A stretch of 64,000 nucleotides of DNA from an uncultured Apibacter sp. (GTDB lineage: Bacteria > Bacteroidota > Bacteroidia > Flavobacteriales > Weeksellaceae). The stretch spans positions 62,001 through 126,000 of the forward strand of contig CALYQD010000003.1 in NCBI GenBank assembly GCA_945280365.1, read 5' to 3'. The translations under genes were made by a program, and so were the position numbers. Of this stretch, positions 1 through 64,000 are shown one piece after another. The notes under the pieces were generated by a model. It was not told where the DNA came from. It did not search any database and saw only the letters and a program-made list of their open reading frames with translations. Within the stretch, counting starts at the first letter, position 1, and every line of letters starts with the position of its first letter.

Positions 1-1
1 A

Positions 2-541
2 AAAAAGAAAGGACAAGTAATTGATTTAAGACATATATTATTAATGTCCGTTCCTAATCAAGAAGAAATTAAAACAGCTTTGGAAAAGTTAGAAAAAATT
101 AAAGCTGATATTAAAGCAGAAAAAATAACATTTAATCAGGCTGCCTTAAAATATTCAGATGATAAATATACAAAATATAATGGAGGAATATTATCTAATT
201 CTCAAACTGGAGATAATAGATTTGAAAAAATAAAATTACCAACAAAAGTATTGTATAACCTATCAGGATTAGGAAAAGGTGATATATCCGAAGTTTTTGA
301 AGATAAAGAAAATAATAGAACAGTTGTTAAATTATTAAAAATTACAGACGTTATACCAGCTCATAAAATGAATTTAGAAATAGATTATAACAGAATTAAA
401 AGTTTTGCACAGAAGACTAAAGAAAATGAAGTTATAGAAAAATGGGTGAAAGCTCAAATACCTTCAACATTTATTACCGTACAAGACGAGTACAAAAAAT
501 GTAATTTTTCAATCGATTGGTTACAAAAAAAACAAAGATAA
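2..541 (+). CDS. PPIC-type peptidylprolyl isomerase, C-terminal part (5' end outside window)
   Basis: The reading frame is open from base 2, before the first ATG at 44, so the gene enters from the left and only its C-terminal 179 codons are visible. The first residues (DLRHILL) match the opening strand of a parvulin/PPIC domain. The conserved core follows: a Phe-x-x-x-Ala-x-x-Tyr-Ser-x-Asp helix, a Gly-Gly turn, and a Gly-Asp-Ile-Ser-glu segment. A Pro-Ala-His-Lys motif and a charged helix ending in W-V-K-A-Q-I-P-S-T-F-I close the protein, as in SurA-like periplasmic chaperones of flavobacteria. By family it isomerises prolyl bonds in outer-membrane protein precursors. The exact SurA-type paralogue cannot be settled without the N-terminus. 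Confidence 0.8.
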   Translation, partial: KKKGQVIDLRHILLMSVPNQEEIKTALEKLEKIKADIKAEKITFNQAALKYSDDKYTKYNGGILSNSQTGDNRFEKIKLPTKVLYNLSGLGKGDISEVFEDKENNRTVVKLLKITDVIPAHKMNLEIDYNRIKSFAQKTKENEVIEKWVKAQIPSTFITVQDEYKKCNFSIDWLQKKQR

Positions 542-562
542 TTTTATAATTTTATATTAATG

Positions 563-587
563 AAAGCTCGGAAATCCGAGCTTTTTA
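563..587 (+). terminator. Rho-independent terminator after the isomerase gene
   Basis: A 9-bp perfect stem (AAAGCTCGG / CCGAGCTTT) with a 4-base loop is followed by a T run, 21 bases after the stop codon. Confidence 0.8.
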
Positions 588-887
588 ATTTATTCAACAT
601 TTATATATAATTAAAAGTAATTTTTATTATTTTAATATTATAAATTAATTGATAAATAAAACTAAAATCAAATCATAGAGATTATTAATTATATAAATTA
701 GTATATAACTTTTAAGTAAATTATTACAAACTAAATCAGATAAATTATAATTTATGAAAAAGTATCATATATTTGAAAAATATTTGAACTATTGAAAAAA
801 AATTTATATCTATAAAGTTAGATTGAATTAATAATTAATTATTTTAAAACTTTATCACTTCATACTCATATACCATTGTTACATAAT
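588..887. other. AT-rich intergenic region
   Basis: No gene is visible. One perfect -7-like box (TATATTTG, 768-775) lies about 110 bases before the methyltransferase start. Its -33 partner is not clear, so it is only a candidate promoter. Confidence 0.4.
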
Positions 888-2084
888 ATGTATTCCAACA
901 AAGATTCCTTTATAATGCAAGCAAAAACATTTTATGGTTTGGAAGATATGCTTGTGCAAGAGCTCAAACAATTAGGAGCTTCTAAAATTATAAAGAAAAA
1001 TAGAGCAGTAGAATTTTATGGTGACTTAGGATTTTTATATAAGGCTAATTATTCTCTAAGAACAGCATTAAAAATATTAGTTCCAATATGGCATTTTAAA
1101 GCTAAAAATGAAATTGTCTTTGAAAAAGAAATAAATAAAATTCCCTGGGAAAATTACTTTTATAATTCACAAACATTTGCCATAGATTCAACAGTATATT
1201 CCGAATATTTCAAACATTCACAATATATCATGTTAAAAATGAAAGATTGTATAGTGGATCGTTTTAGGAAAAAATTTGGTAAAAGACCTGATGTTGAAAG
1301 ATTCAATCCAGATATTAAGCTGCATCTGCATATAAGCAATCAAGATGTGACCATTTCTTTAGATAGTAGCGGGGATCCTCTCTTTAAAAGAGGGTATAGA
1401 AAATCTCATTTTGAAGCTCCAATAAATGAAGTTTTAGCAGCAGGATTATTGAATATTGCTGGATGGGATGGAAAAGGAAATTTTTTAGATCCTATGTGCG
1501 GATCAGGAACTTTATTAATTGAAGCTGCTATGATGGCATTAAATATTCCACCACAACTACATAGAAAAAAATTTGGATTTACTAATTGGAAAAATTTTGA
1601 TTTAGAATTATTCAATCAAATAAAAGATACGAGAATAAATAGAATTAAAGACTTTTCAGGTAAAATTTTTGGATATGATGTTTCTAATAAAGCATTACTT
1701 TGTGCCAAAGAAAATATAGAGGCTGCAGATTTAACTGAATTCATTGAATTAAAAAATCAAGATTTTTTTACCTCTAAAAAAGAACAATACCCTTTATTAA
1801 TAGTTTTTAATCCTCCTTATGATGAAAGAATTTCAATTACTACAGAGAACTTTTATAAAAATATAGGAGATACTTTAAAAAATAATTATAAAAATGTATT
1901 TTCATGGTTTATAACTTCAGATTTGGAAGCTTATAAAAAAATTGGATTAAGACCATCGAAAAAAATTAAAATTTTTAATGGAAAATTAGAATGTCGCCTT
2001 TTCCAATATGATATTTATGAAGGAAGTAATAAAACTAAAAATAATAAGATAAATAACAGTGGAAATTTAAAATTTAATTTTTAA
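888..2084 (+). CDS. THUMP-domain class I SAM-dependent RNA methyltransferase (RlmL N-terminal type)
   Basis: A 398-residue protein. The N-terminal third has the ferredoxin-like/THUMP layout (M-Q-A-K-T-F-Y-G-L-E-D at the start). The C-terminal Rossmann domain has motif I (DPMCGSGTLLIEAA) and the NPPYDER catalytic motif of N-modifying nucleic-acid methyltransferases. By family it methylates a base in 23S rRNA, like the m2G2445 half of RlmL, but lacks the second RlmK-like domain of the enterobacterial fusion. I chose the ATG at 888; a TTG at 876 and an ATG at 915 are alternatives, and homologues usually carry a few residues before the M-x-A-K-T motif. The last 20 residues are rich in Asn and Lys and probably disordered. 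Confidence 0.85.
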   Translation: MYSNKDSFIMQAKTFYGLEDMLVQELKQLGASKIIKKNRAVEFYGDLGFLYKANYSLRTALKILVPIWHFKAKNEIVFEKEINKIPWENYFYNSQTFAIDSTVYSEYFKHSQYIMLKMKDCIVDRFRKKFGKRPDVERFNPDIKLHLHISNQDVTISLDSSGDPLFKRGYRKSHFEAPINEVLAAGLLNIAGWDGKGNFLDPMCGSGTLLIEAAMMALNIPPQLHRKKFGFTNWKNFDLELFNQIKDTRINRIKDFSGKIFGYDVSNKALLCAKENIEAADLTEFIELKNQDFFTSKKEQYPLLIVFNPPYDERISITTENFYKNIGDTLKNNYKNVFSWFITSDLEAYKKIGLRPSKKIKIFNGKLECRLFQYDIYEGSNKTKNNKINNSGNLKFNF

Positions 2085-2142
2085 TATGTAAAATTTATTA
2101 TATATTTCGCTTTTTAAATAACTAATTTAGTAATTATAAATT

Positions 2143-3105
2143 ATGAAAGTCGCTTTAATATCTTTAGATTATTACGGATATGATAAATATATTATATCTG
2201 CAATGAAAAAATTAGGCATAGAGGCGATTCATATTGATATTTATGCTAATAGATACCAGTATCCGAATTTATTTGATCGTTTAAAGAATTTAATTAATAA
2301 ATCTTTTTTTAATATCAATATAAAAAGGTATCATCTAGATAAATTAATTAGAGAAAAATTATCTAATTACGATAAATTTGATAAAATTATTATTATACAT
2401 GCCGAATGGTTGTCTCCTGAAACATTAACTTTTTGTAAATTGAAAAGTAATCAGATGATAGCCTATCATTATGATGGGGTAGAACGAATGCCAGCTATTT
2501 CCAATACTTTTGAATTTTTTGATAAAATTTATAGTTATGATAAAAAAGATGTTGAAAAATATAAGCTAAAATTTATTCCAAACTATATTTATGAACAATT
2601 TGATGAAAAAAAATTGAATGAAGAAAGAAAAGCTTTTAATATATGTTCTTTAGATAAAAGAACACCTGTACTTGAGAAAATAGCAAAAGTTTTAGATAGT
2701 AAAAATTATCCCTATGAATTTATTGTCGTAAACAGAAGACAAATAAACTTATATACGCCAAAAATAAAAACTAAAATCAATTATTTAAATAAGATGGTCT
2801 CAAGAGAAGAATCCCTTGAAAAAATTAAGACATCTAATCTTATGATTGATATACAAAGACTTGAACAAACAGGATTAACTTTTAGGGTATTTGAATCATT
2901 GGGTTATCACAAAAAACTTATAACGACCAATAAAGACATCGTAAATTATGATTTTTATAATCCTAACAACATATTGCTTATCGACCCCGATAATATTATA
3001 ATTCCCGATGAATTTTTAAATACAGAATATCAGAAACTGCCTAATTATATTTTAGATAAATACCATGTTAATACTTGGGTTAAAAATATATTAGAATTAA
3101 ATTGA
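2143..3105 (+). CDS. Glycosyltransferase-like protein (CgeB/DUF3880-like fold)
   Basis: A 320-residue cytoplasmic protein with no signal peptide or membrane helix. It opens with a Rossmann-like strand (M-K-V-A-L-I-S-L-D-Y-Y-G) and has an alternating strand/helix layout. A segment H-Y-D-G-V-E-R-M is followed by F-D-K-I-Y-S-Y-D and a later F-R-V-F-E-S-L-G-Y-H motif. The F-E-x-L-G motif is typical of GT-B glycosyltransferases, where it contacts the nucleotide sugar. Related flavobacterial proteins are annotated as lipopolysaccharide biosynthesis or CgeB-like. It stands alone between a methyltransferase and rimO, so its glycan target cannot be inferred. Function is inferred from fold-level resemblance only. 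Confidence 0.5.
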   Translation: MKVALISLDYYGYDKYIISAMKKLGIEAIHIDIYANRYQYPNLFDRLKNLINKSFFNINIKRYHLDKLIREKLSNYDKFDKIIIIHAEWLSPETLTFCKLKSNQMIAYHYDGVERMPAISNTFEFFDKIYSYDKKDVEKYKLKFIPNYIYEQFDEKKLNEERKAFNICSLDKRTPVLEKIAKVLDSKNYPYEFIVVNRRQINLYTPKIKTKINYLNKMVSREESLEKIKTSNLMIDIQRLEQTGLTFRVFESLGYHKKLITTNKDIVNYDFYNPNNILLIDPDNIIIPDEFLNTEYQKLPNYILDKYHVNTWVKNILELN

Positions 3106-3153
3106 TCAAATTATTTGTTTTACACTAATAATTTTCATTTATAAAAATATAAA

Positions 3154-3161
3154 TAACTTTG
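3154..3161 (+). promoter_or_regulatory. Bacteroidota -7 box before rimO
   Basis: TAACTTTG fits TAnnTTTG exactly and lies 20 bases before the ATG. The -33 TTTG is not well preserved at the expected spacing. Confidence 0.5.
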
Positions 3162-3181
3162 CATTATAAAAATAACAGCAA

Positions 3182-4489
3182 ATGCGAACAAAATCTATTG
3201 GGAAAAAAAAAATTAACGTTATAACTTTAGGCTGTTCTAAAAATATTTATGATTCCGAAATTCTAATTAACCAATTAAAATCTAACCATAAAGATGTTGT
3301 TCACGAACAAAATGGTGACATTGTTGTTATTAATACTTGTGGTTTTATTGATAACGCAAAAGAAGAAAGTATTAATACCATCTTAGAATGTGTAAAACAG
3401 AAAGACGAAGGTATTATTGAAAAAGTTTTTGTAACAGGATGTCTTTCGGAAAGATATAAGCCGGATTTAGAAAAGGAAATTCCTGATGTTGATCAATATT
3501 TTGGAACCCGCGAACTACCTTTGCTATTAAAAGCACTAGGAGCAGATTATAAACATGAACTGGTAGGAGAGAAGCTGATAACTACTCCAAGGCATTATGC
3601 ATACCTGAAAATTTCTGAAGGTTGCGATAGGCCTTGTAGTTTCTGTGCAATTCCATTAATAAGGGGCAAGCATGTATCAACTCCAATTGAAGATTTAATA
3701 AAGGAAGCAAAATCGTTAGCTCAAGGGGGCACTAAAGAATTAATTCTAATAGCTCAAGATTTAACATATTATGGATTAGACCTGTATAAAAAAAGAGCAT
3801 TAGCTGATTTATTAAAAGAATTGATCAAAGTGGAGGGTATTGAGTGGATTCGTTTACATTATGCATTTCCTACAGGTTTTCCTATAGAGGTATTAGAGTT
3901 AATGAAAAAAGAACCCAAAATTTGTAATTATATTGATATTCCTCTTCAACATATTTCGAGCGATATACTCCAATCTATGAAAAGAGGAACTACAAAAGAA
4001 AAAACAAATAAATTACTTTCAGAATTCCGATTACATGTACCAGATATGGCAATAAGAACAACCTTAATTGTTGGCTATCCGGGTGAAACGGAAGAACATT
4101 TTCAAGAATTGAAAAATTGGATCATTGAACAAAGATTTGATCGTTTAGGATGCTTTTCATATTCTCATGAAGAAAATACATCCGCTTTTTCTTTAGAAGA
4201 TTCCGTTCCAGAAGAAAAAAAAACAAGACGTGTCAATGAAATAATGGAAATACAATCTCAGATTTCCTGGGAATTAAATCAAAAAAAAATAGGCAAAACA
4301 TTTACCTGCATTATTGACAGAAAAGAAGGAGAATATTATGTTGCTAGAACAGAGTATGATTCGCCAGATGTTGATAATGAAGTTTTAATATCTGCCACTG
4401 ATATTTATTTATCAATAGGTAGTTTTGTTACAGTTAAGATTAACCTCGCAGAAGATTTTGATCTCTATGGTGAAATAGTTAATAAATAA
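3182..4489 (+). CDS. rimO: Ribosomal protein S12 methylthiotransferase RimO
   Basis: Radical-SAM enzyme that adds a methylthio group to the conserved Asp of ribosomal protein S12. All three domains are present in 435 residues. The N-terminal MTTase domain has cluster cysteines C18, C53 and C87. The radical-SAM barrel carries CxxxCxxC (C148, C152, C155). A C-terminal TRAM domain binds the substrate. The opening (N-V-I-T-L-G-C-S-K-N) and A-I-P-L-I-R-G-K-H separate RimO from the tRNA enzyme MiaB. Own -7 box upstream and a strong terminator downstream suggest a single-gene unit. Confidence 0.96.
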   Translation: MRTKSIGKKKINVITLGCSKNIYDSEILINQLKSNHKDVVHEQNGDIVVINTCGFIDNAKEESINTILECVKQKDEGIIEKVFVTGCLSERYKPDLEKEIPDVDQYFGTRELPLLLKALGADYKHELVGEKLITTPRHYAYLKISEGCDRPCSFCAIPLIRGKHVSTPIEDLIKEAKSLAQGGTKELILIAQDLTYYGLDLYKKRALADLLKELIKVEGIEWIRLHYAFPTGFPIEVLELMKKEPKICNYIDIPLQHISSDILQSMKRGTTKEKTNKLLSEFRLHVPDMAIRTTLIVGYPGETEEHFQELKNWIIEQRFDRLGCFSYSHEENTSAFSLEDSVPEEKKTRRVNEIMEIQSQISWELNQKKIGKTFTCIIDRKEGEYYVARTEYDSPDVDNEVLISATDIYLSIGSFVTVKINLAEDFDLYGEIVNK

Positions 4490-4580
4490 AATTTGTATAC
4501 TATTATTTTTTGATGATAGTTAAAAATTCATAAGTAAAATTATTTTATTAAGGTATAACTTTTTAATCCTAAAAAATTAA

Positions 4581-4620
4581 AATAATAAGGGTAAAATTGA
4601 AAAATTATACCCTTATTATA
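4581..4620 (+). terminator. Terminator hairpin downstream of rimO
   Basis: The long inverted repeat AATAAGGGTA / TACCCTTATT extends further into flanking A/T pairs and is followed by AT-rich sequence. Confidence 0.65.
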
Positions 4621-4635
4621 TAATTTAATTTATTT

Positions 4636-5136
4636 ATATTATTATTTTAAATAATAAAGTAGTTACTGGCTGAATAGTATGTGCTTTTTTAGTAGTCTCT
4701 ATGCTGGCTTCAGATAATCCTAAATATTTAATTTTACCTTCTTGCATCAAATCTTTAATAGTCCGGTTTCATCTTATATAGGAACAGTTTTATCTAATCT
4801 ATGCTGATAATAAAGGTCTAAATAATCCGTTTTTTCAGTCTTTTAAATGAACCTTCTAATGCTTTATGTATACTTTGTCTGAGTAAGAATTTTTCCATCT
4901 AAAAATATAAATTTGAAATTATTATTTTATTTTTAAAGTATTTTACTGCTTAATCCACAACCTCTACATTGGTAAATGGACTGTAAACCTCGCTATATCA
5001 AAAAAAAATATGCTGATTGTAGTAATTTTATAGCATTCTATTTATTTGTGGAAGGTCTCAATCCATGACTGAGTCCCACACATCCTAGTCCTATTTCAGA
5101 AACTTCAAGATTATTTTTTTTCTAACTTTCTTGTAT
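4636..5136 (-). pseudogene. Aldo/keto reductase, decayed
   Basis: Read on the minus strand, frames with several stops and deletions give clear aldo/keto reductase pieces in order. N-L-E-V-S-E-I-G-L-G-C-x-G-L-S-H-G comes first, then E-V-Y-S-P-F-T-N-V-E and a K-Y-F-K-N-K-I-I-I-S strand. L-E-G-S-F-K-R-L-K with the D-L-Y-Y-Q-H region follows, and finally Q-E-G-K-I-K-Y-L-G-L-S-E-A-S and I-Q-P-V-T. These match the NADPH-dependent oxidoreductases of the AKR13-like group. About half of the usual 330 residues remain, the C-terminal third is missing, and no frame is open across it. The neighbouring AraC remnant is divergent and probably once regulated it. Confidence 0.85.
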
Positions 5137-5194
5137 TCGTATAAAATATTTAAAAATCAAGTTTTCTTTACATTTGATTTCACGGACAAAATTT

Positions 5195-5766
5195 CGTTCA
5201 AGCTTATAAGAAAATTAGATGAATTGAAACTGTTAATCCACTAGTAAATGTTATAGATTTATCGAAATCCAAACTCATTCCTTCTCATACTTTCAATAAT
5301 AGCGTATATGGAATATTTTTTAAAGAATCTAAAATGTGGATAATTGAAATATGGAAGAAATAATTATGATTTTAAAGAAGATACTTTAGTTTTCATTTCT
5401 TCAAGACAAATAATATAAGTTAAATCTAAAGCTACTACATGTACACCTAAGGCTGGTCATCATTATTTCATCCTGATTTAATTATAGGTACTCAACTAGG
5501 AAAGGAAATAATAAAAATACTCCTTTTTCCTATGACACTAATGAAGCCTTACATTTTTTGACGACGAAAAACAAATAGTTTTAGAATGTCTTAAAAATAT
5601 AAATTCTGAAATAGACCAACCTTTAGATAAACATAGTAAAACGCTTATAACTTTTAATATAGAATTATTATTAAATTATAGTTCTCGTTTATTTGATCGG
5701 CAATTTGTTACACGAGACCCAATTAATAAGGGTATAATAGAAAAGTTTAAAAAAAATTATTTATAG
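5195..5766 (+). pseudogene. AraC-family transcriptional regulator, decayed
   Basis: Plus-strand fragments in shifting frames, with several in-frame stops, spell the N-terminal sensor half of flavobacterial AraC regulators. They read H-P/N-P-L-V-N-V-I-D-L-S-K, then Y-D-F-K-E-D-T-L-V-F-I-S and H-P-D-L-like pieces, K-Q-I-V-L-E-C-L-K-N-I, D-K-H-S-K-T-L-I and L-L-L-N-Y-S-S-R-L-F-D-R-Q-F. The remnant ends at a stop near 5766, before the two helix-turn-helix motifs, so the DNA-binding half is lost. It lies head to head with the aldo/keto reductase remnant, a common regulator/target arrangement. Confidence 0.8.
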
Positions 5767-5875
5767 AAATATAAATTAATTTTTATATTCCATTTTTTAT
5801 TATTAAAAATAATGAGTTTTAAATTCAATATAATTTTCAATTAATAAAGTTATCATAAAAGATAAAATAAGATAT

Positions 5876-5912
5876 AAAAAAAGCTCCGATTTTCTATAAA
5901 CCGGAGCTTTTT
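5876..5912. terminator. Terminator downstream of the RlpA gene
   Basis: An A run, AAAGCTCCG, a 13-base loop, CGGAGCTTT and a T run can act in both directions. It serves the minus-strand RlpA gene ending at 5945. Confidence 0.75.
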
Positions 5913-5944
5913 ATGCCATATAAATTAAATATTTCAACCTCTAT

Positions 5945-6418
5945 TTATAATATTTCATAATTAACATTTATTACCCCATTATTTAGGTTAGTTAATTCTG
6001 CAAAGGCAGCTTTACTTAAATCAAATTCTCTTTTAGGCACAAATGGTCCACGATCCGTAATACGAACAATAACTTCTTTACCATTTTTAGGATTAATAAT
6101 TTTAACTTTAGTTCCAAATGGTAAAGTTTTATGTGCAGCAGTAAAATCATACATATTATACCTTTCTCCACTAGAAGTTAGCCTTCCATGAAATTTCCCT
6201 CCATACCAAGATACCCGTCCAGATAAAGTTGATTTTTCAGTAGAATCATTATTTTCTTTATAAGTATTACTTGCTAAAGTGTCGCTTTTGTAATTTATTT
6301 TAATAGTGTCGCTTGGAATATTAGAAAAGGTAGAAGCCTCTGCTAATTCTTCGTTGTGGAAAATCGTAAATGATAGTGACACTAATAAAATCATTAATGC
6401 TAAAGTTACTTTCTTCAT
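5945..6418 (-). CDS. RlpA-like double-psi beta-barrel protein
   Basis: A 157-residue exported protein with an N-terminal hydrophobic signal segment (residues 5-20). A linker precedes one RlpA/DPBB domain over the last 90 residues. Visible family motifs are G-x-x-S-W-Y-G-x-x-F-H-G, T-A-A-H-K-T-L-P-F-G-T-x-V, and V-x-I-T-D-R-G-P-F with a D-L-S-x-A-A-F helix. RlpA proteins bind or cleave naked glycan strands at the division septum. There is no SPOR domain and no lipobox cysteine, so it is a minimal periplasmic version. A perfect -7 box lies 26 bases before the ATG. Confidence 0.88.
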   Translation of the reverse strand: MKKVTLALMILLVSLSFTIFHNEELAEASTFSNIPSDTIKINYKSDTLASNTYKENNDSTEKSTLSGRVSWYGGKFHGRLTSSGERYNMYDFTAAHKTLPFGTKVKIINPKNGKEVIVRITDRGPFVPKREFDLSKAAFAELTNLNNGVINVNYEIL

Positions 6419-6443
6419 ATTTTAGTTTTACTCATTGATTATG

Positions 6444-6451
6444 CAAAATTA
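6444..6451 (-). promoter_or_regulatory. Bacteroidota -7 box before the RlpA gene
   Basis: TAATTTTG on the minus strand fits TAnnTTTG exactly, 25 bases upstream of the ATG at 6418. The -33 element is weak. Confidence 0.5.
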
Positions 6452-6704
6452 CAACCTCAAAATCTAAAATAAAGTTACCATTATATTCATTGACCAGATA
6501 TGTATTAAGTCAAACTTCTGCATTTACGATAAATAAAGGGTTTAGATAAGCTTGTTAAAAAAATGTTAAATTATCTTGATTTTGTTAATTTTTTTTGCTT
6601 TTCATAATAAAATAGATTTTCATATTAAAAAATGATTCCTTTATTAATAAATAAATATAAATATATATTATTACTTTTGGCAAAATAAATGTAACTATAT
6701 AATA

Positions 6705-7205
6705 ATGAAAAAAAACTTATTTTACTTTCTAATCTTTTTAGTTGTTATATCCTGTAATTCTATAGATGAAAAGAAAAATATAAAAGCTGTAGAAGAATTT
6801 TATAAAATATATGCTCAGAGAGATGATGCAAAAAAACTGATGAGCTTTTATTCTGATTCGCAACCTAAATGGGTTGATGCCGTTTCTCAGTCATTAATAG
6901 AAGGTAAAAATAATATTTTGGAAATGTATGAAACAAGCTGGAAAGATAAAAACTTTAAAAAACATCAGGATTATCCTGAAAGCATAATTATTAATGAAAT
7001 TGTTTCTAATGATAGTATTGTTGCGGTAAGCGGACGATATAATCCTTATTATTATAATGAAAAATTAATACCGGAAATGAATTTTACTTCCTGGATATAT
7101 TTTGATAAAGAAGGTAAAATTAAAAAACAAATTGAGTGGATGCAATATACTTTAAATGATTTAAAAGATATTATAAATTTCAAACAAAATGCAGAAATAA
7201 ATTAA
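6705..7205 (+). CDS. Putative lipoprotein with NTF2/SnoaL-like fold
   Basis: A 166-residue protein. A short hydrophobic leader ends in a lipobox (V-I-S-C, Cys about residue 17), so it is likely lipid-anchored. The mature part matches the general pattern of SnoaL/NTF2-like proteins: an opening helix with V-E-E-F-Y-K-I-Y-A, a helix with L-M-S-F-Y-S-D, and late beta strands ending in I-E-W-M-Q-Y. No catalytic residues can be assigned. It lies 58 bases upstream of alaS, which has its own -7 box. Confidence 0.6.
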   Translation: MKKNLFYFLIFLVVISCNSIDEKKNIKAVEEFYKIYAQRDDAKKLMSFYSDSQPKWVDAVSQSLIEGKNNILEMYETSWKDKNFKKHQDYPESIIINEIVSNDSIVAVSGRYNPYYYNEKLIPEMNFTSWIYFDKEGKIKKQIEWMQYTLNDLKDIINFKQNAEIN

Positions 7206-7232
7206 TTTTATAATACGAAATTGTAAAATTAT

Positions 7233-7240
7233 TATTTTTG
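7233..7240 (+). promoter_or_regulatory. Bacteroidota -7 box before alaS
   Basis: TATTTTTG fits TAnnTTTG exactly, 23 bases upstream of the alaS ATG. The -33 side is only T-rich. Confidence 0.5.
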
Positions 7241-7263
7241 TAGCTCCTAAACCAAGTAGTAAA

Positions 7264-9873
7264 ATGACTTCTAAAGAAATACGAAAAACTTTTCTTGATT
7301 TTTTTAAATCTAAACAACATAGTATAGTTCCTTCAGCTCCGATAGTTTTAAAAGATGATCCTACGCTTATGTTTTCCAATTCAGGAATGACTCAGTTTAA
7401 GGATTTTTTTCTCGGATACAAAGAACCTAAAAATAAAAGAACCGCAGATACACAAAAATGCTTACGAGTTTCAGGAAAGCATAATGATTTGGACGATGTC
7501 GGAAAAGACACTTATCATCATACCATGTTTGAAATGCTTGGAAACTGGAGCTTTGGAGATTACTTTAAAAAAGAAGCTATTGAATGGGCTTGGGAACTTT
7601 TAACAGAAGTTTTTGCTATTCCTAAGGATCGATTATATGTAACCATTTTTGAAGGAGATAACGATGAAGGATTAGACAGAGATTTAGAAGCGTATAACTT
7701 ATGGAAAGAACATATCTCTGAAGATCGTATTCTTTTAGGAAATAAAAAAGATAATTTTTGGGAAATGGGAGAAACGGGTCCTTGTGGGCCTTGTTCTGAA
7801 ATTCATGTGGATATTCGTTCTGATGAGGAAAGAAAAAAAATTGATGGTAAAGATTTAGTGAATAATGATCATCCACATGTTATAGAAGTTTGGAATCTTG
7901 TTTTCATGGAATTTTTACGCAAGGCAGATGGAACCTTGGAAAAATTACCTAAAAAAAATGTTGATACGGGAATGGGCTTTGAAAGGCTATGTATGGTCTT
8001 ACAAGGCAAAGATTCAAACTATGATACTGATGTATTTCAACCCATAATTAAAAAAATTGAAGAAATATCCGGACTTACCTATGGAGATAATGCCAATGTA
8101 GATATTGCTATTCGTGTATTAGCAGATCATGTTAGAGCCATTGCATTTTCCATAGCTGATGGCCAATTACCTTCAAATTCAGGGGCGGGTTATGTAATTA
8201 GGAGAATTTTAAGACGTGCCATCGGATATGCTTATAGAGTTTTGCAAATAAAAGAGCCTATATTACATAAATTAGTTCCGGTTATAAATACGCAAATGGG
8301 AGATTTTTTTCCGGAAATTTCAAAACAGGAAAAACTTATATCAGAAATAATAAAAGAAGAAGAGATAGGCTTTTTACGAACTTTGGATCAAGGCTTACAA
8401 AGGTTAGCAAACTTTATGGAAAGCAATCCCGGATTAAAAGTAATTCCAGGCGAGGTTGTTTTTGAATTATATGATACCTATGGATTTCCTTCGGATTTAT
8501 CCAGAATCATAGCAGAAGATCATGGAATTTCCATCGATGAAAAAGGTTTCAATATGGAAATGAATAAACAGAAAGAACGTTCAAAATCTGCTACAAACTT
8601 TAAAAATTATGATTGGGTAATTTTAGAAGAAGATGAAGTAGAAGAATTTGTAGGATATGATTTTCTTGATACTCATGTCAAAATAACACGATATCGAAAA
8701 GTTGAGAATAAAGAAGGTGTATTTTATCAATTAGTATTTCAAATTACGCCGTTTTATGCAGAGAGTGGAGGACAGGTAGGAGATATTGGGTATATTGAAA
8801 ATTTAAATGAAAAAATTGAAATTCTAAATACTAAAAAAGAAAACAATTTAATAATTCATACCGTAAAAGAACTTCCAAAATATCCAGAATTTCCTTTTCA
8901 TGCAATAGTGGACATCAAACGAAGAGAGGCAATTACTAAAAATCATTCTGCTACGCATTTATTGCACGAAGCTTTGCGTGAAGTTTTAGGTAAACATGTA
9001 GAACAAAAAGGTTCCTTTGTTGGTCCAGAATATTTACGATTTGACTTTTCACATTTCAGTAAAATGAGTTCTGAAGAAATACAAGAAGTGGAAAAGATTG
9101 TCAATACTAAAATATATGAAAGGTTGGAATTAGAGGAGAATCGAGCCGTACCATTTAAAAAAGCTTTAGATATGGGAGCTATGGCTTTATTCGGTGAAAA
9201 ATATGGAGATTTAGTGCGTGTTATTAAATTTGGAAATTCAGTGGAACTGTGTGGGGGAACTCACGTAAAAAATACACACGAAATCATATTTTTTAAAATC
9301 ATGAGCGAATCCTCCAGTTCAGCCGGAGTAAGGAGGATTGAAGCCATAACAGGAGAAACAGGGATGAATTTCCTTAAAGATCAATTTAGCCAGTATGATC
9401 GATTAAAAAATTTTTTAAAACAAACCGACGACCCATTAAAATCAATTGAAAAATTATATTTAGAAAATGATCAGCTAAAAAAACAAGTAGAGCAACTAAA
9501 TAAAGAAAAAGCCAACCATGAAAAGTTAATTTGGAAAAATTCAATAAACGTTGTAAACGGAATAAATTACATTGGATTAATAACTGATCTAAATGCAGCA
9601 TCGGTAAAAGATTTAATTTTCCAACTTAAAAAAGAAATATCTAATTTATTCATAATTATTGGTACTAAGACAGAACAAAAACCTACTTTATCTTTAGGAA
9701 TATCCGATGACCTATTGAATTTAAAGAATCTTCATGCAGGCACTATTATAAGAGAACTTTCTAAAGAAATTAAAGGAGGAGGTGGAGGACAGCCCTCATT
9801 TGCAACGGCTGGTGGAAGTGACACATCAGGCTTAGAAAATGCTATCAATAAATCATTAAATTATTTACAATAA
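7264..9873 (+). CDS. alaS: Alanyl-tRNA synthetase
   Basis: Charges tRNA-Ala with alanine. At 869 residues it is full length. The N-terminal class II catalytic core opens with R-K-T-F-L-D-F-F and has motif 2 around R-T-A-D-T-Q-K-C-L-R. The tRNA-recognition region follows, then the editing domain with its zinc ligands (H561, H565, C663, H667 in H-x-x-x-H and C-G-G-T-H). The C-terminal C-Ala domain has the G-G-G-G-G-Q-P-S-F-A loop. Own -7 box and terminator suggest a single-gene unit. Confidence 0.97.
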   Translation: MTSKEIRKTFLDFFKSKQHSIVPSAPIVLKDDPTLMFSNSGMTQFKDFFLGYKEPKNKRTADTQKCLRVSGKHNDLDDVGKDTYHHTMFEMLGNWSFGDYFKKEAIEWAWELLTEVFAIPKDRLYVTIFEGDNDEGLDRDLEAYNLWKEHISEDRILLGNKKDNFWEMGETGPCGPCSEIHVDIRSDEERKKIDGKDLVNNDHPHVIEVWNLVFMEFLRKADGTLEKLPKKNVDTGMGFERLCMVLQGKDSNYDTDVFQPIIKKIEEISGLTYGDNANVDIAIRVLADHVRAIAFSIADGQLPSNSGAGYVIRRILRRAIGYAYRVLQIKEPILHKLVPVINTQMGDFFPEISKQEKLISEIIKEEEIGFLRTLDQGLQRLANFMESNPGLKVIPGEVVFELYDTYGFPSDLSRIIAEDHGISIDEKGFNMEMNKQKERSKSATNFKNYDWVILEEDEVEEFVGYDFLDTHVKITRYRKVENKEGVFYQLVFQITPFYAESGGQVGDIGYIENLNEKIEILNTKKENNLIIHTVKELPKYPEFPFHAIVDIKRREAITKNHSATHLLHEALREVLGKHVEQKGSFVGPEYLRFDFSHFSKMSSEEIQEVEKIVNTKIYERLELEENRAVPFKKALDMGAMALFGEKYGDLVRVIKFGNSVELCGGTHVKNTHEIIFFKIMSESSSSAGVRRIEAITGETGMNFLKDQFSQYDRLKNFLKQTDDPLKSIEKLYLENDQLKKQVEQLNKEKANHEKLIWKNSINVVNGINYIGLITDLNAASVKDLIFQLKKEISNLFIIIGTKTEQKPTLSLGISDDLLNLKNLHAGTIIRELSKEIKGGGGGQPSFATAGGSDTSGLENAINKSLNYLQ

Positions 9874-9895
9874 AAAATAAATAAATATAATTTTT

Positions 9896-9928
9896 GTGCT
9901 CATTTTTATCAAATGGGCACATTTTTTA
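9896..9928 (+). terminator. Terminator after alaS
   Basis: A 10-bp stem (GTGCTCATTT / AAATGGGCAC, one G-U pair) is followed by a T run. Confidence 0.75.
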
Positions 9929-9991
9929 AAAAAAAATTATTTTTTATAATCGTTATTTAATATTATTTCATATAAAATATGTTTTTTTATA

Positions 9992-10900
9992 CTATAACAA
10001 TGAATCTAAACTACTACTTAAATCAGGATAACTAAAAACAAATCCTGCATTACGTATTTTTTCAGAAGAGATTCTACTTCCTTCTAATAATAAACATGAC
10101 ACTTCTCCAAATAACAATTGTAATAAAAAACCGGGAATATTGGGTAAAAACAATGGTTTGTCCAACTTTTTAGCAATAGCTCTTGTTAACTCTTTATTTG
10201 TTATATATGAAGGCGCCACGGCGTTAAAAGTTCCTTGCAAATTTTCATTAACTAGCGCATATTTGAATATAGAACATAAATCCTGTAAATGTATCCATGG
10301 AATATATTGTTTACCGGTTCCTAAATTTGCACCTAAATAATATTTCACAGTTTTTTTTATAATTTCCAATACTCCTTTTTTATTTTTGGATAATGTAATA
10401 CCTGTTCTAATCTTAACTACTCTCTTAGCAACACCATGTGAGTAAAAATCGTCCGCTGCCATTTCCCATTGGTAGCAAATATCACTCAAAAAATCATCGC
10501 CCTTAGGATCGGATTCCGTATAAATTTTATCTGTAGTTTTTGTGCCATAATATCCGCTTGCAGAACCACTTATAAATGAAGAAATTGTTTGTTTCCTATC
10601 GATAATTTTTTTTAAAAGCAGACGGGCTGAATCAATACGACTTGATAAAATTACTTTTTTTCTTTCAACTGTCCATCTTTTATCCGAAATCCCTGCTCCG
10701 GCAAGATGTATAACGTGATCAACTTGATCCAAGGCAGAAGTATCCATACTTTGTTTTTCAATATTCCATTCAAATTCATTACTTTTAGTTTTGTTTCTTG
10801 TAAGATATCGAAGGGAATAATTATTTTCAAGCAGTGAGGATAATTGCTGTGCCACAACTCCGTGAGCTCCTGTAATTAGCACAATTTCTTTTTGATTCAT
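9992..10900 (-). CDS. TIGR01777-family NAD(P)-binding epimerase-like protein
   Basis: An atypical short-chain dehydrogenase of about 302 residues. It has an N-terminal G-A-H-G-V-V-A nucleotide loop, V-D-H-V-I-H-L-A-G-A-G-I with K-R-W-T, S-A-S-G-Y-Y-G (the Y of the active site) and the C-terminal DUF1731-like tail (L-P-x-x-P-x-F-L-L-Q-L-L-F-G-E). This is the SulA/YfcH group; the substrate is unknown. I chose the ATG at 10900 over the longer frame to 10978, because the extra 26 residues match nothing and the conserved loop begins directly after this start. Confidence 0.85.
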   Translation of the reverse strand: MNQKEIVLITGAHGVVAQQLSSLLENNYSLRYLTRNKTKSNEFEWNIEKQSMDTSALDQVDHVIHLAGAGISDKRWTVERKKVILSSRIDSARLLLKKIIDRKQTISSFISGSASGYYGTKTTDKIYTESDPKGDDFLSDICYQWEMAADDFYSHGVAKRVVKIRTGITLSKNKKGVLEIIKKTVKYYLGANLGTGKQYIPWIHLQDLCSIFKYALVNENLQGTFNAVAPSYITNKELTRAIAKKLDKPLFLPNIPGFLLQLLFGEVSCLLLEGSRISSEKIRNAGFVFSYPDLSSSLDSLL

Positions 10901-11120
10901 TTTTTTGTTTTCAATTATTATAAAAATTATATTATCTTGACAATGAGAATTTATATTAATTTTTTTCATAAAAAACATAACAAATAATAGACCGTTACAT
11001 CAAAAAAACAAATATGATCACATTATTTAAATAAAAAAATGAAAGTACAAATACTCATAAAAATTTTAATGAATAATAAACTTTTCCAATTGTCTTTTGT
11101 CTAAATAATAAGAAATAAAA

Positions 11121-11663
11121 ATGGAAGAAACAGAACTTTTACTTCTTTTGAAAAAAGATGTTAATAGTGGATTTAGGCACTTGTTAAAACTATATAGTCA
11201 AGTCATATATTGGCATGTACGTAAAATTGTTTATAATCATGCTGATGCAGATGATATAACTCAAAATGTTTTTATCAAAGTATTTCAAAATTTAGATAGC
11301 TTTAAGAGAAATTCAAGTCTTAAAACATGGATATATAAAATTGCTACTAATGAATCGATCAATTTTCTTAACAGCGCAGCACAGAAAAAAAATATAAGAA
11401 ACGAAGAACTGGTAATGCAGTTGTCTTCTCATCTTAAAGATGATAATTTTTTTAATGGAGACGAAATACAGTTCAAATTACAGCAGGCTATAGCTAAATT
11501 ACCAGAAAAGCAGAGAATCGTATTCAATATGAAATATTTTGATAATATTAAATATGAAGAGATGTCAGAAATATTGGAAACTTCCGTAGGAGCATTAAAA
11601 TCATCTTATCATCATGCCTCAAAAAAAGTTGAGCAATTTCTATTAGAAAATATTGAAAATTAG
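11121..11663 (+). CDS. ECF-type RNA polymerase sigma-70 factor
   Basis: A 180-residue extracytoplasmic-function sigma factor. Region 2 includes the D-A-D-D-I-T-Q-N-V-F-I-K-V-F helix and L-K-T-W-I-Y-K-I-A-T-N. Region 4 includes L-P-E-K-Q-R-I-V-F-x-M-K-Y-F and a closing helix-turn-helix (Y-E-E-M-S-E-I-L-E-T-S-V-G-A-L-K-S). It directs RNA polymerase to a small regulon. The next gene starts 15 bases later and looks like its membrane anti-sigma partner. Confidence 0.9.
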   Translation: MEETELLLLLKKDVNSGFRHLLKLYSQVIYWHVRKIVYNHADADDITQNVFIKVFQNLDSFKRNSSLKTWIYKIATNESINFLNSAAQKKNIRNEELVMQLSSHLKDDNFFNGDEIQFKLQQAIAKLPEKQRIVFNMKYFDNIKYEEMSEILETSVGALKSSYHHASKKVEQFLLENIEN

Positions 11664-11678
11664 TTAATTAAGACACAA

Positions 11679-12296
11679 ATGCAAAGAAATATAAATAGTA
11701 AATCTAACCCTTTTAAAATTCCAGAAGATTATTTTATACAACTGGAGAAAAATGTTTGCTTAAAAACAATTGAAAAAATTAATTCCAAAAATCCTTATAT
11801 AACACCTATAAATTATTTTGAAAACTTAGAAGATAAAATTTTATTAGCAACGAGCAAGAATGATGACAAATCAAAAAATACACTTGTAATAAATCAAAAA
11901 ATATATTGGATAGCAGCAGCCGCATGTTTATTCTTAGCAGTTTCGTTGGGAATTTATCTAATGAATAGCCCTTTTAAAAATCAATCATTGCCTTTAGCTA
12001 AAATTCAGGATCAAAGTAATAATACTATTTCAGATAATTTATATATGTTTAAAAATGAAGATTCAGCAATGTCATCCAATATATCCTCAAAAATCAATAG
12101 TGAAAAAGAGATAATTACAACTAATAATGTAAGATCATCCAAAATAACAAAAGAAAGAAAACAAATAAATGAAAAGGTTTATGAGCATGAAGTAGTTACT
12201 TCATCTAATGTTATTTACGATTTATACTTAACTAATGATGAAGTAAACAACTTATACGATGAAGAAATGTATCAAGACGATTTTATTTTATTTTAA
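11679..12296 (+). CDS. Single-pass membrane protein, probable anti-sigma partner
   Basis: A 205-residue protein with one membrane helix near residues 70-90 (I-A-A-A-A-C-L-F-L-A-V). The N-terminal cytoplasmic part carries two related motifs, F-K-I-P-E-D-Y-F and Y-I-T-P-I-N-Y-F, each followed by a short helix. This pattern is common in flavobacterial proteins encoded behind ECF sigma factors. It has no zinc-binding anti-sigma (ZAS) motif. The periplasmic tail is Ser/Asn/Glu-rich with an acidic end. Position, topology and motif suggest it holds the sigma factor at the membrane; this is inference. Confidence 0.6.
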   Translation: MQRNINSKSNPFKIPEDYFIQLEKNVCLKTIEKINSKNPYITPINYFENLEDKILLATSKNDDKSKNTLVINQKIYWIAAAACLFLAVSLGIYLMNSPFKNQSLPLAKIQDQSNNTISDNLYMFKNEDSAMSSNISSKINSEKEIITTNNVRSSKITKERKQINEKVYEHEVVTSSNVIYDLYLTNDEVNNLYDEEMYQDDFILF

Positions 12297-12738
12297 AATT
12301 AAATTTCTATTAGAAATAAAAACGCAGTAACTCATTACAATCAATTGTAATCGCTGTTAATAAGCATTCTTTAAGTTTTCAGCAAACAAGCCGGTAACCT
12401 GTCTTCCCCCAATTTCGATGACTGTAATTGATTACGATTCTAAAATATCTATACTTTTTCAAATACACTCTTCAATCCTATAAATTATTGGATTGCTATC
12501 TTTGTCTTTTTCTGAATACCGTATAAATCTCATTAATTGATACGAAATTAAGGGGGGCATGGACTTGATGTAGAATTATTCGAATACATATCTTATTTTC
12601 TTGAACTTATTCCCATATAAACGGATGAAAATAGTAGTGAGATAGAACTTTAATAATAATTAAACCAAAGTATAAATTTAAGTTTATTGTGTGTCAATCG
12701 ATTTTCTGTCGGTCCTTTATTTTAAAATAATTAAAAAA
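12297..12738. other. Gene-free stretch with palindromes, possible unresolved gene remnant
   Basis: No open frame of useful size. Two related palindromic pieces (ATTACAATCAATTGTAAT near 12335-12352 and TGTAATTGATTACGA near 12423-12437) face each other across about 70 bases. The minus strand gives short protein-like stretches (for example I-E-I-G-G-R-Q-V-T-G-L-F-A-E-N-L), which could be a decayed gene I cannot name. Confidence 0.35.
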
Positions 12739-13437
12739 TTAGGAATGGGTATACTCAAAAAAGGCTTCTTCTAAAGTTGAATATTTACCTTTAAATTCTT
12801 CAATGCTTCTATCTTGAATAATAGAGCCTTTATTTAAAAGTATTACTCTTGAGCATAAAGCTTCTACTTCTTGCATTATATGAGTGGATAAAATAACGGT
12901 TTTCATTTGTCCTAATTCTTGGATTAATTGTCTTATTTCAATTATTTGATTAGGATCCAATCCATTGGTTGGCTCATCTAAAATTAAAATTTCCGGATCA
13001 AATAGAATTGCTTGGGCAAGTCCCACGCGTTGTTTATAGCCTTTAGATAATTGACTAATTTTTTTATTTTGTTCCTTTTGTAAGCCAACCTTTTCAATCA
13101 CCTTAGAAATTCCATCGATAGTTGTTTTATGAATAGCTGCTACAAAATTTAAATATTCTTTTACATACATATCCATATATAAAGGATTATTTTCGGGAAG
13201 ATATCCAATTATGGATTTGGTTTTAAAAGAAAATTTTTGAGTATCCATACCATTGACTAAAATACTTCCCTTATCAAATGAAAGCGATCCCGTTATAGAA
13301 CGCATCATAGTTGTTTTACCTGCCCCATTTGGACCTAATAAGCCAACAATTTCTCCTTGCTTTATTTCCAAAGAAATGTTATTTAATGCAACTTGTTCCT
13401 TATATTGTTTAGATAGATTTTGTATTTTTACAGACAT
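12739..13437 (-). CDS. ABC transporter ATP-binding protein, GldA-like
   Basis: A 232-residue ABC ATPase. It has Walker A (G-P-N-G-A-G-K-T-T), the Q-loop region replaced by L-P-E-N-N-P-L-Y (characteristic of GldA and related ATPases), signature L-S-K-G-Y-K-Q-R, Walker B (I-L-I-L-D-E-P-T-N-G-L-D) and H-loop (S-T-H). It closely resembles the gliding-motility ATPase GldA but lacks that protein's longer C-terminal part (about 300 residues in gliding flavobacteria). No GldF/GldG permease genes are in the window. It may power an unrelated ABC-2 exporter encoded elsewhere. Confidence 0.8.
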   Translation of the reverse strand: MSVKIQNLSKQYKEQVALNNISLEIKQGEIVGLLGPNGAGKTTMMRSITGSLSFDKGSILVNGMDTQKFSFKTKSIIGYLPENNPLYMDMYVKEYLNFVAAIHKTTIDGISKVIEKVGLQKEQNKKISQLSKGYKQRVGLAQAILFDPEILILDEPTNGLDPNQIIEIRQLIQELGQMKTVILSTHIMQEVEALCSRVILLNKGSIIQDRSIEEFKGKYSTLEEAFFEYTHS

Positions 13438-13518
13438 TTTAAAAGAATAATATTTAAAATTGATGTAAATATAATACTATTAAAATAAAAAATAAACACT
13501 GTTTATTACCAACCATTT

Positions 13519-14346
13519 ATGAAATCAGTATCAATACAAGGAATAAAAGGCTCTTTTCATCATGAAGCCGTAAAAAACTTTTTCCAAGATCAAAATGTGG
13601 AAATAATTGATAGTCCCACCTTTAAATCGGTAGTGGAAGATGTGATCAGTGGTAAAGCAAATTACGGGATGATAGCTATAGAAAATTCAATCGCCGGAGC
13701 AATTTTACCAAATTATAGTCTAATAACTAAATATAAGTTACATATTATTGGAGAAGTTATTTTACCAATTAAACTTCATCTCTTAGCGTTACCAGAAGAA
13801 ACTTTAGATTCTATTTACGAAGTTAGGACGCATCCAATGGCTTTATTACAATGTGAAAACTTTCTAGAACAATACCCTAATTGGAAGTTATTATCTAAAG
13901 ATGATACGGCTACTTGCGCTTATAATATCAGCTTAAATAAAATGAAAGGTATTGCCACTATTGGATCAAAATTGGCAGCTGAAATGTATCATTTAACCAT
14001 ATTAAAGGAAAACATTCACGATGTTTCAGATAATTATACGCGATTTTATCTATTAGCAGCATCACCTCAGAAAATAGAAAATTTTTCTAAAGCATCCCTT
14101 TATTTTACTACCGATCATACAATGGGAAGCTTGGCGAGAGTATTGAATATACTTGCTAAATATAAAATAAATATAACTAAAATTCAATCTGTACCTCTTA
14201 AAGGATCTATTTTTCAATATTCTTTCCATGCGGATATTCTAACCAATGGAGAAAAAGACGATAATTATTACAAAGCATTAGAAGAAATCAAACAAAATAC
14301 AGGTTTTTTAAATGTTTTAGGTGAATATAAAGAATATAAGGTTTAA
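13519..14346 (+). CDS. pheA: Prephenate dehydratase
   Basis: Converts prephenate to phenylpyruvate in phenylalanine synthesis. The 275-residue protein has the catalytic domain (G-x-K-G-S-F-H-H-E-A, A-I-E-N-S-I-A-G, and the T-R-F-Y-L-L-A motif containing the catalytic Thr-Arg-Phe) and a C-terminal ACT domain (G-S-L-A-R-V-L-N-I-L-A). The ACT domain usually binds phenylalanine for feedback control. There is no chorismate mutase domain, so it is the monofunctional form. A membrane protein gene starts two bases after its stop and is probably co-transcribed. Confidence 0.93.
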   Translation: MKSVSIQGIKGSFHHEAVKNFFQDQNVEIIDSPTFKSVVEDVISGKANYGMIAIENSIAGAILPNYSLITKYKLHIIGEVILPIKLHLLALPEETLDSIYEVRTHPMALLQCENFLEQYPNWKLLSKDDTATCAYNISLNKMKGIATIGSKLAAEMYHLTILKENIHDVSDNYTRFYLLAASPQKIENFSKASLYFTTDHTMGSLARVLNILAKYKINITKIQSVPLKGSIFQYSFHADILTNGEKDDNYYKALEEIKQNTGFLNVLGEYKEYKV

Positions 14347-14347
14347 A

Positions 14348-14803
14348 ATGCAATATGATTATATTTTGTTAGGAGGTACTGTTATTGGTGCTTTTTTTGG
14401 GTATTTTAAAGGTTTTTTAAAACAAATTTCATCATTTTTAGGCCTCGCATTAGGATATGCATTTTCTTCACTATTTATATCTGAATTTAACGATTTATTA
14501 TTAAGATATGGATTAATATCTAAAGAAACTTCCTTATGGGTCAGCTATATATGTATTTTTCTAATAATTTTTGTAAGCACGATTATTTTATCTAAATTAA
14601 TGGGAACTATTTTAAAAAAATTAGGTTTAGATTTTACAAACAAAATTGCTGGTATAATAGTAGGAGCTATAAAATATTTTTTTATAATTATGATTGTTTA
14701 TTGTTTTTTACACTTTTTAAATTTTATAAATAAAGAAAATTGTTCACAAAATTTAATAGATTTTATAACATTTTTTAAAACAGTTATTTTAAATATTATA
14801 TAA
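14348..14803 (+). CDS. CvpA-family membrane protein
   Basis: A 151-residue protein with four predicted membrane helices. It has the CvpA pattern: an opening helix with G-A-F-F-G-Y-F-K-G-F and later F-T-N-K-I-A-G-I-I-V-G-A-I-K. CvpA proteins are inner-membrane proteins linked to colicin V production and envelope stress, with poorly defined function. I chose the ATG at 14348, two bases after the pheA stop. The longer frame from 14321 would overlap pheA and adds only nine residues. Confidence 0.8.
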   Translation: MQYDYILLGGTVIGAFFGYFKGFLKQISSFLGLALGYAFSSLFISEFNDLLLRYGLISKETSLWVSYICIFLIIFVSTIILSKLMGTILKKLGLDFTNKIAGIIVGAIKYFFIIMIVYCFLHFLNFINKENCSQNLIDFITFFKTVILNII

Positions 14804-14804
14804 A

Positions 14805-15606
14805 ATGAAAAATAGATTTTACTGCAAAACAACTATATTTAGCAAATTTAATTTTATTTAGTAAAAAATTATTTGAAATACATTGAAAACTTATCCAGTT
14901 TTATATCCTACATAAGATTAAATTTATATCTTTATCTAAGAATTATTTTTGGTTTATATAATTATATTTACAAATTGAAATAACCGTATTCAGTCAGTTT
15001 TAATACCAATTATCCCCTATAGTTTTTAATTTGGTTTTTGGGAAAAGAGCAACGGATATTTTCTATCTTTCAACAGTAAATATTATAATCTTTATAGCTT
15101 TTATAGTAGGACTTATATTTTTAGAATAACTGATATTTTATATTTCCAACAAATTAGCAAAAAAATTACAGGAGATCATGATAGGAATTTAATGATAATA
15201 AAAAAGAATATTGGTAAAATGATCGAAATTTTTCAGACTATTAAATTGATACGAAACTAGTTATCTGCGATCATTCTAAAACTCCTAAAATTTATACACA
15301 TTTAACCTTGCACTATGATATAATTCCCACATTTATGGATACAGTATTAGGAGTACAAAATGATTATAATGAGTATAGTGTAGGTAAAAAACTTTATGAT
15401 TGTTCAGAAAGAGACTGGTTTATATCGGTTACAATCAAAAATATGCTATTATTGAAAAAAATATGATTATTAACGTTTATTCTTCGGGTATGTATGATGT
15501 GATAGATAAAAATTTAAATCCTGTTGAAGATAGAGAAGTTGATTTCAATATTGTGCATGAAGCCGTCATGGAAAATTCTCGCTTTTATAATATTTCTCAA
15601 AAATAA
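14805..15606 (+). pseudogene. YejM-like membrane sulfatase (DUF3413 type), decayed
   Basis: Pieces of one gene are recognisable in order. A membrane stretch reads Q-I-E-I-T-V-F-S-Q-F, then V-F-N-L-V-F-G-K-R-A-T-D-I-F-Y, then I-A-F-I-V-G-L-I-F-L-E. Sulfatase C-terminal pieces follow (H-L-T-L-H-Y-D-I-I-P-T-F-M and L-G-V-Q-N-D-Y-N-E-Y-S-V-G). After a frameshift near 15410 comes the end: Y-N-Q-K-Y-A-I-I-E-K, Y-S-S-G-M-Y-D-V-x-D-K-N-L-N-P. Several stops and a large deletion of the catalytic core separate these. The short open frame at 15400-15606 is only the last part. The remnant begins directly after cvpA. Confidence 0.85.
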
Positions 15607-15796
15607 TTTAAATTTTTTCTTGAAAAATATTTATTTAATATGTATACTTTATGGAAACTTTTAAAATAAATAGATAACAAAAAATAATTTTAAAGATATT
15701 TTTTTAAAGTATTGAATTAAATTTTTATTCAAGAAAATTTAGATACTTTTTAATACATATAAAAATTAGGAAGCAGAAAATATTCTATCAAAGTTG

Positions 15797-15804
15797 TACA
15801 TTTG
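15797..15804 (+). promoter_or_regulatory. Bacteroidota -7 box before prfA
   Basis: TACATTTG fits TAnnTTTG exactly, 22 bases before the ATG at 15827. It overlaps the upstream TTG at 15794, which argues against that codon as the start. Confidence 0.6.
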
Positions 15805-15826
15805 CAAACTTAAACCCACTTATCGT

Positions 15827-16906
15827 ATGTCAGATTTAGTATTAAAATTAGAGGCTATTAAACAAAGATTTGATGAAGTTTCTGATTTGATTATACAACC
15901 GGATGTAATCTCAGATCAGAAAAGATATGCCCAACTTAACAAAGAATACAAAGACTTAAATAAAATTGTAGATATATATCATCAATACAAATCTTTATTA
16001 AATACAGTTTCCGATGCAGATGAAATTATAAAAGATGGGAAAGATGCTGATATGGTTGAGTTAGCTAAAGAAGAAAAAAATGATGCTTTAGCAAAAATTC
16101 CTCAAATGGAAGAGAACATTAAATATATGTTGATTCCAAAAGATCCCGAAGATGATAAAAATATAACCGTAGAGTTGAGAGCAGGAACAGGAGGAGATGA
16201 ATCGGCCATATTTGTAGAAGATGTATTTCGTATGTATAGCATGTATTGGAGACAAAAAGGTTGGAATTTCGAGGTGGTGGATGCGACCGAAGGAAGCGTA
16301 AAAGGATATAAGGAAATGATCATTAACGTTAGTGGGGAAGGTGCTTACGGTATAATGAAATTTGAATCGGGTGTACATCGTGTGCAAAGAGTTCCTGAAA
16401 CTGAATCACAAGGAAGAGTACACACCTCTGCTATAACGGTAGCCGTTTTGCCTGAAGCGGAAGAGGTTGACGTAGAGATTAATCCGGCAGATTTGGAATA
16501 TCAAACTGCACGTTCCAGTGGAGCAGGAGGACAGAATGTTAATAAGGTGGAAACCAAAGTACAGCTCACGCATAAACCAACAGGTATCATGATTCAATGC
16601 CAAGTTGCACGTTCACAACACGCCAATAGGGAAATGGCTTTGCAAATGCTTCGTAATAAGTTGTATGATATGAAACTTCAGGAACACCTTGATAAAATTT
16701 CTGCTCATAGAAAAACCATGGTATCTACAGGTGACCGTTCTGCAAAAATTCGTACGTACAATTATCCACAAGGACGTGTGACCGACCATCGTATCAATAA
16801 ATCCATCTATAATTTAGATAACTTTATGAATGGAGATATTGATGAAATGATTGAAGCTGTGAAAATTGCAGAAAATGCAGAAAAATTAAAAGGGCAAGAA
16901 GATTAA
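15827..16906 (+). CDS. prfA: Peptide chain release factor 1
   Basis: Recognises UAA and UAG stop codons and triggers peptide release. The 359-residue protein has the GGQ loop at residues 234-236 ([10 protein letters not shown]) and a P-x-T codon-recognition tripeptide (P190-E-T192) that marks RF1 rather than RF2 (SPF). [15 protein letters not shown] precedes it. I chose the ATG at 15827: the TTG at 15794 adds 11 residues not seen in the family and overlaps the -7 box. Confidence 0.96.
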
Positions 16907-17048
16907 TTTTTTTTCATTTATTACTTAATTAACTTATAATAAATAAAGATTACCCTATATATTATCTTATTTTATATTTTAAAGTATAATTAGAAAAGTA
17001 AATAATCTAATCATTCGAATTAAGCGATTATCAATAGTAATAAACTTT

Positions 17049-17085
17049 AAAACTTAGGATAAACATCCCATTTATTCTAAGTTTT
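17049..17085. terminator. Hairpin between prfA and polA
   Basis: A 15-base arm (AAAACTTAGGATAAA) pairs with TTTATTCTAAGTTTT with one G-U pair and a 7-base loop. It lies 140 bases after prfA in an otherwise empty 319-base spacer. Confidence 0.55.
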
Positions 17086-17189
17086 ATAACAACAGATATA
17101 CTTAATAAATAACTGAATCTTTTCGTATTAATTCTTTATTTATCTAATTTCCCTTTGCAATTGATCATTAAAAATTAACTTCAAAATCT

Positions 17190-17197
17190 TATATTTG
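17190..17197 (+). promoter_or_regulatory. Bacteroidota -7 box before polA
   Basis: TATATTTG fits the consensus exactly and lies 28 bases upstream of the polA ATG. TTG at 17161 is too far away to be a normal -33 partner. Confidence 0.55.
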
Positions 17198-17225
17198 AAA
17201 ATAGAAATATAGATAATTCTAAAAA

Positions 17226-20051
17226 ATGACCAGTCAAGATTGCGATAAAAAATTATTTCTGATAGATGCTTATGCTCTCATTTTTAGAGCTTATTATGCT
17301 TTTATTAAAAATCCTAGGATTAATTCGAAAGGATTAAATACCTCAGCTATTTTTGGTTTTACCAATACTCTTTTCGATTTAATGAAGAAGGAAAGACCTT
17401 CACATCTTGCAGTTGTATTTGATGTAGGTGAAACTTTCAGACATCAAGTCTATAAAGAATATAAAGCAAATCGCCAGGAAACACCAGAAGCAATCCGTAT
17501 TGCAGTTCCTTACATACATAAGTTAATGGAAGCTTTAAAAATTCCATGTTTATGGAAAGAAGGCTATGAAGCAGATGATGTAATTGGAACCTTGGCTAAA
17601 AAAGCGGAAAAAGAAGGATATACCACCTATATGATGACTTCCGATAAAGATTATGCCCAACTGGTTTCAGAAAATATTTTCGTTTTTAAACCTGCTTCGC
17701 GAGGAAATGATATAGAAATTTGGGATGTTGATTCAGTAAAAGAAAAATTTGCTGTTAAAAATCCATCTCAAGTGATTGATCTTTTAGGGATGATGGGAGA
17801 CAGTGTTGACAATATTCCGGGAATACCCGGAGTCGGAGAAAAAACTGCAAAACAGTTTATAAAAGAATATGGTAGTATTGAAAATTTGTTTGCCCATTCT
17901 CATGAACTAAAAGGAAAGATGAGAGAAAAAGTGGAGGCTAATAAAGAAATGGGAATTTTATCTAAAAAATTAGCGACCATAGAAACCGATGTTCCCATCG
18001 AATTTAATTATGAAAGTTTAACCGTTGAAAAACCAGATATTGAAGAAGTGATCAAAATTTTTGAAGATTTAGAATTCCGTAATATGATTTCAAATTTTCA
18101 AAAGACATATAACATTATATCGGAAAATGAAAAAGAAACTCAAACGATAGCTTTCAGTAAAACAAAAGCAAATGGACAAAGATCTTTATTTGATCTATCT
18201 GATCAACAACCTGAAATAAATGAAAGTTCTCATTGGAAAACGATCGAGAATACTGATCATTTGTACCAACTAATGGAAACCAATATGTCAATAAAATTAT
18301 TGGTTGATAAGCTTTTAAAACAGAAAATTGTTTCTTTTGATACAGAGACTACTTCCACCAATTCAATGGTAGCCGAATTAGTCGGAATTTCTTTCTCTTA
18401 TGAAAAAGCTAAGGGATATTATATTCCTTTCAATCCGAAGGAAAAAGAAAAATCTCAGAAATTTATAGAATTATTGCGTCCATTTTTCGAGAATGAAAAC
18501 ATATTAAAAGTTGGACAAAATTTAAAATATGACTGTAAGGTATTAAGAAAATATGATATAGAAGTTAAGGGAATACTCTTTGATACTATGATTGCTCACT
18601 ATCTTATAAATCCCGATGCAAGACATAGTATGGATATTTTGGCTGAAACAGTGCTTAATTACAAACCAGTATCTATAGAATCTTTGATTGGAAAAAAAGG
18701 AAAAAATCAAAAATTATTTTCATCAGTTCCTATTGAAGAACAAAAAGAATATGCCGTTGAAGATTCCGATATAACTTTACAGCTTAAAGATAAATTCAAA
18801 CCGCAACTTACCCAAGATAATCTTGAAAAACTATTTGATAAAATAGAAATGCCTTTGATGAAAGTTTTGGTTGATATGGAATGGGAGGGTATTAATTTAG
18901 ATATCATCGCATTAAATAATATGTCTAAGGAATTAGTTGAAGAACTGATCCATCTTGAAACAGAAATTTATTCCTTAGCCGGAGAAAAATTTAATATCAG
19001 TTCTCCCAAACAATTGGGCGACATTATTTTTGATAAATTAAAACTTGGAAATAAACCAAAGAAAACAAAAACAGGACAATATGCAACAGGTGAGGATGTT
19101 CTCTTAAAGTTGGCTCATAAACATAAAATAATTGATTTGTTGCTTGAATACAGACAACTGCAAAAATTAAAATCAACTTATGTTGATGCTCTCCCCAATG
19201 AAGTAAATCCTCAGACAGGAAGGGTACATACTACATTTGCGCAAACAGTAGCCGCCACCGGTAGATTGGCTTCAAATAATCCAAATCTTCAAAATATTCC
19301 TATTAGAACGGAAAGAGGACAAGAAGTTCGAAAAGCCTTTATTGCTAAAGACAAAAATCATAAAATTATTTCGGCCGATTATTCTCAAATTGAATTGCGT
19401 ATCATTGCAGCAATGAGTAAAGATCCAGCTATGATAGCTTCTTTCAATCACGGAGAAGATTTCCATAAAGCTACTGCTTCTAAAGTCTTCCATATACCTA
19501 TGGGCCAAGTAACTAGAGAACAACGTTCTCAAGCAAAAACTGTTAATTTTGGAATTATATATGGAGTTTCTGCATTTGGATTAAGTGAACAAACCGGATT
19601 ATCAAGATCAGAATCTAAAAGCTTAATAGATGCTTATTATGAGGCATATCCTGTGTTAAAAGAATATATTGCTGAACAAGTACAAACAGCACGTAAAAAT
19701 GGATATGTTGAAACATTATTAGGGAGAAGAAGGTATCTTCCCGACATCCATTCAGGCAATAGTGTTGTACGCTCTCATGCGGAAAGAAATGCAGTTAATG
19801 CCCCCATACAAGGTACTGCTGCAGATATAATTAAAATTGCTATGATACAGATTCATGAATTGCTAAACGAAAGAAAATATCGGACCAAGCTTCTGTTACA
19901 AGTTCATGACGAGTTGGTTTTTGATGCTCCAGATGAAGAGATTAAAGAGGTATCAGCACTTATCAAAAAAACTATGGAAAGCTCTGTTAAAATAGAAGTA
20001 CCTCTAATTGTAGATATAGGTGTGGGACCTAATTGGCTTGATGCCCATTAA
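17226..20051 (+). CDS. polA: DNA polymerase I
   Basis: Repair and Okazaki-fragment polymerase, 941 residues with all three activities. The N-terminal 5'-nuclease has Y-E-A-D-D-V-I-G-T and T-S-D-K-D-Y-A-Q-L with the helix-hairpin-helix G-I-P-G-V-G-E-K-T-A. The 3'-5' exonuclease is intact, with D372-x-E374 (F-D-T-E-T-T) and Y-A-V-E-D-S-D. The polymerase palm has D718-Y-S-Q-I-E-L-R and Q892-V-H-D-E-L-V. The presence of the exonuclease metal ligands means it should proofread, unlike some Pol I forms. Confidence 0.97.
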   Translation: MTSQDCDKKLFLIDAYALIFRAYYAFIKNPRINSKGLNTSAIFGFTNTLFDLMKKERPSHLAVVFDVGETFRHQVYKEYKANRQETPEAIRIAVPYIHKLMEALKIPCLWKEGYEADDVIGTLAKKAEKEGYTTYMMTSDKDYAQLVSENIFVFKPASRGNDIEIWDVDSVKEKFAVKNPSQVIDLLGMMGDSVDNIPGIPGVGEKTAKQFIKEYGSIENLFAHSHELKGKMREKVEANKEMGILSKKLATIETDVPIEFNYESLTVEKPDIEEVIKIFEDLEFRNMISNFQKTYNIISENEKETQTIAFSKTKANGQRSLFDLSDQQPEINESSHWKTIENTDHLYQLMETNMSIKLLVDKLLKQKIVSFDTETTSTNSMVAELVGISFSYEKAKGYYIPFNPKEKEKSQKFIELLRPFFENENILKVGQNLKYDCKVLRKYDIEVKGILFDTMIAHYLINPDARHSMDILAETVLNYKPVSIESLIGKKGKNQKLFSSVPIEEQKEYAVEDSDITLQLKDKFKPQLTQDNLEKLFDKIEMPLMKVLVDMEWEGINLDIIALNNMSKELVEELIHLETEIYSLAGEKFNISSPKQLGDIIFDKLKLGNKPKKTKTGQYATGEDVLLKLAHKHKIIDLLLEYRQLQKLKSTYVDALPNEVNPQTGRVHTTFAQTVAATGRLASNNPNLQNIPIRTERGQEVRKAFIAKDKNHKIISADYSQIELRIIAAMSKDPAMIASFNHGEDFHKATASKVFHIPMGQVTREQRSQAKTVNFGIIYGVSAFGLSEQTGLSRSESKSLIDAYYEAYPVLKEYIAEQVQTARKNGYVETLLGRRRYLPDIHSGNSVVRSHAERNAVNAPIQGTAADIIKIAMIQIHELLNERKYRTKLLLQVHDELVFDAPDEEIKEVSALIKKTMESSVKIEVPLIVDIGVGPNWLDAH

Positions 20052-20182
20052 AAAATTCTTTGGAAAAAATTTATCACACGTCTAAATGATAAAAATATTT
20101 GAATAACAGCGGGTATTATTCTTATTTAGCTTTTGTTTCATTATTATTTATATAGTATTCAAGATTGCTCTTAGTAAAATAT

Positions 20183-20980
20183 ATGTTTTTAAATAATTCA
20201 ATACAATATAATATTTTATCCGTATATAAAGAATTACAACATTTTACTACAACAATACACAAAGGAGTAAGTGAAGGAAATTATGCCTCGTTCAATTTAG
20301 GCTTAACTTCAGGAGATAAATTAGAAAACGTTCTTGAAAATAGAAGAAGATTATGTACAGATTTAGATATTCCTATAAATAAATTATTTATTCCCATACA
20401 AAATCATGGTGATAAAGTCCTGACAATAGACCATGATTTTTTAGCTTTATCGGAAGTTAACCAACAAGAAATGCTACAAAACACAGATGCATTAATTACA
20501 AATCAAAAAAATATATGTATTGGAATTACCACAGCAGATTGTGTACCTATCTTACTTTATGATCCCATAAATAAAGTTTTTGCAGCCATCCATGCCGGTT
20601 GGAGGGGAACTGTACGTAAAATTGTTTCGAAAACCATATCGATTATGAAGCAAAAATTTAATTGTAATTCTGAAAATATATTATCAGGAATTGGACCGTG
20701 CATTTGTCAAGATTGTTTTGAAGTAGATGAAAATGTTGCCGAAACCTTTATTAAAGCTGGATTTGAACTAGAAAATATAAGTTTGAAAAACCATCAATCT
20801 AAAAAATACTATATAGATTTAAGGAAAGCTAATGAATATCTCCTAAAAAAAAGCGGATGTCTGAGTCATAATATTGAAATTATAAATCTATGTACAGTAT
20901 CAAATCCTAATATATTATTTTCTGCTAGAAGACAAACTATTTATTCAGGTAGAATGTTGACTGGAGGTATTTTAAGATAA
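20183..20980 (+). CDS. pgeF: Peptidoglycan editing factor PgeF (YfiH / COG1496)
   Basis: A 265-residue protein of the YfiH 'laccase-domain' family. Recent work on the family assigns it a role in correcting mis-incorporated L-Ser in muropeptide precursors. Conserved pieces are N-L-G-L-T-S-G-D, Q-N-H-G-D-K-V, T-T-A-D-C-V-P-I-L-L-Y-D, I-H-A-G-W-R-G-T and G-P-C-I-C-Q-D-C-F-E-V; the His and Cys residues bind zinc. I chose the ATG at 20183; an in-frame TTG at 20165 would add six residues without family support. Confidence 0.88.
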   Translation: MFLNNSIQYNILSVYKELQHFTTTIHKGVSEGNYASFNLGLTSGDKLENVLENRRRLCTDLDIPINKLFIPIQNHGDKVLTIDHDFLALSEVNQQEMLQNTDALITNQKNICIGITTADCVPILLYDPINKVFAAIHAGWRGTVRKIVSKTISIMKQKFNCNSENILSGIGPCICQDCFEVDENVAETFIKAGFELENISLKNHQSKKYYIDLRKANEYLLKKSGCLSHNIEIINLCTVSNPNILFSARRQTIYSGRMLTGGILR

Positions 20981-21032
20981 TTTTTATTGAATTTATTAAA
21001 TTAATATATATTTTTGTTAATAAATTCATAAT

Positions 21033-21746
21033 ATGAATAAAATATATCCAGATAAAGAAAAAAAAGAAAATAATTCTGAAATTAATAATGAAAAAGTTAA
21101 TGGTAAATATCAAGATTTAAAAAGAAATAAAAGGAGCTCCTTTAAATTTTTTGTTTATGCAATTTTGATAATAATCGTTTTGGGATTAGGCTTGTATTAC
21201 AACATTATTCAAAACATATTTTATAGCTTTCTTTCAGTAATTATTATCTTATTAATATTGGCTTTGGGATTAGGCTGGGAATATATTGTTTTAACTTATA
21301 TACCTTTAGGTAAGTTTAACTATACTTTAATTAAAGAAAATACCAATGTTGACTCCTGGAAAAAGATAGAAGAAGAATTTGATCTTTGGATTGCAAGTTC
21401 TGAACAAAAGATTAAACAATTAAAACGATTTTCAATACTAAATTATATGACTGCCATTGGGCTCTTTATATTTTCTTGTATTATTTTAGTAATAAATTGG
21501 ATTTATGGAGAGAATTTTTTACATACTGCGTATCAGCAAATTAATCCATCCTATGTATTAGCTTTAGTATTACTTTTTTTCTCATTACTATTCTTATTTT
21601 TACATTATATAAACCAAAAAGATATAACTAAAAAACAAAATAATTTGGACGAAACTATAAAGTGGATTATTAGCGTTAAGTCAATTCATCTTTTAGGAAA
21701 AGAACATATGGTAGATGTTTTATTGCAAAGAAAAACGAATAAATAG
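21033..21746 (+). CDS. Uncharacterised four-helix membrane protein
   Basis: A 237-residue protein I do not recognise. A charged, Asn/Lys-rich N-terminus (30 residues) precedes two adjacent membrane helices (about 35-55 and 58-80). A soluble stretch with K-K-I-E-E-E-F-D-L-W-I follows, then two more helices (about 140-160 and 172-192) and a short cytoplasmic tail. No known domain motif is visible. It sits between pgeF and an alpha/beta hydrolase on the same strand with about 50-base gaps, so co-transcription is possible. Confidence 0.55.
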   Translation: MNKIYPDKEKKENNSEINNEKVNGKYQDLKRNKRSSFKFFVYAILIIIVLGLGLYYNIIQNIFYSFLSVIIILLILALGLGWEYIVLTYIPLGKFNYTLIKENTNVDSWKKIEEEFDLWIASSEQKIKQLKRFSILNYMTAIGLFIFSCIILVINWIYGENFLHTAYQQINPSYVLALVLLFFSLLFLFLHYINQKDITKKQNNLDETIKWIISVKSIHLLGKEHMVDVLLQRKTNK

Positions 21747-21794
21747 TCAAGCAGAAAGATATCCCCAGATAAATATTATTTATTATCTTGCGGT

Positions 21795-22766
21795 ATGTAT
21801 TTATTTAAAATATTAAAAAATAAAGTAAATCCTATCATAAAACTGATAGGATTTTTATTAATTCTTTTATTTCTTTTAAGTAATTATATTTCAGCTATTC
21901 AAGCATATAGTTTTACCCACTGCAAAGAAACTAATACTAAAACCAATTTTAAAATTGGCTTTTCCACATTATTTACAGGAGTTTCTCTACCTAAACCTAG
22001 AGTTATAAAATTTCCAAATAGGGAATATAAAACTATAAAAATTGTAATAGATAAAAATAAATATTTAGAAGGATGGCTTTTAAAACCAGAATCCGAATAT
22101 ATTGGAACCGTATTAATTTTTCACGGATTTCGTTCCGAAAAATCGTCTATGCTAGATAGAGCATATGCTTTTTTAAATTTAGGATATCAAGTATTACTTG
22201 TCGATTTTATGGGAGCAGGAAATTCATACGGTAAACAGACTACTATAGGATATTATGAAGCTGTCAACGTTAAACAAGCTTATGATTATATTGCGAATAA
22301 ATACAATGAAAAGCCAATTTTTTTATGTGGATTTTCAATGGGAGCTGCAGCAATAATCAAAGCTCAACATGATTACAATTTAAATGTCAAAGGTCTTATA
22401 TTGGAAGCGCCTTACGGAAAAATGATTGACGCCGTAAAGACGCGAGTAGGTAAATTACATTATATAGGAATGCCATTTTCATATTTGATGACATTTTGGG
22501 GAGGAGCTTTAAATGGATTTAATGCATTTGCTATGAATCCGGAAGAATTTATAAAAAATATAACCACACCTACACTTTTATTATGTGGTGGAAAAGATCC
22601 CAGAATACCTATAGAAGAATCTAAACGTATATTCGAAAATTCTGCAAGTGATAAAAAAGAATTTAAAATTTTCGATAATTCCTTACATCATAGCTATTTA
22701 GAAAAATATCCAGATGAATGGATAATTATAGTTAAAAATTTTTTAGAAAATTCTCTTCATAATTAA
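21795..22766 (+). CDS. Membrane-anchored alpha/beta hydrolase
   Basis: A 323-residue protein with one N-terminal membrane helix (residues 13-35) and an alpha/beta-hydrolase domain outside it. Visible are the oxyanion segment F-H-G-F-R-S-E-K-S-S, the nucleophile elbow G-F-S-M-G-A-A-A (Ser), a late acid site in L-L-C-G-G-K-D-P-R-I-P and a catalytic His in S-L-H-H-S-Y. Similar flavobacterial proteins belong to the serine aminopeptidase S33/BAAT-like group. The substrate is unknown. Confidence 0.8.
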   Translation: MYLFKILKNKVNPIIKLIGFLLILLFLLSNYISAIQAYSFTHCKETNTKTNFKIGFSTLFTGVSLPKPRVIKFPNREYKTIKIVIDKNKYLEGWLLKPESEYIGTVLIFHGFRSEKSSMLDRAYAFLNLGYQVLLVDFMGAGNSYGKQTTIGYYEAVNVKQAYDYIANKYNEKPIFLCGFSMGAAAIIKAQHDYNLNVKGLILEAPYGKMIDAVKTRVGKLHYIGMPFSYLMTFWGGALNGFNAFAMNPEEFIKNITTPTLLLCGGKDPRIPIEESKRIFENSASDKKEFKIFDNSLHHSYLEKYPDEWIIIVKNFLENSLHN

Positions 22767-22823
22767 TATTTATCTTAGAAAATTTTATTTATTCTTTCAA
22801 AATCAATTGAAAATAATTTATTT

Positions 22824-22831
22824 TAAATTTG
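22824..22831 (+). promoter_or_regulatory. Bacteroidota -7 box before the BamA-like gene
   Basis: TAAATTTG fits the consensus exactly, 35 bases before the ATG. TTG at 22807-22809 lies only 14 bases upstream, shorter than the usual 19-base spacing. Confidence 0.5.
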
Positions 22832-22866
22832 TAAAAAACAAAATAGAGGTTCTGCACACTTAACTT

Positions 22867-24465
22867 ATGAGATACCAGCTGCTCTATATAGTTATATTAT
22901 TTCCATTTTTGCTTAATGCACAAGCAGGAAAAAATTTATTTAAAATATATAATAACAATCAGGTATGGTTTTCAACATCTAATTCGGAAGATAAAATAAA
23001 TTATATTTTAGATTCATTGGTAAACTTAGGTTTCTATACCCTTAAAGTTGATTCCTTAAATAAAACTAACAAACAAACCTCAATATATTTAAATAGGGGG
23101 AAATTTTACAAAAAAGTTAGGGTAAAATTAGATTCTTTATCAAAAATAGCGACAGGTAATAAAGATAAATTTACAACCAATAATATTGATTCACTAGCTG
23201 GAATCATCCATTATTATTATTTAAAGAGAGGATATGCCTTTAATATGGTATATACAAATCTTTCAATTGCACAAGAGCCTCTAGAAGCATCTATAACTGT
23301 TGCACTTAACCAAAAAAGGATAATCAATTCTTTTGTTATAAATGGCTATAACCAAATTCCTAGAGGTATAAAAAAAGAGTTAGAATACGGATTTCTTGGG
23401 AAAACATATTCAGATGAGAAACTTAAAGAAATTTCTTCTTTACTGCTAAGTACTAATTTTATAACAGAAGAAAAAAATCCGCAAGTATTATTTACCCCAG
23501 ATTCAACATCGATTTTTTTATATCTAAAAAAAAGAAAAGCCAGTTCATTTGATGGGATGTTAGGATTCGGCAATGATGATAAGGGAAAATTTAAAGTTAA
23601 TGGCCAATTGCAACTATCATTAGGAAACTTATTCAATTCATTTGAAACAATCAATTTAAATTGGCTTTCAACTCCTGAAAAATCTCAAAACTTTGAAGTT
23701 ATGGTAAATGTACCTTATCTTTTCAAATCAAAATTTGGTTCAGAATCTTCCCTTAATATATACAAACAAGACAGTACTTATGCAACTATACGTTTTCATG
23801 AGCATATTTATTATCAGTACGCTATCCATCAACGATTAGGATTTGAGGGTTTATTTGAAAATTCACGGTATATATCTGATTCTGAAATCAGTAATAATTT
23901 TTCTAAAACCGGTTTAGGTATTAGCTACCAATATAATGAAAAAAATGAGAATGAAATTTTAGGATCCAAAAATTTATATTCAATAAAAGGTATGGTGTAT
24001 AGAAATATTCCAGAAGATAGAAAAAATATTACAGAATACAATGTTTCCGCATCTATCGAAAAATTAATAAAACTATCCAGATCACATTTTTTAAAACCTA
24101 GAATATCCGCTTCAGCTTTATTTGCAGATACATTAACAGTAAATGAACTTTATAAAGTTGGCGGTTTAAAAACCATTCGTGGATTTAATGAGCAATCTAT
24201 TTATGCCAATGCTTATGCCATTGGTAGTCTTGAATATAGATATATTCCCTTTGAAGAGATGTATTTAAGTTTATTTACTGATCTAGCTTGGATTGAAAAT
24301 AAATATCAAAATGCAAGACCTTTTTTATTAGGAACAGGCTTAGGAATTAGTTTTTTAACACGTTTCGGTATCTTTTCTTTAAATTATGCTGTAGGAAAAT
24401 ACGATTCAGAACCGATAAATTTTTCTGATTCTAAAATACATATAGGAATACAAGCCAATTTTTAA
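22867..24465 (+). CDS. BamA/TamA-family outer-membrane protein
   Basis: A 532-residue secreted protein with an N-terminal signal peptide (cleavage near L-N-A-Q-A). The first half has repeated POTRA-like alternation, including L-A-G-I-I-H-Y-Y-Y-L-K-R-G-Y-A-F. The second half is rich in alternating aromatic strands. It ends in a beta-barrel with V-G-G-L-K-T-I-R-G-F-N-E-Q (the conserved VRGF-like lid-lock motif) and a C-terminal strand closing in F (I-G-I-Q-A-N-F). Omp85 proteins insert or translocate proteins at the outer membrane. The main BamA is usually longer (about 800 residues), so this is an accessory Omp85 member. Confidence 0.8.
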   Translation: MRYQLLYIVILFPFLLNAQAGKNLFKIYNNNQVWFSTSNSEDKINYILDSLVNLGFYTLKVDSLNKTNKQTSIYLNRGKFYKKVRVKLDSLSKIATGNKDKFTTNNIDSLAGIIHYYYLKRGYAFNMVYTNLSIAQEPLEASITVALNQKRIINSFVINGYNQIPRGIKKELEYGFLGKTYSDEKLKEISSLLLSTNFITEEKNPQVLFTPDSTSIFLYLKKRKASSFDGMLGFGNDDKGKFKVNGQLQLSLGNLFNSFETINLNWLSTPEKSQNFEVMVNVPYLFKSKFGSESSLNIYKQDSTYATIRFHEHIYYQYAIHQRLGFEGLFENSRYISDSEISNNFSKTGLGISYQYNEKNENEILGSKNLYSIKGMVYRNIPEDRKNITEYNVSASIEKLIKLSRSHFLKPRISASALFADTLTVNELYKVGGLKTIRGFNEQSIYANAYAIGSLEYRYIPFEEMYLSLFTDLAWIENKYQNARPFLLGTGLGISFLTRFGIFSLNYAVGKYDSEPINFSDSKIHIGIQANF

Positions 24466-24487
24466 TCAAAACGAAGGGAAATTTATT

Positions 24488-24495
24488 TACCTTTG
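24488..24495 (+). promoter_or_regulatory. Bacteroidota -7 box before the ABC exporter gene
   Basis: TACCTTTG fits TAnnTTTG exactly, 18 bases before the ATG. Confidence 0.45.
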
Positions 24496-24513
24496 TGATA
24501 ATTAAAAGGAAGC

Positions 24514-26355
24514 ATGAATTCATTAAAAAAAATACTAAAAAAATTTGCCTATCCATACAAAAAAGAATTTATACTAGGAATTCTCTTTAATCTTTTATAT
24601 TCTTTGTTCTCCATCGTTTCCGTATTTTCTATTATGCCTATCTTAGAAATGCTTTTAGGAGGAAATAATAAAAATTTAATTGAAGACACCAAAAGAGAAA
24701 TGCAAGCCTCCACAGGTATGATGGCTGAACTTAAATACAAATTTTATATATATTTAGATCATTCTCTTGAAGGAACCAATCCGAAAACAATCTTAGCTTA
24801 TCTATGCATTGCAGTAATTGTTTTATTCTTATTAAGAAACATTTTCAGATATTTAGCTCAATATTTTATTGTACTTCTTCGAAGTGGAATTTCCAAGGAT
24901 TTAAGAGTAGCGATGTATGATAAAATCTTAACGCTACCGGTTTCTTATTTTACCGACAGGAAAAAAGGAGATATTATGATACGGCTTTCGGGAGATATTG
25001 GCGAAGTAGAAGGAAATATATTAAATTCAATTTTAGAACTTTGGAGAACACCTTTTTCCATTCTTTTTACTTTAATTGCTTTAATCACTATTAGCCCTTC
25101 ATTGACATTAATTGCACTGATAGTGTTGCCATTTATGGCGTGGATTATCTCTTCCATAGGAAAAAGTTTAAAAAAAGATGCTAAAAAAGGATTAACAGAG
25201 ACAGGTAATGTACTTTCTGTAATTGATGAAACCCTTAACGGAGCTAAAATAATTAAAATATTTAATGCAGAAGAATCCATGAAAAACAGATTTATGAATA
25301 TTGTTCTTACTTTAAGAAGATTATCCATAAATATGATGAAAAAATATGAATTAGCTTCACCTTCCTCAGAGTTTTTAGGTTCTGTAGCTATGATATTTAT
25401 TACTTGGTATGGTGGAATTCTAATATTAGACGGAGAGGGGTTAAACTTACCTTCATTTTTGGTATATATAGCATTGTTTTTTCAATTATTAGAACCGGCT
25501 AAAACATTATCAACTTCAATTACCAATTTACATAAAGGCACCGCATCTACAGACCGTCTGATAGAAACATTAGAAACCAGCATTCAGATTTATGAACCGG
25601 AAAATGCCTTTGAAATTTCTGAAATAAGAGAAGGAATTCAACTAAAAAATATAAATTTTCAATATGTTGAAGGGCATCCAATATTACAAGATGTAAATTT
25701 ATTTTTACCTAAAGGAAAAACTGTAGCAGTAGTAGGACAAAGTGGTAGTGGTAAAACTACATTGGCTAATTTGATAGCTAGATTTTATGATGTTGATAGT
25801 GGAGTTATATATATAGATGGTCATGATTTGAGAGATTTGAATTTAAAAGTTTACCGTAAATTATTGGGTATGGTTACTCAAGAATCTATTTTATTTAATG
25901 ATACCATTGCTAATAATATTAAATTAAGCAATCCGGAAGCTACCATGAGTGAAGTTATGGAAGCGGCTAAAGTAGCCAATGCTCTTGAATTTATTGAGCA
26001 ATTGCCAAATGGATTTGAAACAACTATAGGTGAGGGGGGAGGAAAATTATCCGGAGGACAAAAGCAGAGAATTGCTATTGCAAGAGCTATTTTAAAAAAT
26101 CCACCTATAATGATTCTAGACGAAGCAACTTCGGCATTAGATACCCAAAGTGAAAGACTCGTTCAAGATGCACTTGATAATCTCATGTCTAATCGTACCT
26201 CTTTGGTTATTGCTCATAGATTATCTACTATTGTAAATGCCGATAAGATTGTTGTAATGGAAAGGGGTAGGATAATGGAAGAAGGAACCCATATTGAACT
26301 ATTAGAAAGGAACGGGATTTACAAAAAATTAATTGATATGCAAAATTTTTCTTAA
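24514..26355 (+). CDS. ABC exporter, fused permease and ATPase (MsbA-like)
   Basis: A 613-residue half-transporter that acts as a homodimer. An N-terminal six-helix transmembrane domain includes an extra helical insert near residues 50-80 (N-N-K-N-L-I-E-D-T). The C-terminal nucleotide-binding domain has Walker A G-Q-S-G-S-G-K-T-T, signature L-S-G-G-Q-K-Q-R, Walker B I-M-I-L-D-E-A-T-S-A-L-D and a switch His in I-A-H-R-L-S-T. The layout matches MsbA-like lipid A flippases of Bacteroidota. A multidrug exporter cannot be excluded on sequence alone. A strong terminator follows. Confidence 0.85.
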   Translation: MNSLKKILKKFAYPYKKEFILGILFNLLYSLFSIVSVFSIMPILEMLLGGNNKNLIEDTKREMQASTGMMAELKYKFYIYLDHSLEGTNPKTILAYLCIAVIVLFLLRNIFRYLAQYFIVLLRSGISKDLRVAMYDKILTLPVSYFTDRKKGDIMIRLSGDIGEVEGNILNSILELWRTPFSILFTLIALITISPSLTLIALIVLPFMAWIISSIGKSLKKDAKKGLTETGNVLSVIDETLNGAKIIKIFNAEESMKNRFMNIVLTLRRLSINMMKKYELASPSSEFLGSVAMIFITWYGGILILDGEGLNLPSFLVYIALFFQLLEPAKTLSTSITNLHKGTASTDRLIETLETSIQIYEPENAFEISEIREGIQLKNINFQYVEGHPILQDVNLFLPKGKTVAVVGQSGSGKTTLANLIARFYDVDSGVIYIDGHDLRDLNLKVYRKLLGMVTQESILFNDTIANNIKLSNPEATMSEVMEAAKVANALEFIEQLPNGFETTIGEGGGKLSGGQKQRIAIARAILKNPPIMILDEATSALDTQSERLVQDALDNLMSNRTSLVIAHRLSTIVNADKIVVMERGRIMEEGTHIELLERNGIYKKLIDMQNFS

Positions 26356-26393
26356 TCAACAAATGATTTTTAATCTATAAATATAAATTCAAT

Positions 26394-26422
26394 AAAAAAG
26401 CTTCAAAAATGAAGCTTTTTTT
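26394..26422. terminator. Terminator between the ABC exporter and the Spy-like gene
   Basis: AAAAAAGCTTC, a 6-base loop and GAAGCTTTTTT form a stem flanked by A and T runs. It can serve both converging genes. Confidence 0.8.
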
Positions 26423-26456
26423 ATAAATAATGTATTTAGATTAGTCGTATTTTATC

Positions 26457-26840
26457 TTAATCATGGTATTTTAATCCCTTTTTATATATATTTTTCTTAG
26501 CATGCATATCTTCTTTAATTTTTTTAATCTTCTGTCTTTGTTCTTCTGTAAAAACTTTATCAATCTCAGATTTTTTATTTTCTTTTAATTTATGAATCTG
26601 TTTTCGTAGCTCTTCAGATTTATTTCGCAGTTCATCTTCCTGAATTTTATATTTATCTTCAATTAAATTTATCTTTTTTATCTGTTCGTCAGTTAAACTT
26701 AGCTCTTTTGCCATTTTATCTCTCATTTCTTTTAATTTCTCCTCCTTTTTTTCATGATCTTTATGATCATCACATTTTGATTGAGTAAAAGCATATGTAG
26801 TAGTTATAAGCAATGCTCCTATGTATAATATCTTTTTCAT
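26457..26840 (-). CDS. Spy/CpxP-like periplasmic helical protein
   Basis: A 127-residue secreted protein with a signal peptide (cleavage near Y-A-F-T-Q). The mature chain is almost all charged helix. It contains two LTxxQ-type motifs (L-S-L-T-D-E-Q-I-K-K-I and V-F-T-E-E-Q-R-Q-K-I), the hallmark of the Spy/CpxP fold, which chaperones or senses misfolded periplasmic proteins. A His/Asp-rich stretch (D-D-H-K-D-H) follows the signal peptide and could bind metal; this is inference. Confidence 0.75.
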   Translation of the reverse strand: MKKILYIGALLITTTYAFTQSKCDDHKDHEKKEEKLKEMRDKMAKELSLTDEQIKKINLIEDKYKIQEDELRNKSEELRKQIHKLKENKKSEIDKVFTEEQRQKIKKIKEDMHAKKNIYKKGLKYHD

Positions 26841-27214
26841 ATCTTTAAATACTTTTATAACCTAATGACAAACCTTATAGAAAAAAGTTTAACAAAAAAT
26901 AATTTACCTTAATTAAAATTAATGATAAAATCTCAGTAATAAAATTTTTAAGATTATTAATACTAAAGATTTAAATGATTCCATTAATTTATATCGCTAA
27001 CTAATATATAAAATAAAAATAATTTATTAAGGTAATCAAAACATATAAAAGATAAAAAACAAGCTAAAATAGAAATATTTAGATATAGGTAAATACACAA
27101 TAATAATATTAAAATAATATAAATTATACCCTATAAAACCTTGCAATTTTGATAATTTTTTCTGAATATACCGTTTAAATATTGTATTTTTACACCTTCA
27201 AATTTAATATATAA
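26841..27214. other. Very AT-rich spacer upstream of parA
   Basis: No gene seen. A near-consensus -7 box TATTTTTA (27185-27192, seven of eight bases) lies 22 bases before the parA ATG. No parS-like GTTTCACGTGAAAC palindrome is present. Confidence 0.4.
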
Positions 27215-27991
27215 ATGGGAAAAATTATTGCTATAGCTAATCAAAAAGGAGGAGTTGGAAAAACAACCACAGCTGTAAATTTGGCTGCTGCGATAGGGGT
27301 ACTTGAAAAAAAAGTATTGCTTATCGATGCAGACCCACAAGCAAATGCAAGTTCAGGTTTAGGTATTAATGTAGAAGAAGTTGAAGTAGGAACCTATGAA
27401 GTCCTTGAACATAGTGCTTCAGCAAAAGATACAGTACAACCGACTACGTCCCCTAATGTGGATTTAATACCAGCTCATATTGACCTCGTTGCAGCTGAAA
27501 TTGAATTAGTCGATAAAGTTAACAGAGAATATATGTTAAAAGAAGCATTAAAGGAAATAAAAAATGAATATGATTTCATAATCATTGATTGTGCACCATC
27601 TTTAGGATTAATTACCTTAAATGCTCTTACAGCCGCTGATTCTGTAATCATTCCCATTCAATGTGAATATTTTGCATTAGAAGGTTTAGGAAAATTATTA
27701 AATACTATAAATAGTGTACAAAAGCTACATAATCCTGATCTCACCATTGAAGGACTATTGTTAACAATGTACGATGCACGCCTACGCTTATCAAATCAAG
27801 TGGTAGAAGAAGTAAAAACACATTTCCCGGATATGGTTTTTGACAGTCTCATTCAAAGAAATGTACGTTTAAGCGAAGCTCCAAGTTTTGGCGAATCTAT
27901 TCTAAAATATGATGCAGAAAGCAAAGGAGCTATTAATTATATATTACTTGCAGAAGAAGTTTTAAATAAAAATAAGGCAGAAGTAAAATAA
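27215..27991 (+). CDS. parA: Chromosome-partitioning ATPase ParA
   Basis: A 258-residue Walker-type ATPase that moves newly replicated origins together with ParB. It has the deviant Walker A K-G-G-V-G-K-T-T-T near residue 11, the A' motif (L-L-I-D-A-D-P-Q-A-N) and Walker B (F-I-I-I-D-C-A-P-S-L-G). R-N-V-R-L-S-E-A-P-S-F-G matches chromosomal Soj/ParA. The N-terminus is short, as in chromosomal rather than plasmid ParA. parB follows after three bases, then DUF5683, dapB and lepB: a known flavobacterial gene order. Confidence 0.95.
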   Translation: MGKIIAIANQKGGVGKTTTAVNLAAAIGVLEKKVLLIDADPQANASSGLGINVEEVEVGTYEVLEHSASAKDTVQPTTSPNVDLIPAHIDLVAAEIELVDKVNREYMLKEALKEIKNEYDFIIIDCAPSLGLITLNALTAADSVIIPIQCEYFALEGLGKLLNTINSVQKLHNPDLTIEGLLLTMYDARLRLSNQVVEEVKTHFPDMVFDSLIQRNVRLSEAPSFGESILKYDAESKGAINYILLAEEVLNKNKAEVK

Positions 27992-27994
27992 ATT

Positions 27995-28879
27995 ATGGCT
28001 ATAGACAAAAAAAGAGCTATGGGTAGAGGCCTATCCGCAATTTTAAGCGAAAGTTCAAAAAAAGTAAATTCTGCTGAAGAAGCAGGAGCTGAAGAACTGG
28101 TAGGTAATATTTTGGAAATTTCTCTTGATGACATTATAACCAATCCCAATCAACCTAGAACTAATTTTGATCAAAAAGCATTAGACGAACTATCAATCTC
28201 TATTAAACAGCTAGGTTTAATTCAACCTATAACAGTTCGTAAGAATGGAGATAAATATGATTTAATTTCTGGAGAACGTAGATATCGTGCTTCCAAACAA
28301 GCCGGATTAAAAAAATTGCCTGCATTTGTTAGACTAGCTAATGATCAGGAACTTTTAGAAATGGCTTTAGTTGAAAACATCCAGCGAAAAGATTTAGACC
28401 CTATTGAAATTGCCCTGAGCTTTGAGAAATTAATTGAGGAAATCAATATTACTCAAGAAAACCTGAGCAACAGAGTGGGGAAGGACAGAAGCACCATTAC
28501 AAACTATTTAAGACTTTTAAAATTATCTCCAATAATTCAAACAGGTATAAGAGATAGTATCATATCTATGGGACATGGACGAGCCCTTATTTCCTTAGAA
28601 GAACAAGAGAAACAATTATTTGTGTATGAAAAAATAGTACGCGAACAATTATCGGTAAGACAAACTGAAAATTTTATACGTACTTTTAAAAATCCTAAAA
28701 TTAAAAAAGTATCCAAAGAAAAAGAATTACCTAATCATTTAAAAAAAGGTTTGAAAAGTTTTGAAGATTACTTTGAAACTAATATAGAAATTAAAGCAAC
28801 CGATAAAGGAAAAGGAAAAATTATCATTAACTTTGATTCAACTGAAGAATTTGAAAGGATTCAGAAATTATTAGAATGA
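27995..28879 (+). CDS. parB: ParB partition protein (parS-binding CTPase)
   Basis: A 294-residue ParB. The N-terminal tail has [12 protein letters not shown], which stimulates ParA. The ParB/Srx CTP-binding domain has [17 protein letters not shown] and [13 protein letters not shown] helix-turn-helix that reads parS follows ([19 protein letters not shown]), then a C-terminal dimerisation tail. Its stop overlaps the start of the next gene by four bases, indicating coupled translation. Confidence 0.95.
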
Positions 28880-29478
28880 TACAAAAGAAAATATTGGTTA
28901 TAATTTCATTATTTTTAACATGTTTTATTTTAGCGCAAAATCAAAAAAAAAATGATGCGACGATCACTGACGATGGAGTTATAATCCGAAATATTAATAA
29001 AACAGACTCACTTACTCAGACTATGTTGAGAAGTCCTTTAAAAGCATCCTTGTATTCCGCCATACTTCCCGGTTTAGGCCAATTATATAATAAAAAATAT
29101 ATAAAAGCTCCCATTGTATTAGGAATTATAGGTACTGGAATAGGATTTATTAAATATTACGATGATAGATATAATAAATACCATAAGGCATATTTAGCGG
29201 AACTTAGCGGTCAAAAACATAAATTTTCGGATGTAGCAGGAATAAGCCCAAAGGTTTTAGCAAATGCTCAGGATTCTGAGCGAAGAAATAGAGATTATGC
29301 CATTGTATTAACCTCACTCGCTTACCTTTTGAATATAGTAGATGCTACCGTTGATGCTCATCTATCAATATTTGATAAAGATAAGGATCTTGCTATTCGA
29401 CCAGTTATAATGGAAGATGCAAATAATACTATATTTACTAATCAAAAAGTAGGACTTTCTTTTTGTTTATCTTTTTGA
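28876..29478 (+). CDS. DUF5683 membrane protein
   Basis: A 200-residue protein with a signal-like N-terminus (C-F-I-L-A-Q). A conserved DUF5683 block follows: [23 protein letters not shown]-like, then a membrane helix ([12 protein letters not shown]). A second helix lies near [17 protein letters not shown]. Function is unknown. The family is regularly found in this position between parB and dapB, and it overlaps parB by four bases. Confidence 0.8.
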
Positions 29479-29514
29479 AATTAAAAATGTTTATAATTAA
29501 TTAATATATAATTT

Positions 29515-30216
29515 ATGAAAATAGCTTTAGTAGGTTATGGTAAAATGGGTAAAGCCATAGAAGAAATAGCTCAAAAACAAAATCACCAAATAGTAGCCAG
29601 ATTAGAAGAAAAACCAACCAAAAAAAATATAAATGGCGCAGATGTAGCTATTGAATTCTCAACTCCTTCTACTGCTTACGAAAATGTGATGGCATGCTTA
29701 GAAATTGGAGTGCCGGTTGTATGTGGAACTACCGCATGGTTGGATAAGCTCCCTAAAGTTAAAGAATTTTGTACAGAGCACAATGGTGGGTTTATTTATT
29801 CTTCCAATTATAGTTTGGGTGTTAATTTATTTTTTGAAATAAATAAAAAAGCAGCTGAAATAATGAAAAAATATCAAGAATATACAGTTCATATCGAAGA
29901 AATACATCATACAGAAAAAAAAGATGCACCGAGTGGAACAGCTATAACTCTTGCTGAAGAAATTATTCCAATATACAACTTTGATGGTTGGAATTTATCA
30001 TATAAAACAAATAATAATTTGCTTGGTATTGAGGCAAAGAGAGTTCATGACGTACCCGGAACACATACGGTTATCTATAATTCATCTATTGATGATATCG
30101 AATTAAAACACGTTGCCCATTCTAGAAAAGGCTTTGCTATGGGAGCACTAATTGCCGCAGAATGGTTAATTGGGAAGAAAGGTATTTTTACCATGAAAGA
30201 CGTACTTGGCTTTTAA
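29515..30216 (+). CDS. dapB: 4-hydroxy-tetrahydrodipicolinate reductase
   Basis: NAD(P)H-dependent step of lysine and diaminopimelate synthesis. The 233-residue protein has the nucleotide loop G-Y-G-K-M-G-K-A-I, a substrate and catalytic region H-I-E-E-I-H-H-T-E-K-K-D-A-P-S-G-T-A (His-His and Lys residues) and a C-terminal H-V-A-H-S-R-K-G-F-A-x-G. It is slightly shorter than the enterobacterial enzyme (about 270), normal for Bacteroidota. It sits in the parA-to-lepB run. Confidence 0.95.
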   Translation: MKIALVGYGKMGKAIEEIAQKQNHQIVARLEEKPTKKNINGADVAIEFSTPSTAYENVMACLEIGVPVVCGTTAWLDKLPKVKEFCTEHNGGFIYSSNYSLGVNLFFEINKKAAEIMKKYQEYTVHIEEIHHTEKKDAPSGTAITLAEEIIPIYNFDGWNLSYKTNNNLLGIEAKRVHDVPGTHTVIYNSSIDDIELKHVAHSRKGFAMGALIAAEWLIGKKGIFTMKDVLGF

Positions 30217-30297
30217 GTTAGAATAATTTACTAAAATTATTAAAGAAACTAAAAAAGTAAAAGACAATATTATTAAAAAAATTTAAAGAATTTTCTC

Positions 30298-31905
30298 ATG
30301 CATTTACTACAATATTATTTATTATTCGCTTTAATTACAAATATATTATATTTTTTAACTACCTGGAAACTATTTCAAAAAGCAGGTAGAAAAGCTTGGG
30401 AATCTTTATTACCATTTTATAATATTTTTATTACTTTAAAAATAATTCATCGACCTTGGTGGTGGCTTCTTATTGTATTTATACCTATTGTCGGTCCAAT
30501 TATGGGAGCGGTAATATTAGTGGATTTTATAAGACATTACAATCGCCGTTCTTACTTAGATGCCGTATTAGTATTATTTTTCTCATTTGTTTTCCTAGCT
30601 TATATAAATTATTCTTCTGAAACAAAATACAGCGGAAAAGAAGAGAGAAAAGAAACTTTTATTTCAGCAGTATTATTTGCGGTTGTCTTTGCAACAATTG
30701 TTCATGCTTTTGTAATTCAACCCTTTACTATTCCCACCGCATCTATGGAACGAACATTATTGGTTGGAGACTTTCTTTTTGTAAGTAAGCTTAATTACGG
30801 AATAAGAATACCGATGACACCGGTAGCTCTTCCTTTTCTCCAAAATAAAATTCCTTTGGGAGATAATCAAAAACCACAAAATCAAATCAATTCTTATGTT
30901 GATAAAATTCGTTTGCCTTACATGAGGCTTCCCGGCTGGCGAAATATTGAGAGGTATGATATTGTAGTATTTAATTATCCTACAGATTCATTACATACAG
31001 CCATTGATAGAAAAGATCCTTATGTTAAAAGATGTGTAGGTTTACCCGGAGATAAAATACAGCTTATCGATGGTAATTTATTTATAAATGGAAAGCCTGA
31101 AGACATAAAAAAAGATGAACAGCAACAAAGAGATTATTTAGTATACACTACAGAAGCAGGAATCAGCCAAAGAAAAATCGAAGACTTATTAGGCTATGCT
31201 ACTTATCAAGATGGTCTAGATGAACATGGAAAAAACGTATACTATTTCAAAGGGTTAACTAAAGAATATTCAGATAAAATAAAAAATTTTGATACAGTTG
31301 ATTCTATTCAAATTTTATATGCGAAAAAAGGGGAAGAGGGTATTCATTATAAAGATGTTTCTAAAACTAAAATCGATACAACTAATTCTATTTTTCCCTT
31401 ACATAGTGGTTGGAACGGTTCTCAATATGGACCAATTACTATACCTAAAAAAGGAGATGTAATTCAATTGACTAGCCAAAATATAAATCAATATCGACGA
31501 ATTATAAAAAATTATGAATTAAATAATTTGAAAGAAATCAATGGTAAATTTTTCATAAATGGTAAAGAAACTAGTACATACACTATAAAACAAAATTATT
31601 ATTGGATGATGGGGGATAATCGAGATAATTCTTTAGATAGCCGATATTTTGGTTATGTTCCTGAAGATCACATTATAGGTACGCCAATATTTACCTGGTT
31701 GAGTATTCAAGGACTATTTGAAAACGATCCTTATGGACATCCGGCAAAATTTAAAATTAGATGGGATCGAATGTTCAGAACAGTTAATACAAATGTACCT
31801 TTACAAGAAAAGACTAATTATTTACCCGTTTTTATAATTCTATTAGGCGGCTATTTCGTTTATGATTATTTTAACAAAAAGAAAAAGAAAGAAAAAAATA
31901 AATAA
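30298..31905 (+). CDS. lepB: Signal peptidase I, long flavobacterial form
   Basis: Cleaves signal peptides from exported proteins at the inner membrane. At 535 residues it is about twice the usual size. Three or four N-terminal membrane helices precede the catalytic domain. The catalytic Ser is S149 (T-A-S-M-E-R-T) and the Lys is K244 (Y-V-K-R-C-V-G-L-P-G-D). A large insert (about 270-430) separates these from the G-D-N-R-D-N-S-x-D-S-R-Y-F-G box. A final membrane helix with a Lys-rich tail closes the protein. This size is usual in Flavobacteriia. Confidence 0.93.
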   Translation: MHLLQYYLLFALITNILYFLTTWKLFQKAGRKAWESLLPFYNIFITLKIIHRPWWWLLIVFIPIVGPIMGAVILVDFIRHYNRRSYLDAVLVLFFSFVFLAYINYSSETKYSGKEERKETFISAVLFAVVFATIVHAFVIQPFTIPTASMERTLLVGDFLFVSKLNYGIRIPMTPVALPFLQNKIPLGDNQKPQNQINSYVDKIRLPYMRLPGWRNIERYDIVVFNYPTDSLHTAIDRKDPYVKRCVGLPGDKIQLIDGNLFINGKPEDIKKDEQQQRDYLVYTTEAGISQRKIEDLLGYATYQDGLDEHGKNVYYFKGLTKEYSDKIKNFDTVDSIQILYAKKGEEGIHYKDVSKTKIDTTNSIFPLHSGWNGSQYGPITIPKKGDVIQLTSQNINQYRRIIKNYELNNLKEINGKFFINGKETSTYTIKQNYYWMMGDNRDNSLDSRYFGYVPEDHIIGTPIFTWLSIQGLFENDPYGHPAKFKIRWDRMFRTVNTNVPLQEKTNYLPVFIILLGGYFVYDYFNKKKKKEKNK

Positions 31906-31913
31906 TTTAATCA

Positions 31914-33095
31914 ATGAGGAAAATTCTATTAGTACTGTTAACATTAGTTACGACTCAATCCTCAATATATGCTCAAGAGGATTTAATAAAAAAAATTATA
32001 AATAATAAATCAAATAATACTAATTTCCAATTTACTCTAGTCAAACAGCTTGATAACACTACTGTGAAACAACAAGGTTCATCCGGAACATGCTGGAGCT
32101 ATGCAGGAAATTCTTTTCTTGAGTCTGAAATTTATAAAAAACATAAACGCGTTCTAGATATAGCAGAAATCTATACTGCAAGAAAAACTTATGAAGAAAA
32201 GGCCAAAAATTATGTAATGATGGACGGGTTTTTAAATTATGGAGATGGCGGTTCATTGCATGATGTAATCAATATGTATAAAAAATATGGGATAATGCCC
32301 CAAGAAGCATATACTGGATTAATCAATGGAGCTGTAAAGAACAATTTTAAAGAAATGCAGATAGAGCTTAAAAATAATTTGGATAAAATTATAGCTAAAA
32401 AAGCTCCTATAAATACTAACTGGACTATAAATTTTTCATCAATATTAGATAAATATTTAGGAAAAGTTCCTGAAACATTTATATATAATGGAAAAGAGTA
32501 TACTCCCAAAACATTTGCCGAAGAGATAGTGGATTTAAATCCAGATGATTATATTGAAATTACCTCATTTAAAGATTACGAATACTATAAACAATTTTAT
32601 CCACCCTTGCCGGATAACTGGAGCGGAGATAAGATGTATAACATACCTATGGCTGAACTTACGGATTGTATAGATCATGCTTTATCATTAGGATATACCG
32701 TTTGCTGGGCAACTGATGTAAGTGAAGCATATTTCAGCTGGAAAAACGGACTGGCTTATGTTCCTGATACAAATCTATATGCAATATCTTCGGAAGAGCG
32801 GGCAAATTTATTTACACATCCAAAACCTGAGAAAATTATAACAGAAGAAATGCGTCAGGAAGCTATTAATAATAAATCAACAACTGATGATCATGCTATG
32901 CATATAGTAGGTATTTCAAAAGATCAAAACGGTAAAGAATATTATTTAATTAAAAATTCCTGGGGAGATACCAATGATTTCAAAGGATATTTATATGTAA
33001 CGAAAACTTACGTTCAATTTAAAACTACAGCAATTTTACTTAATAAAAATGCACTTCCTAAAAAATTAAGAAAAAAACTAAACTTAATGTCTTAA
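31914..33095 (+). CDS. Secreted C1-family cysteine aminopeptidase (PepC/bleomycin hydrolase-like)
   Basis: A 393-residue protein with an N-terminal signal peptide (cleavage near I-Y-A-Q). The papain-type catalytic set is intact: Cys60 in G-S-S-G-T-C-W-S-Y-A, His327 in D-D-H-A-M-H-I-V-G-I, and Asn348 in I-K-N-S-W-G-D. The closest family is bleomycin hydrolase/PepC (C1B). That family is normally cytoplasmic, so the exported form suggests degradation of peptides outside the inner membrane. It starts eight bases after lepB and is the last gene before the accessory island. Confidence 0.85.
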   Translation: MRKILLVLLTLVTTQSSIYAQEDLIKKIINNKSNNTNFQFTLVKQLDNTTVKQQGSSGTCWSYAGNSFLESEIYKKHKRVLDIAEIYTARKTYEEKAKNYVMMDGFLNYGDGGSLHDVINMYKKYGIMPQEAYTGLINGAVKNNFKEMQIELKNNLDKIIAKKAPINTNWTINFSSILDKYLGKVPETFIYNGKEYTPKTFAEEIVDLNPDDYIEITSFKDYEYYKQFYPPLPDNWSGDKMYNIPMAELTDCIDHALSLGYTVCWATDVSEAYFSWKNGLAYVPDTNLYAISSEERANLFTHPKPEKIITEEMRQEAINNKSTTDDHAMHIVGISKDQNGKEYYLIKNSWGDTNDFKGYLYVTKTYVQFKTTAILLNKNALPKKLRKKLNLMS

Positions 33096-33749
33096 AAATT
33101 TTTTAATTAATAAAAATTTCATGAGGTATGAGTAATTTTATGTCTCAAAAACCTATTTAACATAATATAAATTATAGGTAAATTAAATATTTTAAAATTA
33201 AGACAGTATTTACACATTTTCCTATAATGTCATATTATGTCTCCGCAAAAGCTCCGGGCTTCGCCTAAATAAAACTTTTCTGAGACAAACACATTTTACA
33301 GAGTTTTCCTATAATTTGTCATTATGTGTAAATAGCCGCGCAGCCAACCCGGTTTGTTTAAAAAATTTACAGCCTTTACAATAAAAAATTACGCTGTAAA
33401 TTTTTCTGAACAAATCCTACACACGGCCAGCCTGTGCTATTTAATTTTTTGGCCAACACCTGAGAAAAAAAAATTTATTTTTTTTATAACTTTTAAGGTG
33501 CTTTATTATATTTTTAATTTGAAAACATGACGAAAAATAAATGTTTGAGCGATAGCGAGTTTTTATTTTTCTTGAATTTTTTGTTTCTTTTTTTCACTTC
33601 TTTAATAAATTTTTAAGGAGTTCAAGAATGCTAAGCATTTGTCTCAAAACAAATGAATTAATTAATTTGTGAATACATAAAAATAATAATTCCTCTACTT
33701 TTAAAAAGAATGAAAAAGCTATTTCCTATTTAACATAATATTTAACCAT

Positions 33750-33953
33750 TCAAACCTTATTAATAACAATCCTTTTTTTACTATGTTTAATTACTATTTG
33801 GTCTCCGGTTCTGAAACCCGAATCTTGCAACCACTTGCCTGCCATACGTATTTCCGGAAAAGATATATAACGGAAACTGGCTCTTTTAAAATCCCTCTCA
33901 TATACCTTTATAATACGTATTTTGGCTTTGCTTTTATATTTACGAACTTCCAT
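33750..33953 (-). CDS. SymE-family toxin-like protein, copy 1
   Basis: A 67-residue basic protein. A lysine/arginine-rich N-terminal strand leads into the SymE core (F-P-E-I-R-M-A-G-K-W-L-Q-D-S-G-F, then G-D-Q-I-V-I and a final R-I-V-I). SymE proteins have an AbrB-like (SpoVT) fold and include an SOS-induced type I toxin repressed by an antisense RNA. Whether this one is toxic is unknown. I chose the ATG at 33953, which gives the usual family length; the open frame to 33983 adds ten residues. It differs from the other two copies at the last two residues. Confidence 0.7.
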   Translation of the reverse strand: MEVRKYKSKAKIRIIKVYERDFKRASFRYISFPEIRMAGKWLQDSGFRTGDQIVIKHSKKRIVINKV

Positions 33954-34101
33954 ATATTTCTGATTTTTTCTTTCTTTCTGCAAAGGAAGTTCTACCCTGC
34001 CCGATATCCAATTTTACAAACTGATTTTTTACCAAATACCATTGATTTTTTATCTTATATTTTATTTAACTATTTTGTATACTAGCCCAAAAATAAATTA
34101 G

Positions 34102-34109
34102 TACGTTTG
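34102..34109 (+). promoter_or_regulatory. -7 box of XRE copy 1
   Basis: TACGTTTG fits TAnnTTTG and ends four bases before the ATG of the broken XRE gene, the same place as in the two intact copies. Confidence 0.5.
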
Positions 34110-34113
34110 CCTT

Positions 34114-34266
34114 ATGACTATAGATAAGACAACATCCAGAAAGATACATCAAGGTAGAAATATTAAACGTTTTCGTGAAATATAAGGTATAAAACAGGAA
34201 GCGTTGGCTTTTGATATGAGAGATTCCCAGTCTTCTATATCTGATTATGAATATAAGGAAACATTC
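34114..34266 (+). pseudogene. XRE-family regulator, truncated copy
   Basis: The first 51 codons match the intact XRE genes at 37601 and 40556, but codon 24 is TAA (leucine in the others). Further changes disturb the helix-turn-helix (D-M-R-D-S-Q-S-S instead of D-M-G-V-S-Q-S-S). The homology stops abruptly after the E-T-x-x region, where unrelated sequence follows. It cannot make a repressor, so any control of the adjacent SymE gene from this copy is lost. Confidence 0.85.
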
Positions 34267-34278
34267 AATTAGTCAAAG

Positions 34279-34665
34279 AAATTTTTCAAATCGTTATCAT
34301 TTACATTATTAATCTAGATGCCTATCAAAAATAAATTAAAATTCCATTATTAAAAATACTAGACAATCTTGTCATAAATAATAAAATAATAACTATTATA
34401 GGGTAAAATAAAGATTATAAAATAAAAAAAATGTTAAATTCGTAACCAATACTCAATCTATATAATGGATTCACAAGATAAGCTAAAAAAAAATTCTGAT
34501 CATAAATTTGAAAAAGAAGTATCGTCTTTTCAATCAGATAATGAACTGTTTATTCAGGATGATTCTATCATAAGTAAACACAAAAAAAAAGCAAGAAACG
34601 CAAAACCGGTTCAAATCTTGGAAAATTATAACGGTTCAGATGAAGATTTGAAAAGTCTAGTAAAA
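34279..34665. repeat. Left copy of the GNAT/yciH start region
   Basis: Collinear with 46047-46449. It contains the first codons of the divergent GNAT gene (start codon on the minus strand), the whole spacer and the first 67 codons of yciH, with scattered substitutions and small gaps. The two copies flank about 11.8 kb in direct orientation. Confidence 0.85.
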
Positions 34666-35154
34666 AGTGATTTTAAATTTTGGGGGTGGGACAAAAAACC
34701 TAGGACAATGTTGCGTTTTATAAAACCAGGTGATATATTTTGCGTCAAACTGAATGATAAAAAATATATTTTCGGCAGAATTATTTCAAAAATATTTTTT
34801 GGTCGTGTTGCAGAGATTTTTAACTATGTATCATCAACGCCCGAAATAGAAGTCGAATACATTGATTCATCCAAGAGAATGTTTGCACCAATAGTATTAG
34901 ATAGTTATACGCTATTTGATCGGAAGTTTGAAAAAGAAGCAGATTGGCGGATTATAGGACATCAGAATGATTATATACCTACAGATGTTGATGATGTTTA
35001 TTTTACCTTCGGTGAAGGAGCATATTGTAAAAAGGTTGATATTTGGGATAATGACACCCTTATATCAGAAAGCGAGGCTAAAAAATTACCCAAATTAGCT
35101 CCTCGGTGTGATTTTGATGTGAAGCAGCTACTAAAAGAATATATAAATGAATAG
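34465..35154 (+). CDS. Chimeric protein: YciH/SUI1 N-terminus fused to Imm26-like immunity domain
   Basis: A 229-residue open frame of two parts. Residues 1-66 match the start of the intact yciH at 46245 (D-H-K-F-E-x-E-V-S-S, I-L-E-N-Y-N-G-S-D-E-D-L-K-S-L). Residues 68-229 are the first of four Imm26-like copies (G-D-I-F-C-V-K-L-N-D-K-K-Y-I-F-G-R). The seam lies at the codons where the other copies have ATG-AAT. The SUI1 fold itself is cut off, so the N-terminal part cannot work as a translation factor. The fusion keeps the yciH promoter region, which could drive the immunity array. Translation could also start internally. Confidence 0.75.
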   Translation: MDSQDKLKKNSDHKFEKEVSSFQSDNELFIQDDSIISKHKKKARNAKPVQILENYNGSDEDLKSLVKSDFKFWGWDKKPRTMLRFIKPGDIFCVKLNDKKYIFGRIISKIFFGRVAEIFNYVSSTPEIEVEYIDSSKRMFAPIVLDSYTLFDRKFEKEADWRIIGHQNDYIPTDVDDVYFTFGEGAYCKKVDIWDNDTLISESEAKKLPKLAPRCDFDVKQLLKEYINE

Positions 35155-35235
35155 TCAAATATCAAGTGTTCAAACTGATTTAAGGAGATATGTGTGTAAA
35201 GGGAATGACAGTAACAGAATAAAAAGGGACAGTTA

Positions 35236-35727
35236 ATGAATGATTTTAAATTTTGGGGATGGGATAAAAAACCTAGGACAATGTTACGTTTTATAAAACC
35301 AGGTGATATATTTTGCGTCAAACTGAATGATAAAAAATATATTTTCGGCAGAATTATTTCAAAAATATTTTTTGGTCGTGTTGCAGAGATTTTTAACTAT
35401 GTATCATCAACGCCCGAAATAGAAGTCGAATACATTGATTCATCCAAGAGAATGTTTGCACCAATAGTATTAGATAGTTATACGCTATTTGATCGGAAGT
35501 TTGAAAAAGAAGCAGATTGGCGGATTATAGGACATCAGAATGATTATATACCTACAGATGTTGATGATGTTTATTTTACCTTCGGTGAAGGAGCATATTG
35601 TAAAAAGGTTGATATTTGGGATAATAAAACCTTTATATCAGAAAGCGAGGCTAAAAAATTACCCAAATTAGCTCCTCGGTGTGATTTTGATGTGAAGCAG
35701 CTACTAAAAGAATATATAAATGAATAG
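35236..35727 (+). CDS. Imm26-like immunity protein, copy 2
   Basis: A 163-residue soluble protein with the Imm26 signature: K-K-P-R-T-M-L-R-F-I-K-P-G-D-I-F-C-V-K-L, then Y-I-F-G-R-I-I-S-K-I-F-F-G-R. Imm26 proteins protect producer cells against toxin domains of polymorphic toxin systems (contact-dependent or type VI-like delivery). No toxin gene lies in the window, so it may defend against neighbours' toxins. It lies 81 bases after copy 1. An AAAAAGGGA purine tract lies just upstream, a possible ribosome site. The family call is from recalled motifs. Confidence 0.75.
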   Translation: MNDFKFWGWDKKPRTMLRFIKPGDIFCVKLNDKKYIFGRIISKIFFGRVAEIFNYVSSTPEIEVEYIDSSKRMFAPIVLDSYTLFDRKFEKEADWRIIGHQNDYIPTDVDDVYFTFGEGAYCKKVDIWDNKTFISESEAKKLPKLAPRCDFDVKQLLKEYINE

Positions 35728-35808
35728 TCAAATATCAAGTGTTCAAACTGATTTAAGGAGATATGTGTGTAAAGGGAATGACAATAATAGAATAAAAAGG
35801 GACTGTTA

Positions 35809-36300
35809 ATGAATAATTTTAAATTTTGGGGATGGGATAAAAAGCCTCGGACAATGTTACGTTTTATAAAACCAGGTGATATATTTTGCGTCAAACTGAA
35901 TGATAAAAAATATATTTTCGGCAGAATTATTTCAAAAATATTTTTTGGTCGTGTTGCAGAGATTTTTAACTATGTATCATCAACGCCCGAAATAGAAGTC
36001 GAATACATTGATTCATCCAAGAGAATGTTTGCACCAATAGTATTAGATAGTTATACGCTATTTGATCGGAAGTTTGAAAAAGAAGCAGATTGGCGGATTA
36101 TAGGACATCAGAATGATTATATACCTACAGATGTTGATGATGTTTATTTTACCTTCGGTGAAGGAGCATATTGTAAAAAGGTTGATATTTGGGATAATAA
36201 AACCTTTATATCAGAAAGCGAGGCTAAAAAATTACCCAAATTAGCTCCTCGGTGTGATTTTGATGTGAAGCAGCTACTAAAAGAATATATAAATGAATAG
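35809..36300 (+). CDS. Imm26-like immunity protein, copy 3
   Basis: Identical in length to copy 2 and differing from it in one residue at the N-terminus (N-N-F-K-F instead of N-D-F-K-F). The coding and spacer sequences are nearly the same as copy 2 base for base, so this duplication is very recent or is kept uniform by gene conversion. Tandem exact copies would be expected to expand and contract by recombination. Confidence 0.75.
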   Translation: MNNFKFWGWDKKPRTMLRFIKPGDIFCVKLNDKKYIFGRIISKIFFGRVAEIFNYVSSTPEIEVEYIDSSKRMFAPIVLDSYTLFDRKFEKEADWRIIGHQNDYIPTDVDDVYFTFGEGAYCKKVDIWDNKTFISESEAKKLPKLAPRCDFDVKQLLKEYINE

Positions 36301-36381
36301 TCAAATATCAAGTGTTCAAACTGATTTAAGGAGATATGTGTGTAAAGGGAATGACAATAATAGAATAAAAAGGGACTGTTA

Positions 36382-36876
36382 ATGAATAATTTTAAATTTT
36401 GGGGATGGGATAAAAAGCCTCGGACAATGTTACGTTTCATAAAACCAGGTGATATATTTTGCGTCAAACTGAATGATAAAAAATATATTTTCGGCAGAAT
36501 TATTTCAAAAATATTTTTTGGTCGTGTTGCAGAGATTTTTAACTATGTATCATCAACGCCCGAAATAGAAGTCGAATACATTGATTCATCCAAGAGAATG
36601 TTTGCACCAATAGTATTAGATAGTTATACGCTATTTGATCGGAAAACCGAAAAAGAAGGGGATTGGCGGATTATAGGACATCAGAATGATTATATACCTA
36701 CAGATGTTGATGATGTTTATTTTACCTTCGGTGAAGGAGCATATTGTAAAAAGGTTGATATTTGGGATAATAAAACCTTTATATCAGAAAGCGAGGCTAA
36801 AAAATTACCCAAATTAGCTCCTCGGTGTGATTTTGATGTGAAGCAGCTACTAAAAGAATATATAAAACTTGAATAG
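36382..36876 (+). CDS. Imm26-like immunity protein, copy 4
   Basis: A 164-residue protein, the most divergent of the four. It has R-K-T-E-K-E-G-D at the middle and ends in Y-I-K-L-E instead of Y-I-N-E, because the repeat stops just before its end and different sequence follows. The changes are clustered, which looks like a block exchange rather than scattered drift. It is probably the original right-hand end of the array. Confidence 0.75.
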   Translation: MNNFKFWGWDKKPRTMLRFIKPGDIFCVKLNDKKYIFGRIISKIFFGRVAEIFNYVSSTPEIEVEYIDSSKRMFAPIVLDSYTLFDRKTEKEGDWRIIGHQNDYIPTDVDDVYFTFGEGAYCKKVDIWDNKTFISESEAKKLPKLAPRCDFDVKQLLKEYIKLE

Positions 36877-37137
36877 TCAAATTTCTAGCGTTGGCTTTGT
36901 TTGTCTTTATATGTTCCGTAAAGGTTGCGCTATAATGATATAGGAATTTACCTTCCATATTAAAATACTATAATAATTTATAAAAATCAGTATTACTGAA
37001 CAAGATGTGCATAACACACTCTTTGTAGTTTATATAAACTAGTTGTACCAAAATCATAATACTATTAGTAGAGTTTCAAAGAAAATATCTTAAATTATAA
37101 ATTAGATGAAGCAACTGCTAAAATATCTAAAGTTTCA
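36877..37137. other. Spacer between the Imm26 array and module copy 2
   Basis: No gene seen. Short protein-like fragments on the plus strand cannot be assigned. The repeat module begins near 37138. Confidence 0.4.
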
Positions 37138-37240
37138 AGACAAATGAATTAATTAATTTGTGAATACATAAAAAATAATAATTCCTCTACTTTTAAAAGA
37201 ATGAAAAAGCTATTTCCTATTTTACATAATATTTAACCAT

Positions 37241-37444
37241 TCAAGCCTTAGTAATAACAATTCTTTTTTTACTATGCTTGATTACTATTTGGTCTCCGGT
37301 TCTGAAACCCGAATCCTGCAACCACTTGCCTGCCATACGTATTTCCGGAAAAGATATATAACGGAAACTGGCTCTTTTAAAATCCCTCTCATATACCTTT
37401 ATAATACGTATTTTGGCTTTGCTTTTATATTTACGAACTTCCAT
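37241..37444 (-). CDS. SymE-family toxin-like protein, copy 2
   Basis: A 67-residue basic protein identical to copy 3 and nearly identical to copy 1. The SymE/AbrB-like core is intact (P-E-I-R-M-A-G-K-W-L, G-F-R-T-G-D-Q-I-V-I). A longer frame reaches 37522 but begins with TTG or GTG and adds 26 residues. The ATG at 37444 gives the normal family length. An XRE regulator starts divergently 156 bases away. The pair is a candidate toxin/repressor unit, unlike the enterobacterial SymE-SymR RNA control. Confidence 0.72.
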   Translation of the reverse strand: MEVRKYKSKAKIRIIKVYERDFKRASFRYISFPEIRMAGKWLQDSGFRTGDQIVIKHSKKRIVITKA

Positions 37445-37588
37445 ATATTTCTGATTTTTTCTTTCTGCAAAGGAAGTTCTACCCTGCCCGATATTCAATT
37501 TTACAAACTGATTTTTCACCAAACATCACTGGTTTTTTATCTTATATTTTATTTCACTTTTTTGTATATTAGCCCAAAGATAAATTAG

Positions 37589-37596
37589 TACATTTG
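37589..37596 (+). promoter_or_regulatory. -7 box of XRE copy 2, predicted leaderless start
   Basis: TACATTTG fits TAnnTTTG exactly and ends four bases before the ATG at 37601. Transcription should begin at or next to the A of the start codon. TTTG at 37561-37564 is a possible but distant -33 element (24-base gap). Confidence 0.55.
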
Positions 37597-37600
37597 CCTT

Positions 37601-38008
37601 ATGACTATAGATAAGACAACATCCAGAAAGATACATCAAGGTAGAAATATTAAACGTTTTCGTGAAATATTAGGTATAAAACAGGAAACGTTGGCTTTTG
37701 ATATGGGAGTTTCCCAATCTTCTATATCAGATTATGAATCTAAAGAAACATTAGACGATAAAGTATTGGAAAAAATTGCCGGATTTTTAAAAGTTCCTAC
37801 AGAAGCAATTAAAAATTTTGATGAAGAACAGGCGGTGAATATTATTGCAAATACCTTTACAAGTAATGATACATCTACCTTAAATGCAATAAATCCACAT
37901 TGTACTTTTAATCCAGTTGATAAAGTAATGGAACTTTTTGAACGTTTATTGGAAAGCGAAAAAGAGAAAACCCAACTTATGAAGGATATTCTGGATAAGA
38001 TGAAGTGA
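37601..38008 (+). CDS. XRE-family helix-turn-helix regulator, copy 2
   Basis: A 135-residue DNA-binding protein. Residues 18-70 form the helix-turn-helix (N-I-K-R-F-R-E-I-L-G-I-K-Q-E-T-L-A, M-G-V-S-Q-S-S-I-S-D-Y-E). A variable middle follows, then an amphipathic C-terminal helix (V-D-K-V-M-E-L-F-E-R-L-L and K-E-K-T-Q-L-M-K-D-I-L). It is the likely repressor of the divergent SymE-like gene. The sequence is nearly identical to copy 3 up to about codon 54 and then diverges strongly. A membrane-protein gene follows 137 bases later. Confidence 0.85.
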   Translation: MTIDKTTSRKIHQGRNIKRFREILGIKQETLAFDMGVSQSSISDYESKETLDDKVLEKIAGFLKVPTEAIKNFDEEQAVNIIANTFTSNDTSTLNAINPHCTFNPVDKVMELFERLLESEKEKTQLMKDILDKMK

Positions 38009-38145
38009 TAAAGATTTTTGAGATAAATAATTTACTATATTTTTAATGCAGTCAATCAAGGAAATAGGCAATGCTGAGGGGCAATCTATCAGCAAATAAA
38101 TAGCGAAACTTAAAAGATAATATAGAGCATCTATATAAATTAGGT

Positions 38146-38916
38146 ATGTTAATGAAAAAAAATATATATAGTTTAATCTTTTTATTTACTCTTAATTTAC
38201 CTTTATTTATATTTATTTTCATATTGAGTATAATACCTGAAGATAAATTTTTGAGTACAATACTTTATACTGTTATATCTTTTTTTTCTTATTTAATTAT
38301 TACTATTACATTAAGAAAAATAAGCTACAAATACAATAGCAAAGTTTTTAGTAAAATATGTAGAATAATTGAATTTCCATTGGATCTATTATTTATTTAT
38401 GTGAGATTTTTCGATCCTATAACGAGATTTCAATTTTCCTTATTACTATATTTTAGTATCTGTAATTTTATACCAGCAATTATATTCATTACATATTTTA
38501 TACTACAATACCCAAATATAAATTATGAATTATTTGTTTATTTATATATAACTCTTTATGTCATAATTTCTATTTTATTTAGAACTAATATTTTGCACTT
38601 AATATATAGCTTTCATTTTACTAACGCTAATACATTTAGTTCAAAAAAAATAACTCTATATATACTTTCTGAAAATAATATAAAAGCAATTATTTATTTT
38701 TCTTATTTTTTGTTACTAATATTAATAAATATTTACAATTTTAATAATTTTCCTCTCTTTAAAAATATAAATATAGATAAATCTGTACTTCAATCTTTTG
38801 CTACATATATTGCTTTTGAACGTTTTTATAATCACATAGAAAAAGTAAATTTTAAGCTTTCAGAATTCATAAATAAAATTTTAAGGGCAATGATAAGTGA
38901 ACTAAAAAATCGATAA
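38146..38916 (+). CDS. Uncharacterised multi-pass membrane protein (module 2 cargo)
   Basis: A 256-residue, very hydrophobic protein with about six predicted membrane helices (starting at residues 8, 36, 100, 128, 178 and, less clearly, 65). The cytoplasmic tail has N-H-I-E-K-V-N-F-K-L-S-E-F. No domain is recognised. Base composition is even more A/T-rich than the island average. The next gene starts five bases after its stop, so the two form an operon. ATG at 38146 and 38152 are both possible starts. Membrane effectors are common in abortive-infection units, but nothing here proves that role. Confidence 0.6.
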   Translation: MLMKKNIYSLIFLFTLNLPLFIFIFILSIIPEDKFLSTILYTVISFFSYLIITITLRKISYKYNSKVFSKICRIIEFPLDLLFIYVRFFDPITRFQFSLLLYFSICNFIPAIIFITYFILQYPNINYELFVYLYITLYVIISILFRTNILHLIYSFHFTNANTFSSKKITLYILSENNIKAIIYFSYFLLLILINIYNFNNFPLFKNINIDKSVLQSFATYIAFERFYNHIEKVNFKLSEFINKILRAMISELKNR

Positions 38917-38920
38917 AGCT

Positions 38921-39532
38921 ATGATAGAAAATTACTTATTTACTTTTTTAATATCTGCAATAGGTGCAGGTATTGGAGCTTATTTAGTACAGAAATTTAA
39001 AAATGTAGCTACTAAAGAAGATATTGCAGAAATAACAAAGAACCAAAAAGAAGTAGAACATGTTATAAATTAAAAATTTAATAACGAGCAAGCTATATTA
39101 GAAGAACAGAGAAAAGTTATAATTAATTTTTATAATCAAGTTTATATTTACAAAAATCATATAGTTACCTTAGGATTGAATGTATTATTAAAATATAGAG
39201 AATTTGAAGAAAATATAAATGATTTTAATTCTATTAGAAAAGAATTTAGTAATGTATTATTAGCATCTGCTAATATTAATTTAATGATTAGAAACGAAGA
39301 TATATTAAAATTGGTAAATTTAATTATTGAGATTCAAGATTGTTATATTGATATGTTTTTAGAGTTTATATATACCCAAAATGAAATCGGAAATAAACAA
39401 GAAGAAATTTCAAAAATAAATATTTTAAGAGATAAATTTGTTAAAAAGCGTGATGCTATTAATTTTAGGTTAGATTTTGTTTTACAACAATATTTAGTTT
39501 ATTCAAAATCAATTTTGAATTATAATAAATAA
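38921..39532 (+). pseudogene. Membrane-anchored coiled protein with one internal stop (module 2 cargo)
   Basis: One frame of 203 codons is open except for a TAA at 39071 (codon 51). The first part has a glycine-rich membrane helix (I-S-A-I-G-A-G-I-G-A-Y-L-V) and a charged helix. After the stop the same frame continues with helical sequence (K-V-I-I-N-F-Y-N-Q-V-Y, I-L-K-L-V-N-L-I-I-E-I). CAA to TAA is the simplest origin. Either the gene is recently broken, or a 50-residue membrane peptide and a separately started 118-residue protein (ATG at 39179 region) are made. No known family recognised. Confidence 0.7.
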
Positions 39533-40195
39533 TATAATCTTTTAGGTTTCTTTTCCCCTCCCCTTTTTTAAATTAAATAGCTCAAAGCTATGTAACATAA
39601 TGCAAGAACATTATAGGAAAATTAAACATTTCAGAATTCTGGCAGAATTAAAAGATTTTCCTATAATGTCATATTATGTCTGCGCAAAAGTTACTGATTT
39701 CTATTAAATACAACTTTTCTAAGACAAATACAGATTATATTAGTTTTCCTATAATTTGCCATTATATATAAGTAATCGCGTAGCCAACTCGTTTTGTTTA
39801 AAAAATTTACAGTATTTAAAAGCAGAAAATTACGCTTCGAATTTTTCTACACAAATTAAATTCCACGCACGGTCAGCTGTGATATTTAATTTTTTTAGCC
39901 AACACCTGAGAAAAGAAATTTTATTTTTTAAATGACTTTTAAGGTGCTTTATTATATTTTTAATTTGAAAACATGACGAAAAATAAATGTTTGAGCGATA
40001 GCGAGTTTTTATTTTTCTTGAATTTTTTGTTTCTTTTTTTCACTTCTTTAATAAATTTTTAAGGAGTTCAAGAATGCTAGGCATTTGTCTCAAAACAAAT
40101 GAATTAATTAATTTGTGAATACATAAAAAATAATAATTCCTCTACTTTTAAAAGAATGAAAAAGCTATTTCCTATTTTACATAATATTTAACCAT

Positions 40196-40399
40196 TCAAG
40201 CCTTAGTAATAACAATTCTTTTTTTACTATGCTTGATTACTATTTGGTCTCCGGTTCTGAAACCCGAATCCTGCAACCACTTGCCTGCCATACGTATTTC
40301 CGGAAAAGATATATAACGGAAACTGGCTCTTTTAAAATCCCTCTCATATACCTTTATAATACGTATTTTGGCTTTGCTTTTATATTTACGAACTTCCAT
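40196..40399 (-). CDS. SymE-family toxin-like protein, copy 3
   Basis: Same 67-residue protein as copy 2, with identical coding bases. It is divergent from the XRE gene at 40556, and the shared promoter region is also identical to that of copy 2. Because copies 2 and 3 cannot be told apart in this part, any repressor made from one module should be able to act on both. A frame open to 40477 without an ATG start is the alternative. Confidence 0.72.
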   Translation of the reverse strand: MEVRKYKSKAKIRIIKVYERDFKRASFRYISFPEIRMAGKWLQDSGFRTGDQIVIKHSKKRIVITKA

Positions 40400-40543
40400 A
40401 TATTTCTGATTTTTTCTTTCTGCAAAGGAAGTTCTACCCTGCCCGATATTCAATTTTACAAACTGATTTTTCACCAAACATCACTGGTTTTTTATCTTAT
40501 ATTTTATTTCACTTTTTTGTATATTAGCCCAAAGATAAATTAG

Positions 40544-40551
40544 TACATTTG
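40544..40551 (+). promoter_or_regulatory. -7 box of XRE copy 3, predicted leaderless start
   Basis: TACATTTG lies four bases before the ATG at 40556, the same arrangement as copy 2. Confidence 0.55.
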
Positions 40552-40555
40552 CCTT

Positions 40556-40969
40556 ATGACTATAGATAAGACAACATCCAGAAAGATACATCAAGGTAGA
40601 AATATTAAACGTTTTCGTGAAATATTAGGTATAAAACAGGAAACGTTGGCTTTTGATATGGGAGTTTCCCAATCTTCTATATCAGATTATGAATCTAAAG
40701 AAACATTAGACGATAAAGTGTTAGAAAAAATTGCCGGATTCTTAAAAGTTCCTGTGGAAGCCATCAAAAATTTTGATGAAAATTCAGCTATTAATGTTAT
40801 AGCTAATACATTTAACAATCACGACCATTCGAACCCTCAATTCGCTAGTATAATTAATAATTCGCCAAACTTTAATCCACTTGATAAAATGGTGGAGCTT
40901 TATGAACGTATGCTTCAACAACAAAAAGAAATGATTGAAAAGTTGGAGAGGTTGATTGATAAAAAGTAA
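40556..40969 (+). CDS. XRE-family helix-turn-helix regulator, copy 3
   Basis: A 137-residue protein. The DNA-binding part is the same as copy 2, so both should read the same operator. The C-terminal half is different in sequence but keeps the same plan: K-V-P-V-E-A-I-K-N-F-D, a polar variable middle, F-N-P-L-D-K-M-V-E-L-Y-E-R and a coiled C-terminal helix (E-M-I-E-K-L-E-R-L-I). Shared heads with different dimer or partner-binding tails could give module-specific sensing. The gene is followed by a leftover tail of the copy-2 type. Confidence 0.85.
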   Translation: MTIDKTTSRKIHQGRNIKRFREILGIKQETLAFDMGVSQSSISDYESKETLDDKVLEKIAGFLKVPVEAIKNFDENSAINVIANTFNNHDHSNPQFASIINNSPNFNPLDKMVELYERMLQQQKEMIEKLERLIDKK

Positions 40970-40981
40970 AAAACTTTTATC

Positions 40982-41038
40982 AGAAAACTAAAAAGAGAAA
41001 AACAACTTATGAAAGATATTTTTGATAGAATGAAGTAA
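40982..41038 (+). pseudogene. Orphan XRE C-terminal tail
   Basis: Nineteen codons ending in TAA read R-E-K-Q-L-M-K-D-I-F-D-R-M-K. This matches the last residues of XRE copy 2 (K-E-K-T-Q-L-M-K-D-I-L-D-K-M-K). It has no start codon for its frame and sits 12 bases behind the complete copy 3 gene, as if a new tail had been inserted in front of the old one. Confidence 0.75.
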
Positions 41039-41060
41039 TGATATTATAAATATTTGAAAT

Positions 41061-42134
41061 ATGAGTGAAATTAATAAACTAAACTTAATAAGCTCTAATA
41101 TATTAGAAATACATTATTGGTTTAATGATGATACTCATTCTATGGATGCAAATATTCAGAATAAATGTGAGTATGAGGTACTAACTATAATAAAAGAAGT
41201 CGCTAAACTTTTATCTATAGATATTAATATTGAAACAGAACCTATTGGAGAAGGAGGTCTCAAAAAATGGTTGAAAATAGTTTTAAAAAAAGAAAATAAG
41301 AAAGGAACAATAACTTCATCTATCGTTACTACTCTCATAGTTATTATTTTAACAAAATCTATTGAGAAACTTTCTGAAGATAAAGAAATGATTAATCTTA
41401 AAAAAGAAAATTTAAGACTTGAAAATGAGATACTTTATGAAAATAAAGAAATGATTAATCTTAAAAATGAAAATTTAAGACTTGAAAATGAGAAACTTTA
41501 TGAAGATAAAGAAATTAATGATCTTCTAAAAGAAAAATTAATACTTGAAAATGAAGATTTAAAACAAAATAAAGGTGAATATATTGAATCAATTGAATCT
41601 AGTACATACATAAAAAAAAGAAAATCAAACTTTTATGAGACTTTAGAAAAATATCCTAAAATTGAAAAAATTTCTTTTTCTGTAGTAGATAAAGATAAAA
41701 ATATCCAAGCAGCCGAAGGTTTTATAGAAAAAAAGGATTTTAATAATTTTATATTAGCATCAGATAATATAGAAACTTTTGAAGTAGAAAATGCTAAAAT
41801 TGAAATTATAGCCCCTGTTTTAAAAAAACAAAATTATAAATGGATGGGATATTATAATGATGAAGTAATATCATTCAATATGAAATCCGATGAATTTAAA
41901 AATTCAGTGGAAAATAAAGAAATTGAATTTATAAATGGTTTTTCTATTGAATGTCATCTAATAATTAAACAAAAAATAAATAATGAAGGTATTGTAATAA
42001 ATTACCAATACGATGTTACAAGAGTAAATTATTACTTTAAAAATGATATACCAAAAGAAACTGAAGAAGGAAAACTTTATAAATATATTAAAAAGGGTCA
42101 AGAAAATCAATTAAATTTATTTAAAGAAGATTAA
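41061..42134 (+). CDS. Uncharacterised protein with membrane segment and repeated coiled coil (module 3 cargo)
   Basis: A 357-residue protein in three parts. Residues 1-80 have a compact domain with H-S-M-D-A, C-E-Y-E-V-L-T-I-I-K-E-V-A and I-E-T-E-P-I-G-E-G-G-L. I believe this recurs in unrelated bacterial hypotheticals but cannot name it. Residues 90-108 form a hydrophobic segment (S-S-I-V-T-T-L-I-V-I-I-L). Residues 106-168 are a coiled coil built of three 21-residue repeats. The C-terminal 190 residues are mixed strand/helix with K-W-M-G-Y-Y-N-D-E-V-I. It looks like a sensor or effector with a cytoplasmic C-terminal domain. Confidence 0.6.
   Translation: MSEINKLNLISSNILEIHYWFNDDTHSMDANIQNKCEYEVLTIIKEVAKLLSIDINIETEPIGEGGLKKWLKIVLKKENKKGTITSSIVTTLIVIILTKSIEKLSEDKEMINLKKENLRLENEILYENKEMINLKNENLRLENEKLYEDKEINDLLKEKLILENEDLKQNKGEYIESIESSTYIKKRKSNFYETLEKYPKIEKISFSVVDKDKNIQAAEGFIEKKDFNNFILASDNIETFEVENAKIEIIAPVLKKQNYKWMGYYNDEVISFNMKSDEFKNSVENKEIEFINGFSIECHLIIKQKINNEGIVINYQYDVTRVNYYFKNDIPKETEEGKLYKYIKKGQENQLNLFKED
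41376..41564 (+). repeat. Three 63-bp in-frame repeats
   Basis: Units start at 41376, 41439 and 41502 and encode E-x-K-E-M-I-N-L-K-x-E-N-L-R-L-E-N-E-type coiled-coil segments. Units 1 and 2 are close to identical in DNA; unit 3 has drifted. The unit length keeps the frame, so copy number could change without breaking the gene. Confidence 0.85.
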
Positions 42135-42783
42135 TAAAAGTAATTCTAGATGCAAATAATATAACATATAACCTTAGAAACTCAGGGCTTATTTAATGGG
42201 TCAATATAATAAAATTCCTCTCCTACTCTTTTTTAATTTAAATAGCTCAAAGCTATGTAACATAATGCAAGAACATTATAAAAAAATTAAATTTTTAGCT
42301 TTGTCGTAAAATTTTATACCTTTGCTTATCTAATTTAATAGATTTAATATCTATTAACAATAATAAAAAAACCTGATCAAATATAGATCAGGTCTAATTA
42401 GAATAAATATTTGGTTATAATTCATTGCATGGTTAACTCAGAACTAACAGAAAAAACAATTTTCTCTATAAAGGCTTCTTTTTTTTAAATTTTGAAAACT
42501 AGATTCTCCTTGTTCAGTATCTTATTAATTAAATTTATCTGCTTTTATCTGCTTTATATGGATATATCTTCCTTTAATAATTCATTTGGAGCAATTTATT
42601 ATCAGTAATATTAACTTCATATTTCACACACCTATCACGTCTTTTAACAAATTATAAAAATTAATTCCTGAAATTTATTTATTCTCTTTATTTTAGAAAG
42701 AATATTTAAAAACATGATCAAGATTTATATAATTATACTCGTATACTGAGATAACTAAATATTTTTTAGTTTATCCGCTCTTT
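42135..42783. other. Spacer with a partial module repeat and decayed minus-strand sequence
   Basis: Positions 42219-42290 repeat the first 70 bases of module copy 3 (AAATAGCTCAAAGCTATGTAAC and onward), then stop. A hairpin ACCTGATC / GATCAGGT at 42371-42393 preceded by an A run would terminate a minus-strand transcript. To its right the minus strand shows short protein-like pieces with stops (E-A-F-I-E-K-I-V-F-S-V-S-S-E), probably a lost gene I cannot identify. Confidence 0.5.
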
Positions 42784-43059
42784 CTACTTATTTTTTTCTT
42801 CTTCTTTATCTTTTTCTTTTTTAGTATAATTTTTAGCTTCATTTAAAATTTGTTTATAGGTTTTTCCTGAAGCCATTTCAAATCCATTTAATAAAACCCA
42901 TCCTAGCAATAATTCTTCATCTTCTTTATTTAATTTTTTACTTTCAATAATAGCAGCCATATCTTTATCAAAATTTTTATCATTAAATTTTTTATTTAAT
43001 GGATTTGAACAAGATATTAATAAAATAGAAAGTATTGAAAATAATAAGAAATTTTTCAT
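42784..43059 (-). CDS. Small putative lipoprotein
   Basis: A 91-residue protein with a hydrophobic leader ending in a lipobox (L-L-I-S-C, Cys about residue 17), so probably lipid-anchored. The mature part is short, charged and helical (L-N-K-E-D-E-E-L-L-L-G-W-V-L-L-N-G-F) with a Lys/Glu-rich tail. No family recognised. It stands alone between module 3 and the hydrolase gene. Confidence 0.6.
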   Translation of the reverse strand: MKNFLLFSILSILLISCSNPLNKKFNDKNFDKDMAAIIESKKLNKEDEELLLGWVLLNGFEMASGKTYKQILNEAKNYTKKEKDKEEEKNK

Positions 43060-43456
43060 ATAATAGTTTATTTAAATTTTTTACAAATTTAATAAAATAA
43101 TATTAATTTATCTAATTTAATTAATTATTTTTTTAATTATATGCTAATATAAATTTAAAAATTGCTTTTTTAGGCAATTTAAATAATTAAAATACATAAA
43201 AAAGTCCAATACCCTGTATTTCATACTCAAATCATACATAAAAAAAGATAATTTATAGTTTCCTCTCTCCTAAAGCATATATATTTTAAAAAAATCTCCT
43301 AAAAATTGAGCTCTTCAGAAAAACAAAATGAACTTTACAGCAAAATAAAAAAGAAATTCAAATTTTACTTTTGTCTACAATAATTATTAATTATATCACC
43401 TATAATAAAAAAAGTTATATAAAAATTAAGTTAAATAAATTTTAATTAGCCAAACA
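43060..43456. other. AT-rich spacer before the hydrolase gene
   Basis: No gene, clear promoter or hairpin was seen in these 400 bases. Confidence 0.35.
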
Positions 43457-44494
43457 ATGAAAAATATTATAACAGTTTTATCAATATTTTTATTCACATT
43501 AGTTATATCACAATCTAAAAAAAATCAAGAAAAAATGAAAACCATTGAAAAGTATACTTTTGACTTAAGCGATAAAGTTACAAGACAAAAAATAACTTTT
43601 AAAAATCGATATGGAATAACTCTTACCGGCGATCTCTATGTTCCCAAAAAGCATAACAATAAACCTTTTCCGGCATTAGCCATTTGCGGCCCCTTTGGAG
43701 CTGTCAAAGAACAATCATCTGGTTTATATGCAAATCAATTGGCTGAAAGAGGTTTTGTAACCCTGGCTTTCGACCCCTCTTTTACAGGAGAGAGTGGAGG
43801 AAACCCTCGTAATGTTGCTTCTCCGGATATCAATACGGAAGATTTTAGTTCGGCTGTAGATTTCCTTGGAATTCAGAAAATAGTAGATAGAAATCAAATC
43901 GGTATTATTGGAATTTGCGGGTGGGCAGGTTTCGCTCTTAATGCTGCTGCCGTAGATAAACGAATAAAAGCTGTCGTTACTACCAGTATGTATGATATGT
44001 CCAGAGTAATGGCAAAAGGTTACTATGATAAAATGACTAAAGAAGAACGCACAAAAATATTGGAAAAATTGGGAGAACAACGTTGGAAAGACGCCGAATC
44101 GGGTTTATTTCATGCCGGAGAATTAATAAATCCTGAAAAGTTAAAAGGAGATGAACCACAATTTATTAAAGATTATTACGAATATTACCGTACTTCTAGA
44201 GGATATCATGCACGTTCCTTAAATTCAACCGGCTCCTGGAATGCCACCAATCCGTTGTCATTTATGAATATGCCAATATTGACCTATATTACAGAAATAT
44301 CGCCACGTCCAATTCTTTTAATAGCGGGAGAAAACGCACATTCTCGATATTTCAGCGAAGATGCATATAAATCTGCCTCAGAACCTAAAGAATTATTAAT
44401 TATTCCAAACGCTGTTCATGTCGATTTATACGATAAAATCAGTAGCATTCCCTTTGATAAGATTGAAAACTTTTTTAAAGAAAATTTAAAATAA
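43457..44494 (+). CDS. Secreted alpha/beta hydrolase (YcjY / dienelactone hydrolase-like)
   Basis: A 345-residue protein with a signal peptide (cleavage near L-V-I-S-Q-S). The hydrolase domain has the opening Y-G-I-T-L-T-G-D-L-Y-V-P, L-A-I-C-G-P-F-G-A-V-K-E-Q, and F-D-P-S-F-T-G-E-S-G-G. At the nucleophile elbow it has G-I-C-G-W-A-G, so the nucleophile appears to be Cys rather than Ser, as in the YcjY-like group. The acid and His sites fall in L-I-A-G-E-N-A-H-S-R and N-A-V-H-V-D-L-Y. The base composition is less A/T-rich than the cargo genes just upstream. Substrate unknown. Confidence 0.8.
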   Translation: MKNIITVLSIFLFTLVISQSKKNQEKMKTIEKYTFDLSDKVTRQKITFKNRYGITLTGDLYVPKKHNNKPFPALAICGPFGAVKEQSSGLYANQLAERGFVTLAFDPSFTGESGGNPRNVASPDINTEDFSSAVDFLGIQKIVDRNQIGIIGICGWAGFALNAAAVDKRIKAVVTTSMYDMSRVMAKGYYDKMTKEERTKILEKLGEQRWKDAESGLFHAGELINPEKLKGDEPQFIKDYYEYYRTSRGYHARSLNSTGSWNATNPLSFMNMPILTYITEISPRPILLIAGENAHSRYFSEDAYKSASEPKELLIIPNAVHVDLYDKISSIPFDKIENFFKENLK

Positions 44495-44633
44495 CACGTT
44501 CAATTATTTAAAATTTTTAGAATAATTAGAATCTTAGATGAAAATTATTCTAAAACTCCACCCTAATTTTAGTAATTCACTAAATCTTTATAACTTAGTA
44601 ATCAATTAAATAATAATTATAAAATTATAGAAC

Positions 44634-45233
44634 ATGTATTTTTTGGAATTAGCAAAAAACAGGTATACTACAAAAAAATACGATTCTTCAAAAAAAGTAT
44701 CTGAAGAAAACATTCAAAAATTAAAAGAAATATTGCGTCTTAGCCCCTCCTCTATTAATAGTCAACCTTGGGAATTCATTTTTATATCTGAAGAATCCCT
44801 TAAAAGTCAGTTGTCTCAGGCCTCAGAATTTAACGAAAGTAAAATTAAAGAATGTAGCCATTTAATTGTTTTCACCGCTCTTAATAATATCAAAAAATTT
44901 GAAAAAGATATACTCGCTTACTTACCGGAAGGCAATATTGGTTACTATAACCAAGTAATAAAATCACAATCAGATTTTGAGATAAAATCATGGTTTCAAA
45001 AACAAGTATATTTATCTTTAGGGTTCTTTATGAGTGCTTGTGCCAGTTTAGGTATTGACAGCACCCCGATGGAAGGTATTGATAACAAAAAATATGATGA
45101 AATCCTGAAATTAGAAGATTATTCCACACTTTTTGCTGTAGCGATCGGATATAGAGATCCTAATGATACCAATCAACCTTCTATAACTCCAAAATCCAGA
45201 TTAGATATAGATACGGTTATAAAAACTAAATAA
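44634..45233 (+). CDS. Nitroreductase-family NAD(P)H oxidoreductase (NfsB-like)
   Basis: A 199-residue FMN enzyme of the nitroreductase fold. It has the N-terminal FMN-phosphate motif R-Y-T-T-K-K-Y-D, R-L-S-P-S-S-I-N-S-Q-P-W-E-F, a dimer-interface helix Y-L-S-L-G-F-F-M-S-A-C-A and a final A-V-A-I-G-Y-R-D-P-N. These enzymes reduce quinones, flavins or nitro compounds; NfsB/dihydropteridine-reductase-like is closest. A terminator follows. Confidence 0.88.
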   Translation: MYFLELAKNRYTTKKYDSSKKVSEENIQKLKEILRLSPSSINSQPWEFIFISEESLKSQLSQASEFNESKIKECSHLIVFTALNNIKKFEKDILAYLPEGNIGYYNQVIKSQSDFEIKSWFQKQVYLSLGFFMSACASLGIDSTPMEGIDNKKYDEILKLEDYSTLFAVAIGYRDPNDTNQPSITPKSRLDIDTVIKTK

Positions 45234-45252
45234 GAAATAAGAAATTTTTTTT

Positions 45253-45287
45253 AATACTATTTATACTATATAAATAGTATTTTTTTT
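45253..45287 (+). terminator. Terminator after the nitroreductase gene
   Basis: AATACTATTTATA pairs with TATAAATAGTATT, then a run of T. Confidence 0.75.
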
Positions 45288-45317
45288 GTAAAAAAAATCA
45301 ATATTTAAAATAAAGAA

Positions 45318-45440
45318 GATTGAAAAATAAATATTTGAGCGAGAGCAAGTTTTTATTTTTTTGAAATTTTGTTACTTCATTTTAAGAGTTAATTTCATCG
45401 ATATATTAATATTCAAGAATGCATAGAATTTTACAAGACA
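45318..45440 (+). repeat. Diverged fragment of the island repeat
   Basis: GAAAAATAAATATTTGAGCG, AGAGCAAGTTTTTATTTTTT and ATTCAAGAATGC align with the GAGCGATAGCGAG part of module copies 1 and 3 (33531-33630, 39975-40075) with many differences. It suggests the island once extended this far right. Confidence 0.6.
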
Positions 45441-45549
45441 AAAAAATATTTAATTAAACAAATTCCTAATTTTTAGTAATAAAATAATATAATTCAATAT
45501 TTAAAAAAAATTATATCTAATAAAAGCAATATATAATAAGTTTGTTAAA

Positions 45550-46068
45550 TCACTTCTTTATCTCTAATTTCATCATAATATCCGTTTGTTTATCATCCCC
45601 TAATACAAAAATATGTTGATCAAATTCAACAAATCCGTTTTTCTTATAAAAATGTAGAGCTTTAGCATTTTTTTCCCAAACACCCAACCATATATAGCTA
45701 CATCTTTTCTCTTCAGCTATGGCAAGAGCTTTTTCAAATAACTGCTGTCCTACCCTTTGTTTCTGATAAGCATTCAAGACATAAATCCTTTCAATTTCCA
45801 AACTATTATAATCCTTACTCTCAGTTTGGGCTGTTCCAAAATTAATTTTTAAATATCCAATCACTTTATTTCCCGCTTCAGCAAAATAAAATTCTGAATC
45901 AGGATTGGTAAGTTCCGATTCCATTTGTAGATTATTAAAACTATTATGCACATAAATATTCATATTCTCTTTCGTATTTGAACTTCCGAAAGTTTCGACA
46001 AATGTTTTAATGCTTATATCCTGAAGAACATCCAAATCAGCCAAATAAATTTTTCTAATCGTTATCAT
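45550..46068 (-). CDS. GNAT-family N-acetyltransferase
   Basis: A 172-residue acetyl-CoA-dependent acyltransferase. It has the GNAT A motif (I-E-R-I-Y-V-L-N-A-Y-Q-K-Q-R-V-G-Q-Q-L-F, containing the Q/R-x-x-G-x-x acetyl-CoA loop) and the B motif near L-G-V-W-E-K-N-A-K-A-L-H-F-Y-K-K-N-G-F. This resembles RimI- or PaiA-like small-molecule acetylases. The substrate is unknown. It is divergent from yciH, and its first codons are part of the duplicated region found again near 34290. Confidence 0.88.
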   Translation of the reverse strand: MITIRKIYLADLDVLQDISIKTFVETFGSSNTKENMNIYVHNSFNNLQMESELTNPDSEFYFAEAGNKVIGYLKINFGTAQTESKDYNSLEIERIYVLNAYQKQRVGQQLFEKALAIAEEKRCSYIWLGVWEKNAKALHFYKKNGFVEFDQHIFVLGDDKQTDIMMKLEIKK

Positions 46069-46449
46069 TTACATTATTAATTTAGATACCTATCAAAAAT
46101 AAATTAAAATTTCCTTATTAAAAAATCTATCCGGCATAACAAACAATCTTATCATAAGTAGTAAAAATATTAGCTATTCTTGAATACAATAAAGATTAGA
46201 AATTAAAAAATTCCTAAATTCGTAACCAATACTCAATCTATATCATGGATTTACAAGATCAGCTAAAAAAAATATTTCCCGATCATAAATTTGAAGAAGA
46301 AGTATCGTCTTCACAATCGGAAAATGAACTGTTTATGCAGGATGACCCAATCGTTTGTAAATACGAAAAAAAAGGAAGAAACGGAAAACCGGTTACAATT
46401 TTGGAAAATTACAATGGTTCAGATGAAGATTTAAAAAGTCTGGCAAAAG
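46047..46449. repeat. Right copy of the GNAT/yciH start region
   Basis: Direct-repeat partner of 34279-34665; here both genes are complete. Confidence 0.85.
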
Positions 46450-46580
46450 AAATCAAATCCAAATTAGGCGTTGGTGGTTCAGTAAAAGATGATACTATCG
46501 TAATCCAAGGGAATTACCGAGATAAAATTATGGATATTTTAAAAGAAAAAGGATTTTCCATAAAACGTGTCGGAGGATAA
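46245..46580 (+). CDS. yciH: SUI1/YciH-family translation initiation factor
   Basis: A 111-residue protein related to eukaryotic eIF1. The N-terminal tail (about 50 residues) is acidic. The SUI1 domain follows: N-G-K-P-V-T-I-L-E-N-Y-N-G, L-A-K-E-I-K-S-K-L-G-V-G-G-S-V-K-D, I-V-I-Q-G-N-Y-R-D and K-x-K-G-F. By analogy it checks start-codon choice on the ribosome. A second, diverged copy of its first 67 codons is fused to Imm26 at 34465. The next gene begins 35 bases later. Confidence 0.9.
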   Translation: MDLQDQLKKIFPDHKFEEEVSSSQSENELFMQDDPIVCKYEKKGRNGKPVTILENYNGSDEDLKSLAKEIKSKLGVGGSVKDDTIVIQGNYRDKIMDILKEKGFSIKRVGG

Positions 46581-46615
46581 AAAAGTATAAAATCTATCAT
46601 AAAACCATACCATTT

Positions 46616-47500
46616 ATGGCTACAAAATTGTCAAGTTCAGAATTAGTTTTAAATCCTAACGGAAGTATATATCATTGTAATATCAGACCCGAAGAATTGG
46701 CTGATACAATAATCCTGGTTGGAGATCCGGATCGCGTACCCAAGGTTTCTCAATATTTCGATACCATAGAAGTTAAATCTCAAAAACGCGAAATTGTAAC
46801 ACATACAGGATGGCTAAACGGTAAAAGACTAACCGTTATTTCCACAGGTATGGGTACTGACAATATAGATATAGTAATTAATGAGTTAGATGCCTTAGCT
46901 AATATAGATTTGGTTAATAAAAAAATAAAAACTGAATCAACCCAACTGACTTTTGTTAGATTAGGAACCTCTGGTTCTTTACAAGCAGATATACCTGTGG
47001 ATACTATGGTTGCTTCCAATAAAGGGTTGGGATTTGACGGTTTAATGAGTTTTTACATGGGAACGGAAAAATTTTATACCAATGAAATTGCTCAAGCGTT
47101 TACTTCTCAGACCGGGTGGAATAAAAAAAGAGCTACACCTTACGTAGTGGATGGATCGGAAGAATTACTAGCTCTTATGTGTGAAAATTCGTCCGTTGTA
47201 ACCGGAATTACTGCTACCGCCATTGGATTTTACGGGCCTCAAGGAAGAATTTTACGATTGAATTTAGATGACGAAAAAATGAATGAAAAACTATCTCAAT
47301 TCCAATATAAAAATCATAGAATTACCAATTTTGAGATGGAAACTTCAGCCATTTACGGATTATCAAAACTTATGGGACACAGGGCCTTATCGCTAAACAC
47401 GATTGTTGCAAATAGGTATGCCGGTACATTCAGTAAAGACCCCTATTCTTCTATAGATAAAATGATACAATTCGCGTTAGAAAAGCTTTCTCGTTCCTAA
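46616..47500 (+). CDS. Nucleoside phosphorylase (uridine phosphorylase-like)
   Basis: A 294-residue enzyme of the PNP/UDP family that splits nucleosides with phosphate for salvage. Visible are the phosphate loop L-V-G-D-P-D-R-V, G-M-G-T-D-N-I-D, L-G-T-S-G-S-L and the base/ribose region F-E-M-E-T-S-A-I-Y-G-L. It is longer than Escherichia coli Udp (253), with additions at both ends, as is usual in Bacteroidota. It probably forms an operon with yciH. Confidence 0.88.
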   Translation: MATKLSSSELVLNPNGSIYHCNIRPEELADTIILVGDPDRVPKVSQYFDTIEVKSQKREIVTHTGWLNGKRLTVISTGMGTDNIDIVINELDALANIDLVNKKIKTESTQLTFVRLGTSGSLQADIPVDTMVASNKGLGFDGLMSFYMGTEKFYTNEIAQAFTSQTGWNKKRATPYVVDGSEELLALMCENSSVVTGITATAIGFYGPQGRILRLNLDDEKMNEKLSQFQYKNHRITNFEMETSAIYGLSKLMGHRALSLNTIVANRYAGTFSKDPYSSIDKMIQFALEKLSRS

Positions 47501-47568
47501 AAAATAATTTTACAGAACGTTTTTACATATCTTATTGAGAAAAAAATGATTGGGTTTAATCAGTAAGC

Positions 47569-47586
47569 AAGAAAATCGATTTTCTT
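47569..47586. repeat. Perfect 18-base palindrome
   Basis: AAGAAAATCGATTTTCTT lies in the spacer between two converging genes. It could work as part of a terminator or be a binding site. Confidence 0.4.
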
Positions 47587-47712
47587 AATAAAAATTACAT
47601 CCTAGATATACAATTGATTAAGTCAACAATCTTATTTTCTTGATTATGCAATGACTTTTTTAAATTTTCTAAAGCGAAAATGGTGATTTGAAAATAGTTT
47701 AGATTAATTAGA

Positions 47713-49197
47713 TTAATAAAACATTGTTAAAATCCTCCAAGCAAAATAAACAAGGAAGATAATTAATAATATCCATTTATATTTTGGAAATCGATAGCAA
47801 AAATATAAAACAAATAACCAAACCGGAATGAGCTCAATGGATAATTCCATTCCTGTCATCCACATAATTGGTAAAATACCAACTAAGAATAATAAACAAA
47901 GAATGTTACCAAACGGATACCATAGAGAAGGAAATTTGGTATTATAAATTCCCTCTTTATTTTTGCTTTTCTTAAAATAGAAATGAGTTAAACTAATAAT
48001 AATCCAGTTAATAATAAGTGATGAAACCACTAAAGACATTAAATAATTAAGAGCTTCCTTAGGCATCAGTTTATTAATGATAACACAAACAGCTGCAAAT
48101 AAAGCTGAAACCAAGATAGCCATTACGGGTACATGATTGGAATTGAGTTTTGATAAAAACTTCGGAGCATTTCCCTGTACAGACAAGCCGTATAACATTC
48201 GGCTGTTACTATATACACTACTGTTATAAACAGAAAGTGCTGCAGTAAGAACCACTACATTTAATACATTGGCGATAATACTGGTAAAATAAAATGTATG
48301 GCCCAAAATCGAAAAGCTGAAACCATTAAGTGTATCAAAAATGGTTACAAAAGGACTACTTCCGGTAGTAATTTCTCTCCATGGTGAAAGAGAAAATAAA
48401 ATGATTAATGCACCAGTATAAAAAATTAGAATTCTATAAATTACCTGATTGGTTGCTTTTGGAATGGTTATTTCGGGATTTTCCGCTTCGGAAGCAGTAA
48501 TACCGATAAGTTCTAATCCACCGAAAGAAAACATAATAAAAGCCATAGAAGCGAATAATCCTTGATAGCTGCCTGCTCCATCAGGTGTAAATAAGCCTTT
48601 AGGAAAAAATCCCCCATCATTCCATAAATTCTTTATTGAAGAATTAGGTCCACCCGTACCGCTAATAAGTAAATAGCTACCGAATACAATCATGGCAATA
48701 ATGGCAATCACTTTTATAATTGAGAACCAAAACTCTGCTTCTCCATATATCTTTACATTGGATAAATTTATTAAATTAATAACCACAAAGAAAAATAAAC
48801 TGGAAGCCCATAATGGAATTTCAGGCCACCAAAATTGTATATAAGTTCCAATGGCGGTCAATTCTGTCATACTAACTAAGGTGTATAATAACCAATAGTT
48901 CCAGCCTGAGGCGAATCCGGCAAAAGGCCCCCAATATTTATTGGCAAAATGGCTAAAACTTCCCGAAACCGGTTCATCTACAACCATCTCTCCCAATTGT
49001 CTCATAATCATAAAAGCTATAAAACCGGCAATGGTATAGCCTAGAATTGCTGAAGGCCCGGCCATTACCGCTGCAGGACCTATTCCTAAAAATAATCCTG
49101 TCCCTATTGAGCCCCCTAAAGCTATAAGTTGAATATGTCGATTGGATAAACCTCTTTTTAATTCTTTCTTGGTTCTTTCAGACTTTAAATTTTTCAA
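47713..49197 (-). CDS. Amino-acid permease (APC superfamily, AroP/GABA-permease type)
   Basis: A 494-residue inner-membrane transporter with twelve predicted helices. It has the family motif in helix 1 (I-A-L-G-G-S-I-G-T-G-L-F-L-G), the conserved G-E-M-V-V-D-E-P-V-S-G-S-F motif after helix 2, and F-S-F-G-G-L-E-L-I-G-I-T-A-x-E in helix 6. These match the AAT group (PheP, AroP, CycA, GabP), which imports amino acids with protons. The exact substrate cannot be read from sequence. Confidence 0.88.
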   Translation of the reverse strand: MKNLKSERTKKELKRGLSNRHIQLIALGGSIGTGLFLGIGPAAVMAGPSAILGYTIAGFIAFMIMRQLGEMVVDEPVSGSFSHFANKYWGPFAGFASGWNYWLLYTLVSMTELTAIGTYIQFWWPEIPLWASSLFFFVVINLINLSNVKIYGEAEFWFSIIKVIAIIAMIVFGSYLLISGTGGPNSSIKNLWNDGGFFPKGLFTPDGAGSYQGLFASMAFIMFSFGGLELIGITASEAENPEITIPKATNQVIYRILIFYTGALIILFSLSPWREITTGSSPFVTIFDTLNGFSFSILGHTFYFTSIIANVLNVVVLTAALSVYNSSVYSNSRMLYGLSVQGNAPKFLSKLNSNHVPVMAILVSALFAAVCVIINKLMPKEALNYLMSLVVSSLIINWIIISLTHFYFKKSKNKEGIYNTKFPSLWYPFGNILCLLFLVGILPIMWMTGMELSIELIPVWLFVLYFCYRFPKYKWILLIIFLVYFAWRILTMFY

Positions 49198-49510
49198 AAT
49201 TAATTATTAACTTGTTCGTAATTATATAGAATATGGAAGCTATATTACTTAATTTCCTTACATTTAAATTGATAACTATTTTTTTATTTAAAACTTTATA
49301 TGAAAATTTATAAATCTTACAAATATAATAAAATTCAAAAAATATCGCGCTTTTAACCTGCAATTCCCTAAATTAATAGTTTATTTTAATAAAATTTTTC
49401 AATCATTTGCAAATCTTTCTTAAAATATTGATGAATAAACTTACATCATTTTATAGGAAAATTTTATAAATTATAGAATTTTAATCTAATTAAAATATTC
49501 ATTCTATCAA
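49198..49510. other. Spacer between permease and acetyltransferase genes
   Basis: AT-rich, with no gene or convincing hairpin. It contains the promoter of the minus-strand permease, which I could not place. Confidence 0.35.
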
Positions 49511-49978
49511 TTAAGAATTAGTATTTTCGATACTGCAATTGATCCATTCCGAATCAAAATCTGTATTGTATTTTTTATAAAATTCTATAGCAGATTCATT
49601 CCATTCCAACACTTGCCAAACCATACCATTAAACTTTTTATCTCTCATTTCTTTTAGTAAAGCATCAAAAAGTTGGCTTCCTATTCCCCTTCCTCTCCAT
49701 TCCCGAGAAACAAAAAGATCTTCTAAATATAAGCGTTGTCCTTTCCAAGTTGAATATCGAATATAATATAAAGCGAATCCGACAATAGATCGGGTTTCAT
49801 CGTCTTGCGCCACAAATGCCCACCAAACCGGTTGATTACCAAAACCACTTTCCTCAAAATGTTCTCTACTTACTGTAACCTGTTCCGGTGCTTTTTCATA
49901 ATCTGCCAACTCATGAATTAATCCCATAATTCTTGAACAATCTGTTTTTACAGCTTTTCGTACTGATATTTTTTTCAT
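49511..49978 (-). CDS. GNAT acetyltransferase, diamine (spermidine/spermine) N-acetyltransferase-like
   Basis: A 155-residue enzyme resembling SAT/PaiA-type diamine acetyltransferases. It has R-K-A-V-K-T-D-C-S-R-I, H-E-L-A-D-Y-E-K-A-P-E-Q-V, L-Y-L-E-D-L-F-V-S-R-E-W-R-G-R-G-I-G-S-Q-L (acetyl-CoA loop) and W-N-E-S-A-I-E-F-Y-K-K. The W-V-x-L-x-W-N-x-x-A-I-x-F-Y motif is typical of that group. The polyamine substrate is inferred. Confidence 0.85.
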   Translation of the reverse strand: MKKISVRKAVKTDCSRIMGLIHELADYEKAPEQVTVSREHFEESGFGNQPVWWAFVAQDDETRSIVGFALYYIRYSTWKGQRLYLEDLFVSREWRGRGIGSQLFDALLKEMRDKKFNGMVWQVLEWNESAIEFYKKYNTDFDSEWINCSIENTNS

Positions 49979-50187
49979 TAATTTATAATATTTTCTGTAA
50001 CAAGTAAAATTAGTTATTATTTTAATTTTGAAAAATTGTAAGAACTAAATTTCTATTTAAATAAATTTTAAGAATAAAGATTACTTTTTTGCTTTATTAC
50101 CGTCATTTTGTCATTAGAATTTCCTTGGTACTTTTTTTGATTTTTCTGCAATAATCAATAAAAAATCTAAAATAATAATATTTATAT

Positions 50188-52071
50188 ATGGCAAAAGGAA
50201 ATATTAATGTATCGGTAGAAAACATTTTTCCGCTGATAAAAAAGTTTTTATACAACGATCACGAAATATTTTTACGTGAGCTCGTATCAAATGCTACAGA
50301 TGCCACATTAAAACTTAAACATTTATCTAACATAGGTGAAACCAAAGTAGAATATGGCAGCCCAATTATTGAAATAAAAATAAATAAAGAAGATAAAACC
50401 CTTCATATTATTGATCAAGGGATCGGTATGACTGAAGAAGAAGTTCAAAAATATATTAACGAAGTTGCTTTTTCAGGAGCTGAGGATTTCATTTCAAAAC
50501 ATAAAGATGCAGAAAAAGAAGGAATCATAGGACATTTCGGTCTTGGTTTCTATTCTGCTTTTATGGTATCCGATAAGGTTGAAATTATTACTAAATCTTA
50601 TACGGATGCCCCTGCTGTACAATGGGTATGCGACGGAAGCCCGGAATTTGATTTAGGTCCTTCTGATAAAAAAGATCGCGGAACAGAAATAATCTTACAT
50701 ATTGCTGAAGATTCTTCTGAATTCTTAGAGGAGTATAAAATTCGTGAACTTCTATTAAAATATAATCGTTTTATGCCTATTCCGATTAAATTTGGAACTA
50801 AGGAAGAAACGTTGCCTTTACCTGAAGGTGCCGATAAGGATGCTAAGCCTGAAAAAGTTATCGTAGATGATATTATAAATAATCCAACGCCGGCATGGAC
50901 TAAATCTCCTTCTGAGTTGAAAGATGAGGATTATAAAGCGTTTTATCATGAGCTATACCCAATGCAATTTGATGAACCTTTATTTTACATTCATTTAAAT
51001 GTAGACTATCCATTTCATTTAACAGGAATTTTATTTTTTCCTAAATTAGCTAACAACTTAAATTTAGATAAAGATAAAATTCAATTATATCAAAATCAAG
51101 TATTCGTTACAGATGAAGTGAAAGGAATCGTTCCTGATTTCTTAATGTTATTAAGAGGAGTTATTGATTCCCCGGATATTCCATTAAATGTATCACGTTC
51201 GTATTTACAGGCTGATGGTGCAGTAAAGAAAATATCTTCGTACATCACTAAGAAAGTAGCCGATAAAATGGTTTCATTGATTAATGAAAATCGTGAAGAT
51301 TTTGAAAAGAAATGGAATGATATTAAAATTGTCATCGAATATGGAATGATTTCTGAAGAAAAATTCTATGAAAAATCTGATAAATTTGCTCTCTATCCGA
51401 CTGTAGACCATACCTATTACACATTTGACGAATTAAAAAATAAGATTAAAGATCACCAAACTGATAAGGATGGTAAATTAGTGATTTTATATGCCTCAAA
51501 TTTAGATGAGCAGGATCAATACATCCAGACTGCTAAGCAAAAAGGATATGAAGTTCTACTTTTGGATTCTCCTATTGTTCCTCACTTAATTCAAAAATTG
51601 GAAACTTCTAAAGAAAATATTTCTTTTGTTCGTGTAGATGCTGATCATATCAATAATCTCATTAAAAAAGATGAAAATACGGTTTCTGTTTTAACAGATG
51701 AAGAAAAAGAAACTCTTAAAAAAGAATTAGAAGAAACCATAGATTCTAAAACCTATACCATTTCTTTGGAAAATCTTAGCAAAGACGATGCGCCATTTAT
51801 TTTGACCCAACCAGAATTTATGCGTAGAATGAAGGATATGCAGCAAGTGGGTGGAGGCATGTTTGGTATGATGGGTAATTTTCCAGAAACTTACAATCTT
51901 GTTATCAACACAAATAATCCTCTAGCTACTGAAATCTTAAAAAAAGATAATAAAGAAGAGAAAGCTTCTATTATTAAACAAGCATTAGATTTGGCTAAAC
52001 TTTCTCAAAATATATTAAAAGGGAAAGAGCTTACCGATTTTATAAAACGTAGCTATGAAATGATTAAATAA
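50188..52071 (+). CDS. htpG: Chaperone HtpG (Hsp90)
   Basis: Bacterial Hsp90, 627 residues. The N-terminal GHKL ATPase has L-R-E-L-V-S-N-A-T-D-A, I-D-Q-G-I-G-M-T and G-H-F-G-L-G-F-Y-S-A. The middle domain has F-Y-I-H-L-N-V-D-Y-P-F-H, G-V-I-D-S-P-D-I-P-L-N-V-S-R with its catalytic Arg, and a C-terminal dimerisation helix bundle. A G-G-G-M-F-G-M-M-G-N-F stretch near residue 555 is Met/Gly-rich, as in many Bacteroidota HtpG. It is transcribed alone and ends in a strong terminator. Confidence 0.96.
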   Translation: MAKGNINVSVENIFPLIKKFLYNDHEIFLRELVSNATDATLKLKHLSNIGETKVEYGSPIIEIKINKEDKTLHIIDQGIGMTEEEVQKYINEVAFSGAEDFISKHKDAEKEGIIGHFGLGFYSAFMVSDKVEIITKSYTDAPAVQWVCDGSPEFDLGPSDKKDRGTEIILHIAEDSSEFLEEYKIRELLLKYNRFMPIPIKFGTKEETLPLPEGADKDAKPEKVIVDDIINNPTPAWTKSPSELKDEDYKAFYHELYPMQFDEPLFYIHLNVDYPFHLTGILFFPKLANNLNLDKDKIQLYQNQVFVTDEVKGIVPDFLMLLRGVIDSPDIPLNVSRSYLQADGAVKKISSYITKKVADKMVSLINENREDFEKKWNDIKIVIEYGMISEEKFYEKSDKFALYPTVDHTYYTFDELKNKIKDHQTDKDGKLVILYASNLDEQDQYIQTAKQKGYEVLLLDSPIVPHLIQKLETSKENISFVRVDADHINNLIKKDENTVSVLTDEEKETLKKELEETIDSKTYTISLENLSKDDAPFILTQPEFMRRMKDMQQVGGGMFGMMGNFPETYNLVINTNNPLATEILKKDNKEEKASIIKQALDLAKLSQNILKGKELTDFIKRSYEMIK

Positions 52072-52088
52072 TTAACCATTGGATAAAT

Positions 52089-52120
52089 AAAAAAGCCATT
52101 CAAATATGAATGGCTTTTTT
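52089..52120. terminator. Terminator after htpG
   Basis: AAAAAGCCATTC / GAATGGCTTTTT with a 6-base loop and flanking A and T runs. It can serve both converging genes. Confidence 0.85.
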
Positions 52121-52207
52121 ATTTATTTTTTAATAATAATTTTTCTGTTCAAATTATTTACCTTAATTTTAAATATATAATCATTTTATATACAAGGGTA
52201 TAAAAAA

Positions 52208-52912
52208 TTATTTTACAAGAGATTTTATACGATCTTGGGTAAGATCTGAATTTTTTATTTCATAATCTTCAGCAACCTTAAAGAATCCATTTACAATTTG
52301 ACGTGTCGCATATTCCCCTATTGATTTACTCGTATACGTATTAGAAGAAGAATTGTTTCCCGTAAGTAAAGCTATTGCATTTTGTAATCTTTGATCATTT
52401 AAAGCTGTATTGATCAAAGTACTTATGCCACTGGAATTCATTTCGTTTTCAACTTTAGGTTGTATAGCAGCAATAAGTTTAGCTTCTGTTTTCTTTTTCA
52501 AATATTGTGTAGCTGCTCCTTTTCCTCCTGCTAGTATTTTTGCAGCATCTAATGGTTTAATTTCTTTTATGGCTGAATTGATAATCGGTTTTATTAAAGG
52601 AACAACTTCTTGAGCAGCTTTTCCTATATTTTGTTTTTCTTTTTCAACTAAACCGGTTAATCCTAAAGATTCAAGTTTCGAATTAATTTGTTTGAGTTCG
52701 TCGGGAAGAGCTTCCTCTAAGCTGTTATTGATTAAAAAAGACCCAGTATCTTTCAATACAGAAAAACTTTGGTCGGTACTAGCTGTAAGAATTTTTTTTA
52801 CAGAATGTAAGAGTACTAAATTGTATGAAGATTTTTTTTGACAATTTGCAAATTGAAAGCTCACTATAAAAACAAACAGTAAACTGATTTTAGAACAGAT
52901 AGTATAATTCAT
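52208..52912 (-). CDS. DUF4197 domain protein, secreted
   Basis: A 234-residue protein with a signal peptide (cleavage near F-A-N-C, which could also be a lipobox Cys). The mature part matches DUF4197: S-L-E-E-A-L-P-D-E-L-K-Q-I, L-E-S-L-G-L-T-G-L-V, A-Q-E-V-V-P-L-I-K-P-I, D-A-A-K-I-L-A-G-G-K-G-A-A-T-Q-Y-L and a C-terminal helix. Function is unknown. I chose the ATG at 52912, which places the signal peptide at the N-terminus; the longer frame to 52939 lies over the -7 box. Confidence 0.85.
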   Translation of the reverse strand: MNYTICSKISLLFVFIVSFQFANCQKKSSYNLVLLHSVKKILTASTDQSFSVLKDTGSFLINNSLEEALPDELKQINSKLESLGLTGLVEKEKQNIGKAAQEVVPLIKPIINSAIKEIKPLDAAKILAGGKGAATQYLKKKTEAKLIAAIQPKVENEMNSSGISTLINTALNDQRLQNAIALLTGNNSSSNTYTSKSIGEYATRQIVNGFFKVAEDYEIKNSDLTQDRIKSLVK

Positions 52913-52936
52913 AAAGATTGTATTTAAAATAATAGG

Positions 52937-52944
52937 CAAAAATA
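52937..52944 (-). promoter_or_regulatory. Bacteroidota -7 box before the DUF4197 gene
   Basis: TATTTTTG on the minus strand fits the consensus, 24 bases upstream of the chosen ATG. Confidence 0.5.
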
Positions 52945-53013
52945 CTATTATCTTTGAATTATATTATAAAATTTCAATGGTTAACTTTTTATAGCTATAA
53001 TTATTACAAGAAT

Positions 53014-54801
53014 TTAATTTTCAGTATTAAAATAATCTAGAATGATTGAAGTTCTTTTATCGCCAATAAGTTTTTTAATTTCATTCTCGTTTGCCTGTTT
53101 TATAGCAGAAACGGATTTGAAATGACTTAAGAGTATTTCAATGGTTTTTTTTCCGATACCGGAAATTGTTTCCAATTCAGTAGTAAAAGTTTTTTTACTT
53201 CTTTTATTCCTGTGTCTGGTAATTCCATATCTGTGAGCTTCATCTCGTACTTTTTGAAGTACTTTTAAGGTCTCAGACGTCTTATCTAAATACAAAGGAA
53301 TTGGATCATGAGGAAAATAAAGCTCTTCTAATCTCTTTGCAATTCCAATAATAGGAATTTTTCCAGCTAAACCTAATAATTCTAATGATTTATACGCTGA
53401 ACTTAGTTGACCTTTACCTCCATCAATGAGTATTAGTTGAGGAAGCTCATTATTTTCATCTAACTGTCTTTTATATCTTCTATAAATTACCTCCTCCATC
53501 GTAGCAAAATCATTGGGACCTTCAACAGTTTTAACATTAAAAATGCGGTATTCCTTTTTACTTGGTTTTCCATTCCTAAAGACGACACAGGCGGAAACAG
53601 GATTCGTTCCCTGTATATTTGAATTATCAAAGCCTTCAATTAAACGTGGTTCTTCTGGAAGATGTAAAAGTGTTTTCATTTCCGCCATAATGCGATTGGA
53701 ATGGCGTTCAGGATCTACTATTTTTACCTGTTTTAGTTTTTCCAATCTGTATTCTTTTGCATTTCTTTCAGATAAATCTAAAATTTTCTTTTTATCGCCT
53801 ATCTTAGGTATTATTAATTTTACTTCTGGTATTTTCAAATTTATAGGAAAAGGTATATAAATATTTTTGGATGCTGAGTTAAATTTTTCCCGTATATCTA
53901 TGATGCATTTTTGCAATATTTCTTCTTCTGTCTCTTCTAAAAGTTTTTTAATTTCAGTAGTATAGGATTGAATTATTCTTCCTTTCACAATTTTAAAATA
54001 ATTGATATAAGCAGCAGATTCGTCTGAAGTTATTCCAAAAACGTCAACATTGGAAATAACTGGAGAAATAACGGTTGATTTTGCCTGATATTTTTCCAAT
54101 AGATCTAACTTCTCCTTGATTTGCTGCGCTTTTTCGTATTCCATTTTCTGAGAATACTTCATCATTTTATTTCGTAAAGAAGCTAAAGGTTCCGATATAT
54201 TTCCTTTGATGATATCCCTAATTTCTTTAATATTTTCTAAATAATCATCCAGCGTTTGATTTTCCTCACACGGACCTAAGCAATTATGAATATGGTATTC
54301 AAGACAAACCGTATATCTATGAGCTTGAATTTTTTCCTTAGATAGATCTAAATTACAGCTTCGTAAAGGATAAATACTTTTAATAAGCTCTAACAAGGCT
54401 TTTGCAACTATTACAGAGCTATAAGGTCCGTAATATTCCGATCCATCATGAATAATTTTCCTGGTAAGAAATATTCTTGGAAATGGTTCTTTTTTAATAC
54501 ATATACAAGGATAAGTCTTATCATCTTTTAAACGGATATTATATCGAGGCTGATATTCTTTTATTAGATTGTTTTCCAATAACAAAGCATCATATTCAGT
54601 ATCCACAACAGTAATTTTTAAATTCCTAATTTTTGATACCAAAACCTTAGTTTTACCTATATGGTCTTTATTAAAATAAGAGGAAACCCTTTTTTTAAGA
54701 TTTTTAGCTTTTCCTACGTATAAAATCTTTTGATTTTCATCAAAAAATTGGTAAATACCAGGTTTGTTGGGTAGTGTTTTTAACTGAAGTTCTAACGACA
54801 T
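53014..54801 (-). CDS. uvrC: Excinuclease ABC subunit C
   Basis: Makes both cuts in nucleotide-excision repair. The 595-residue protein has the N-terminal GIY-YIG nuclease (P-G-I-Y-Q-F, I-L-Y-V-G-K-A-K), a Cys-rich segment (C-L-E-Y-H-I-H-N-C-L-G-P-C), a UVR motif that binds UvrB (Y-S-Q-K-M-E-Y-E-K-A-Q-Q-I-K), and the RNase H-like C-terminal nuclease (I-E-G-F-D-N-S, L-I-L-I-D-G-G-K-G-Q). It ends in a helix-hairpin-helix (I-S-G-I-G-K-K-T-I). Complete; own -7 box upstream. Confidence 0.96.
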   Translation of the reverse strand: MSLELQLKTLPNKPGIYQFFDENQKILYVGKAKNLKKRVSSYFNKDHIGKTKVLVSKIRNLKITVVDTEYDALLLENNLIKEYQPRYNIRLKDDKTYPCICIKKEPFPRIFLTRKIIHDGSEYYGPYSSVIVAKALLELIKSIYPLRSCNLDLSKEKIQAHRYTVCLEYHIHNCLGPCEENQTLDDYLENIKEIRDIIKGNISEPLASLRNKMMKYSQKMEYEKAQQIKEKLDLLEKYQAKSTVISPVISNVDVFGITSDESAAYINYFKIVKGRIIQSYTTEIKKLLEETEEEILQKCIIDIREKFNSASKNIYIPFPINLKIPEVKLIIPKIGDKKKILDLSERNAKEYRLEKLKQVKIVDPERHSNRIMAEMKTLLHLPEEPRLIEGFDNSNIQGTNPVSACVVFRNGKPSKKEYRIFNVKTVEGPNDFATMEEVIYRRYKRQLDENNELPQLILIDGGKGQLSSAYKSLELLGLAGKIPIIGIAKRLEELYFPHDPIPLYLDKTSETLKVLQKVRDEAHRYGITRHRNKRSKKTFTTELETISGIGKKTIEILLSHFKSVSAIKQANENEIKKLIGDKRTSIILDYFNTEN

Positions 54802-54824
54802 ATTTGTTATTAAGATTTCCTATA

Positions 54825-54832
54825 CAAAAATA
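54825..54832 (-). promoter_or_regulatory. Bacteroidota -7 box before uvrC
   Basis: TATTTTTG on the minus strand, 23 bases before the uvrC ATG. No clear -33 partner. Confidence 0.45.
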
Positions 54833-55034
54833 CACATATCTTACTAAAAAAATCATTATGAAAAAAAATACGCTTTCGCTCTATTCATAATTTATCAGAT
54901 AAATTACTTTTAATAAATATGGATAAATGATGTATTTAAAATTGTTATTTGAAATGAAATCTATTAAGGTAAGAATTTAAATTTCACTAGTAATAATCTT
55001 CTTAAGAATTATAATAGATTTAGTAAAAATTTAA

Positions 55035-56315
55035 TTAAAAATCATATTTATCCATCCATAGATTCCTTAAATAATCTCTAAGTTTATTTTCTCTGGAATT
55101 ATTACCCGGCTGATAAAAAGTTTCATGAGAGGCTTCATCCGGTAAAAATTCTTGATAAGCAAAATTTCCAGGATAATCATGAGAATATTTATAACCCGAT
55201 CCATAATTTAATTCTTTCATTAATTGGGTAGGTGCATTTCTTAAATGAAGAGGAACAGATAGATTTCCCGTTTTCTTTACATAGGATAAAGCCGAATTAA
55301 TGGCTAAATAAGAAGCATTAGATTTGGGAGAGGTTGCTAAATATACGGCACATTGACTTAATAAAATTCTTGCTTCCGGATTCCCAATGACAGCAATGGC
55401 CTGAAATGTATTGTTTGCTAATATTAAGGCAGTTGGATTTGCCATGCCTATATCTTCCGATGCTGAAATAACCATCCTTCTAGCTATAAATTTGATATCC
55501 TCCCCTCCTTCCAACATTCTCGCCAGCCAATAGACGGCTGCATTAGGATCTGAACCCCGTATAGATTTTATAAATGCTGAAATTATATCGTAATGCTGTT
55601 CACCATCTTTATCATATAAAGCCATATTTTCTTGTATGACTTTTTTTATTTCTTCGTTGTTGATATGTATTTCTTCCTGATCATTAAATTGTTGCACTAC
55701 TAAATCCAAACTGTTCAACAATTTTCTTGCATCTCCTCCTGAATATTGGAACAATGCTTCCTCTTCATCAATAATTATATTCTTTTTAGATAAAATTTCA
55801 TCTTCAGTAATTGCTCTATGTAATAAATTTGACAAAGCATTTTTATCTAAATGGTAAAGTGTATAAACCTGACAGCGAGATAATAATGCGGAAACTACTT
55901 CAAAACTCGGATTTTCAGTTGTTGCACCGACTAAGACTATCCATCCCTTTTCTACAGCTTGTAACAGGCTGTCTTGTTGAGACTTATTAAAACGATGTAT
56001 TTCATCAATAAATAAAATAGGGCTTTTTCCCGTAAATAAATTTTGATTTTTAGCCTTCTCGATTACTTCTCTTACTTCTTTTACTCCCGAACTTACAGCA
56101 CTTAAGGTATAATACTCTCTTTTAGATTCGGAAGCAATGATTTCTGCAAGAGTAGTTTTTCCGGTACCCGGAGGTCCCCAAAAAATCATAGAAGCTAAAT
56201 TTCCACTATCTATCATTCTTCTTATGGGCCCATCTTTTCCTATCAAATGAGATTGGTATTGATAGTCCTTAAGGGTTTTCGGACGCATTCTTTCTGCTAA
56301 AGGTGACTGACTCAT
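55035..56315 (-). CDS. rarA: Replication-associated recombination protein A (RarA/MgsA) AAA+ ATPase
   Basis: A 426-residue clamp-loader-like ATPase that acts at stalled forks. Walker A is G-P-P-G-T-G-K-T-T near residue 47, Walker B is I-L-F-I-D-E-I-H-R-F-N, sensor 1 lies in V-G-A-T-T-E-N-P-S-F, and A-R-K-L-L-N-S-L-D carries sensor 2. The C-terminal MgsA tetramer domain has G-S-D-P-N-A-A-V-Y-W-L-A-R-M-L-E-G-G-E-D and Y-L-P-D-E/F-L-P-D-E. The opening P-L-A-E-R-M-R-P-K-T-L is typical. Confidence 0.95.
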   Translation of the reverse strand: MSQSPLAERMRPKTLKDYQYQSHLIGKDGPIRRMIDSGNLASMIFWGPPGTGKTTLAEIIASESKREYYTLSAVSSGVKEVREVIEKAKNQNLFTGKSPILFIDEIHRFNKSQQDSLLQAVEKGWIVLVGATTENPSFEVVSALLSRCQVYTLYHLDKNALSNLLHRAITEDEILSKKNIIIDEEEALFQYSGGDARKLLNSLDLVVQQFNDQEEIHINNEEIKKVIQENMALYDKDGEQHYDIISAFIKSIRGSDPNAAVYWLARMLEGGEDIKFIARRMVISASEDIGMANPTALILANNTFQAIAVIGNPEARILLSQCAVYLATSPKSNASYLAINSALSYVKKTGNLSVPLHLRNAPTQLMKELNYGSGYKYSHDYPGNFAYQEFLPDEASHETFYQPGNNSRENKLRDYLRNLWMDKYDF

Positions 56316-56539
56316 CCTATAATTTTATACGATTATTAATTAATTTAAGAAATTTATAATAATTTTCAAAATTCCTTTATAATTAGCTTTTTCTTTGATT
56401 TATCTATATAATTTAGAAAATAATCTTTATATATAAATAATTTATCTTTAACATACTGAAGTAAATGTACATTCGGAAATTTTTGTATATAAAGTTTATA
56501 AAATTTCTTTGTATACATTAATTAAAATCATTGTTAATT

Positions 56540-56929
56540 CTATTTACCCTTGTAAAGAGTTTTTCCATCTTTATCTAAGTAATAAATTTTATTTATTTTA
56601 TTTATTTCCCAATTTTTATTTTTCCATTCATTCGTTCCTATTTTTTTTAGAATTAAAGAACCTTTAATTTCTGCTGCAAAAACTTCAATTACATCTCCTT
56701 TCACCAGTATATAGGCGGCAAAAGTCGATGAAGAAGACACAGCATTTAATTTAGTTCCTTGCTCGAAAGGACGAATACATGTTTTCTTGGTTTGTGACCA
56801 TTGATATCCTGCAGAACCTATGCACCCATGGTCATCCTTATCATTACCTACCATAATATCAGCATTTTTTTTTGTTGAACATGAGAGCAGAATAATGTTA
56901 GTACTTAAAATTAAAAATAATTGTCTCAT
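56540..56929 (-). CDS. Small lipoprotein with a Cys-rich motif
   Basis: A 129-residue protein whose leader ends in a lipobox (I-L-L-S-C, Cys about residue 17). The mature part begins with a motif C-I-G-S-A-G-Y-Q-W-S-Q and K-K-T-C-I-R-P-F-E, seen in small Bacteroidota lipoproteins of unknown role, and continues as beta strands (V-I-E-V-F-A-A-E-I-K). I chose the ATG at 56929, which puts the leader first; the longer frame adds ten residues. Its upstream end lies only 16 bases after the GH3 stop, so the two may be co-transcribed. Confidence 0.65.
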   Translation of the reverse strand: MRQLFLILSTNIILLSCSTKKNADIMVGNDKDDHGCIGSAGYQWSQTKKTCIRPFEQGTKLNAVSSSSTFAAYILVKGDVIEVFAAEIKGSLILKKIGTNEWKNKNWEINKINKIYYLDKDGKTLYKGK

Positions 56930-56945
56930 TAGTAAAATTTTTACG

Positions 56946-58460
56946 TTATTTATCGTCAAGTTTCAGCAGTGAATCCAGATATTCTCTGTCATTGGCTAAT
57001 CGTGGAATTTTATTTTGTCCACCCAGTTTTCCTCTTTGCTTCATCCAATCATAAAAAAGATTGGACCTCGCAATATGTACTTTCGGCATAGTCAAAGTCA
57101 TATCATTATATCTTTTGGCTTCATAATCGGAATTCAACAATTGCAACTCTCTATCTAAAATTTCCGTAAATTTTTCAAGAGAAGTCGGCTGCTGCGTAAA
57201 TTCAATTATCCATTCATGAGAACCTTTTTCTTTTCCTTTCATGAATATAGGCCCGGCTGTATATTCTGAAATTATTGCATGAGTTTCTTTTTCTGCTTGC
57301 TTCAAAGCCTTTTCAGCATTCTCTACCATTAATTCTTCTCCAAAAGCATTTATATAAAATTTAGTTCTTCCAGTTACTCGTATTCGATATGGGTGTTTTG
57401 ATACAAATTTTACTGTATCTCCAATAATATAACGCCATAATCCTCCATTGGTTGTTATAACCAGAGCATAGTTTGTATTTAGTTGTACATCTTCTAAAGA
57501 GATAATAGATGGATAATCAGAATAAAACTCATCCATGGGAATAAACTCATAAAATATACCATAGTCAAGCATTAGGAGCATATCTTTACAATCATTAGTA
57601 TCTTGCATGGCGAAATAACCTTCCGATGCATTATAGATTTCATAATAATTAATGGGTTTTGAAATTATTGATGCATATTGCTCAACATAGGGAGAAAAAC
57701 TAATCCCTCCATGAAAAAAACATTCAACGTTCGGCCATATTTCGTCAATATATATTTTTTGCGTAGCTTCTAATACTTTTCTTAATAAAACCATCATCCA
57801 GGAAGGAACTCCGGTAAAACTTCCTACATCCTGTTTTATTACCTGTTCAACAATTGCCGGTAATTTTATTTCCCACTCTTTTAATAAAGAAACTTCTTTA
57901 TTGGGTGTACTTTTCCACTCTGCCCAAAAGGGTAGATTATCAATTAACACTGCTGATAGATCACCATATTTTGAATCAAATCCGGAATAATTTTCTCTAG
58001 TACCTCCCAATCTAAGATTTTTGCATTCAAAAATTTTAGTTTTCGGATTGTGATATGCATACACGGAAAACAAATCTTTACCTGCTTTATAGTGACATTC
58101 TTGTAAACTATCTTCTGTAATAGGAATAAATTTGCTTTTGGCATTGGTTGTACCTGAGGATTTAGCAAACCATTTAATTTGACCGGGCCAAATAACATTC
58201 TTCTCCCCTTTTCTGGCTCGTGTTATATAAGGCTCGAAATCTTCATAATGCACCAAGGGAATCTGTTCCTTGAAATCCTTGTAGGAAGTAATAGATTTAA
58301 ATTTACATTTTTTTCCATATTCTGTATCTTTTGCCTTATATAAAAGAGCACTTAGTACGGCATTTTGGATATCTTCAGGATTATTTATGAAAACTTCCAT
58401 TTGTTTAACCCTTTTTTTTATATACCATTGGATAAAGGTATTTACAATTCCTGACACCAT
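56946..58460 (-). CDS. GH3-family acyl-acid amidosynthetase-like protein
   Basis: A 504-residue protein of the GH3 family, acyl-adenylating enzymes named for plant auxin-responsive genes. The ATP-binding loop appears as A-K-S-S-G-T-T-N-A-K-S-K. Further motifs are F-F-H-G-G-I-S-F, Y-N-A-S-E-G-Y-F-A-M-Q-D, L-W-R-Y-I-I-G-D-T-V-K-F and T-G-R-T-K-F-Y-I-N-A-F-G-E-E. Bacterial substrates are mostly unknown. The N-terminal A-K-D-T-E-Y-G-K-K-C region is typical of the Bacteroidota group. It is divergent from an acyl-CoA ligase, another adenylate-forming enzyme. Confidence 0.9.
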   Translation of the reverse strand: MVSGIVNTFIQWYIKKRVKQMEVFINNPEDIQNAVLSALLYKAKDTEYGKKCKFKSITSYKDFKEQIPLVHYEDFEPYITRARKGEKNVIWPGQIKWFAKSSGTTNAKSKFIPITEDSLQECHYKAGKDLFSVYAYHNPKTKIFECKNLRLGGTRENYSGFDSKYGDLSAVLIDNLPFWAEWKSTPNKEVSLLKEWEIKLPAIVEQVIKQDVGSFTGVPSWMMVLLRKVLEATQKIYIDEIWPNVECFFHGGISFSPYVEQYASIISKPINYYEIYNASEGYFAMQDTNDCKDMLLMLDYGIFYEFIPMDEFYSDYPSIISLEDVQLNTNYALVITTNGGLWRYIIGDTVKFVSKHPYRIRVTGRTKFYINAFGEELMVENAEKALKQAEKETHAIISEYTAGPIFMKGKEKGSHEWIIEFTQQPTSLEKFTEILDRELQLLNSDYEAKRYNDMTLTMPKVHIARSNLFYDWMKQRGKLGGQNKIPRLANDREYLDSLLKLDDK

Positions 58461-58638
58461 TTTTTACTATTTTTTAGGATATAAAAATACATATTATTAC
58501 TAAACCTAGCCAAAACTTAGATAATTTTTGAAATTATTAACATATCTTAATTTCAAAATAATTATAAAATTCATAAATTTACTTTTCGAAAATTTATTAA
58601 TATAATTGATTTTAAATTTCGATAACAAAAAATTAAAT

Positions 58639-60393
58639 ATGAATTTTTCGCAAATCATACTTGATAACAAAGTGTTATCATCTAAAGTAGCCTTAAATTA
58701 TAAAGAAAATCACGAATGGAAATCTTACTCTTGGCAAGAATTTACTAATTTAGTAAAACAAACTGCTAATGCATTAAAATCTTTGGGTGCTAAACCTGAT
58801 GATAAGATAGCTATATATGCTGATAATATGCCGCAATGGGTGATTCTAGATTTAGCAATATTAAATATCGGAGGAATAACTGTTCCAATTTTTGCAACCC
58901 TTACATCTGAACAAGCGGAATATATTATTAAAGAAGCTAATGTAAAAATTATTTTTGCTGGTAATGAAAAACAGTATTCTAATTGTCTTGAAATTTATTC
59001 AAAATCCAATTCCCTTGAACATATTTTAGTAGCTAAAAATATTATCGATTTAAAAAGTAAATATTCTTATCATTTTTATGAATTGATAAAAGATCATTCT
59101 ACTGAATGTGAAATTAAATCTAAAAATATGGATGATATTGCATCCATAATTTATACGTCTGGAACGACTGGAGAACCTAAAGGTGTTATGCTTTCCCACG
59201 GTAATTTTATTGAGACCTGTAATGCGCATAAAAATTTCTATGGATTTACTCCAAAAAATGAAAACTCTTTGGTTTTTTTACCTTTAAGCCATGTTTTCGA
59301 AAAATGTTGGAGTTCATTCGTACTTTCTAGTGGAGGTCAATTAAGCTTTTGTGAAAATCCAAAAGAAATTACTAAATTTCTTACGGAAGTAAGACCAACT
59401 ACTATGTGTACGGTTCCTCGTTTTTTTCAAAAAATTTATATTTCAGTTAATGAAAAAATAAAAAAAAGTCCTAAGCTTCTTAAAAAAATATTTAATTCTG
59501 CCTTAACTATAGGTCGAAATTATGCTGACTTGAAAAGAAAAAATATAAAAATCCCTTTATTATTAGCTGTTAAATATAAAATAGTAGATACTATTTTCTT
59601 TAAAAAAATAAAAAAACGACTCGGTGGAAATTTATGGTTCATTCCGGTAGGTGGCGCATCAATAAGTCCTGAAATTACTGAATTTTTTGATTCTATTGGA
59701 ATTCAACTACGTGTAGGATATGGACTAACTGAAACAACTGCTACGGTGGCCGCATTTCCACTAAATAATTATGAATATAATTCTGTTGGAAAGCCTATGA
59801 CAGGTGTTCAAATATGCATTGGTGAAGAAAATGAAATTCTCATTAAAGGATATGGTGTTTTCAAGGGATATTATAATAAGGAAAAAGAAACAAAAGAAGC
59901 ATTTACTGCTGATGGTTGGTTTAGAACCGGAGATGCTGGAAAATTTGATGAAAACGGTAATTTGATAATTATAGATCGTATCAAAGATTTAATGAAAACT
60001 TCCAATGGAAAATATATTTGTCCCCAACCTATTGAAAATTTATTGACCAATGATACTTTAATTGAGAAAGCTGTACTTGTTGGTGATAATAAGCCTTATG
60101 TAACTGCTTTATTAGTACCGAATTTTGAAGCTCTAAAACTTTTTGCAAGTAAATTAAACATTCATTTTAATTCTTTAGAAGAACTTTTAATCAATCAAAA
60201 AATAAAAGAGCTTTTTACTAATAGAATTAATCAAATGCAAGAACATTTGGCAGGATTTGAAAAGATTAAAAAATTCCATTTGCTCCCTATGGATTTTAAT
60301 ATGGATTTGGGAGAAATTACTCCTACTTTAAAAATTAGACGAAAAATTGTATTGGAAAAATTCAAATTACTAATTGATGATATGTACAGTTAA
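58639..60393 (+). CDS. Long-chain fatty acid-CoA ligase (AMP-forming)
   Basis: A 584-residue adenylate-forming enzyme of the FadD15/FAA1 type. The P-loop is Y-T-S-G-T-T-G-E-P-K-G-V-M. Further conserved pieces are L-P-L-S-H-V-F-E, G-Y-G-L-T-E-T-T, W-F-R-T-G-D-A-G-K-F-D and I-I-D-R-I-K-D-L-M-K-T-S-N-G-K. It activates fatty acids for lipid synthesis or degradation. I chose the ATG at 58639; a TTG at 58606 is the alternative. A strong terminator follows. Confidence 0.9.
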   Translation: MNFSQIILDNKVLSSKVALNYKENHEWKSYSWQEFTNLVKQTANALKSLGAKPDDKIAIYADNMPQWVILDLAILNIGGITVPIFATLTSEQAEYIIKEANVKIIFAGNEKQYSNCLEIYSKSNSLEHILVAKNIIDLKSKYSYHFYELIKDHSTECEIKSKNMDDIASIIYTSGTTGEPKGVMLSHGNFIETCNAHKNFYGFTPKNENSLVFLPLSHVFEKCWSSFVLSSGGQLSFCENPKEITKFLTEVRPTTMCTVPRFFQKIYISVNEKIKKSPKLLKKIFNSALTIGRNYADLKRKNIKIPLLLAVKYKIVDTIFFKKIKKRLGGNLWFIPVGGASISPEITEFFDSIGIQLRVGYGLTETTATVAAFPLNNYEYNSVGKPMTGVQICIGEENEILIKGYGVFKGYYNKEKETKEAFTADGWFRTGDAGKFDENGNLIIIDRIKDLMKTSNGKYICPQPIENLLTNDTLIEKAVLVGDNKPYVTALLVPNFEALKLFASKLNIHFNSLEELLINQKIKELFTNRINQMQEHLAGFEKIKKFHLLPMDFNMDLGEITPTLKIRRKIVLEKFKLLIDDMYS

Positions 60394-60422
60394 TATGTAA
60401 ATCATTCTTATATATAAATATG

Positions 60423-60457
60423 AAAAAACAACTAAGTTATTCTCTTAGTTGTTTTTT
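60423..60457 (+). terminator. Terminator after the acyl-CoA ligase gene
   Basis: AAAAAACAACTAAG pairs fully with CTTAGTTGTTTTTT across a 7-base loop. Confidence 0.9.
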
Positions 60458-60510
60458 CATTAAATCGTTATTGGTTAATTTTAAAATTTTTAGAAAGTTT
60501 AGCTTTATGC

Positions 60511-60541
60511 TTGGTTCAATTTAAAAATATTTCTATATTTG
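60511..60541 (+). promoter_or_regulatory. Promoter of tRNA-Ser, full Bacteroidota type
   Basis: A -33 TTGG (60511-60514), a 19-base spacer and a -7 TATATTTG (60534-60541). This is the best complete promoter in the window. It places the start a few bases before the tRNA 5' end. Confidence 0.8.
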
Positions 60542-60555
60542 CGCTTCAATTATAA

Positions 60556-60642
60556 AGAGAGGTGCTCGAGTGGTTGAAGAGGCTACCCTGGAAAGGTAGT
60601 ATACGGGTAACCGTATCGTGGGTTCGAATCCCATCCTCTCTG
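60556..60642 (+). tRNA. tRNA-Ser (anticodon GGA)
   Basis: A class II tRNA with a long variable arm. Acceptor AGAGAGG pairs with CCTCTCT, followed by discriminator G. The anticodon stem CTACC / GGTAG encloses CTGGAAA with anticodon GGA at 60590-60592, reading UCC and UCU. The variable arm is TACGGGTAACCGTA-like, and the T arm is GTGGG TTCGAAT CCCAT-like. CCA is not encoded. It marks the border to foreign-looking DNA on its 3' side. Confidence 0.95.
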
Positions 60643-60658
60643 CAAAAAAACGATAATC

Positions 60659-60684
60659 AAACCCGCTTTAATAGCGGGTTTTTG
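60659..60684 (+). terminator. Terminator after tRNA-Ser
   Basis: AACCCGCT, a short loop, AGCGGGTT and a T run. Confidence 0.85.
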
Positions 60685-60718
60685 TGATATACCGAAATTA
60701 AAAAAAATAGATAAACTA

Positions 60719-61099
60719 ATGAAAGAAAAATTACTTAATTCTTATGCTTTTAAAACATTGCTGCATGGTTACAAAAATATTTTTTGTTATACAGGGCGCG
60801 AAAGCAAACGTGCATTTGGCTTTTTTATAATAATTAATTCTATATTATTTATAATAGCTATTATTTTAGGTGCATTACTTACTCGTGCGATTGAATTTTT
60901 AGGAACGATAGTGTGCTGGGCAATTTTGGCAGGATATTTCTTATCCACATTATCATTTAATGTTCGTCGCTTACATGATGCTGGATACTCTGGTAAGTGG
61001 TGCTTACTATGTCTTTTCGCTCCAGTAATCGTATGGATTGTTTCATTAAACTTAGAATCAACACCCGGTTCTAATCAGTATGGTGAAGAACCAAAATAA
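60719..61099 (+). CDS. DUF805 membrane protein (YhaH-like), probably imported
   Basis: A 126-residue protein with two or three membrane helices. It has the DUF805 motifs G-R-E-S-K-R-A-F-G-F-F near the start, N-V-R-R-L-H-D-A-G-Y-S-G-K-W after the second helix, and a closing T-P-G-S-N-Q-Y-G-E-E-P. Function is unknown. The family is common in gammaproteobacteria, and the genes to its right have gammaproteobacterial relatives. It begins only 77 bases after the tRNA. Confidence 0.85.
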   Translation: MKEKLLNSYAFKTLLHGYKNIFCYTGRESKRAFGFFIIINSILFIIAIILGALLTRAIEFLGTIVCWAILAGYFLSTLSFNVRRLHDAGYSGKWCLLCLFAPVIVWIVSLNLESTPGSNQYGEEPK

Positions 61100-61127
61100 A
61101 TTTATAATAAATCTATTTTTCTTTTAA

Positions 61128-61172
61128 TTGTTAATCGTGTTTTCTGTTATTTATTGACTACACGATTAACAA
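61128..61172. repeat. 13-bp inverted repeat after the DUF805 gene
   Basis: TTGTTAATCGTGT and ACACGATTAACAA are perfect complements with a 19-base loop. No T run follows on the plus strand, so a terminator role is doubtful. Confidence 0.55.
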
Positions 61173-61194
61173 AACAAATATTATAATTAAATGA

Positions 61195-61720
61195 GCCCTA
61201 GCTGTTATAAACCTATAGCCATGCCATTTTGGTTAATAATCAGCAGTACTTAATTGAATATGCTCTTTCAAATTTCAAAGGTGCTTCCACATTAGCCATC
61301 GCTATGGGATGATCTACCATTTTAAAAATTTCAATATCGTTTAATCTGTCTCCAAATGCATATGATTAGGAAATACCATACAAATTGGCATTTTGTAATA
61401 TCAAATGCTTTTGAACCTCTAGTATTAAATATATCAACACAATACGGTGTATTTCGTATAAAGGTGAGTTCAGGAAAAAAATCTTGATAGATTGCTCTCC
61501 ATTTTCACAGATCAAGAGTAGCATATGAATTGGCTTATGAAGATGAATTTTATCCTAAAATTGAGGAATAGCTTGTTTCAAATAATCATAAAATTTTTTC
61601 GCTGCCTCTCCTGATATTGAAATTCGCATCAAGTGATCATTATAAAAAGCTAATGGAATACCATTATTTGAACGAGAAAACTCCAGCATACGATTAATGC
61701 TGATACATTGATAAACCAGC
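61195..61720 (-). pseudogene. Cof-type HAD phosphatase, C-terminal part, decayed
   Basis: The minus strand gives, with stops and frame changes, R-M-L-E-F-S-R-S-N-N-G-I-P-L-A-F-Y-N-D-H and R-I-S-I-S-G-E-A-A-K-K-F-Y. H-L-I-L-Q-N-A-N-L-Y-G-I-S and the catalytic loop F-G-D-R-L-N-D-I-E-I-F-K-M-V-D-H-P-I-A-M follow, then A-N-V. These are the cap and C-terminal core of HAD subfamily IIB (Cof/YidA-like) phosphatases. The matching N-terminal part lies on the same strand at 63110-63420, with an intact gene in between. Confidence 0.82.
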
Positions 61721-61759
61721 AAATAAGTGGATTGATAACTATAAGACTATGAACACAAA

Positions 61760-62851
61760 ATGAGATATAATTTCCAATTTATTACTTCTAGATTTTATCG
61801 ATATGACTGCATTCCTTATAACTTTACTGATTGTTATCGTATTATTACCAATGAGGGAACTTATTTTTTTTATAAAAACCAATTTATCGATGTAAGTGTC
61901 TTAGATAAATTAGATGAAGGCGATGTTATCCATATTGCTTCTCACGCACTTAATGATGGCACTTTTTGGCTCCACTGGTTAGTTTCATGGAAAGGAGACT
62001 TGGCTATTCGTAATAAATTACATTGTGCTTTCCCTCATCCTTCTACATTAATTTTACCATTTTTGATCTTGATAGGATTTTGGCTGGATCTTCAATTTAT
62101 AACACTATTTTTAGCCACTGGGTTGTTTCTAATTTTGATATGGTGTATTTGTTCAACGCTATTTCGTTTAATAAATTTGGTTTTACCTAAACAATTTTTT
62201 TTACGTCAGCGATATCATAAATTAAAAAAAGGCGATCTTAGTTTTATGAAAACCTCGTTTTTAGAACATCGTAAAACCGTTAATTGTTCATCAACAGACT
62301 TACCTGTATATGAAGGAATTGCAACTAATATAGATAGACAATTAATTTATCGATCGGAACGAAGGAAAATATTATTTGATTTTAGCGGTGTTAGACTATT
62401 TTTCGATGAACTTGCTTTAGATAATGATCATATACCGGTTGTTTATTCTTTTGGCCATCCGACGTTTATTGCATCAGGAGATAAACTCAGTTTAATATTT
62501 GAAAATAACAAAATACATGGGATTATTAATCATACCGATGGTTCAAGCTATTTAATTCCTCATTGTATTTGGATAAGTAAACAAAAAGCGAAAACGTTAT
62601 TACGTAATTGGTATTTTTATACTATTTTTGCCCCAATTGCATTTTTATTATTACAGATAATTATATATCCAATTAAAGAGTTTGATTTTATAATGAATGG
62701 TTTTTTATGGATAATATCCGGAGCACAAATTATTCCTTTACTCCTGTTACTATTTTATACGCTATTTTCATATCTTAATGATCGTTCCTATGCCAAACGA
62801 GTTTTAAAATGGTTATATCAAACCACAGGACATTGGCCGAAAGAGCTCTGA
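61760..62851 (+). CDS. Uncharacterised membrane protein, probably imported
   Basis: A 363-residue protein I do not recognise. The N-terminal 90 residues are soluble (Y-R-I-I-T-N-E-G-T-Y-F-F-Y, L-D-E-G-D-V-I-H-I-A). Two adjacent membrane helices follow (about 95-138), then a long soluble loop of about 150 residues, a helix near 290-308 and one or two more near 318-340. It is the only long intact frame in the imported block and lies between the two HAD phosphatase remnants, in opposite orientation. Confidence 0.6.
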   Translation: MRYNFQFITSRFYRYDCIPYNFTDCYRIITNEGTYFFYKNQFIDVSVLDKLDEGDVIHIASHALNDGTFWLHWLVSWKGDLAIRNKLHCAFPHPSTLILPFLILIGFWLDLQFITLFLATGLFLILIWCICSTLFRLINLVLPKQFFLRQRYHKLKKGDLSFMKTSFLEHRKTVNCSSTDLPVYEGIATNIDRQLIYRSERRKILFDFSGVRLFFDELALDNDHIPVVYSFGHPTFIASGDKLSLIFENNKIHGIINHTDGSSYLIPHCIWISKQKAKTLLRNWYFYTIFAPIAFLLLQIIIYPIKEFDFIMNGFLWIISGAQIIPLLLLLFYTLFSYLNDRSYAKRVLKWLYQTTGHWPKEL

Positions 62852-63109
62852 ATTACAACAACTAAGTGAATATTGTCAAGATGAATTAACCTAAAATTAT
62901 CGGCATGGTCTGGTATTATTAAAAATTATATACTTCATTAAGGTTATAACCACATTTGTAAAAGCGTTGTATGTGGGCATAATAATTTTTGAAAACAGTG
63001 AGTTATAAGAATAAATACTAATGTTTTTCTTTGATTACATAAAACAACTAATCCTACTAAATCGTATACAGTGAATTGAGTAAGTCTCTCTTAAATTACA
63101 AAGATGTTT

Positions 63110-63420
63110 ATTTTCTAATATCAGCATATTTTTAACAATCTTAAACCTGTGGATCAATATTATTAGTAAATATTGATTTCCCCTAATAAATTAGTGACTG
63201 CCCATTCATACCAATAATAAAATCAATACCTGTTCTATGCATAATATGTTTCACTTCAAATACAGATCTGCCTGTCGCTATGACTAGGTATTATATGATT
63301 AGCGCGTAATTTATGTAAAGCTGCCACAGCTGCCACAGTACTATCAGCCTATTGAATACCACTAGTAAGTAATGTCCCATCTAAATCAAAAAAGACAATC
63401 GCTTTCGGTTTATTATTCAT
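63110..63420 (-). pseudogene. Cof-type HAD phosphatase, N-terminal part, decayed
   Basis: The minus strand starts with an ATG at 63420 and reads K-P-K-A-I-V-F-F-D-L-D-G-T-L-L, the HAD nucleophile motif. A-V-A-A-L-H-K-L-R-A-N-H-I-I-P follows. After a frameshift come V-I-A-T-G-R-S-V-F-E-V-K-H-I-M and G-I-D-F-I-I-G-M-N-G-Q, then K-S-I-F-T-N-N-I-D-P-Q-V. At least three stops are present. Together with 61195-61720 it would make one complete HAD protein, although two related genes cannot be excluded. Confidence 0.85.
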
Positions 63421-63444
63421 TAAGCCATATAGTTTTGTTATAAA

Positions 63445-64000
63445 TTAAAGAATGTTTTTATAAAAGAAATAGTTAGTTTTTCTTGTTAAGCGATAGTGTC
63501 TTTATCTAATATATTAAGCATATCAAATAAAGATTGTATATCACATCACGCTCAACTCTTTTTAAAAGAAATAACTCAACATCAGTTGATAAATCAAAAC
63601 CACATAATTGTAGCGCACTTAATTTATCTTCATCAGTTAACTCTTTCAACTGATAGACTTTGTCCCCATTCCAAACGTGAAGCTAAATCAGTAAGATTAA
63701 AGGGAATTTGTTTAGGCGAATTATTAGCTGTGATTAATAACTTAGCTTGGAAATTTTCTAATAAATGATTAAACAGATCAAATATTGCCTCTATTCATTA
63801 GTGATAAACTGCTATCTGATCGATATTATCTAAGCAAATCAAATCATAATTTTCAAGACCAAATAAAATATCTGGAATTAATAATAGGTGCTGTTCAATA
63901 AGAATGTAAATGAAAGTAATAAATCATAAGCAGCCTGTAATAAATGTGTTCTATCAGATGATGCATTCGCCAAGAAATAGAGACAGTAAAAGCCTTATTT
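63445..64000 (-). pseudogene. hda: DnaA inactivator Hda, decayed, runs out of the window
   Basis: Minus-strand pieces in three frames match Hda from end to start: L-T-I-S-F-I-K (C-terminus), D-L-A-S-R-L-E-W-G-Q, L-L-I-T-A-N-N-S-P-K-Q-I and A-I-F-D-L-F-N-H-L-L-E. L-I-C-L-D-N-I-D-Q-I (Walker B) and D-R-T-H-L-L-Q-A-A follow (Walker A edge with S-D-R-T-H in place of G-R-S-H). Hda stimulates hydrolysis of DnaA-bound ATP with the sliding clamp in gamma- and betaproteobacteria. Several frameshifts and stops exclude function. It ends 25 bases from the HAD start on the same strand. Confidence 0.85.

Follow-up and report, generated by a model that had tools for sequence, protein, structure and literature searches.

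How do three copies of one regulatory gene pair come to stand in a row, each followed by genes unrelated to those behind the others? The window analysed here, a stretch of 64,000 nucleotides from an uncultured Apibacter sp., contains such a row, in which every head consists of a SymE-like gene on the minus strand and a divergent XRE gene on the plus strand. The heads lie beside the chromosomal dif site, the one place on the chromosome at which its two copies are parted after duplication. There, this gut bacterium and some distant relatives hold swappable, mostly virus-defence gene sets, often behind the same pair of head genes, and our comparison suggests that the cell acquires such genes by means of its own enzymes for chromosome separation. 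Our preferred reading, to which we assign a probability of roughly 60 %, is that each head belongs to one unit of a tandem, Xer-exploiting array of defence cassettes that adjoins the XerC arm of dif and was later reshuffled by recombination between the near-identical heads.

The first-pass annotation had described three heads, each behind a non-coding lead. The open reading frames and their translations show all three pairs, with SymE-like genes at 33750-33953, 37241-37444 and 40196-40399 and XRE genes at 34114-34293, 37601-38008 and 40556-40969. The family calls made there were borne out: SymE of head 2 scores 42.8 bits with PF08845, a profile whose cut-off is 29 (E 5.7e-11), and HTH_3 matches the XRE proteins of head 2 (1.2e-11) and head 3 (7.2e-12). 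The start of the first SymE, at MEVRKYK, was set by comparison. Completeness is where the description fails, since XRE of head 1 is a pseudogene broken by one TAG and one TAA and matched over residues 1-59 alone. Leads do precede heads 1 and 3, the non-coding lead of unit 1 (33155-33740) recurring at 87 % identity at 39.6-40.2 kb and that of unit 3 occupying 39621-40187, but head 2 retains only about the last 100 bp. The near-identity reported for copies 2 and 3 is real: 37.13-37.80 kb and 40.09-40.75 kb agree at 99 % over 667 bases, and the former is 95 % identical to 33.64-34.27 kb. The XRE DNA is 88-99 % identical in the HTH part and 62-81 % in the tails (98 % and 64 % for head 3 against head 2), and a relic of the other tail type follows the stop codon of the third XRE gene (40970-41041, plus strand), its read-out, set against the tail of head 2, ending in REKQLMKDIFDRMK.

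Heads at 99 % identity before unrelated cargo, mosaic XRE tails and a second tail left behind the third XRE gene are what would be expected if the region were a defence island in the fast-changing terminus region that grew as heads were duplicated in tandem and recombined by homology, with dif and the dif-like sites as bystanders in a repeated lead. We consider this rather unlikely.

The lead that had been taken as plain non-coding DNA begins with the chromosomal dif site, which was overlooked: XerC arm, centre and XerD arm run through 33155-33182 on the minus strand and form the fixed edge of the array. The entire XerD arm is shared with E. coli dif. When searched for with up to 3 mismatches, the 24-base core turns up exactly one time in each of 7 of the 9 Apibacter genomes (6 perfect matches, 1 with 1 mismatch), where one putatively working dif appears to persist beside inserted units; it was not seen in G007 and G008, assemblies of about 150 and about 230 contigs. 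Across the class, a dif site was found in 102 of 395 genomes and in one copy in 100 of these 102, against 0 for the backward control. The sign of the GC skew changes close to dif, both in the window and in G005.

Further Xer-like sites mark the units. Lead 1 holds two inverted dif-like sites on the plus strand, the first (33218-33245) predicted to pair with dif as single-stranded DNA (fold z -3.2) and the second at 33305-33335; those of lead 3 lie at 39657 and 39745 (fold z -4.95). An XerD half-site, ATTATGTTAAATAGG, stands at 33725-33739 on the minus strand, 10 bp past the SymE stop codon, and such a half-site 6-10 bp past the stop recurs in 10 of the 16 listed units, from Apibacter and Chitinophagaceae. 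Leads homologous to those of the window occur in G004, with fragments in G001, G002 and G005. Variant dif-like sites close the cargo of unit 2 (39587-39620, minus strand, with a 20-base core also exact in G004) and unit 3 (42252-42285, minus strand, XerC arm eroded); the lead fragment reported at 42.2 kb was confirmed as 78 bp at 90 %. Cargo-end sites share the orientation of dif in G000, G004, L082 and L088, and the five with 0-1 mismatch all lie on the XerC side, at most 28 kb from dif and oriented as dif is. This retention of dif-like sequence and orientation on one side of dif argues against mere homologous recombination among heads. Within the genus the cargo-end site was found in only 2 of 9 genomes. 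Its centre exceeds that of dif by about 4 bp in Apibacter and about 1 bp in L082 and L088, and because of this length the site may be a dead scar.

The cargo differs completely from unit to unit. Behind head 1, four Imm26 open reading frames (34465-35154, 35236-35727, 35809-36300 and 36382-36876; together 34465-36876, plus strand) form 573-bp tandem repeats at 95-98 % identity; the Imm26-like call was upheld for the two that were scanned, the first two of the four (PF15428, 6.8e-17 and 1.1e-16), and PADLOC gave no match for 35236-35727. A copy of the upstream region and gene start of SUI1 (34267-34665, 83 % to 46035-46448) is fused to the first of them. The tandem repeats and this piece, copied from 12 kb away, again fit a locus shaped by duplication and homologous recombination. 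Cargo 2 (38146-39532, plus strand) comprises a membrane protein (38146-38916) and small open reading frames at 38921-39073 and 39176-39532; neither 38146-38916 nor 39176-39532 matched PADLOC, nor did 38146-38916 match Pfam, and a homologue (69 %) adjoins dif in G001. Cargo 3 (41061-42134, plus strand) encodes a coiled-coil protein of the defence-candidate family PDC-S42 (PADLOC PDLC05016, E 1.7e-97, residues 11-356), PDC families being candidate rather than proven defence systems. Judged by family matches, the cargo of the window may be active in defence.

The same site in other genomes carries other genes. Six Apibacter genomes have six different cargo sets at this single-copy site: the Imm26 array with membrane protein and PDC-S42; PDC-S06; a Hachiman-like set; TIR with a PARIS-like system; PDC-S56; and a lone membrane protein. 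In Chitinophagaceae, too, near-identical heads are followed by unrelated cargo, and at seven other Bacteroidota loci the order is dif, XerD half-site, SymE, XRE and cargo (Gabija, SIR2-HerA, methyltransferases). That the layout is common to Chitinophagaceae speaks against an island built by duplication and homologous recombination. A head confined to one strain can be rejected, as relatives occur in Apibacter, Flavobacteriaceae and Chitinophagaceae. The cassette system proposed by the first-pass annotation, one head with varied downstream genes in relatives, is thus supported at the Apibacter dif and in Chitinophagaceae; neither three cargo sets in fixed order nor a single strain-specific duplication was seen. 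Of the evidence it had named, varied cargo was found and a clean empty site was not. For the defence function that it had left as a suggestion, the evidence consists of family matches: a PADLOC match at E <=1e-20 was obtained in 11 of 14 dif-side arrays, the exceptions being G001 (0 of 1 protein), L089 (0 of 2) and L091 (0 of 2). In L086 and L088 the match lies past a transposase or past the first cargo-end site, not next to the head. On the opposite side of SymE, 0 of 10 genes matched defence models at E 1e-20.

SymE and dif are also associated from the side of SymE. Among 25 Bacteroidota loci, picked by record title, dif was present on the same strand in the fetched SymE flank of 9, where 0.08 would be expected for 4.5 Mb genomes and 40 control stretches gave 0. 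Seven SymE heads (G000:C2:27 kb, L071, L075, L076, L117, L187 and L188) had no dif in the examined stretch, which counts against the array reading. SymE and XRE might be regarded as an independent pair, either toxin-antitoxin or regulatory, that frequently ends up close to other genes, the cargo being incidental. In other Bacteroidota, indeed, SymE is often flanked by different HTH genes and by nothing that is clearly cargo, and of the genome's 15 intact XRE paralogues 11 lack SymE, most of them, by eye, adjoining housekeeping genes. Because of these paralogues we rejected the idea that every member of the XRE family stands at the head of cargo. We find a free-standing pair hard to credit for the array itself, because the defence-model cargo of the dif-side arrays stands against 0 of 10 for genes adjoining orphan XREs.

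SymE is nevertheless not obligatory. In Apibacter a SymE/XRE head stands at dif only in G000, G004 and, degraded, G005, and the dif unit of A. muscae, an XRE gene with a Hachiman-like operon, has its nearest SymE 6.8 kb off in a six-frame profile search. SymE heads are rare, and SymE as a universal marker of dif cassettes was rejected, with 0 of 60 at dif loci sampled across the class regardless of SymE (out of 104 listed dif places, places at contig ends and an arbitrary remainder being left out). Some SymE-free dif sites carry defence genes too, on the XerC side; for the 60 loci up to two nearest open reading frames of at least 150 aa per side were considered (4 of 118 XerD-side proteins were omitted under a residue limit), and of 10 further cargo proteins beside such sites, 5 matched nothing in PADLOC at 1e-10. 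XerD half-sites in dif orientation lie 580-936 bp off on the XerC side at seven SymE-free loci, whereas neither the XerD side nor the controls gave any, which again tells against dif as a bystander of homologous recombination. XerC arms oriented as dif is were not enriched around the 60 loci (XerC side 1, XerD side 4, controls 1), a result that counts against our reading.

In the array reading that we favour, a full unit opens with the XerC arm and a lead that contains the inverted dif-like sites; the XerD half-site and the divergent SymE/XRE pair come next, and the cargo with its variant dif-like site closes it. No integrase was found among the window proteins compared with Pfam or PHROGs, a subset of the open reading frames, and ten window proteins compared with PHROGs matched no recombinase, phage structural or filamentous phage family, a result that a homologous-recombination island would share. 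Since no recombinase was recognised in the units, they probably enter at dif through host XerC and XerD, in an Xer-exploiting, IMEX-like manner, and the entering form may be a single strand that folds at its lead, in the way of CTXphi. Each insertion would leave a working dif adjoining the new unit and shift older units outward. Recombination between near-identical heads would then homogenise them and exchange XRE tails and cargo. In the window, the worst damage is found in the unit closest to dif, which speaks against a simple order with the newest nearest.

Elements of the IMEX/CTXphi type have no integrase, sit beside dif, form tandem arrays and carry an inverted pair of dif-like sites that folds as single-stranded DNA. 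The array resembles them in its place at dif, its inverted pair with a predicted fold, its tandem arrangement and the lack of a recognised integrase; it differs in its host phylum, Bacteroidota, and in showing a SymE/XRE head and defence-like cargo but no phage structural genes. PMC3091885 mentions integration of the single-stranded form of CTXphi with XerC/XerD and reports that Bacteroidetes harbour Microvirus-like proviruses at dif-like sites. In Vibrio, according to PMC11630473, filamentous and tailless prophages use dif as a hotspot, restore the site and carry an accessory defence locus often flanked by a regulator; the likeness lies in a dif hotspot with defence genes, the difference in the phage structural genes, none of which was found here. 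The units could be pictured as remnants of single-stranded DNA phages or satellites integrated at dif, with phage genes lost and accessory defence loci left, a picture to which the CTXphi-like inverted pair and an exact dif 22-mer in 25 viral-contig stretches also lend themselves. We judge it distinctly improbable: the ten window proteins matched nothing in PHROGs beyond regulators, one family of HTH DNA-binding proteins and families whose function is unknown, no lead-type half-site occurred in the XerC-side flank of the 25 viral stretches, which spans at most 1 kb and in many of them less, and the viral contigs searched contained no SymE relatives. This last result, together with the finding of no XRE in phages and no lead DNA in plasmids, also weighs against the array reading. 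The Chitinophagaceae cargo-end site was not found in viral contigs; two Parabacteroides plasmid records hold XRE relatives at 42-44 %. Chromosomal modules bounded by Xer (dif/pdif) sites, often stacked in islands and including toxin-antitoxin and HTH genes, are described for Acinetobacter in PMC12907356, where the resistance-carrying ones lie between C/D and D/C sites, away from the main dif locus. Compared with the modules described there, the present array is likewise Xer-bounded, stacked and chromosomal, but it adjoins the main dif, its cargo-end sites share the orientation of dif, its cargo is mostly defence-like and its units share a SymE/XRE head.

Folding bears on how far the analogy may be taken. 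Stretches joining dif or a cargo-end site to the first inverted site fold at z -3.2 to -7.1 in 7 of 7 cases, which were picked because they contain the inverted pair, against -0.1 to -0.6 for controls. Strong folding next to dif is limited to 8 of 14 arrays. Among 59 ordinary dif sites the folding energies look alike on the two sides, and 12 sites are at -12.5 or below on the XerC side, as low as the arrays, so that folding is not specific to them. Mobile integrons likewise stack cassettes at one fixed chromosomal site, through folded single-stranded sites and an enzyme of the tyrosine recombinase family. More tentatively, dif might be an integron-like platform: insertion would take place at dif, host XerC/XerD would do the work of the integrase and foldable leads would serve as cassette sites, so that Bacteroidota could accumulate interchangeable defence systems where replication ends; the SymE/XRE head would be a control or retention switch in some lineages, other heads serving elsewhere. 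An IntI integrase or attC was not noticed in the list of open reading frames, and host XerCD and dif would substitute for them. The comparison with ordinary dif sites led us to rate this broader reading lower.

Within the units, XRE most likely represses the promoters of head and cargo; an operator search found conserved stretches in the SymE/XRE gap, with no palindrome worked out. SymE might act as a toxin against cells that lose the unit, or it might bind DNA and assist recombination. The E. coli symE gene sits among restriction genes. PMC1891008 deals with E. coli SymE/SymR, whose SymE protein family the heads share; here SymE is paired with a divergent XRE gene. A type I SymE/SymR pair has the antisense RNA SymR opposite symE, and 32900-46600 had no match in Rfam, which covers curated RNA families and could miss such an RNA.

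An earlier report of such dif-side defence cassettes was not found in the full-text literature, a search whose scope excluded most subscription papers and all preprints. The site offers a precise, single-copy place where defence genes gather in some Bacteroidota, with a testable, integrase-free route of entry. Because dif is easily located in genomes, the genes around it offer a source of new defence systems, and cargo 1 and 2 of the window become candidates. If the array reading is true, turnover of defence genes would be tied to chromosome dimer resolution at cell division.

Traces of the family extend farther. The dif heads do not form one clade in the XRE tree (5 changes), and a fourth close head (94 %) lies beyond the window at G000:C3:57 kb, inverted and on the other side of dif; both observations count against our reading. 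The diverged lead fragment reported at 45.3 kb is likewise genuine (88 % over 49-58 bp): it is an old lead relic (45322-45377, plus strand) between nitroreductase and GNAT genes, and at its place G002 carries an XRE remnant (L064:8668-8952).

The first-pass annotation of the window (G000:C3:62001-126000, in a genome totalling 2.57 Mb) described three repeated heads, each a SymE-like gene with a divergent XRE gene. This observation is real: sequence comparison recovered all three heads (at about 33.2, 37.1 and 39.6 kb), the lead fragment at 42.2 kb and the diverged fragment at 45.3 kb. The XRE gene is present in every head but XRE 1 is broken; the non-coding lead precedes heads 1 and 3, whereas head 2 keeps just its end; and the Imm26 array does follow head 1, but its first gene carries a fused SUI1 copy. 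The upstream region and first ~70 codons of SUI1 (46035-46448) are copied to 34267-34665, adjoining head 1, where the copy is joined in frame to the Imm26 gene. The idea that the heads form a cassette system is supported, related heads preceding differing cargo in Apibacter and at other Bacteroidota loci. The chief addition to that account is a dif site, and we consider it probable (roughly 0.6) that the window units are Xer-dependent dif cassettes.

A motif scan revealed a 28-bp sequence resembling bacterial dif in the lead (33155-33182, minus strand, at the edge of lead 1). Its 24-base core occurs once per genome in seven of the nine Apibacter genomes compared (six exact, one with 1 mismatch), with no further places in those seven at up to 3 mismatches; at this tolerance the core was not found in G007 and G008. 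Across the class, CCTATAATTTAYATTATGTTAA is found at up to 1 mismatch in 102 of 395 genomes, as one copy in 100 and two copies in 2, while the reversed pattern gave 0 matches. Measured in 8-kb stretches, GC skew in the window is above zero in all five that cover 1-40000 and below zero in all three that cover 40001-64000, and therefore changes sign within ~7 kb of dif. In the Apibacter genome G005, 8 of the 9 stretches ahead of dif have positive skew; of the 10 between 0.92 and 1.97 Mb, 9 are negative, and the final stretch at 2.13 Mb is positive. Others have predicted dif in 19 of 19 Bacteroidetes (PMC3025954). We hold the identification of the 28-bp site as dif more firmly than the Xer dependence of the cassettes.

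From the chromosome, a unit reads dif (XerD arm, centre, XerC arm), lead, XerD half-site, SymE/XRE, cargo and variant site, which is the anatomy of Xer-exploiting elements. At the variant cargo-end site, TTATGTTAAAT is replaced by TTATGTTACAT in Apibacter and by TTATGTTACAAT in the SymE loci L082 and L088. The XerD half-site lies 6-10 bp past the SymE stop in 10 of 16 listed half-sites (window head 1, L086, L088, L091 and two each in L068, L082 and L087); the distance is 204 bp in L089 and 141 bp in L090, and L064, L065, L066 and L069 hold a half-site without an intact SymE at that place. Window heads 2 and 3 have a half-site with one base changed. At 0-1 mismatch, the cargo-end pattern occurs at five places in the nine Apibacter genomes (three in G004, two in G000, none in the other seven), all on the XerC side, less than 28 kb from dif and in dif orientation; with 2 mismatches there are three more, one on the XerC side near dif and two elsewhere in G000. 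Lead fragments in G004 reach 27 kb on the XerC side, with none in the 31 kb examined on the XerD side; at the G000 head located at C3:57 kb, a fragment of the lead persists on the XerD side of dif. Inverted dif-like sites lie within the lead in the window, G004, L082, L086, L087 and L088. Seven stretches, picked because each holds a dif or cargo-end site with the first inverted site, gave single-stranded fold z values of -3.2, -4.95, -3.37, -5.01, -7.12, -6.31 and -6.56, and three control stretches gave -0.60, -0.24 and -0.12. Directly beside dif, folding at or below -12.5 kcal/mol occurs in 8 of 14 arrays and also at 12 of 59 ordinary dif sites, for which slightly different spans were folded.

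SymE relatives are present in four of the nine Apibacter genomes. Two tandem heads in G004 each have their own cargo, a ThsB-like protein (1.8e-78) with a TIR protein for one and an AriA-like ATPase (1.1e-21) with an AriB-like protein (3.8e-13) for the other; the degraded head of G005 leads into a GNAT-like protein and PDC-S56 (2.5e-196). PDC-S06 (1e-237) in G002 is preceded by lead and XerD half-site with both SymE and XRE absent, and G001 keeps remnants of the lead with a 69% relative of window cargo 2. The A. muscae dif carries an XRE gene, a HamB-like helicase (1.5e-48) and a 265-aa partner for which searches gave zero matches. In the window, PADLOC assigned cargo 3 (41061-42134) to PDC-S42 (1.7e-97) and matched neither the cargo 1 ORF at 35236-35727 nor the cargo 2 ORFs at 38146-38916 and 39176-39532. 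Exchange of cargo at dif is also a reading we trust beyond that of Xer-dependent cassettes. Also in A. muscae (L066:11691-15618), genes that by eye resemble arsR-arsD-arsA are flanked by two XRE copies of the head family, the first with a SymE partner.

Among 80 SymE loci compared, 11 have SymE adjoining an XRE of the window-head family. Their cargo includes Gabija (GajA 5.3e-283, GajB 3.8e-237), PDC-S22 (3.3e-136), MTase_II (8e-84 and 1.6e-133), SIR2 (5e-89) with HerA (5.1e-117), PDC-S13 (2.7e-135) and PDC-S02. L086 has a PtuA-like fragment (5e-27) on the far side of a transposase, and L088 a methyltransferase past the first cargo-end site, the gene adjoining its head lacking a PADLOC match; of two proteins scanned in each of L089 and L091, none matched. 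L080 has SymE, dif and an NsnA-like protein (5.2e-31) without window-family XRE or half-site. Between L082 and L086, both from Niabella, head and flank are 81-85% alike and the cargo differs. On the opposite side of SymE, 0 of 10 control genes matched PADLOC at 1e-20 and two matched weakly (2.1e-6, 6.8e-11); genes adjoining orphan XREs of G000 gave 0 of 10. In Flavobacterium supellecticarium (L076:9454-13815), where no dif was recognised in the locus, a gene of 1453 aa, Cas9-like by eye, lies on the far side of the SymE match and begins ~1.3 kb from it.

Of the 25 SymE loci from Bacteroidota, nine (L077, L080, L082, L086-L091) have dif within the flank examined, in every case on the same strand as SymE; in L077 it is 7.4 kb off and part of another unit. 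No dif was found in 55 SymE loci from other phyla, 20 other SymE loci of the class, 14 other G000 stretches or 40 control stretches, and none of 60 class dif loci taken irrespective of SymE contained a SymE gene. Arms were sought up to 6 kb on each side of these 60 loci and in 20 controls. XerD half-sites in dif orientation occur on the XerC side of 7 loci, at 580-936 bp, with 0 on the XerD side and 0 in controls. Inverted XerC arms number 8 on the XerC side, 0 on the XerD side and 0 in controls; inverted XerD arms 11, 5 and 0; same-orientation XerC arms 1, 4 and 1. At 1e-20, PADLOC matched 87 families among 113 XerC-side proteins, chiefly Gabija and methyltransferase models among 25 listed, nearly all single-member, and 5 among 114 XerD-side proteins (DpdF twice, PsyrT, DndA, SspA), which we read as relatives of housekeeping proteins. 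XerC-side matches include a Gabija pair without SymE in L237 (genome G175), matching the L087 pair at 88% and 78% identity, type IIG restriction (L236), a type I methyltransferase (L267), MzaE (L264) and a GajB-type helicase with PDC-S18 (L272); five more XerC-side proteins had no PADLOC match. From these matches at SymE-free loci, dif therefore appears to attract defence genes outside SymE lineages as well. On the XerC side of L265 and L267, the leads have a 96% identical stretch and a common 156-162 aa protein; next comes, in L265, a 1412-aa protein that PADLOC did not match and, in L267, the methyltransferase, possibly marking a second, SymE-free dif cassette family. Six viral contigs hold an exact dif 22-mer at a nearly constant distance from one end, as though integrated at dif (576 in L304, L314, L317 and L320; 578 in L319; 586 in L309).

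If the units are Xer-dependent, host XerC/XerD would join the cassette site to dif, keeping dif intact and adjoining the newest unit. The window unit adjoining dif is the most damaged, which counts against a simple stack. SymE/XRE may act as regulator and toxin, or as a helper of recombination. The closest known systems comprise the dif modules of Acinetobacter (PMC12907356), Vibrio prophages that sit at dif and carry defence loci (PMC11630473), and Bacteroidetes proviruses of the microvirus type located at dif (PMC3091885); the excerpts of these papers describe neither phage-free defence cassettes at Bacteroidota dif nor a SymE/XRE head, and no report of either came up in a literature search.

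Comparison of XRE DNA across three G000 copies gave 98-99% identity for the HTH part, which falls to 88-92% among other Apibacter head pairs, with tails at 62-81%. Each G000 tail is closest to a G004 tail (78-81%, versus 64-72% within G000), and remains of a tail of the other type lie after XRE 3. The alike HTH parts, mosaic tails and relic fit gene conversion of heads and exchange of the tail together with cargo. At several stand-alone G000 XRE paralogues (e.g. L014:3662-3964, L016:5160-5525, L019:3757-4032), SymE is replaced by a divergent protein of about 90-120 aa with a motif like YKQLGFTLLSLLNTCQT, a second partner type for the XRE family. One XRE recurs together with its small flanking gene on two G000 contigs (G000:C10:1-9000, L017; G000:C9:91001-97100, L016), the latter additionally carrying ORFs that by eye are PAAR-like and toxin-like.

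Follow-up and report, generated by a model that had tools for sequence, protein, structure and literature searches.

Among the immunity gene arrays described so far, the closest to the locus reported here are the homogeneous polyimmunity loci of Zhang et al 2012 (PMC3482391), in which genes of one family lie in tandem and in the same orientation, with short gaps between them and no toxin gene. The prominent homogeneous loci consist of SUKH, Imm6, Imm11, Imm28, Imm33, Imm36 or Imm41 genes, and Imm26 is reported there only from heterogeneous loci. In the esaG and tipC T7SS arrays studied by Garrett et al 2022 (PMC9484751), tandem paralogues are separated by conserved gaps of equal length and recombination between the tandem copies drives the arrays. 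The rAID/AID clusters of Bacteroidales (PMC12247911) hold orphan immunity genes of a bacteroidete away from the effector, and a dose effect of orphan immunity has been reported for the Bacteroides rAID, while the origin of the copies was left unsaid. In addition, runs of orphan immunity genes have been described in V. cholerae by Kirchberger et al 2017 (PMC5361080).

In the present study, we analysed a stretch of 64,000 nucleotides (the window; positions 62,001 to 126,000 of contig CALYQD010000003.1, assembly GCA_945280365.1) from an uncultured Apibacter sp., which contains four tandem copies of an Imm26 gene (34669-36892). The copies lie head to tail on the plus strand, their reading frames are intact and their starts are 573, 573 and 573 bp apart. 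A first-pass annotation of this DNA had described four exactly spaced and nearly identical 573-bp copies, and this description is borne out by the spacing and by only 3-16 pairwise differences over 474 coding bases (CDS identity 96.6-99.4%). A copy family of such an exact period is far beyond chance. The unit had been taken to start at 34466, which needs correction, as the homology between units begins at 34668/34669 and the first 68 codons of the first open reading frame are derived from a SUI1-like gene. The features of the array and of this gene are the following:

34260-34668, plus strand: duplicate of a SUI1 region, 82.7% identical to 46027-46448, with the upstream region and codons 1-68 of a SUI1/eIF1-like gene (blastn of the window against itself).
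34465-35154, plus strand: Imm26 copy 1, a chimera of a SUI1-like N-terminus and a complete Imm26 domain (ORF of 229 aa; PF15428 at residues 87-190, 61.5 bits).
35155-35235, plus strand: spacer 1, 81 bp from stop to start, containing part of a 29-codon open frame.
35236-35727, plus strand: Imm26 copy 2 (ORF of 163 aa; PF15428 match).
35728-35808, plus strand: spacer 2, 81 bp (spacer comparison).
35809-36300, plus strand: Imm26 copy 3 (ORF of 163 aa; PF15428 match).
36301-36381, plus strand: spacer 3, 81 bp, identical to spacer 2 (spacer comparison).
36382-36876, plus strand: Imm26 copy 4, with its own 3' flank and clustered differences (ORF of 164 aa; PF15428 match).
46245-46580, plus strand: intact SUI1/eIF1-like gene, the source (or sister) of the duplicated piece (PF01253, E 8.1e-18).

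The assignment to Imm26, earlier made from the letters alone, was confirmed by profile search, in which all four copies matched Pfam PF15428 with 61.5-65.1 bits against a cut-off of 23.3 (E 1e-16 to 8e-18). The domain is complete, with profile positions 1-105 of 107 covered in the copies scanned, and a search of the whole genome with PF15428 returned the four array copies above the cut-off and no further Imm26 gene. The closest relatives found for the protein are only 24-29% identical, those on plasmids only about 24%; no close relative was found in the genome_contigs, viral_contigs, phage and E. coli sets, and a search of solved structures gave no convincing one. The single-sequence AlphaFold model of copy 4 had a pLDDT of 39 and was set aside. 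Imm26 is present in 14 of 395 genomes of the order, in 9 of 395 of the phylum and in 12 of 395 of a further, partly overlapping sample, and in none of eight congeners. Adjacent copies occurred only in the genome of the window, the nearest pair elsewhere being about 7 kb apart; the array is thus the only near-identical tandem Imm26 locus in the Bacteroidota samples searched, to which this rarity applies. The sequence of the spacers has no match elsewhere in the genus (eight congeners searched). A 29-codon frame at 35148-35237, repeated in the other spacers, extends into the stop of the preceding copy and the start of the following one, and it is probably a non-coding chance frame. The idea that it is the remnant of a toxin end was dropped, as no credible relative occurred among the fetched loci and the changes between spacers mostly alter the peptide.

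The number of four copies is that read from the assembly and could be an under-count. An assembler might also have made the copy number or the chimera, since the assembly is in 45 contigs and short reads resolve identical stretches of several hundred bases poorly. We consider such an artefact very improbable. The copies can be told apart by private differences, and the contig that contains the array is 217 kb long. The SUI1 piece differs by 17% from its source, which an assembler does not invent, and a collapse would lower the count and not raise it.

With four co-oriented genes of one family, gaps of 81 bp and no toxin gene among them, the array has the layout of the homogeneous polyimmunity loci, and the genome has one such Imm26 locus. 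SUKH arrays often consist of distant paralogues (PMC3482391), whereas the Imm26 copies are nearly identical and the first one is chimeric. The esaG copies are not identical and lie at a secretion locus with a toxin (PMC9484751); the Imm26 array has neither nearby and has almost no protein variation, although its gaps too are of equal length and its shared and private clustered differences may be signs of recombination between copies. Unlike the rAID clusters, the array has no tyrosine recombinase on its contig and consists of nearly identical copies of a single family. An assignment to rAID was ruled out on these grounds, with all four genes being copies of one Imm26 gene; the Phage_integrase matches of this genome lie on other contigs (C1, C4, C5, C7, C8 and C9; the array is on C3). 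For the V. cholerae arrays, effector displacement was given as the origin and duplication was expressly rejected (PMC5361080), whereas the Imm26 copies are plainly duplicates. Overall, the array is genuine and of a protective type that is largely to be expected; what is unusual is its chimeric first copy.

The differences between the copies are few and unevenly placed. Between copies 2 and 3 there are three differing coding bases and a single altered residue (position 3). The changes private to copy 1 are at codons 8, 10, 17, 131 and 133, those private to copy 4 at codons 19, 88, 89 and 93 and at its end. Codons 12 and 14 group copies 1 and 2 against copies 3 and 4. Codons 20-87 are the same in all four copies, and apart from the ends the amino acids differ only at four internal codons (89, 93, 131 and 133). 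Block exchange had been proposed from clustered changes in copy 4, and this is supported: the changes of copy 4 are clustered (codons 88-93 and its last codons), and a further cluster, at codons 131-133, belongs to copy 1. The amino-acid changes are mostly replacements of several bases in a codon (TTT/ACC, GCA/GGG, GAC/AAA), which look like short conversion tracts rather than point mutations. The middle copies are most alike and the edge copies have the private clustered changes; middle copies that stay alike while the edges drift would fit a pattern of unequal crossing-over.

These clustered replacements might also be tracts from a diverged relative, and the array might then be a reservoir in which recombination between copies makes new immunity specificities, as has been proposed for esaG. 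We regard this as quite doubtful, because only codons 89, 93, 131 and 133 vary in amino acid besides the ends, copies 2 and 3 are distinguished only by residue 3, and the known reservoirs contain clearly non-identical paralogues (PMC9484751, PMC12247911). The first-pass annotation had left dosage and diversification side by side as possible benefits. Dosage is the likelier of the two, because the proteins hardly differ; diversification fits poorly with the identity of codons 20-87 and with the near-identity of copies 2 and 3.

For the pairs of copies, dS ranges from 0.02 to 0.095, and dN/dS is 0 between copies 2 and 3 and 0.13-0.27 in each of the other five pairs. By these values the copies are under purifying selection. 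The exact register, near-identity and low dS agree with the earlier statement that the array is young or kept uniform. High similarity would be expected as well if one acquired gene had recently been duplicated in a neutral and transient way, with no benefit of dose, in an array that will collapse; the restriction of the gene to a single genome of the genus is in keeping with this. Nevertheless, single-base changes are mostly silent, differences outside three short blocks are mostly synonymous with all four frames intact, and the edge copies, at a dS of about 0.1, show that the array is not brand new. We therefore hold the neutral account to be unlikely.

The chimera at the head of the array was examined by comparison with the intact SUI1-like gene. 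The aligned duplicate (34260-34665) is about 83% identical to the upstream region and the first two-thirds of this gene, and its 68 codons are fused in frame to Imm26 copy 1, giving the protein of 229 aa. The non-coding part of the duplicate has several indels, the coding part has a net deletion of 3 bases and no stop. Between the duplicate and the intact gene dN/dS is 0.43, against 0.08 between the intact gene and that of congener G008, which indicates that the duplicate is relaxed, yet its frame is kept. The survival of the chimera frame through 17% divergence of its first part also weighs against a neutral duplication. Only half of the SUI1 domain is contained in the chimera, so that an activity as initiation factor is unlikely; the likelier role of the piece would be the supply of a control region and a start codon. 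A TAnnTTTG motif is absent from the duplicated upstream region. The left junction of the duplicate lies at AACAT, where it cuts the XRE gene of a flanking repeat.

The array lies between a C1 peptidase gene (31914-33095) and an alpha/beta hydrolase gene (43457-44494), and the content between these bounds is variable in the two nearest congeners. Besides the array, the following features were found here:

33149-34265, plus strand: flanking repeat R1, a decayed SymE-like/XRE pair with the XRE gene cut after its first part (blastn of the window against itself).
37132-37859, no strand assigned: flanking repeat R2, 97% identical to 40087-40814 (blastn of the window against itself).
37241-37522, minus strand: SymE-like gene of R2 (PF08845 match).
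37601-38008, plus strand: XRE gene of R2 (profile search and repeat comparison).
39584-40814, no strand assigned: repeat R3 (blastn of the window against itself).
40196-40477, minus strand: SymE-like gene of R3 (ORF and repeat comparison).
40556-40969, plus strand: XRE gene of R3 (ORF and repeat comparison).
41061-42134, plus strand: candidate phage-defence gene PDC-S42, the next load of the hotspot (PADLOC E 1.7e-97).

At the same place congener G008 has a PDC-S06 ATPase (L039:2426-4639, PADLOC E 1e-237) and congener G007 a PDC-S56 protein (L040:13973-15901, PADLOC E 2.5e-196), and in more distant congeners ordinary genes follow the C1 peptidase. With such interchangeable loads, the region is a small hotspot for candidate defence genes, and the Imm26 array is one load. 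By sequence, the C1 peptidase comes closest to named records of Bergeyella and Riemerella (58-59%), which allows a Weeksellaceae-type placement. The three SymE-like/XRE repeats are 90-97% alike; R1 is about 90% identical to 39584-40707, and its 3' part 94.6% identical to 37132-37752. Congeners G007 and G008 also have relatives of the XRE region, at this place of the hotspot or close to it. A membrane protein gene (38146-38916) between two of the repeats has a very low G+C content of 18% and no Pfam or PADLOC match; a gene close to the C1 peptidase in congener G002 is 86% alike to it. Within the PDC-S42 gene, three 63-bp repeats (41363-41554) form an array in an apparent coiled-coil stretch. 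The chimera, the hotspot and the flanking repeats go beyond the first-pass annotation.

The setting of the array between SymE/XRE repeats and near the PDC-S42 gene could mean that Imm26 serves another purpose than immunity, for example as a partner of the SymE/XRE pairs or of the phage-defence load. However, the relatives of the XRE repeats in the same region of the congeners are found without Imm26, and the Imm26 proteins have no PADLOC match, which makes this highly unlikely in our opinion. The repeat-rich and rearranged state of the hotspot is also what the neutral duplication considered above could draw on. For the array itself, we favour the reading as an immunity locus.

Genes of this kind normally guard bacteria against the DNA-cutting toxins of rivals. 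The typical setting of an Imm26 gene is beside a URI/GIY-YIG toxin, but this is not required and orphan copies are known. Among the loci fetched, Imm26 relatives often adjoin Rhs effectors with GIY-YIG/URI nuclease ends. A Bernardetia plasmid has its Imm26 gene immediately 3' of a DUF6531 Rhs gene that is accompanied by VgrG and TssD, and the end of this Rhs protein matches GIY-YIG just above the Pfam cut-off (E 1.1e-4). An Rhs-type end beside the Imm26 gene of locus L056 is likewise above the cut-off (E 5.1e-5), and several other adjacent ends have a Y...YxG...E...N pattern without a Pfam match. At loci L047 and L051 the toxin end near Imm26 is HNH-like and not GIY-YIG. Zhang et al 2012 listed Tox-URI1 as the partner of Imm26 (PMC3482391). 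Because of this listing and of the GIY-YIG/URI Rhs ends beside the relatives, protection against the polymorphic toxins of neighbours, which the first-pass annotation had suggested, would be the best inference for the array.

In the genome itself the searches made found no URI/GIY-YIG toxin, either beside the array or elsewhere. The earlier statement that no toxin lies in the window stands for polymorphic toxins, as far as tested, but two SymE-like genes are present (37241-37522 and 40196-40477). The genome has a single DUF6531 Rhs gene, about 115 kb downstream of the array on the same contig and with VgrG upstream, whose toxin end resembles a Tse2-type ADP-ribosyltransferase (below the cut-off only) and has its own downstream partner gene. 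As the toxin end of this sole Rhs gene is of another type and comes with a partner gene, the array is an orphan for its likely toxin class. This Rhs locus (L058:8167-16937) also has a shortened VgrG fragment (8167-8571), which is a repeat of part of the full-length VgrG (9208-11361). Its Rhs gene is broken into two overlapping frames (12707-16060 and 15960-16937), which might reflect a genuine interruption or an error of sequencing. Congener G002, in its Rhs locus, carries an orphan cassette encoding a GIY-YIG domain (E 4.9e-6); this cassette is absent from the genome of the window. A congener Rhs locus (L150:8402-12000) has a trailing run of orphan toxin-end/partner cassettes, in which the neighbour of the GIY-YIG cassette (11357-11734) is not Imm26. 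In flavobacteria, Rhs proteins may be exported through type IX instead of type VI secretion (PMC8125069).

Taken together, we believe with moderate confidence that the array is a homogeneous orphan polyimmunity locus that arose by tandem duplication and was probably maintained for its dosage against incoming GIY-YIG effectors. One Imm26 gene would have been acquired without its toxin into the variable defence hotspot. It was then duplicated head to tail, apparently by recombination between units, into four 573-bp units of one orientation. The SUI1-like upstream region and its 68 codons became joined to the first unit, and they would probably give the start of transcription and translation for the whole run, because no terminator was found between the copies; neither a terminator-like site within the array nor strong structure in a spacer was detected. 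The proteins most likely bind and block the GIY-YIG/URI ends of the Rhs-type effectors of competitors. In this process, the repeated copies would raise the dose of one protein and not its range, and unequal crossing-over together with short conversion tracts may keep the middle copies alike while the edges drift.

A more far-reaching account can be offered only tentatively. Capture of the SUI1 control region followed by amplification may have given a high-dose Imm26 shield within the phage-defence hotspot, with the 229-aa chimera as a working protein, so that one chromosomal spot might protect against phages and rival bacteria. At this locus, an anti-rival immunity gene stands among candidate phage-defence genes that are interchangeable. 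The array also separates the effect of dose from the origin of the copies, because these are almost the same and clearly arose through tandem duplication, and their number could be changed by simple deletion.
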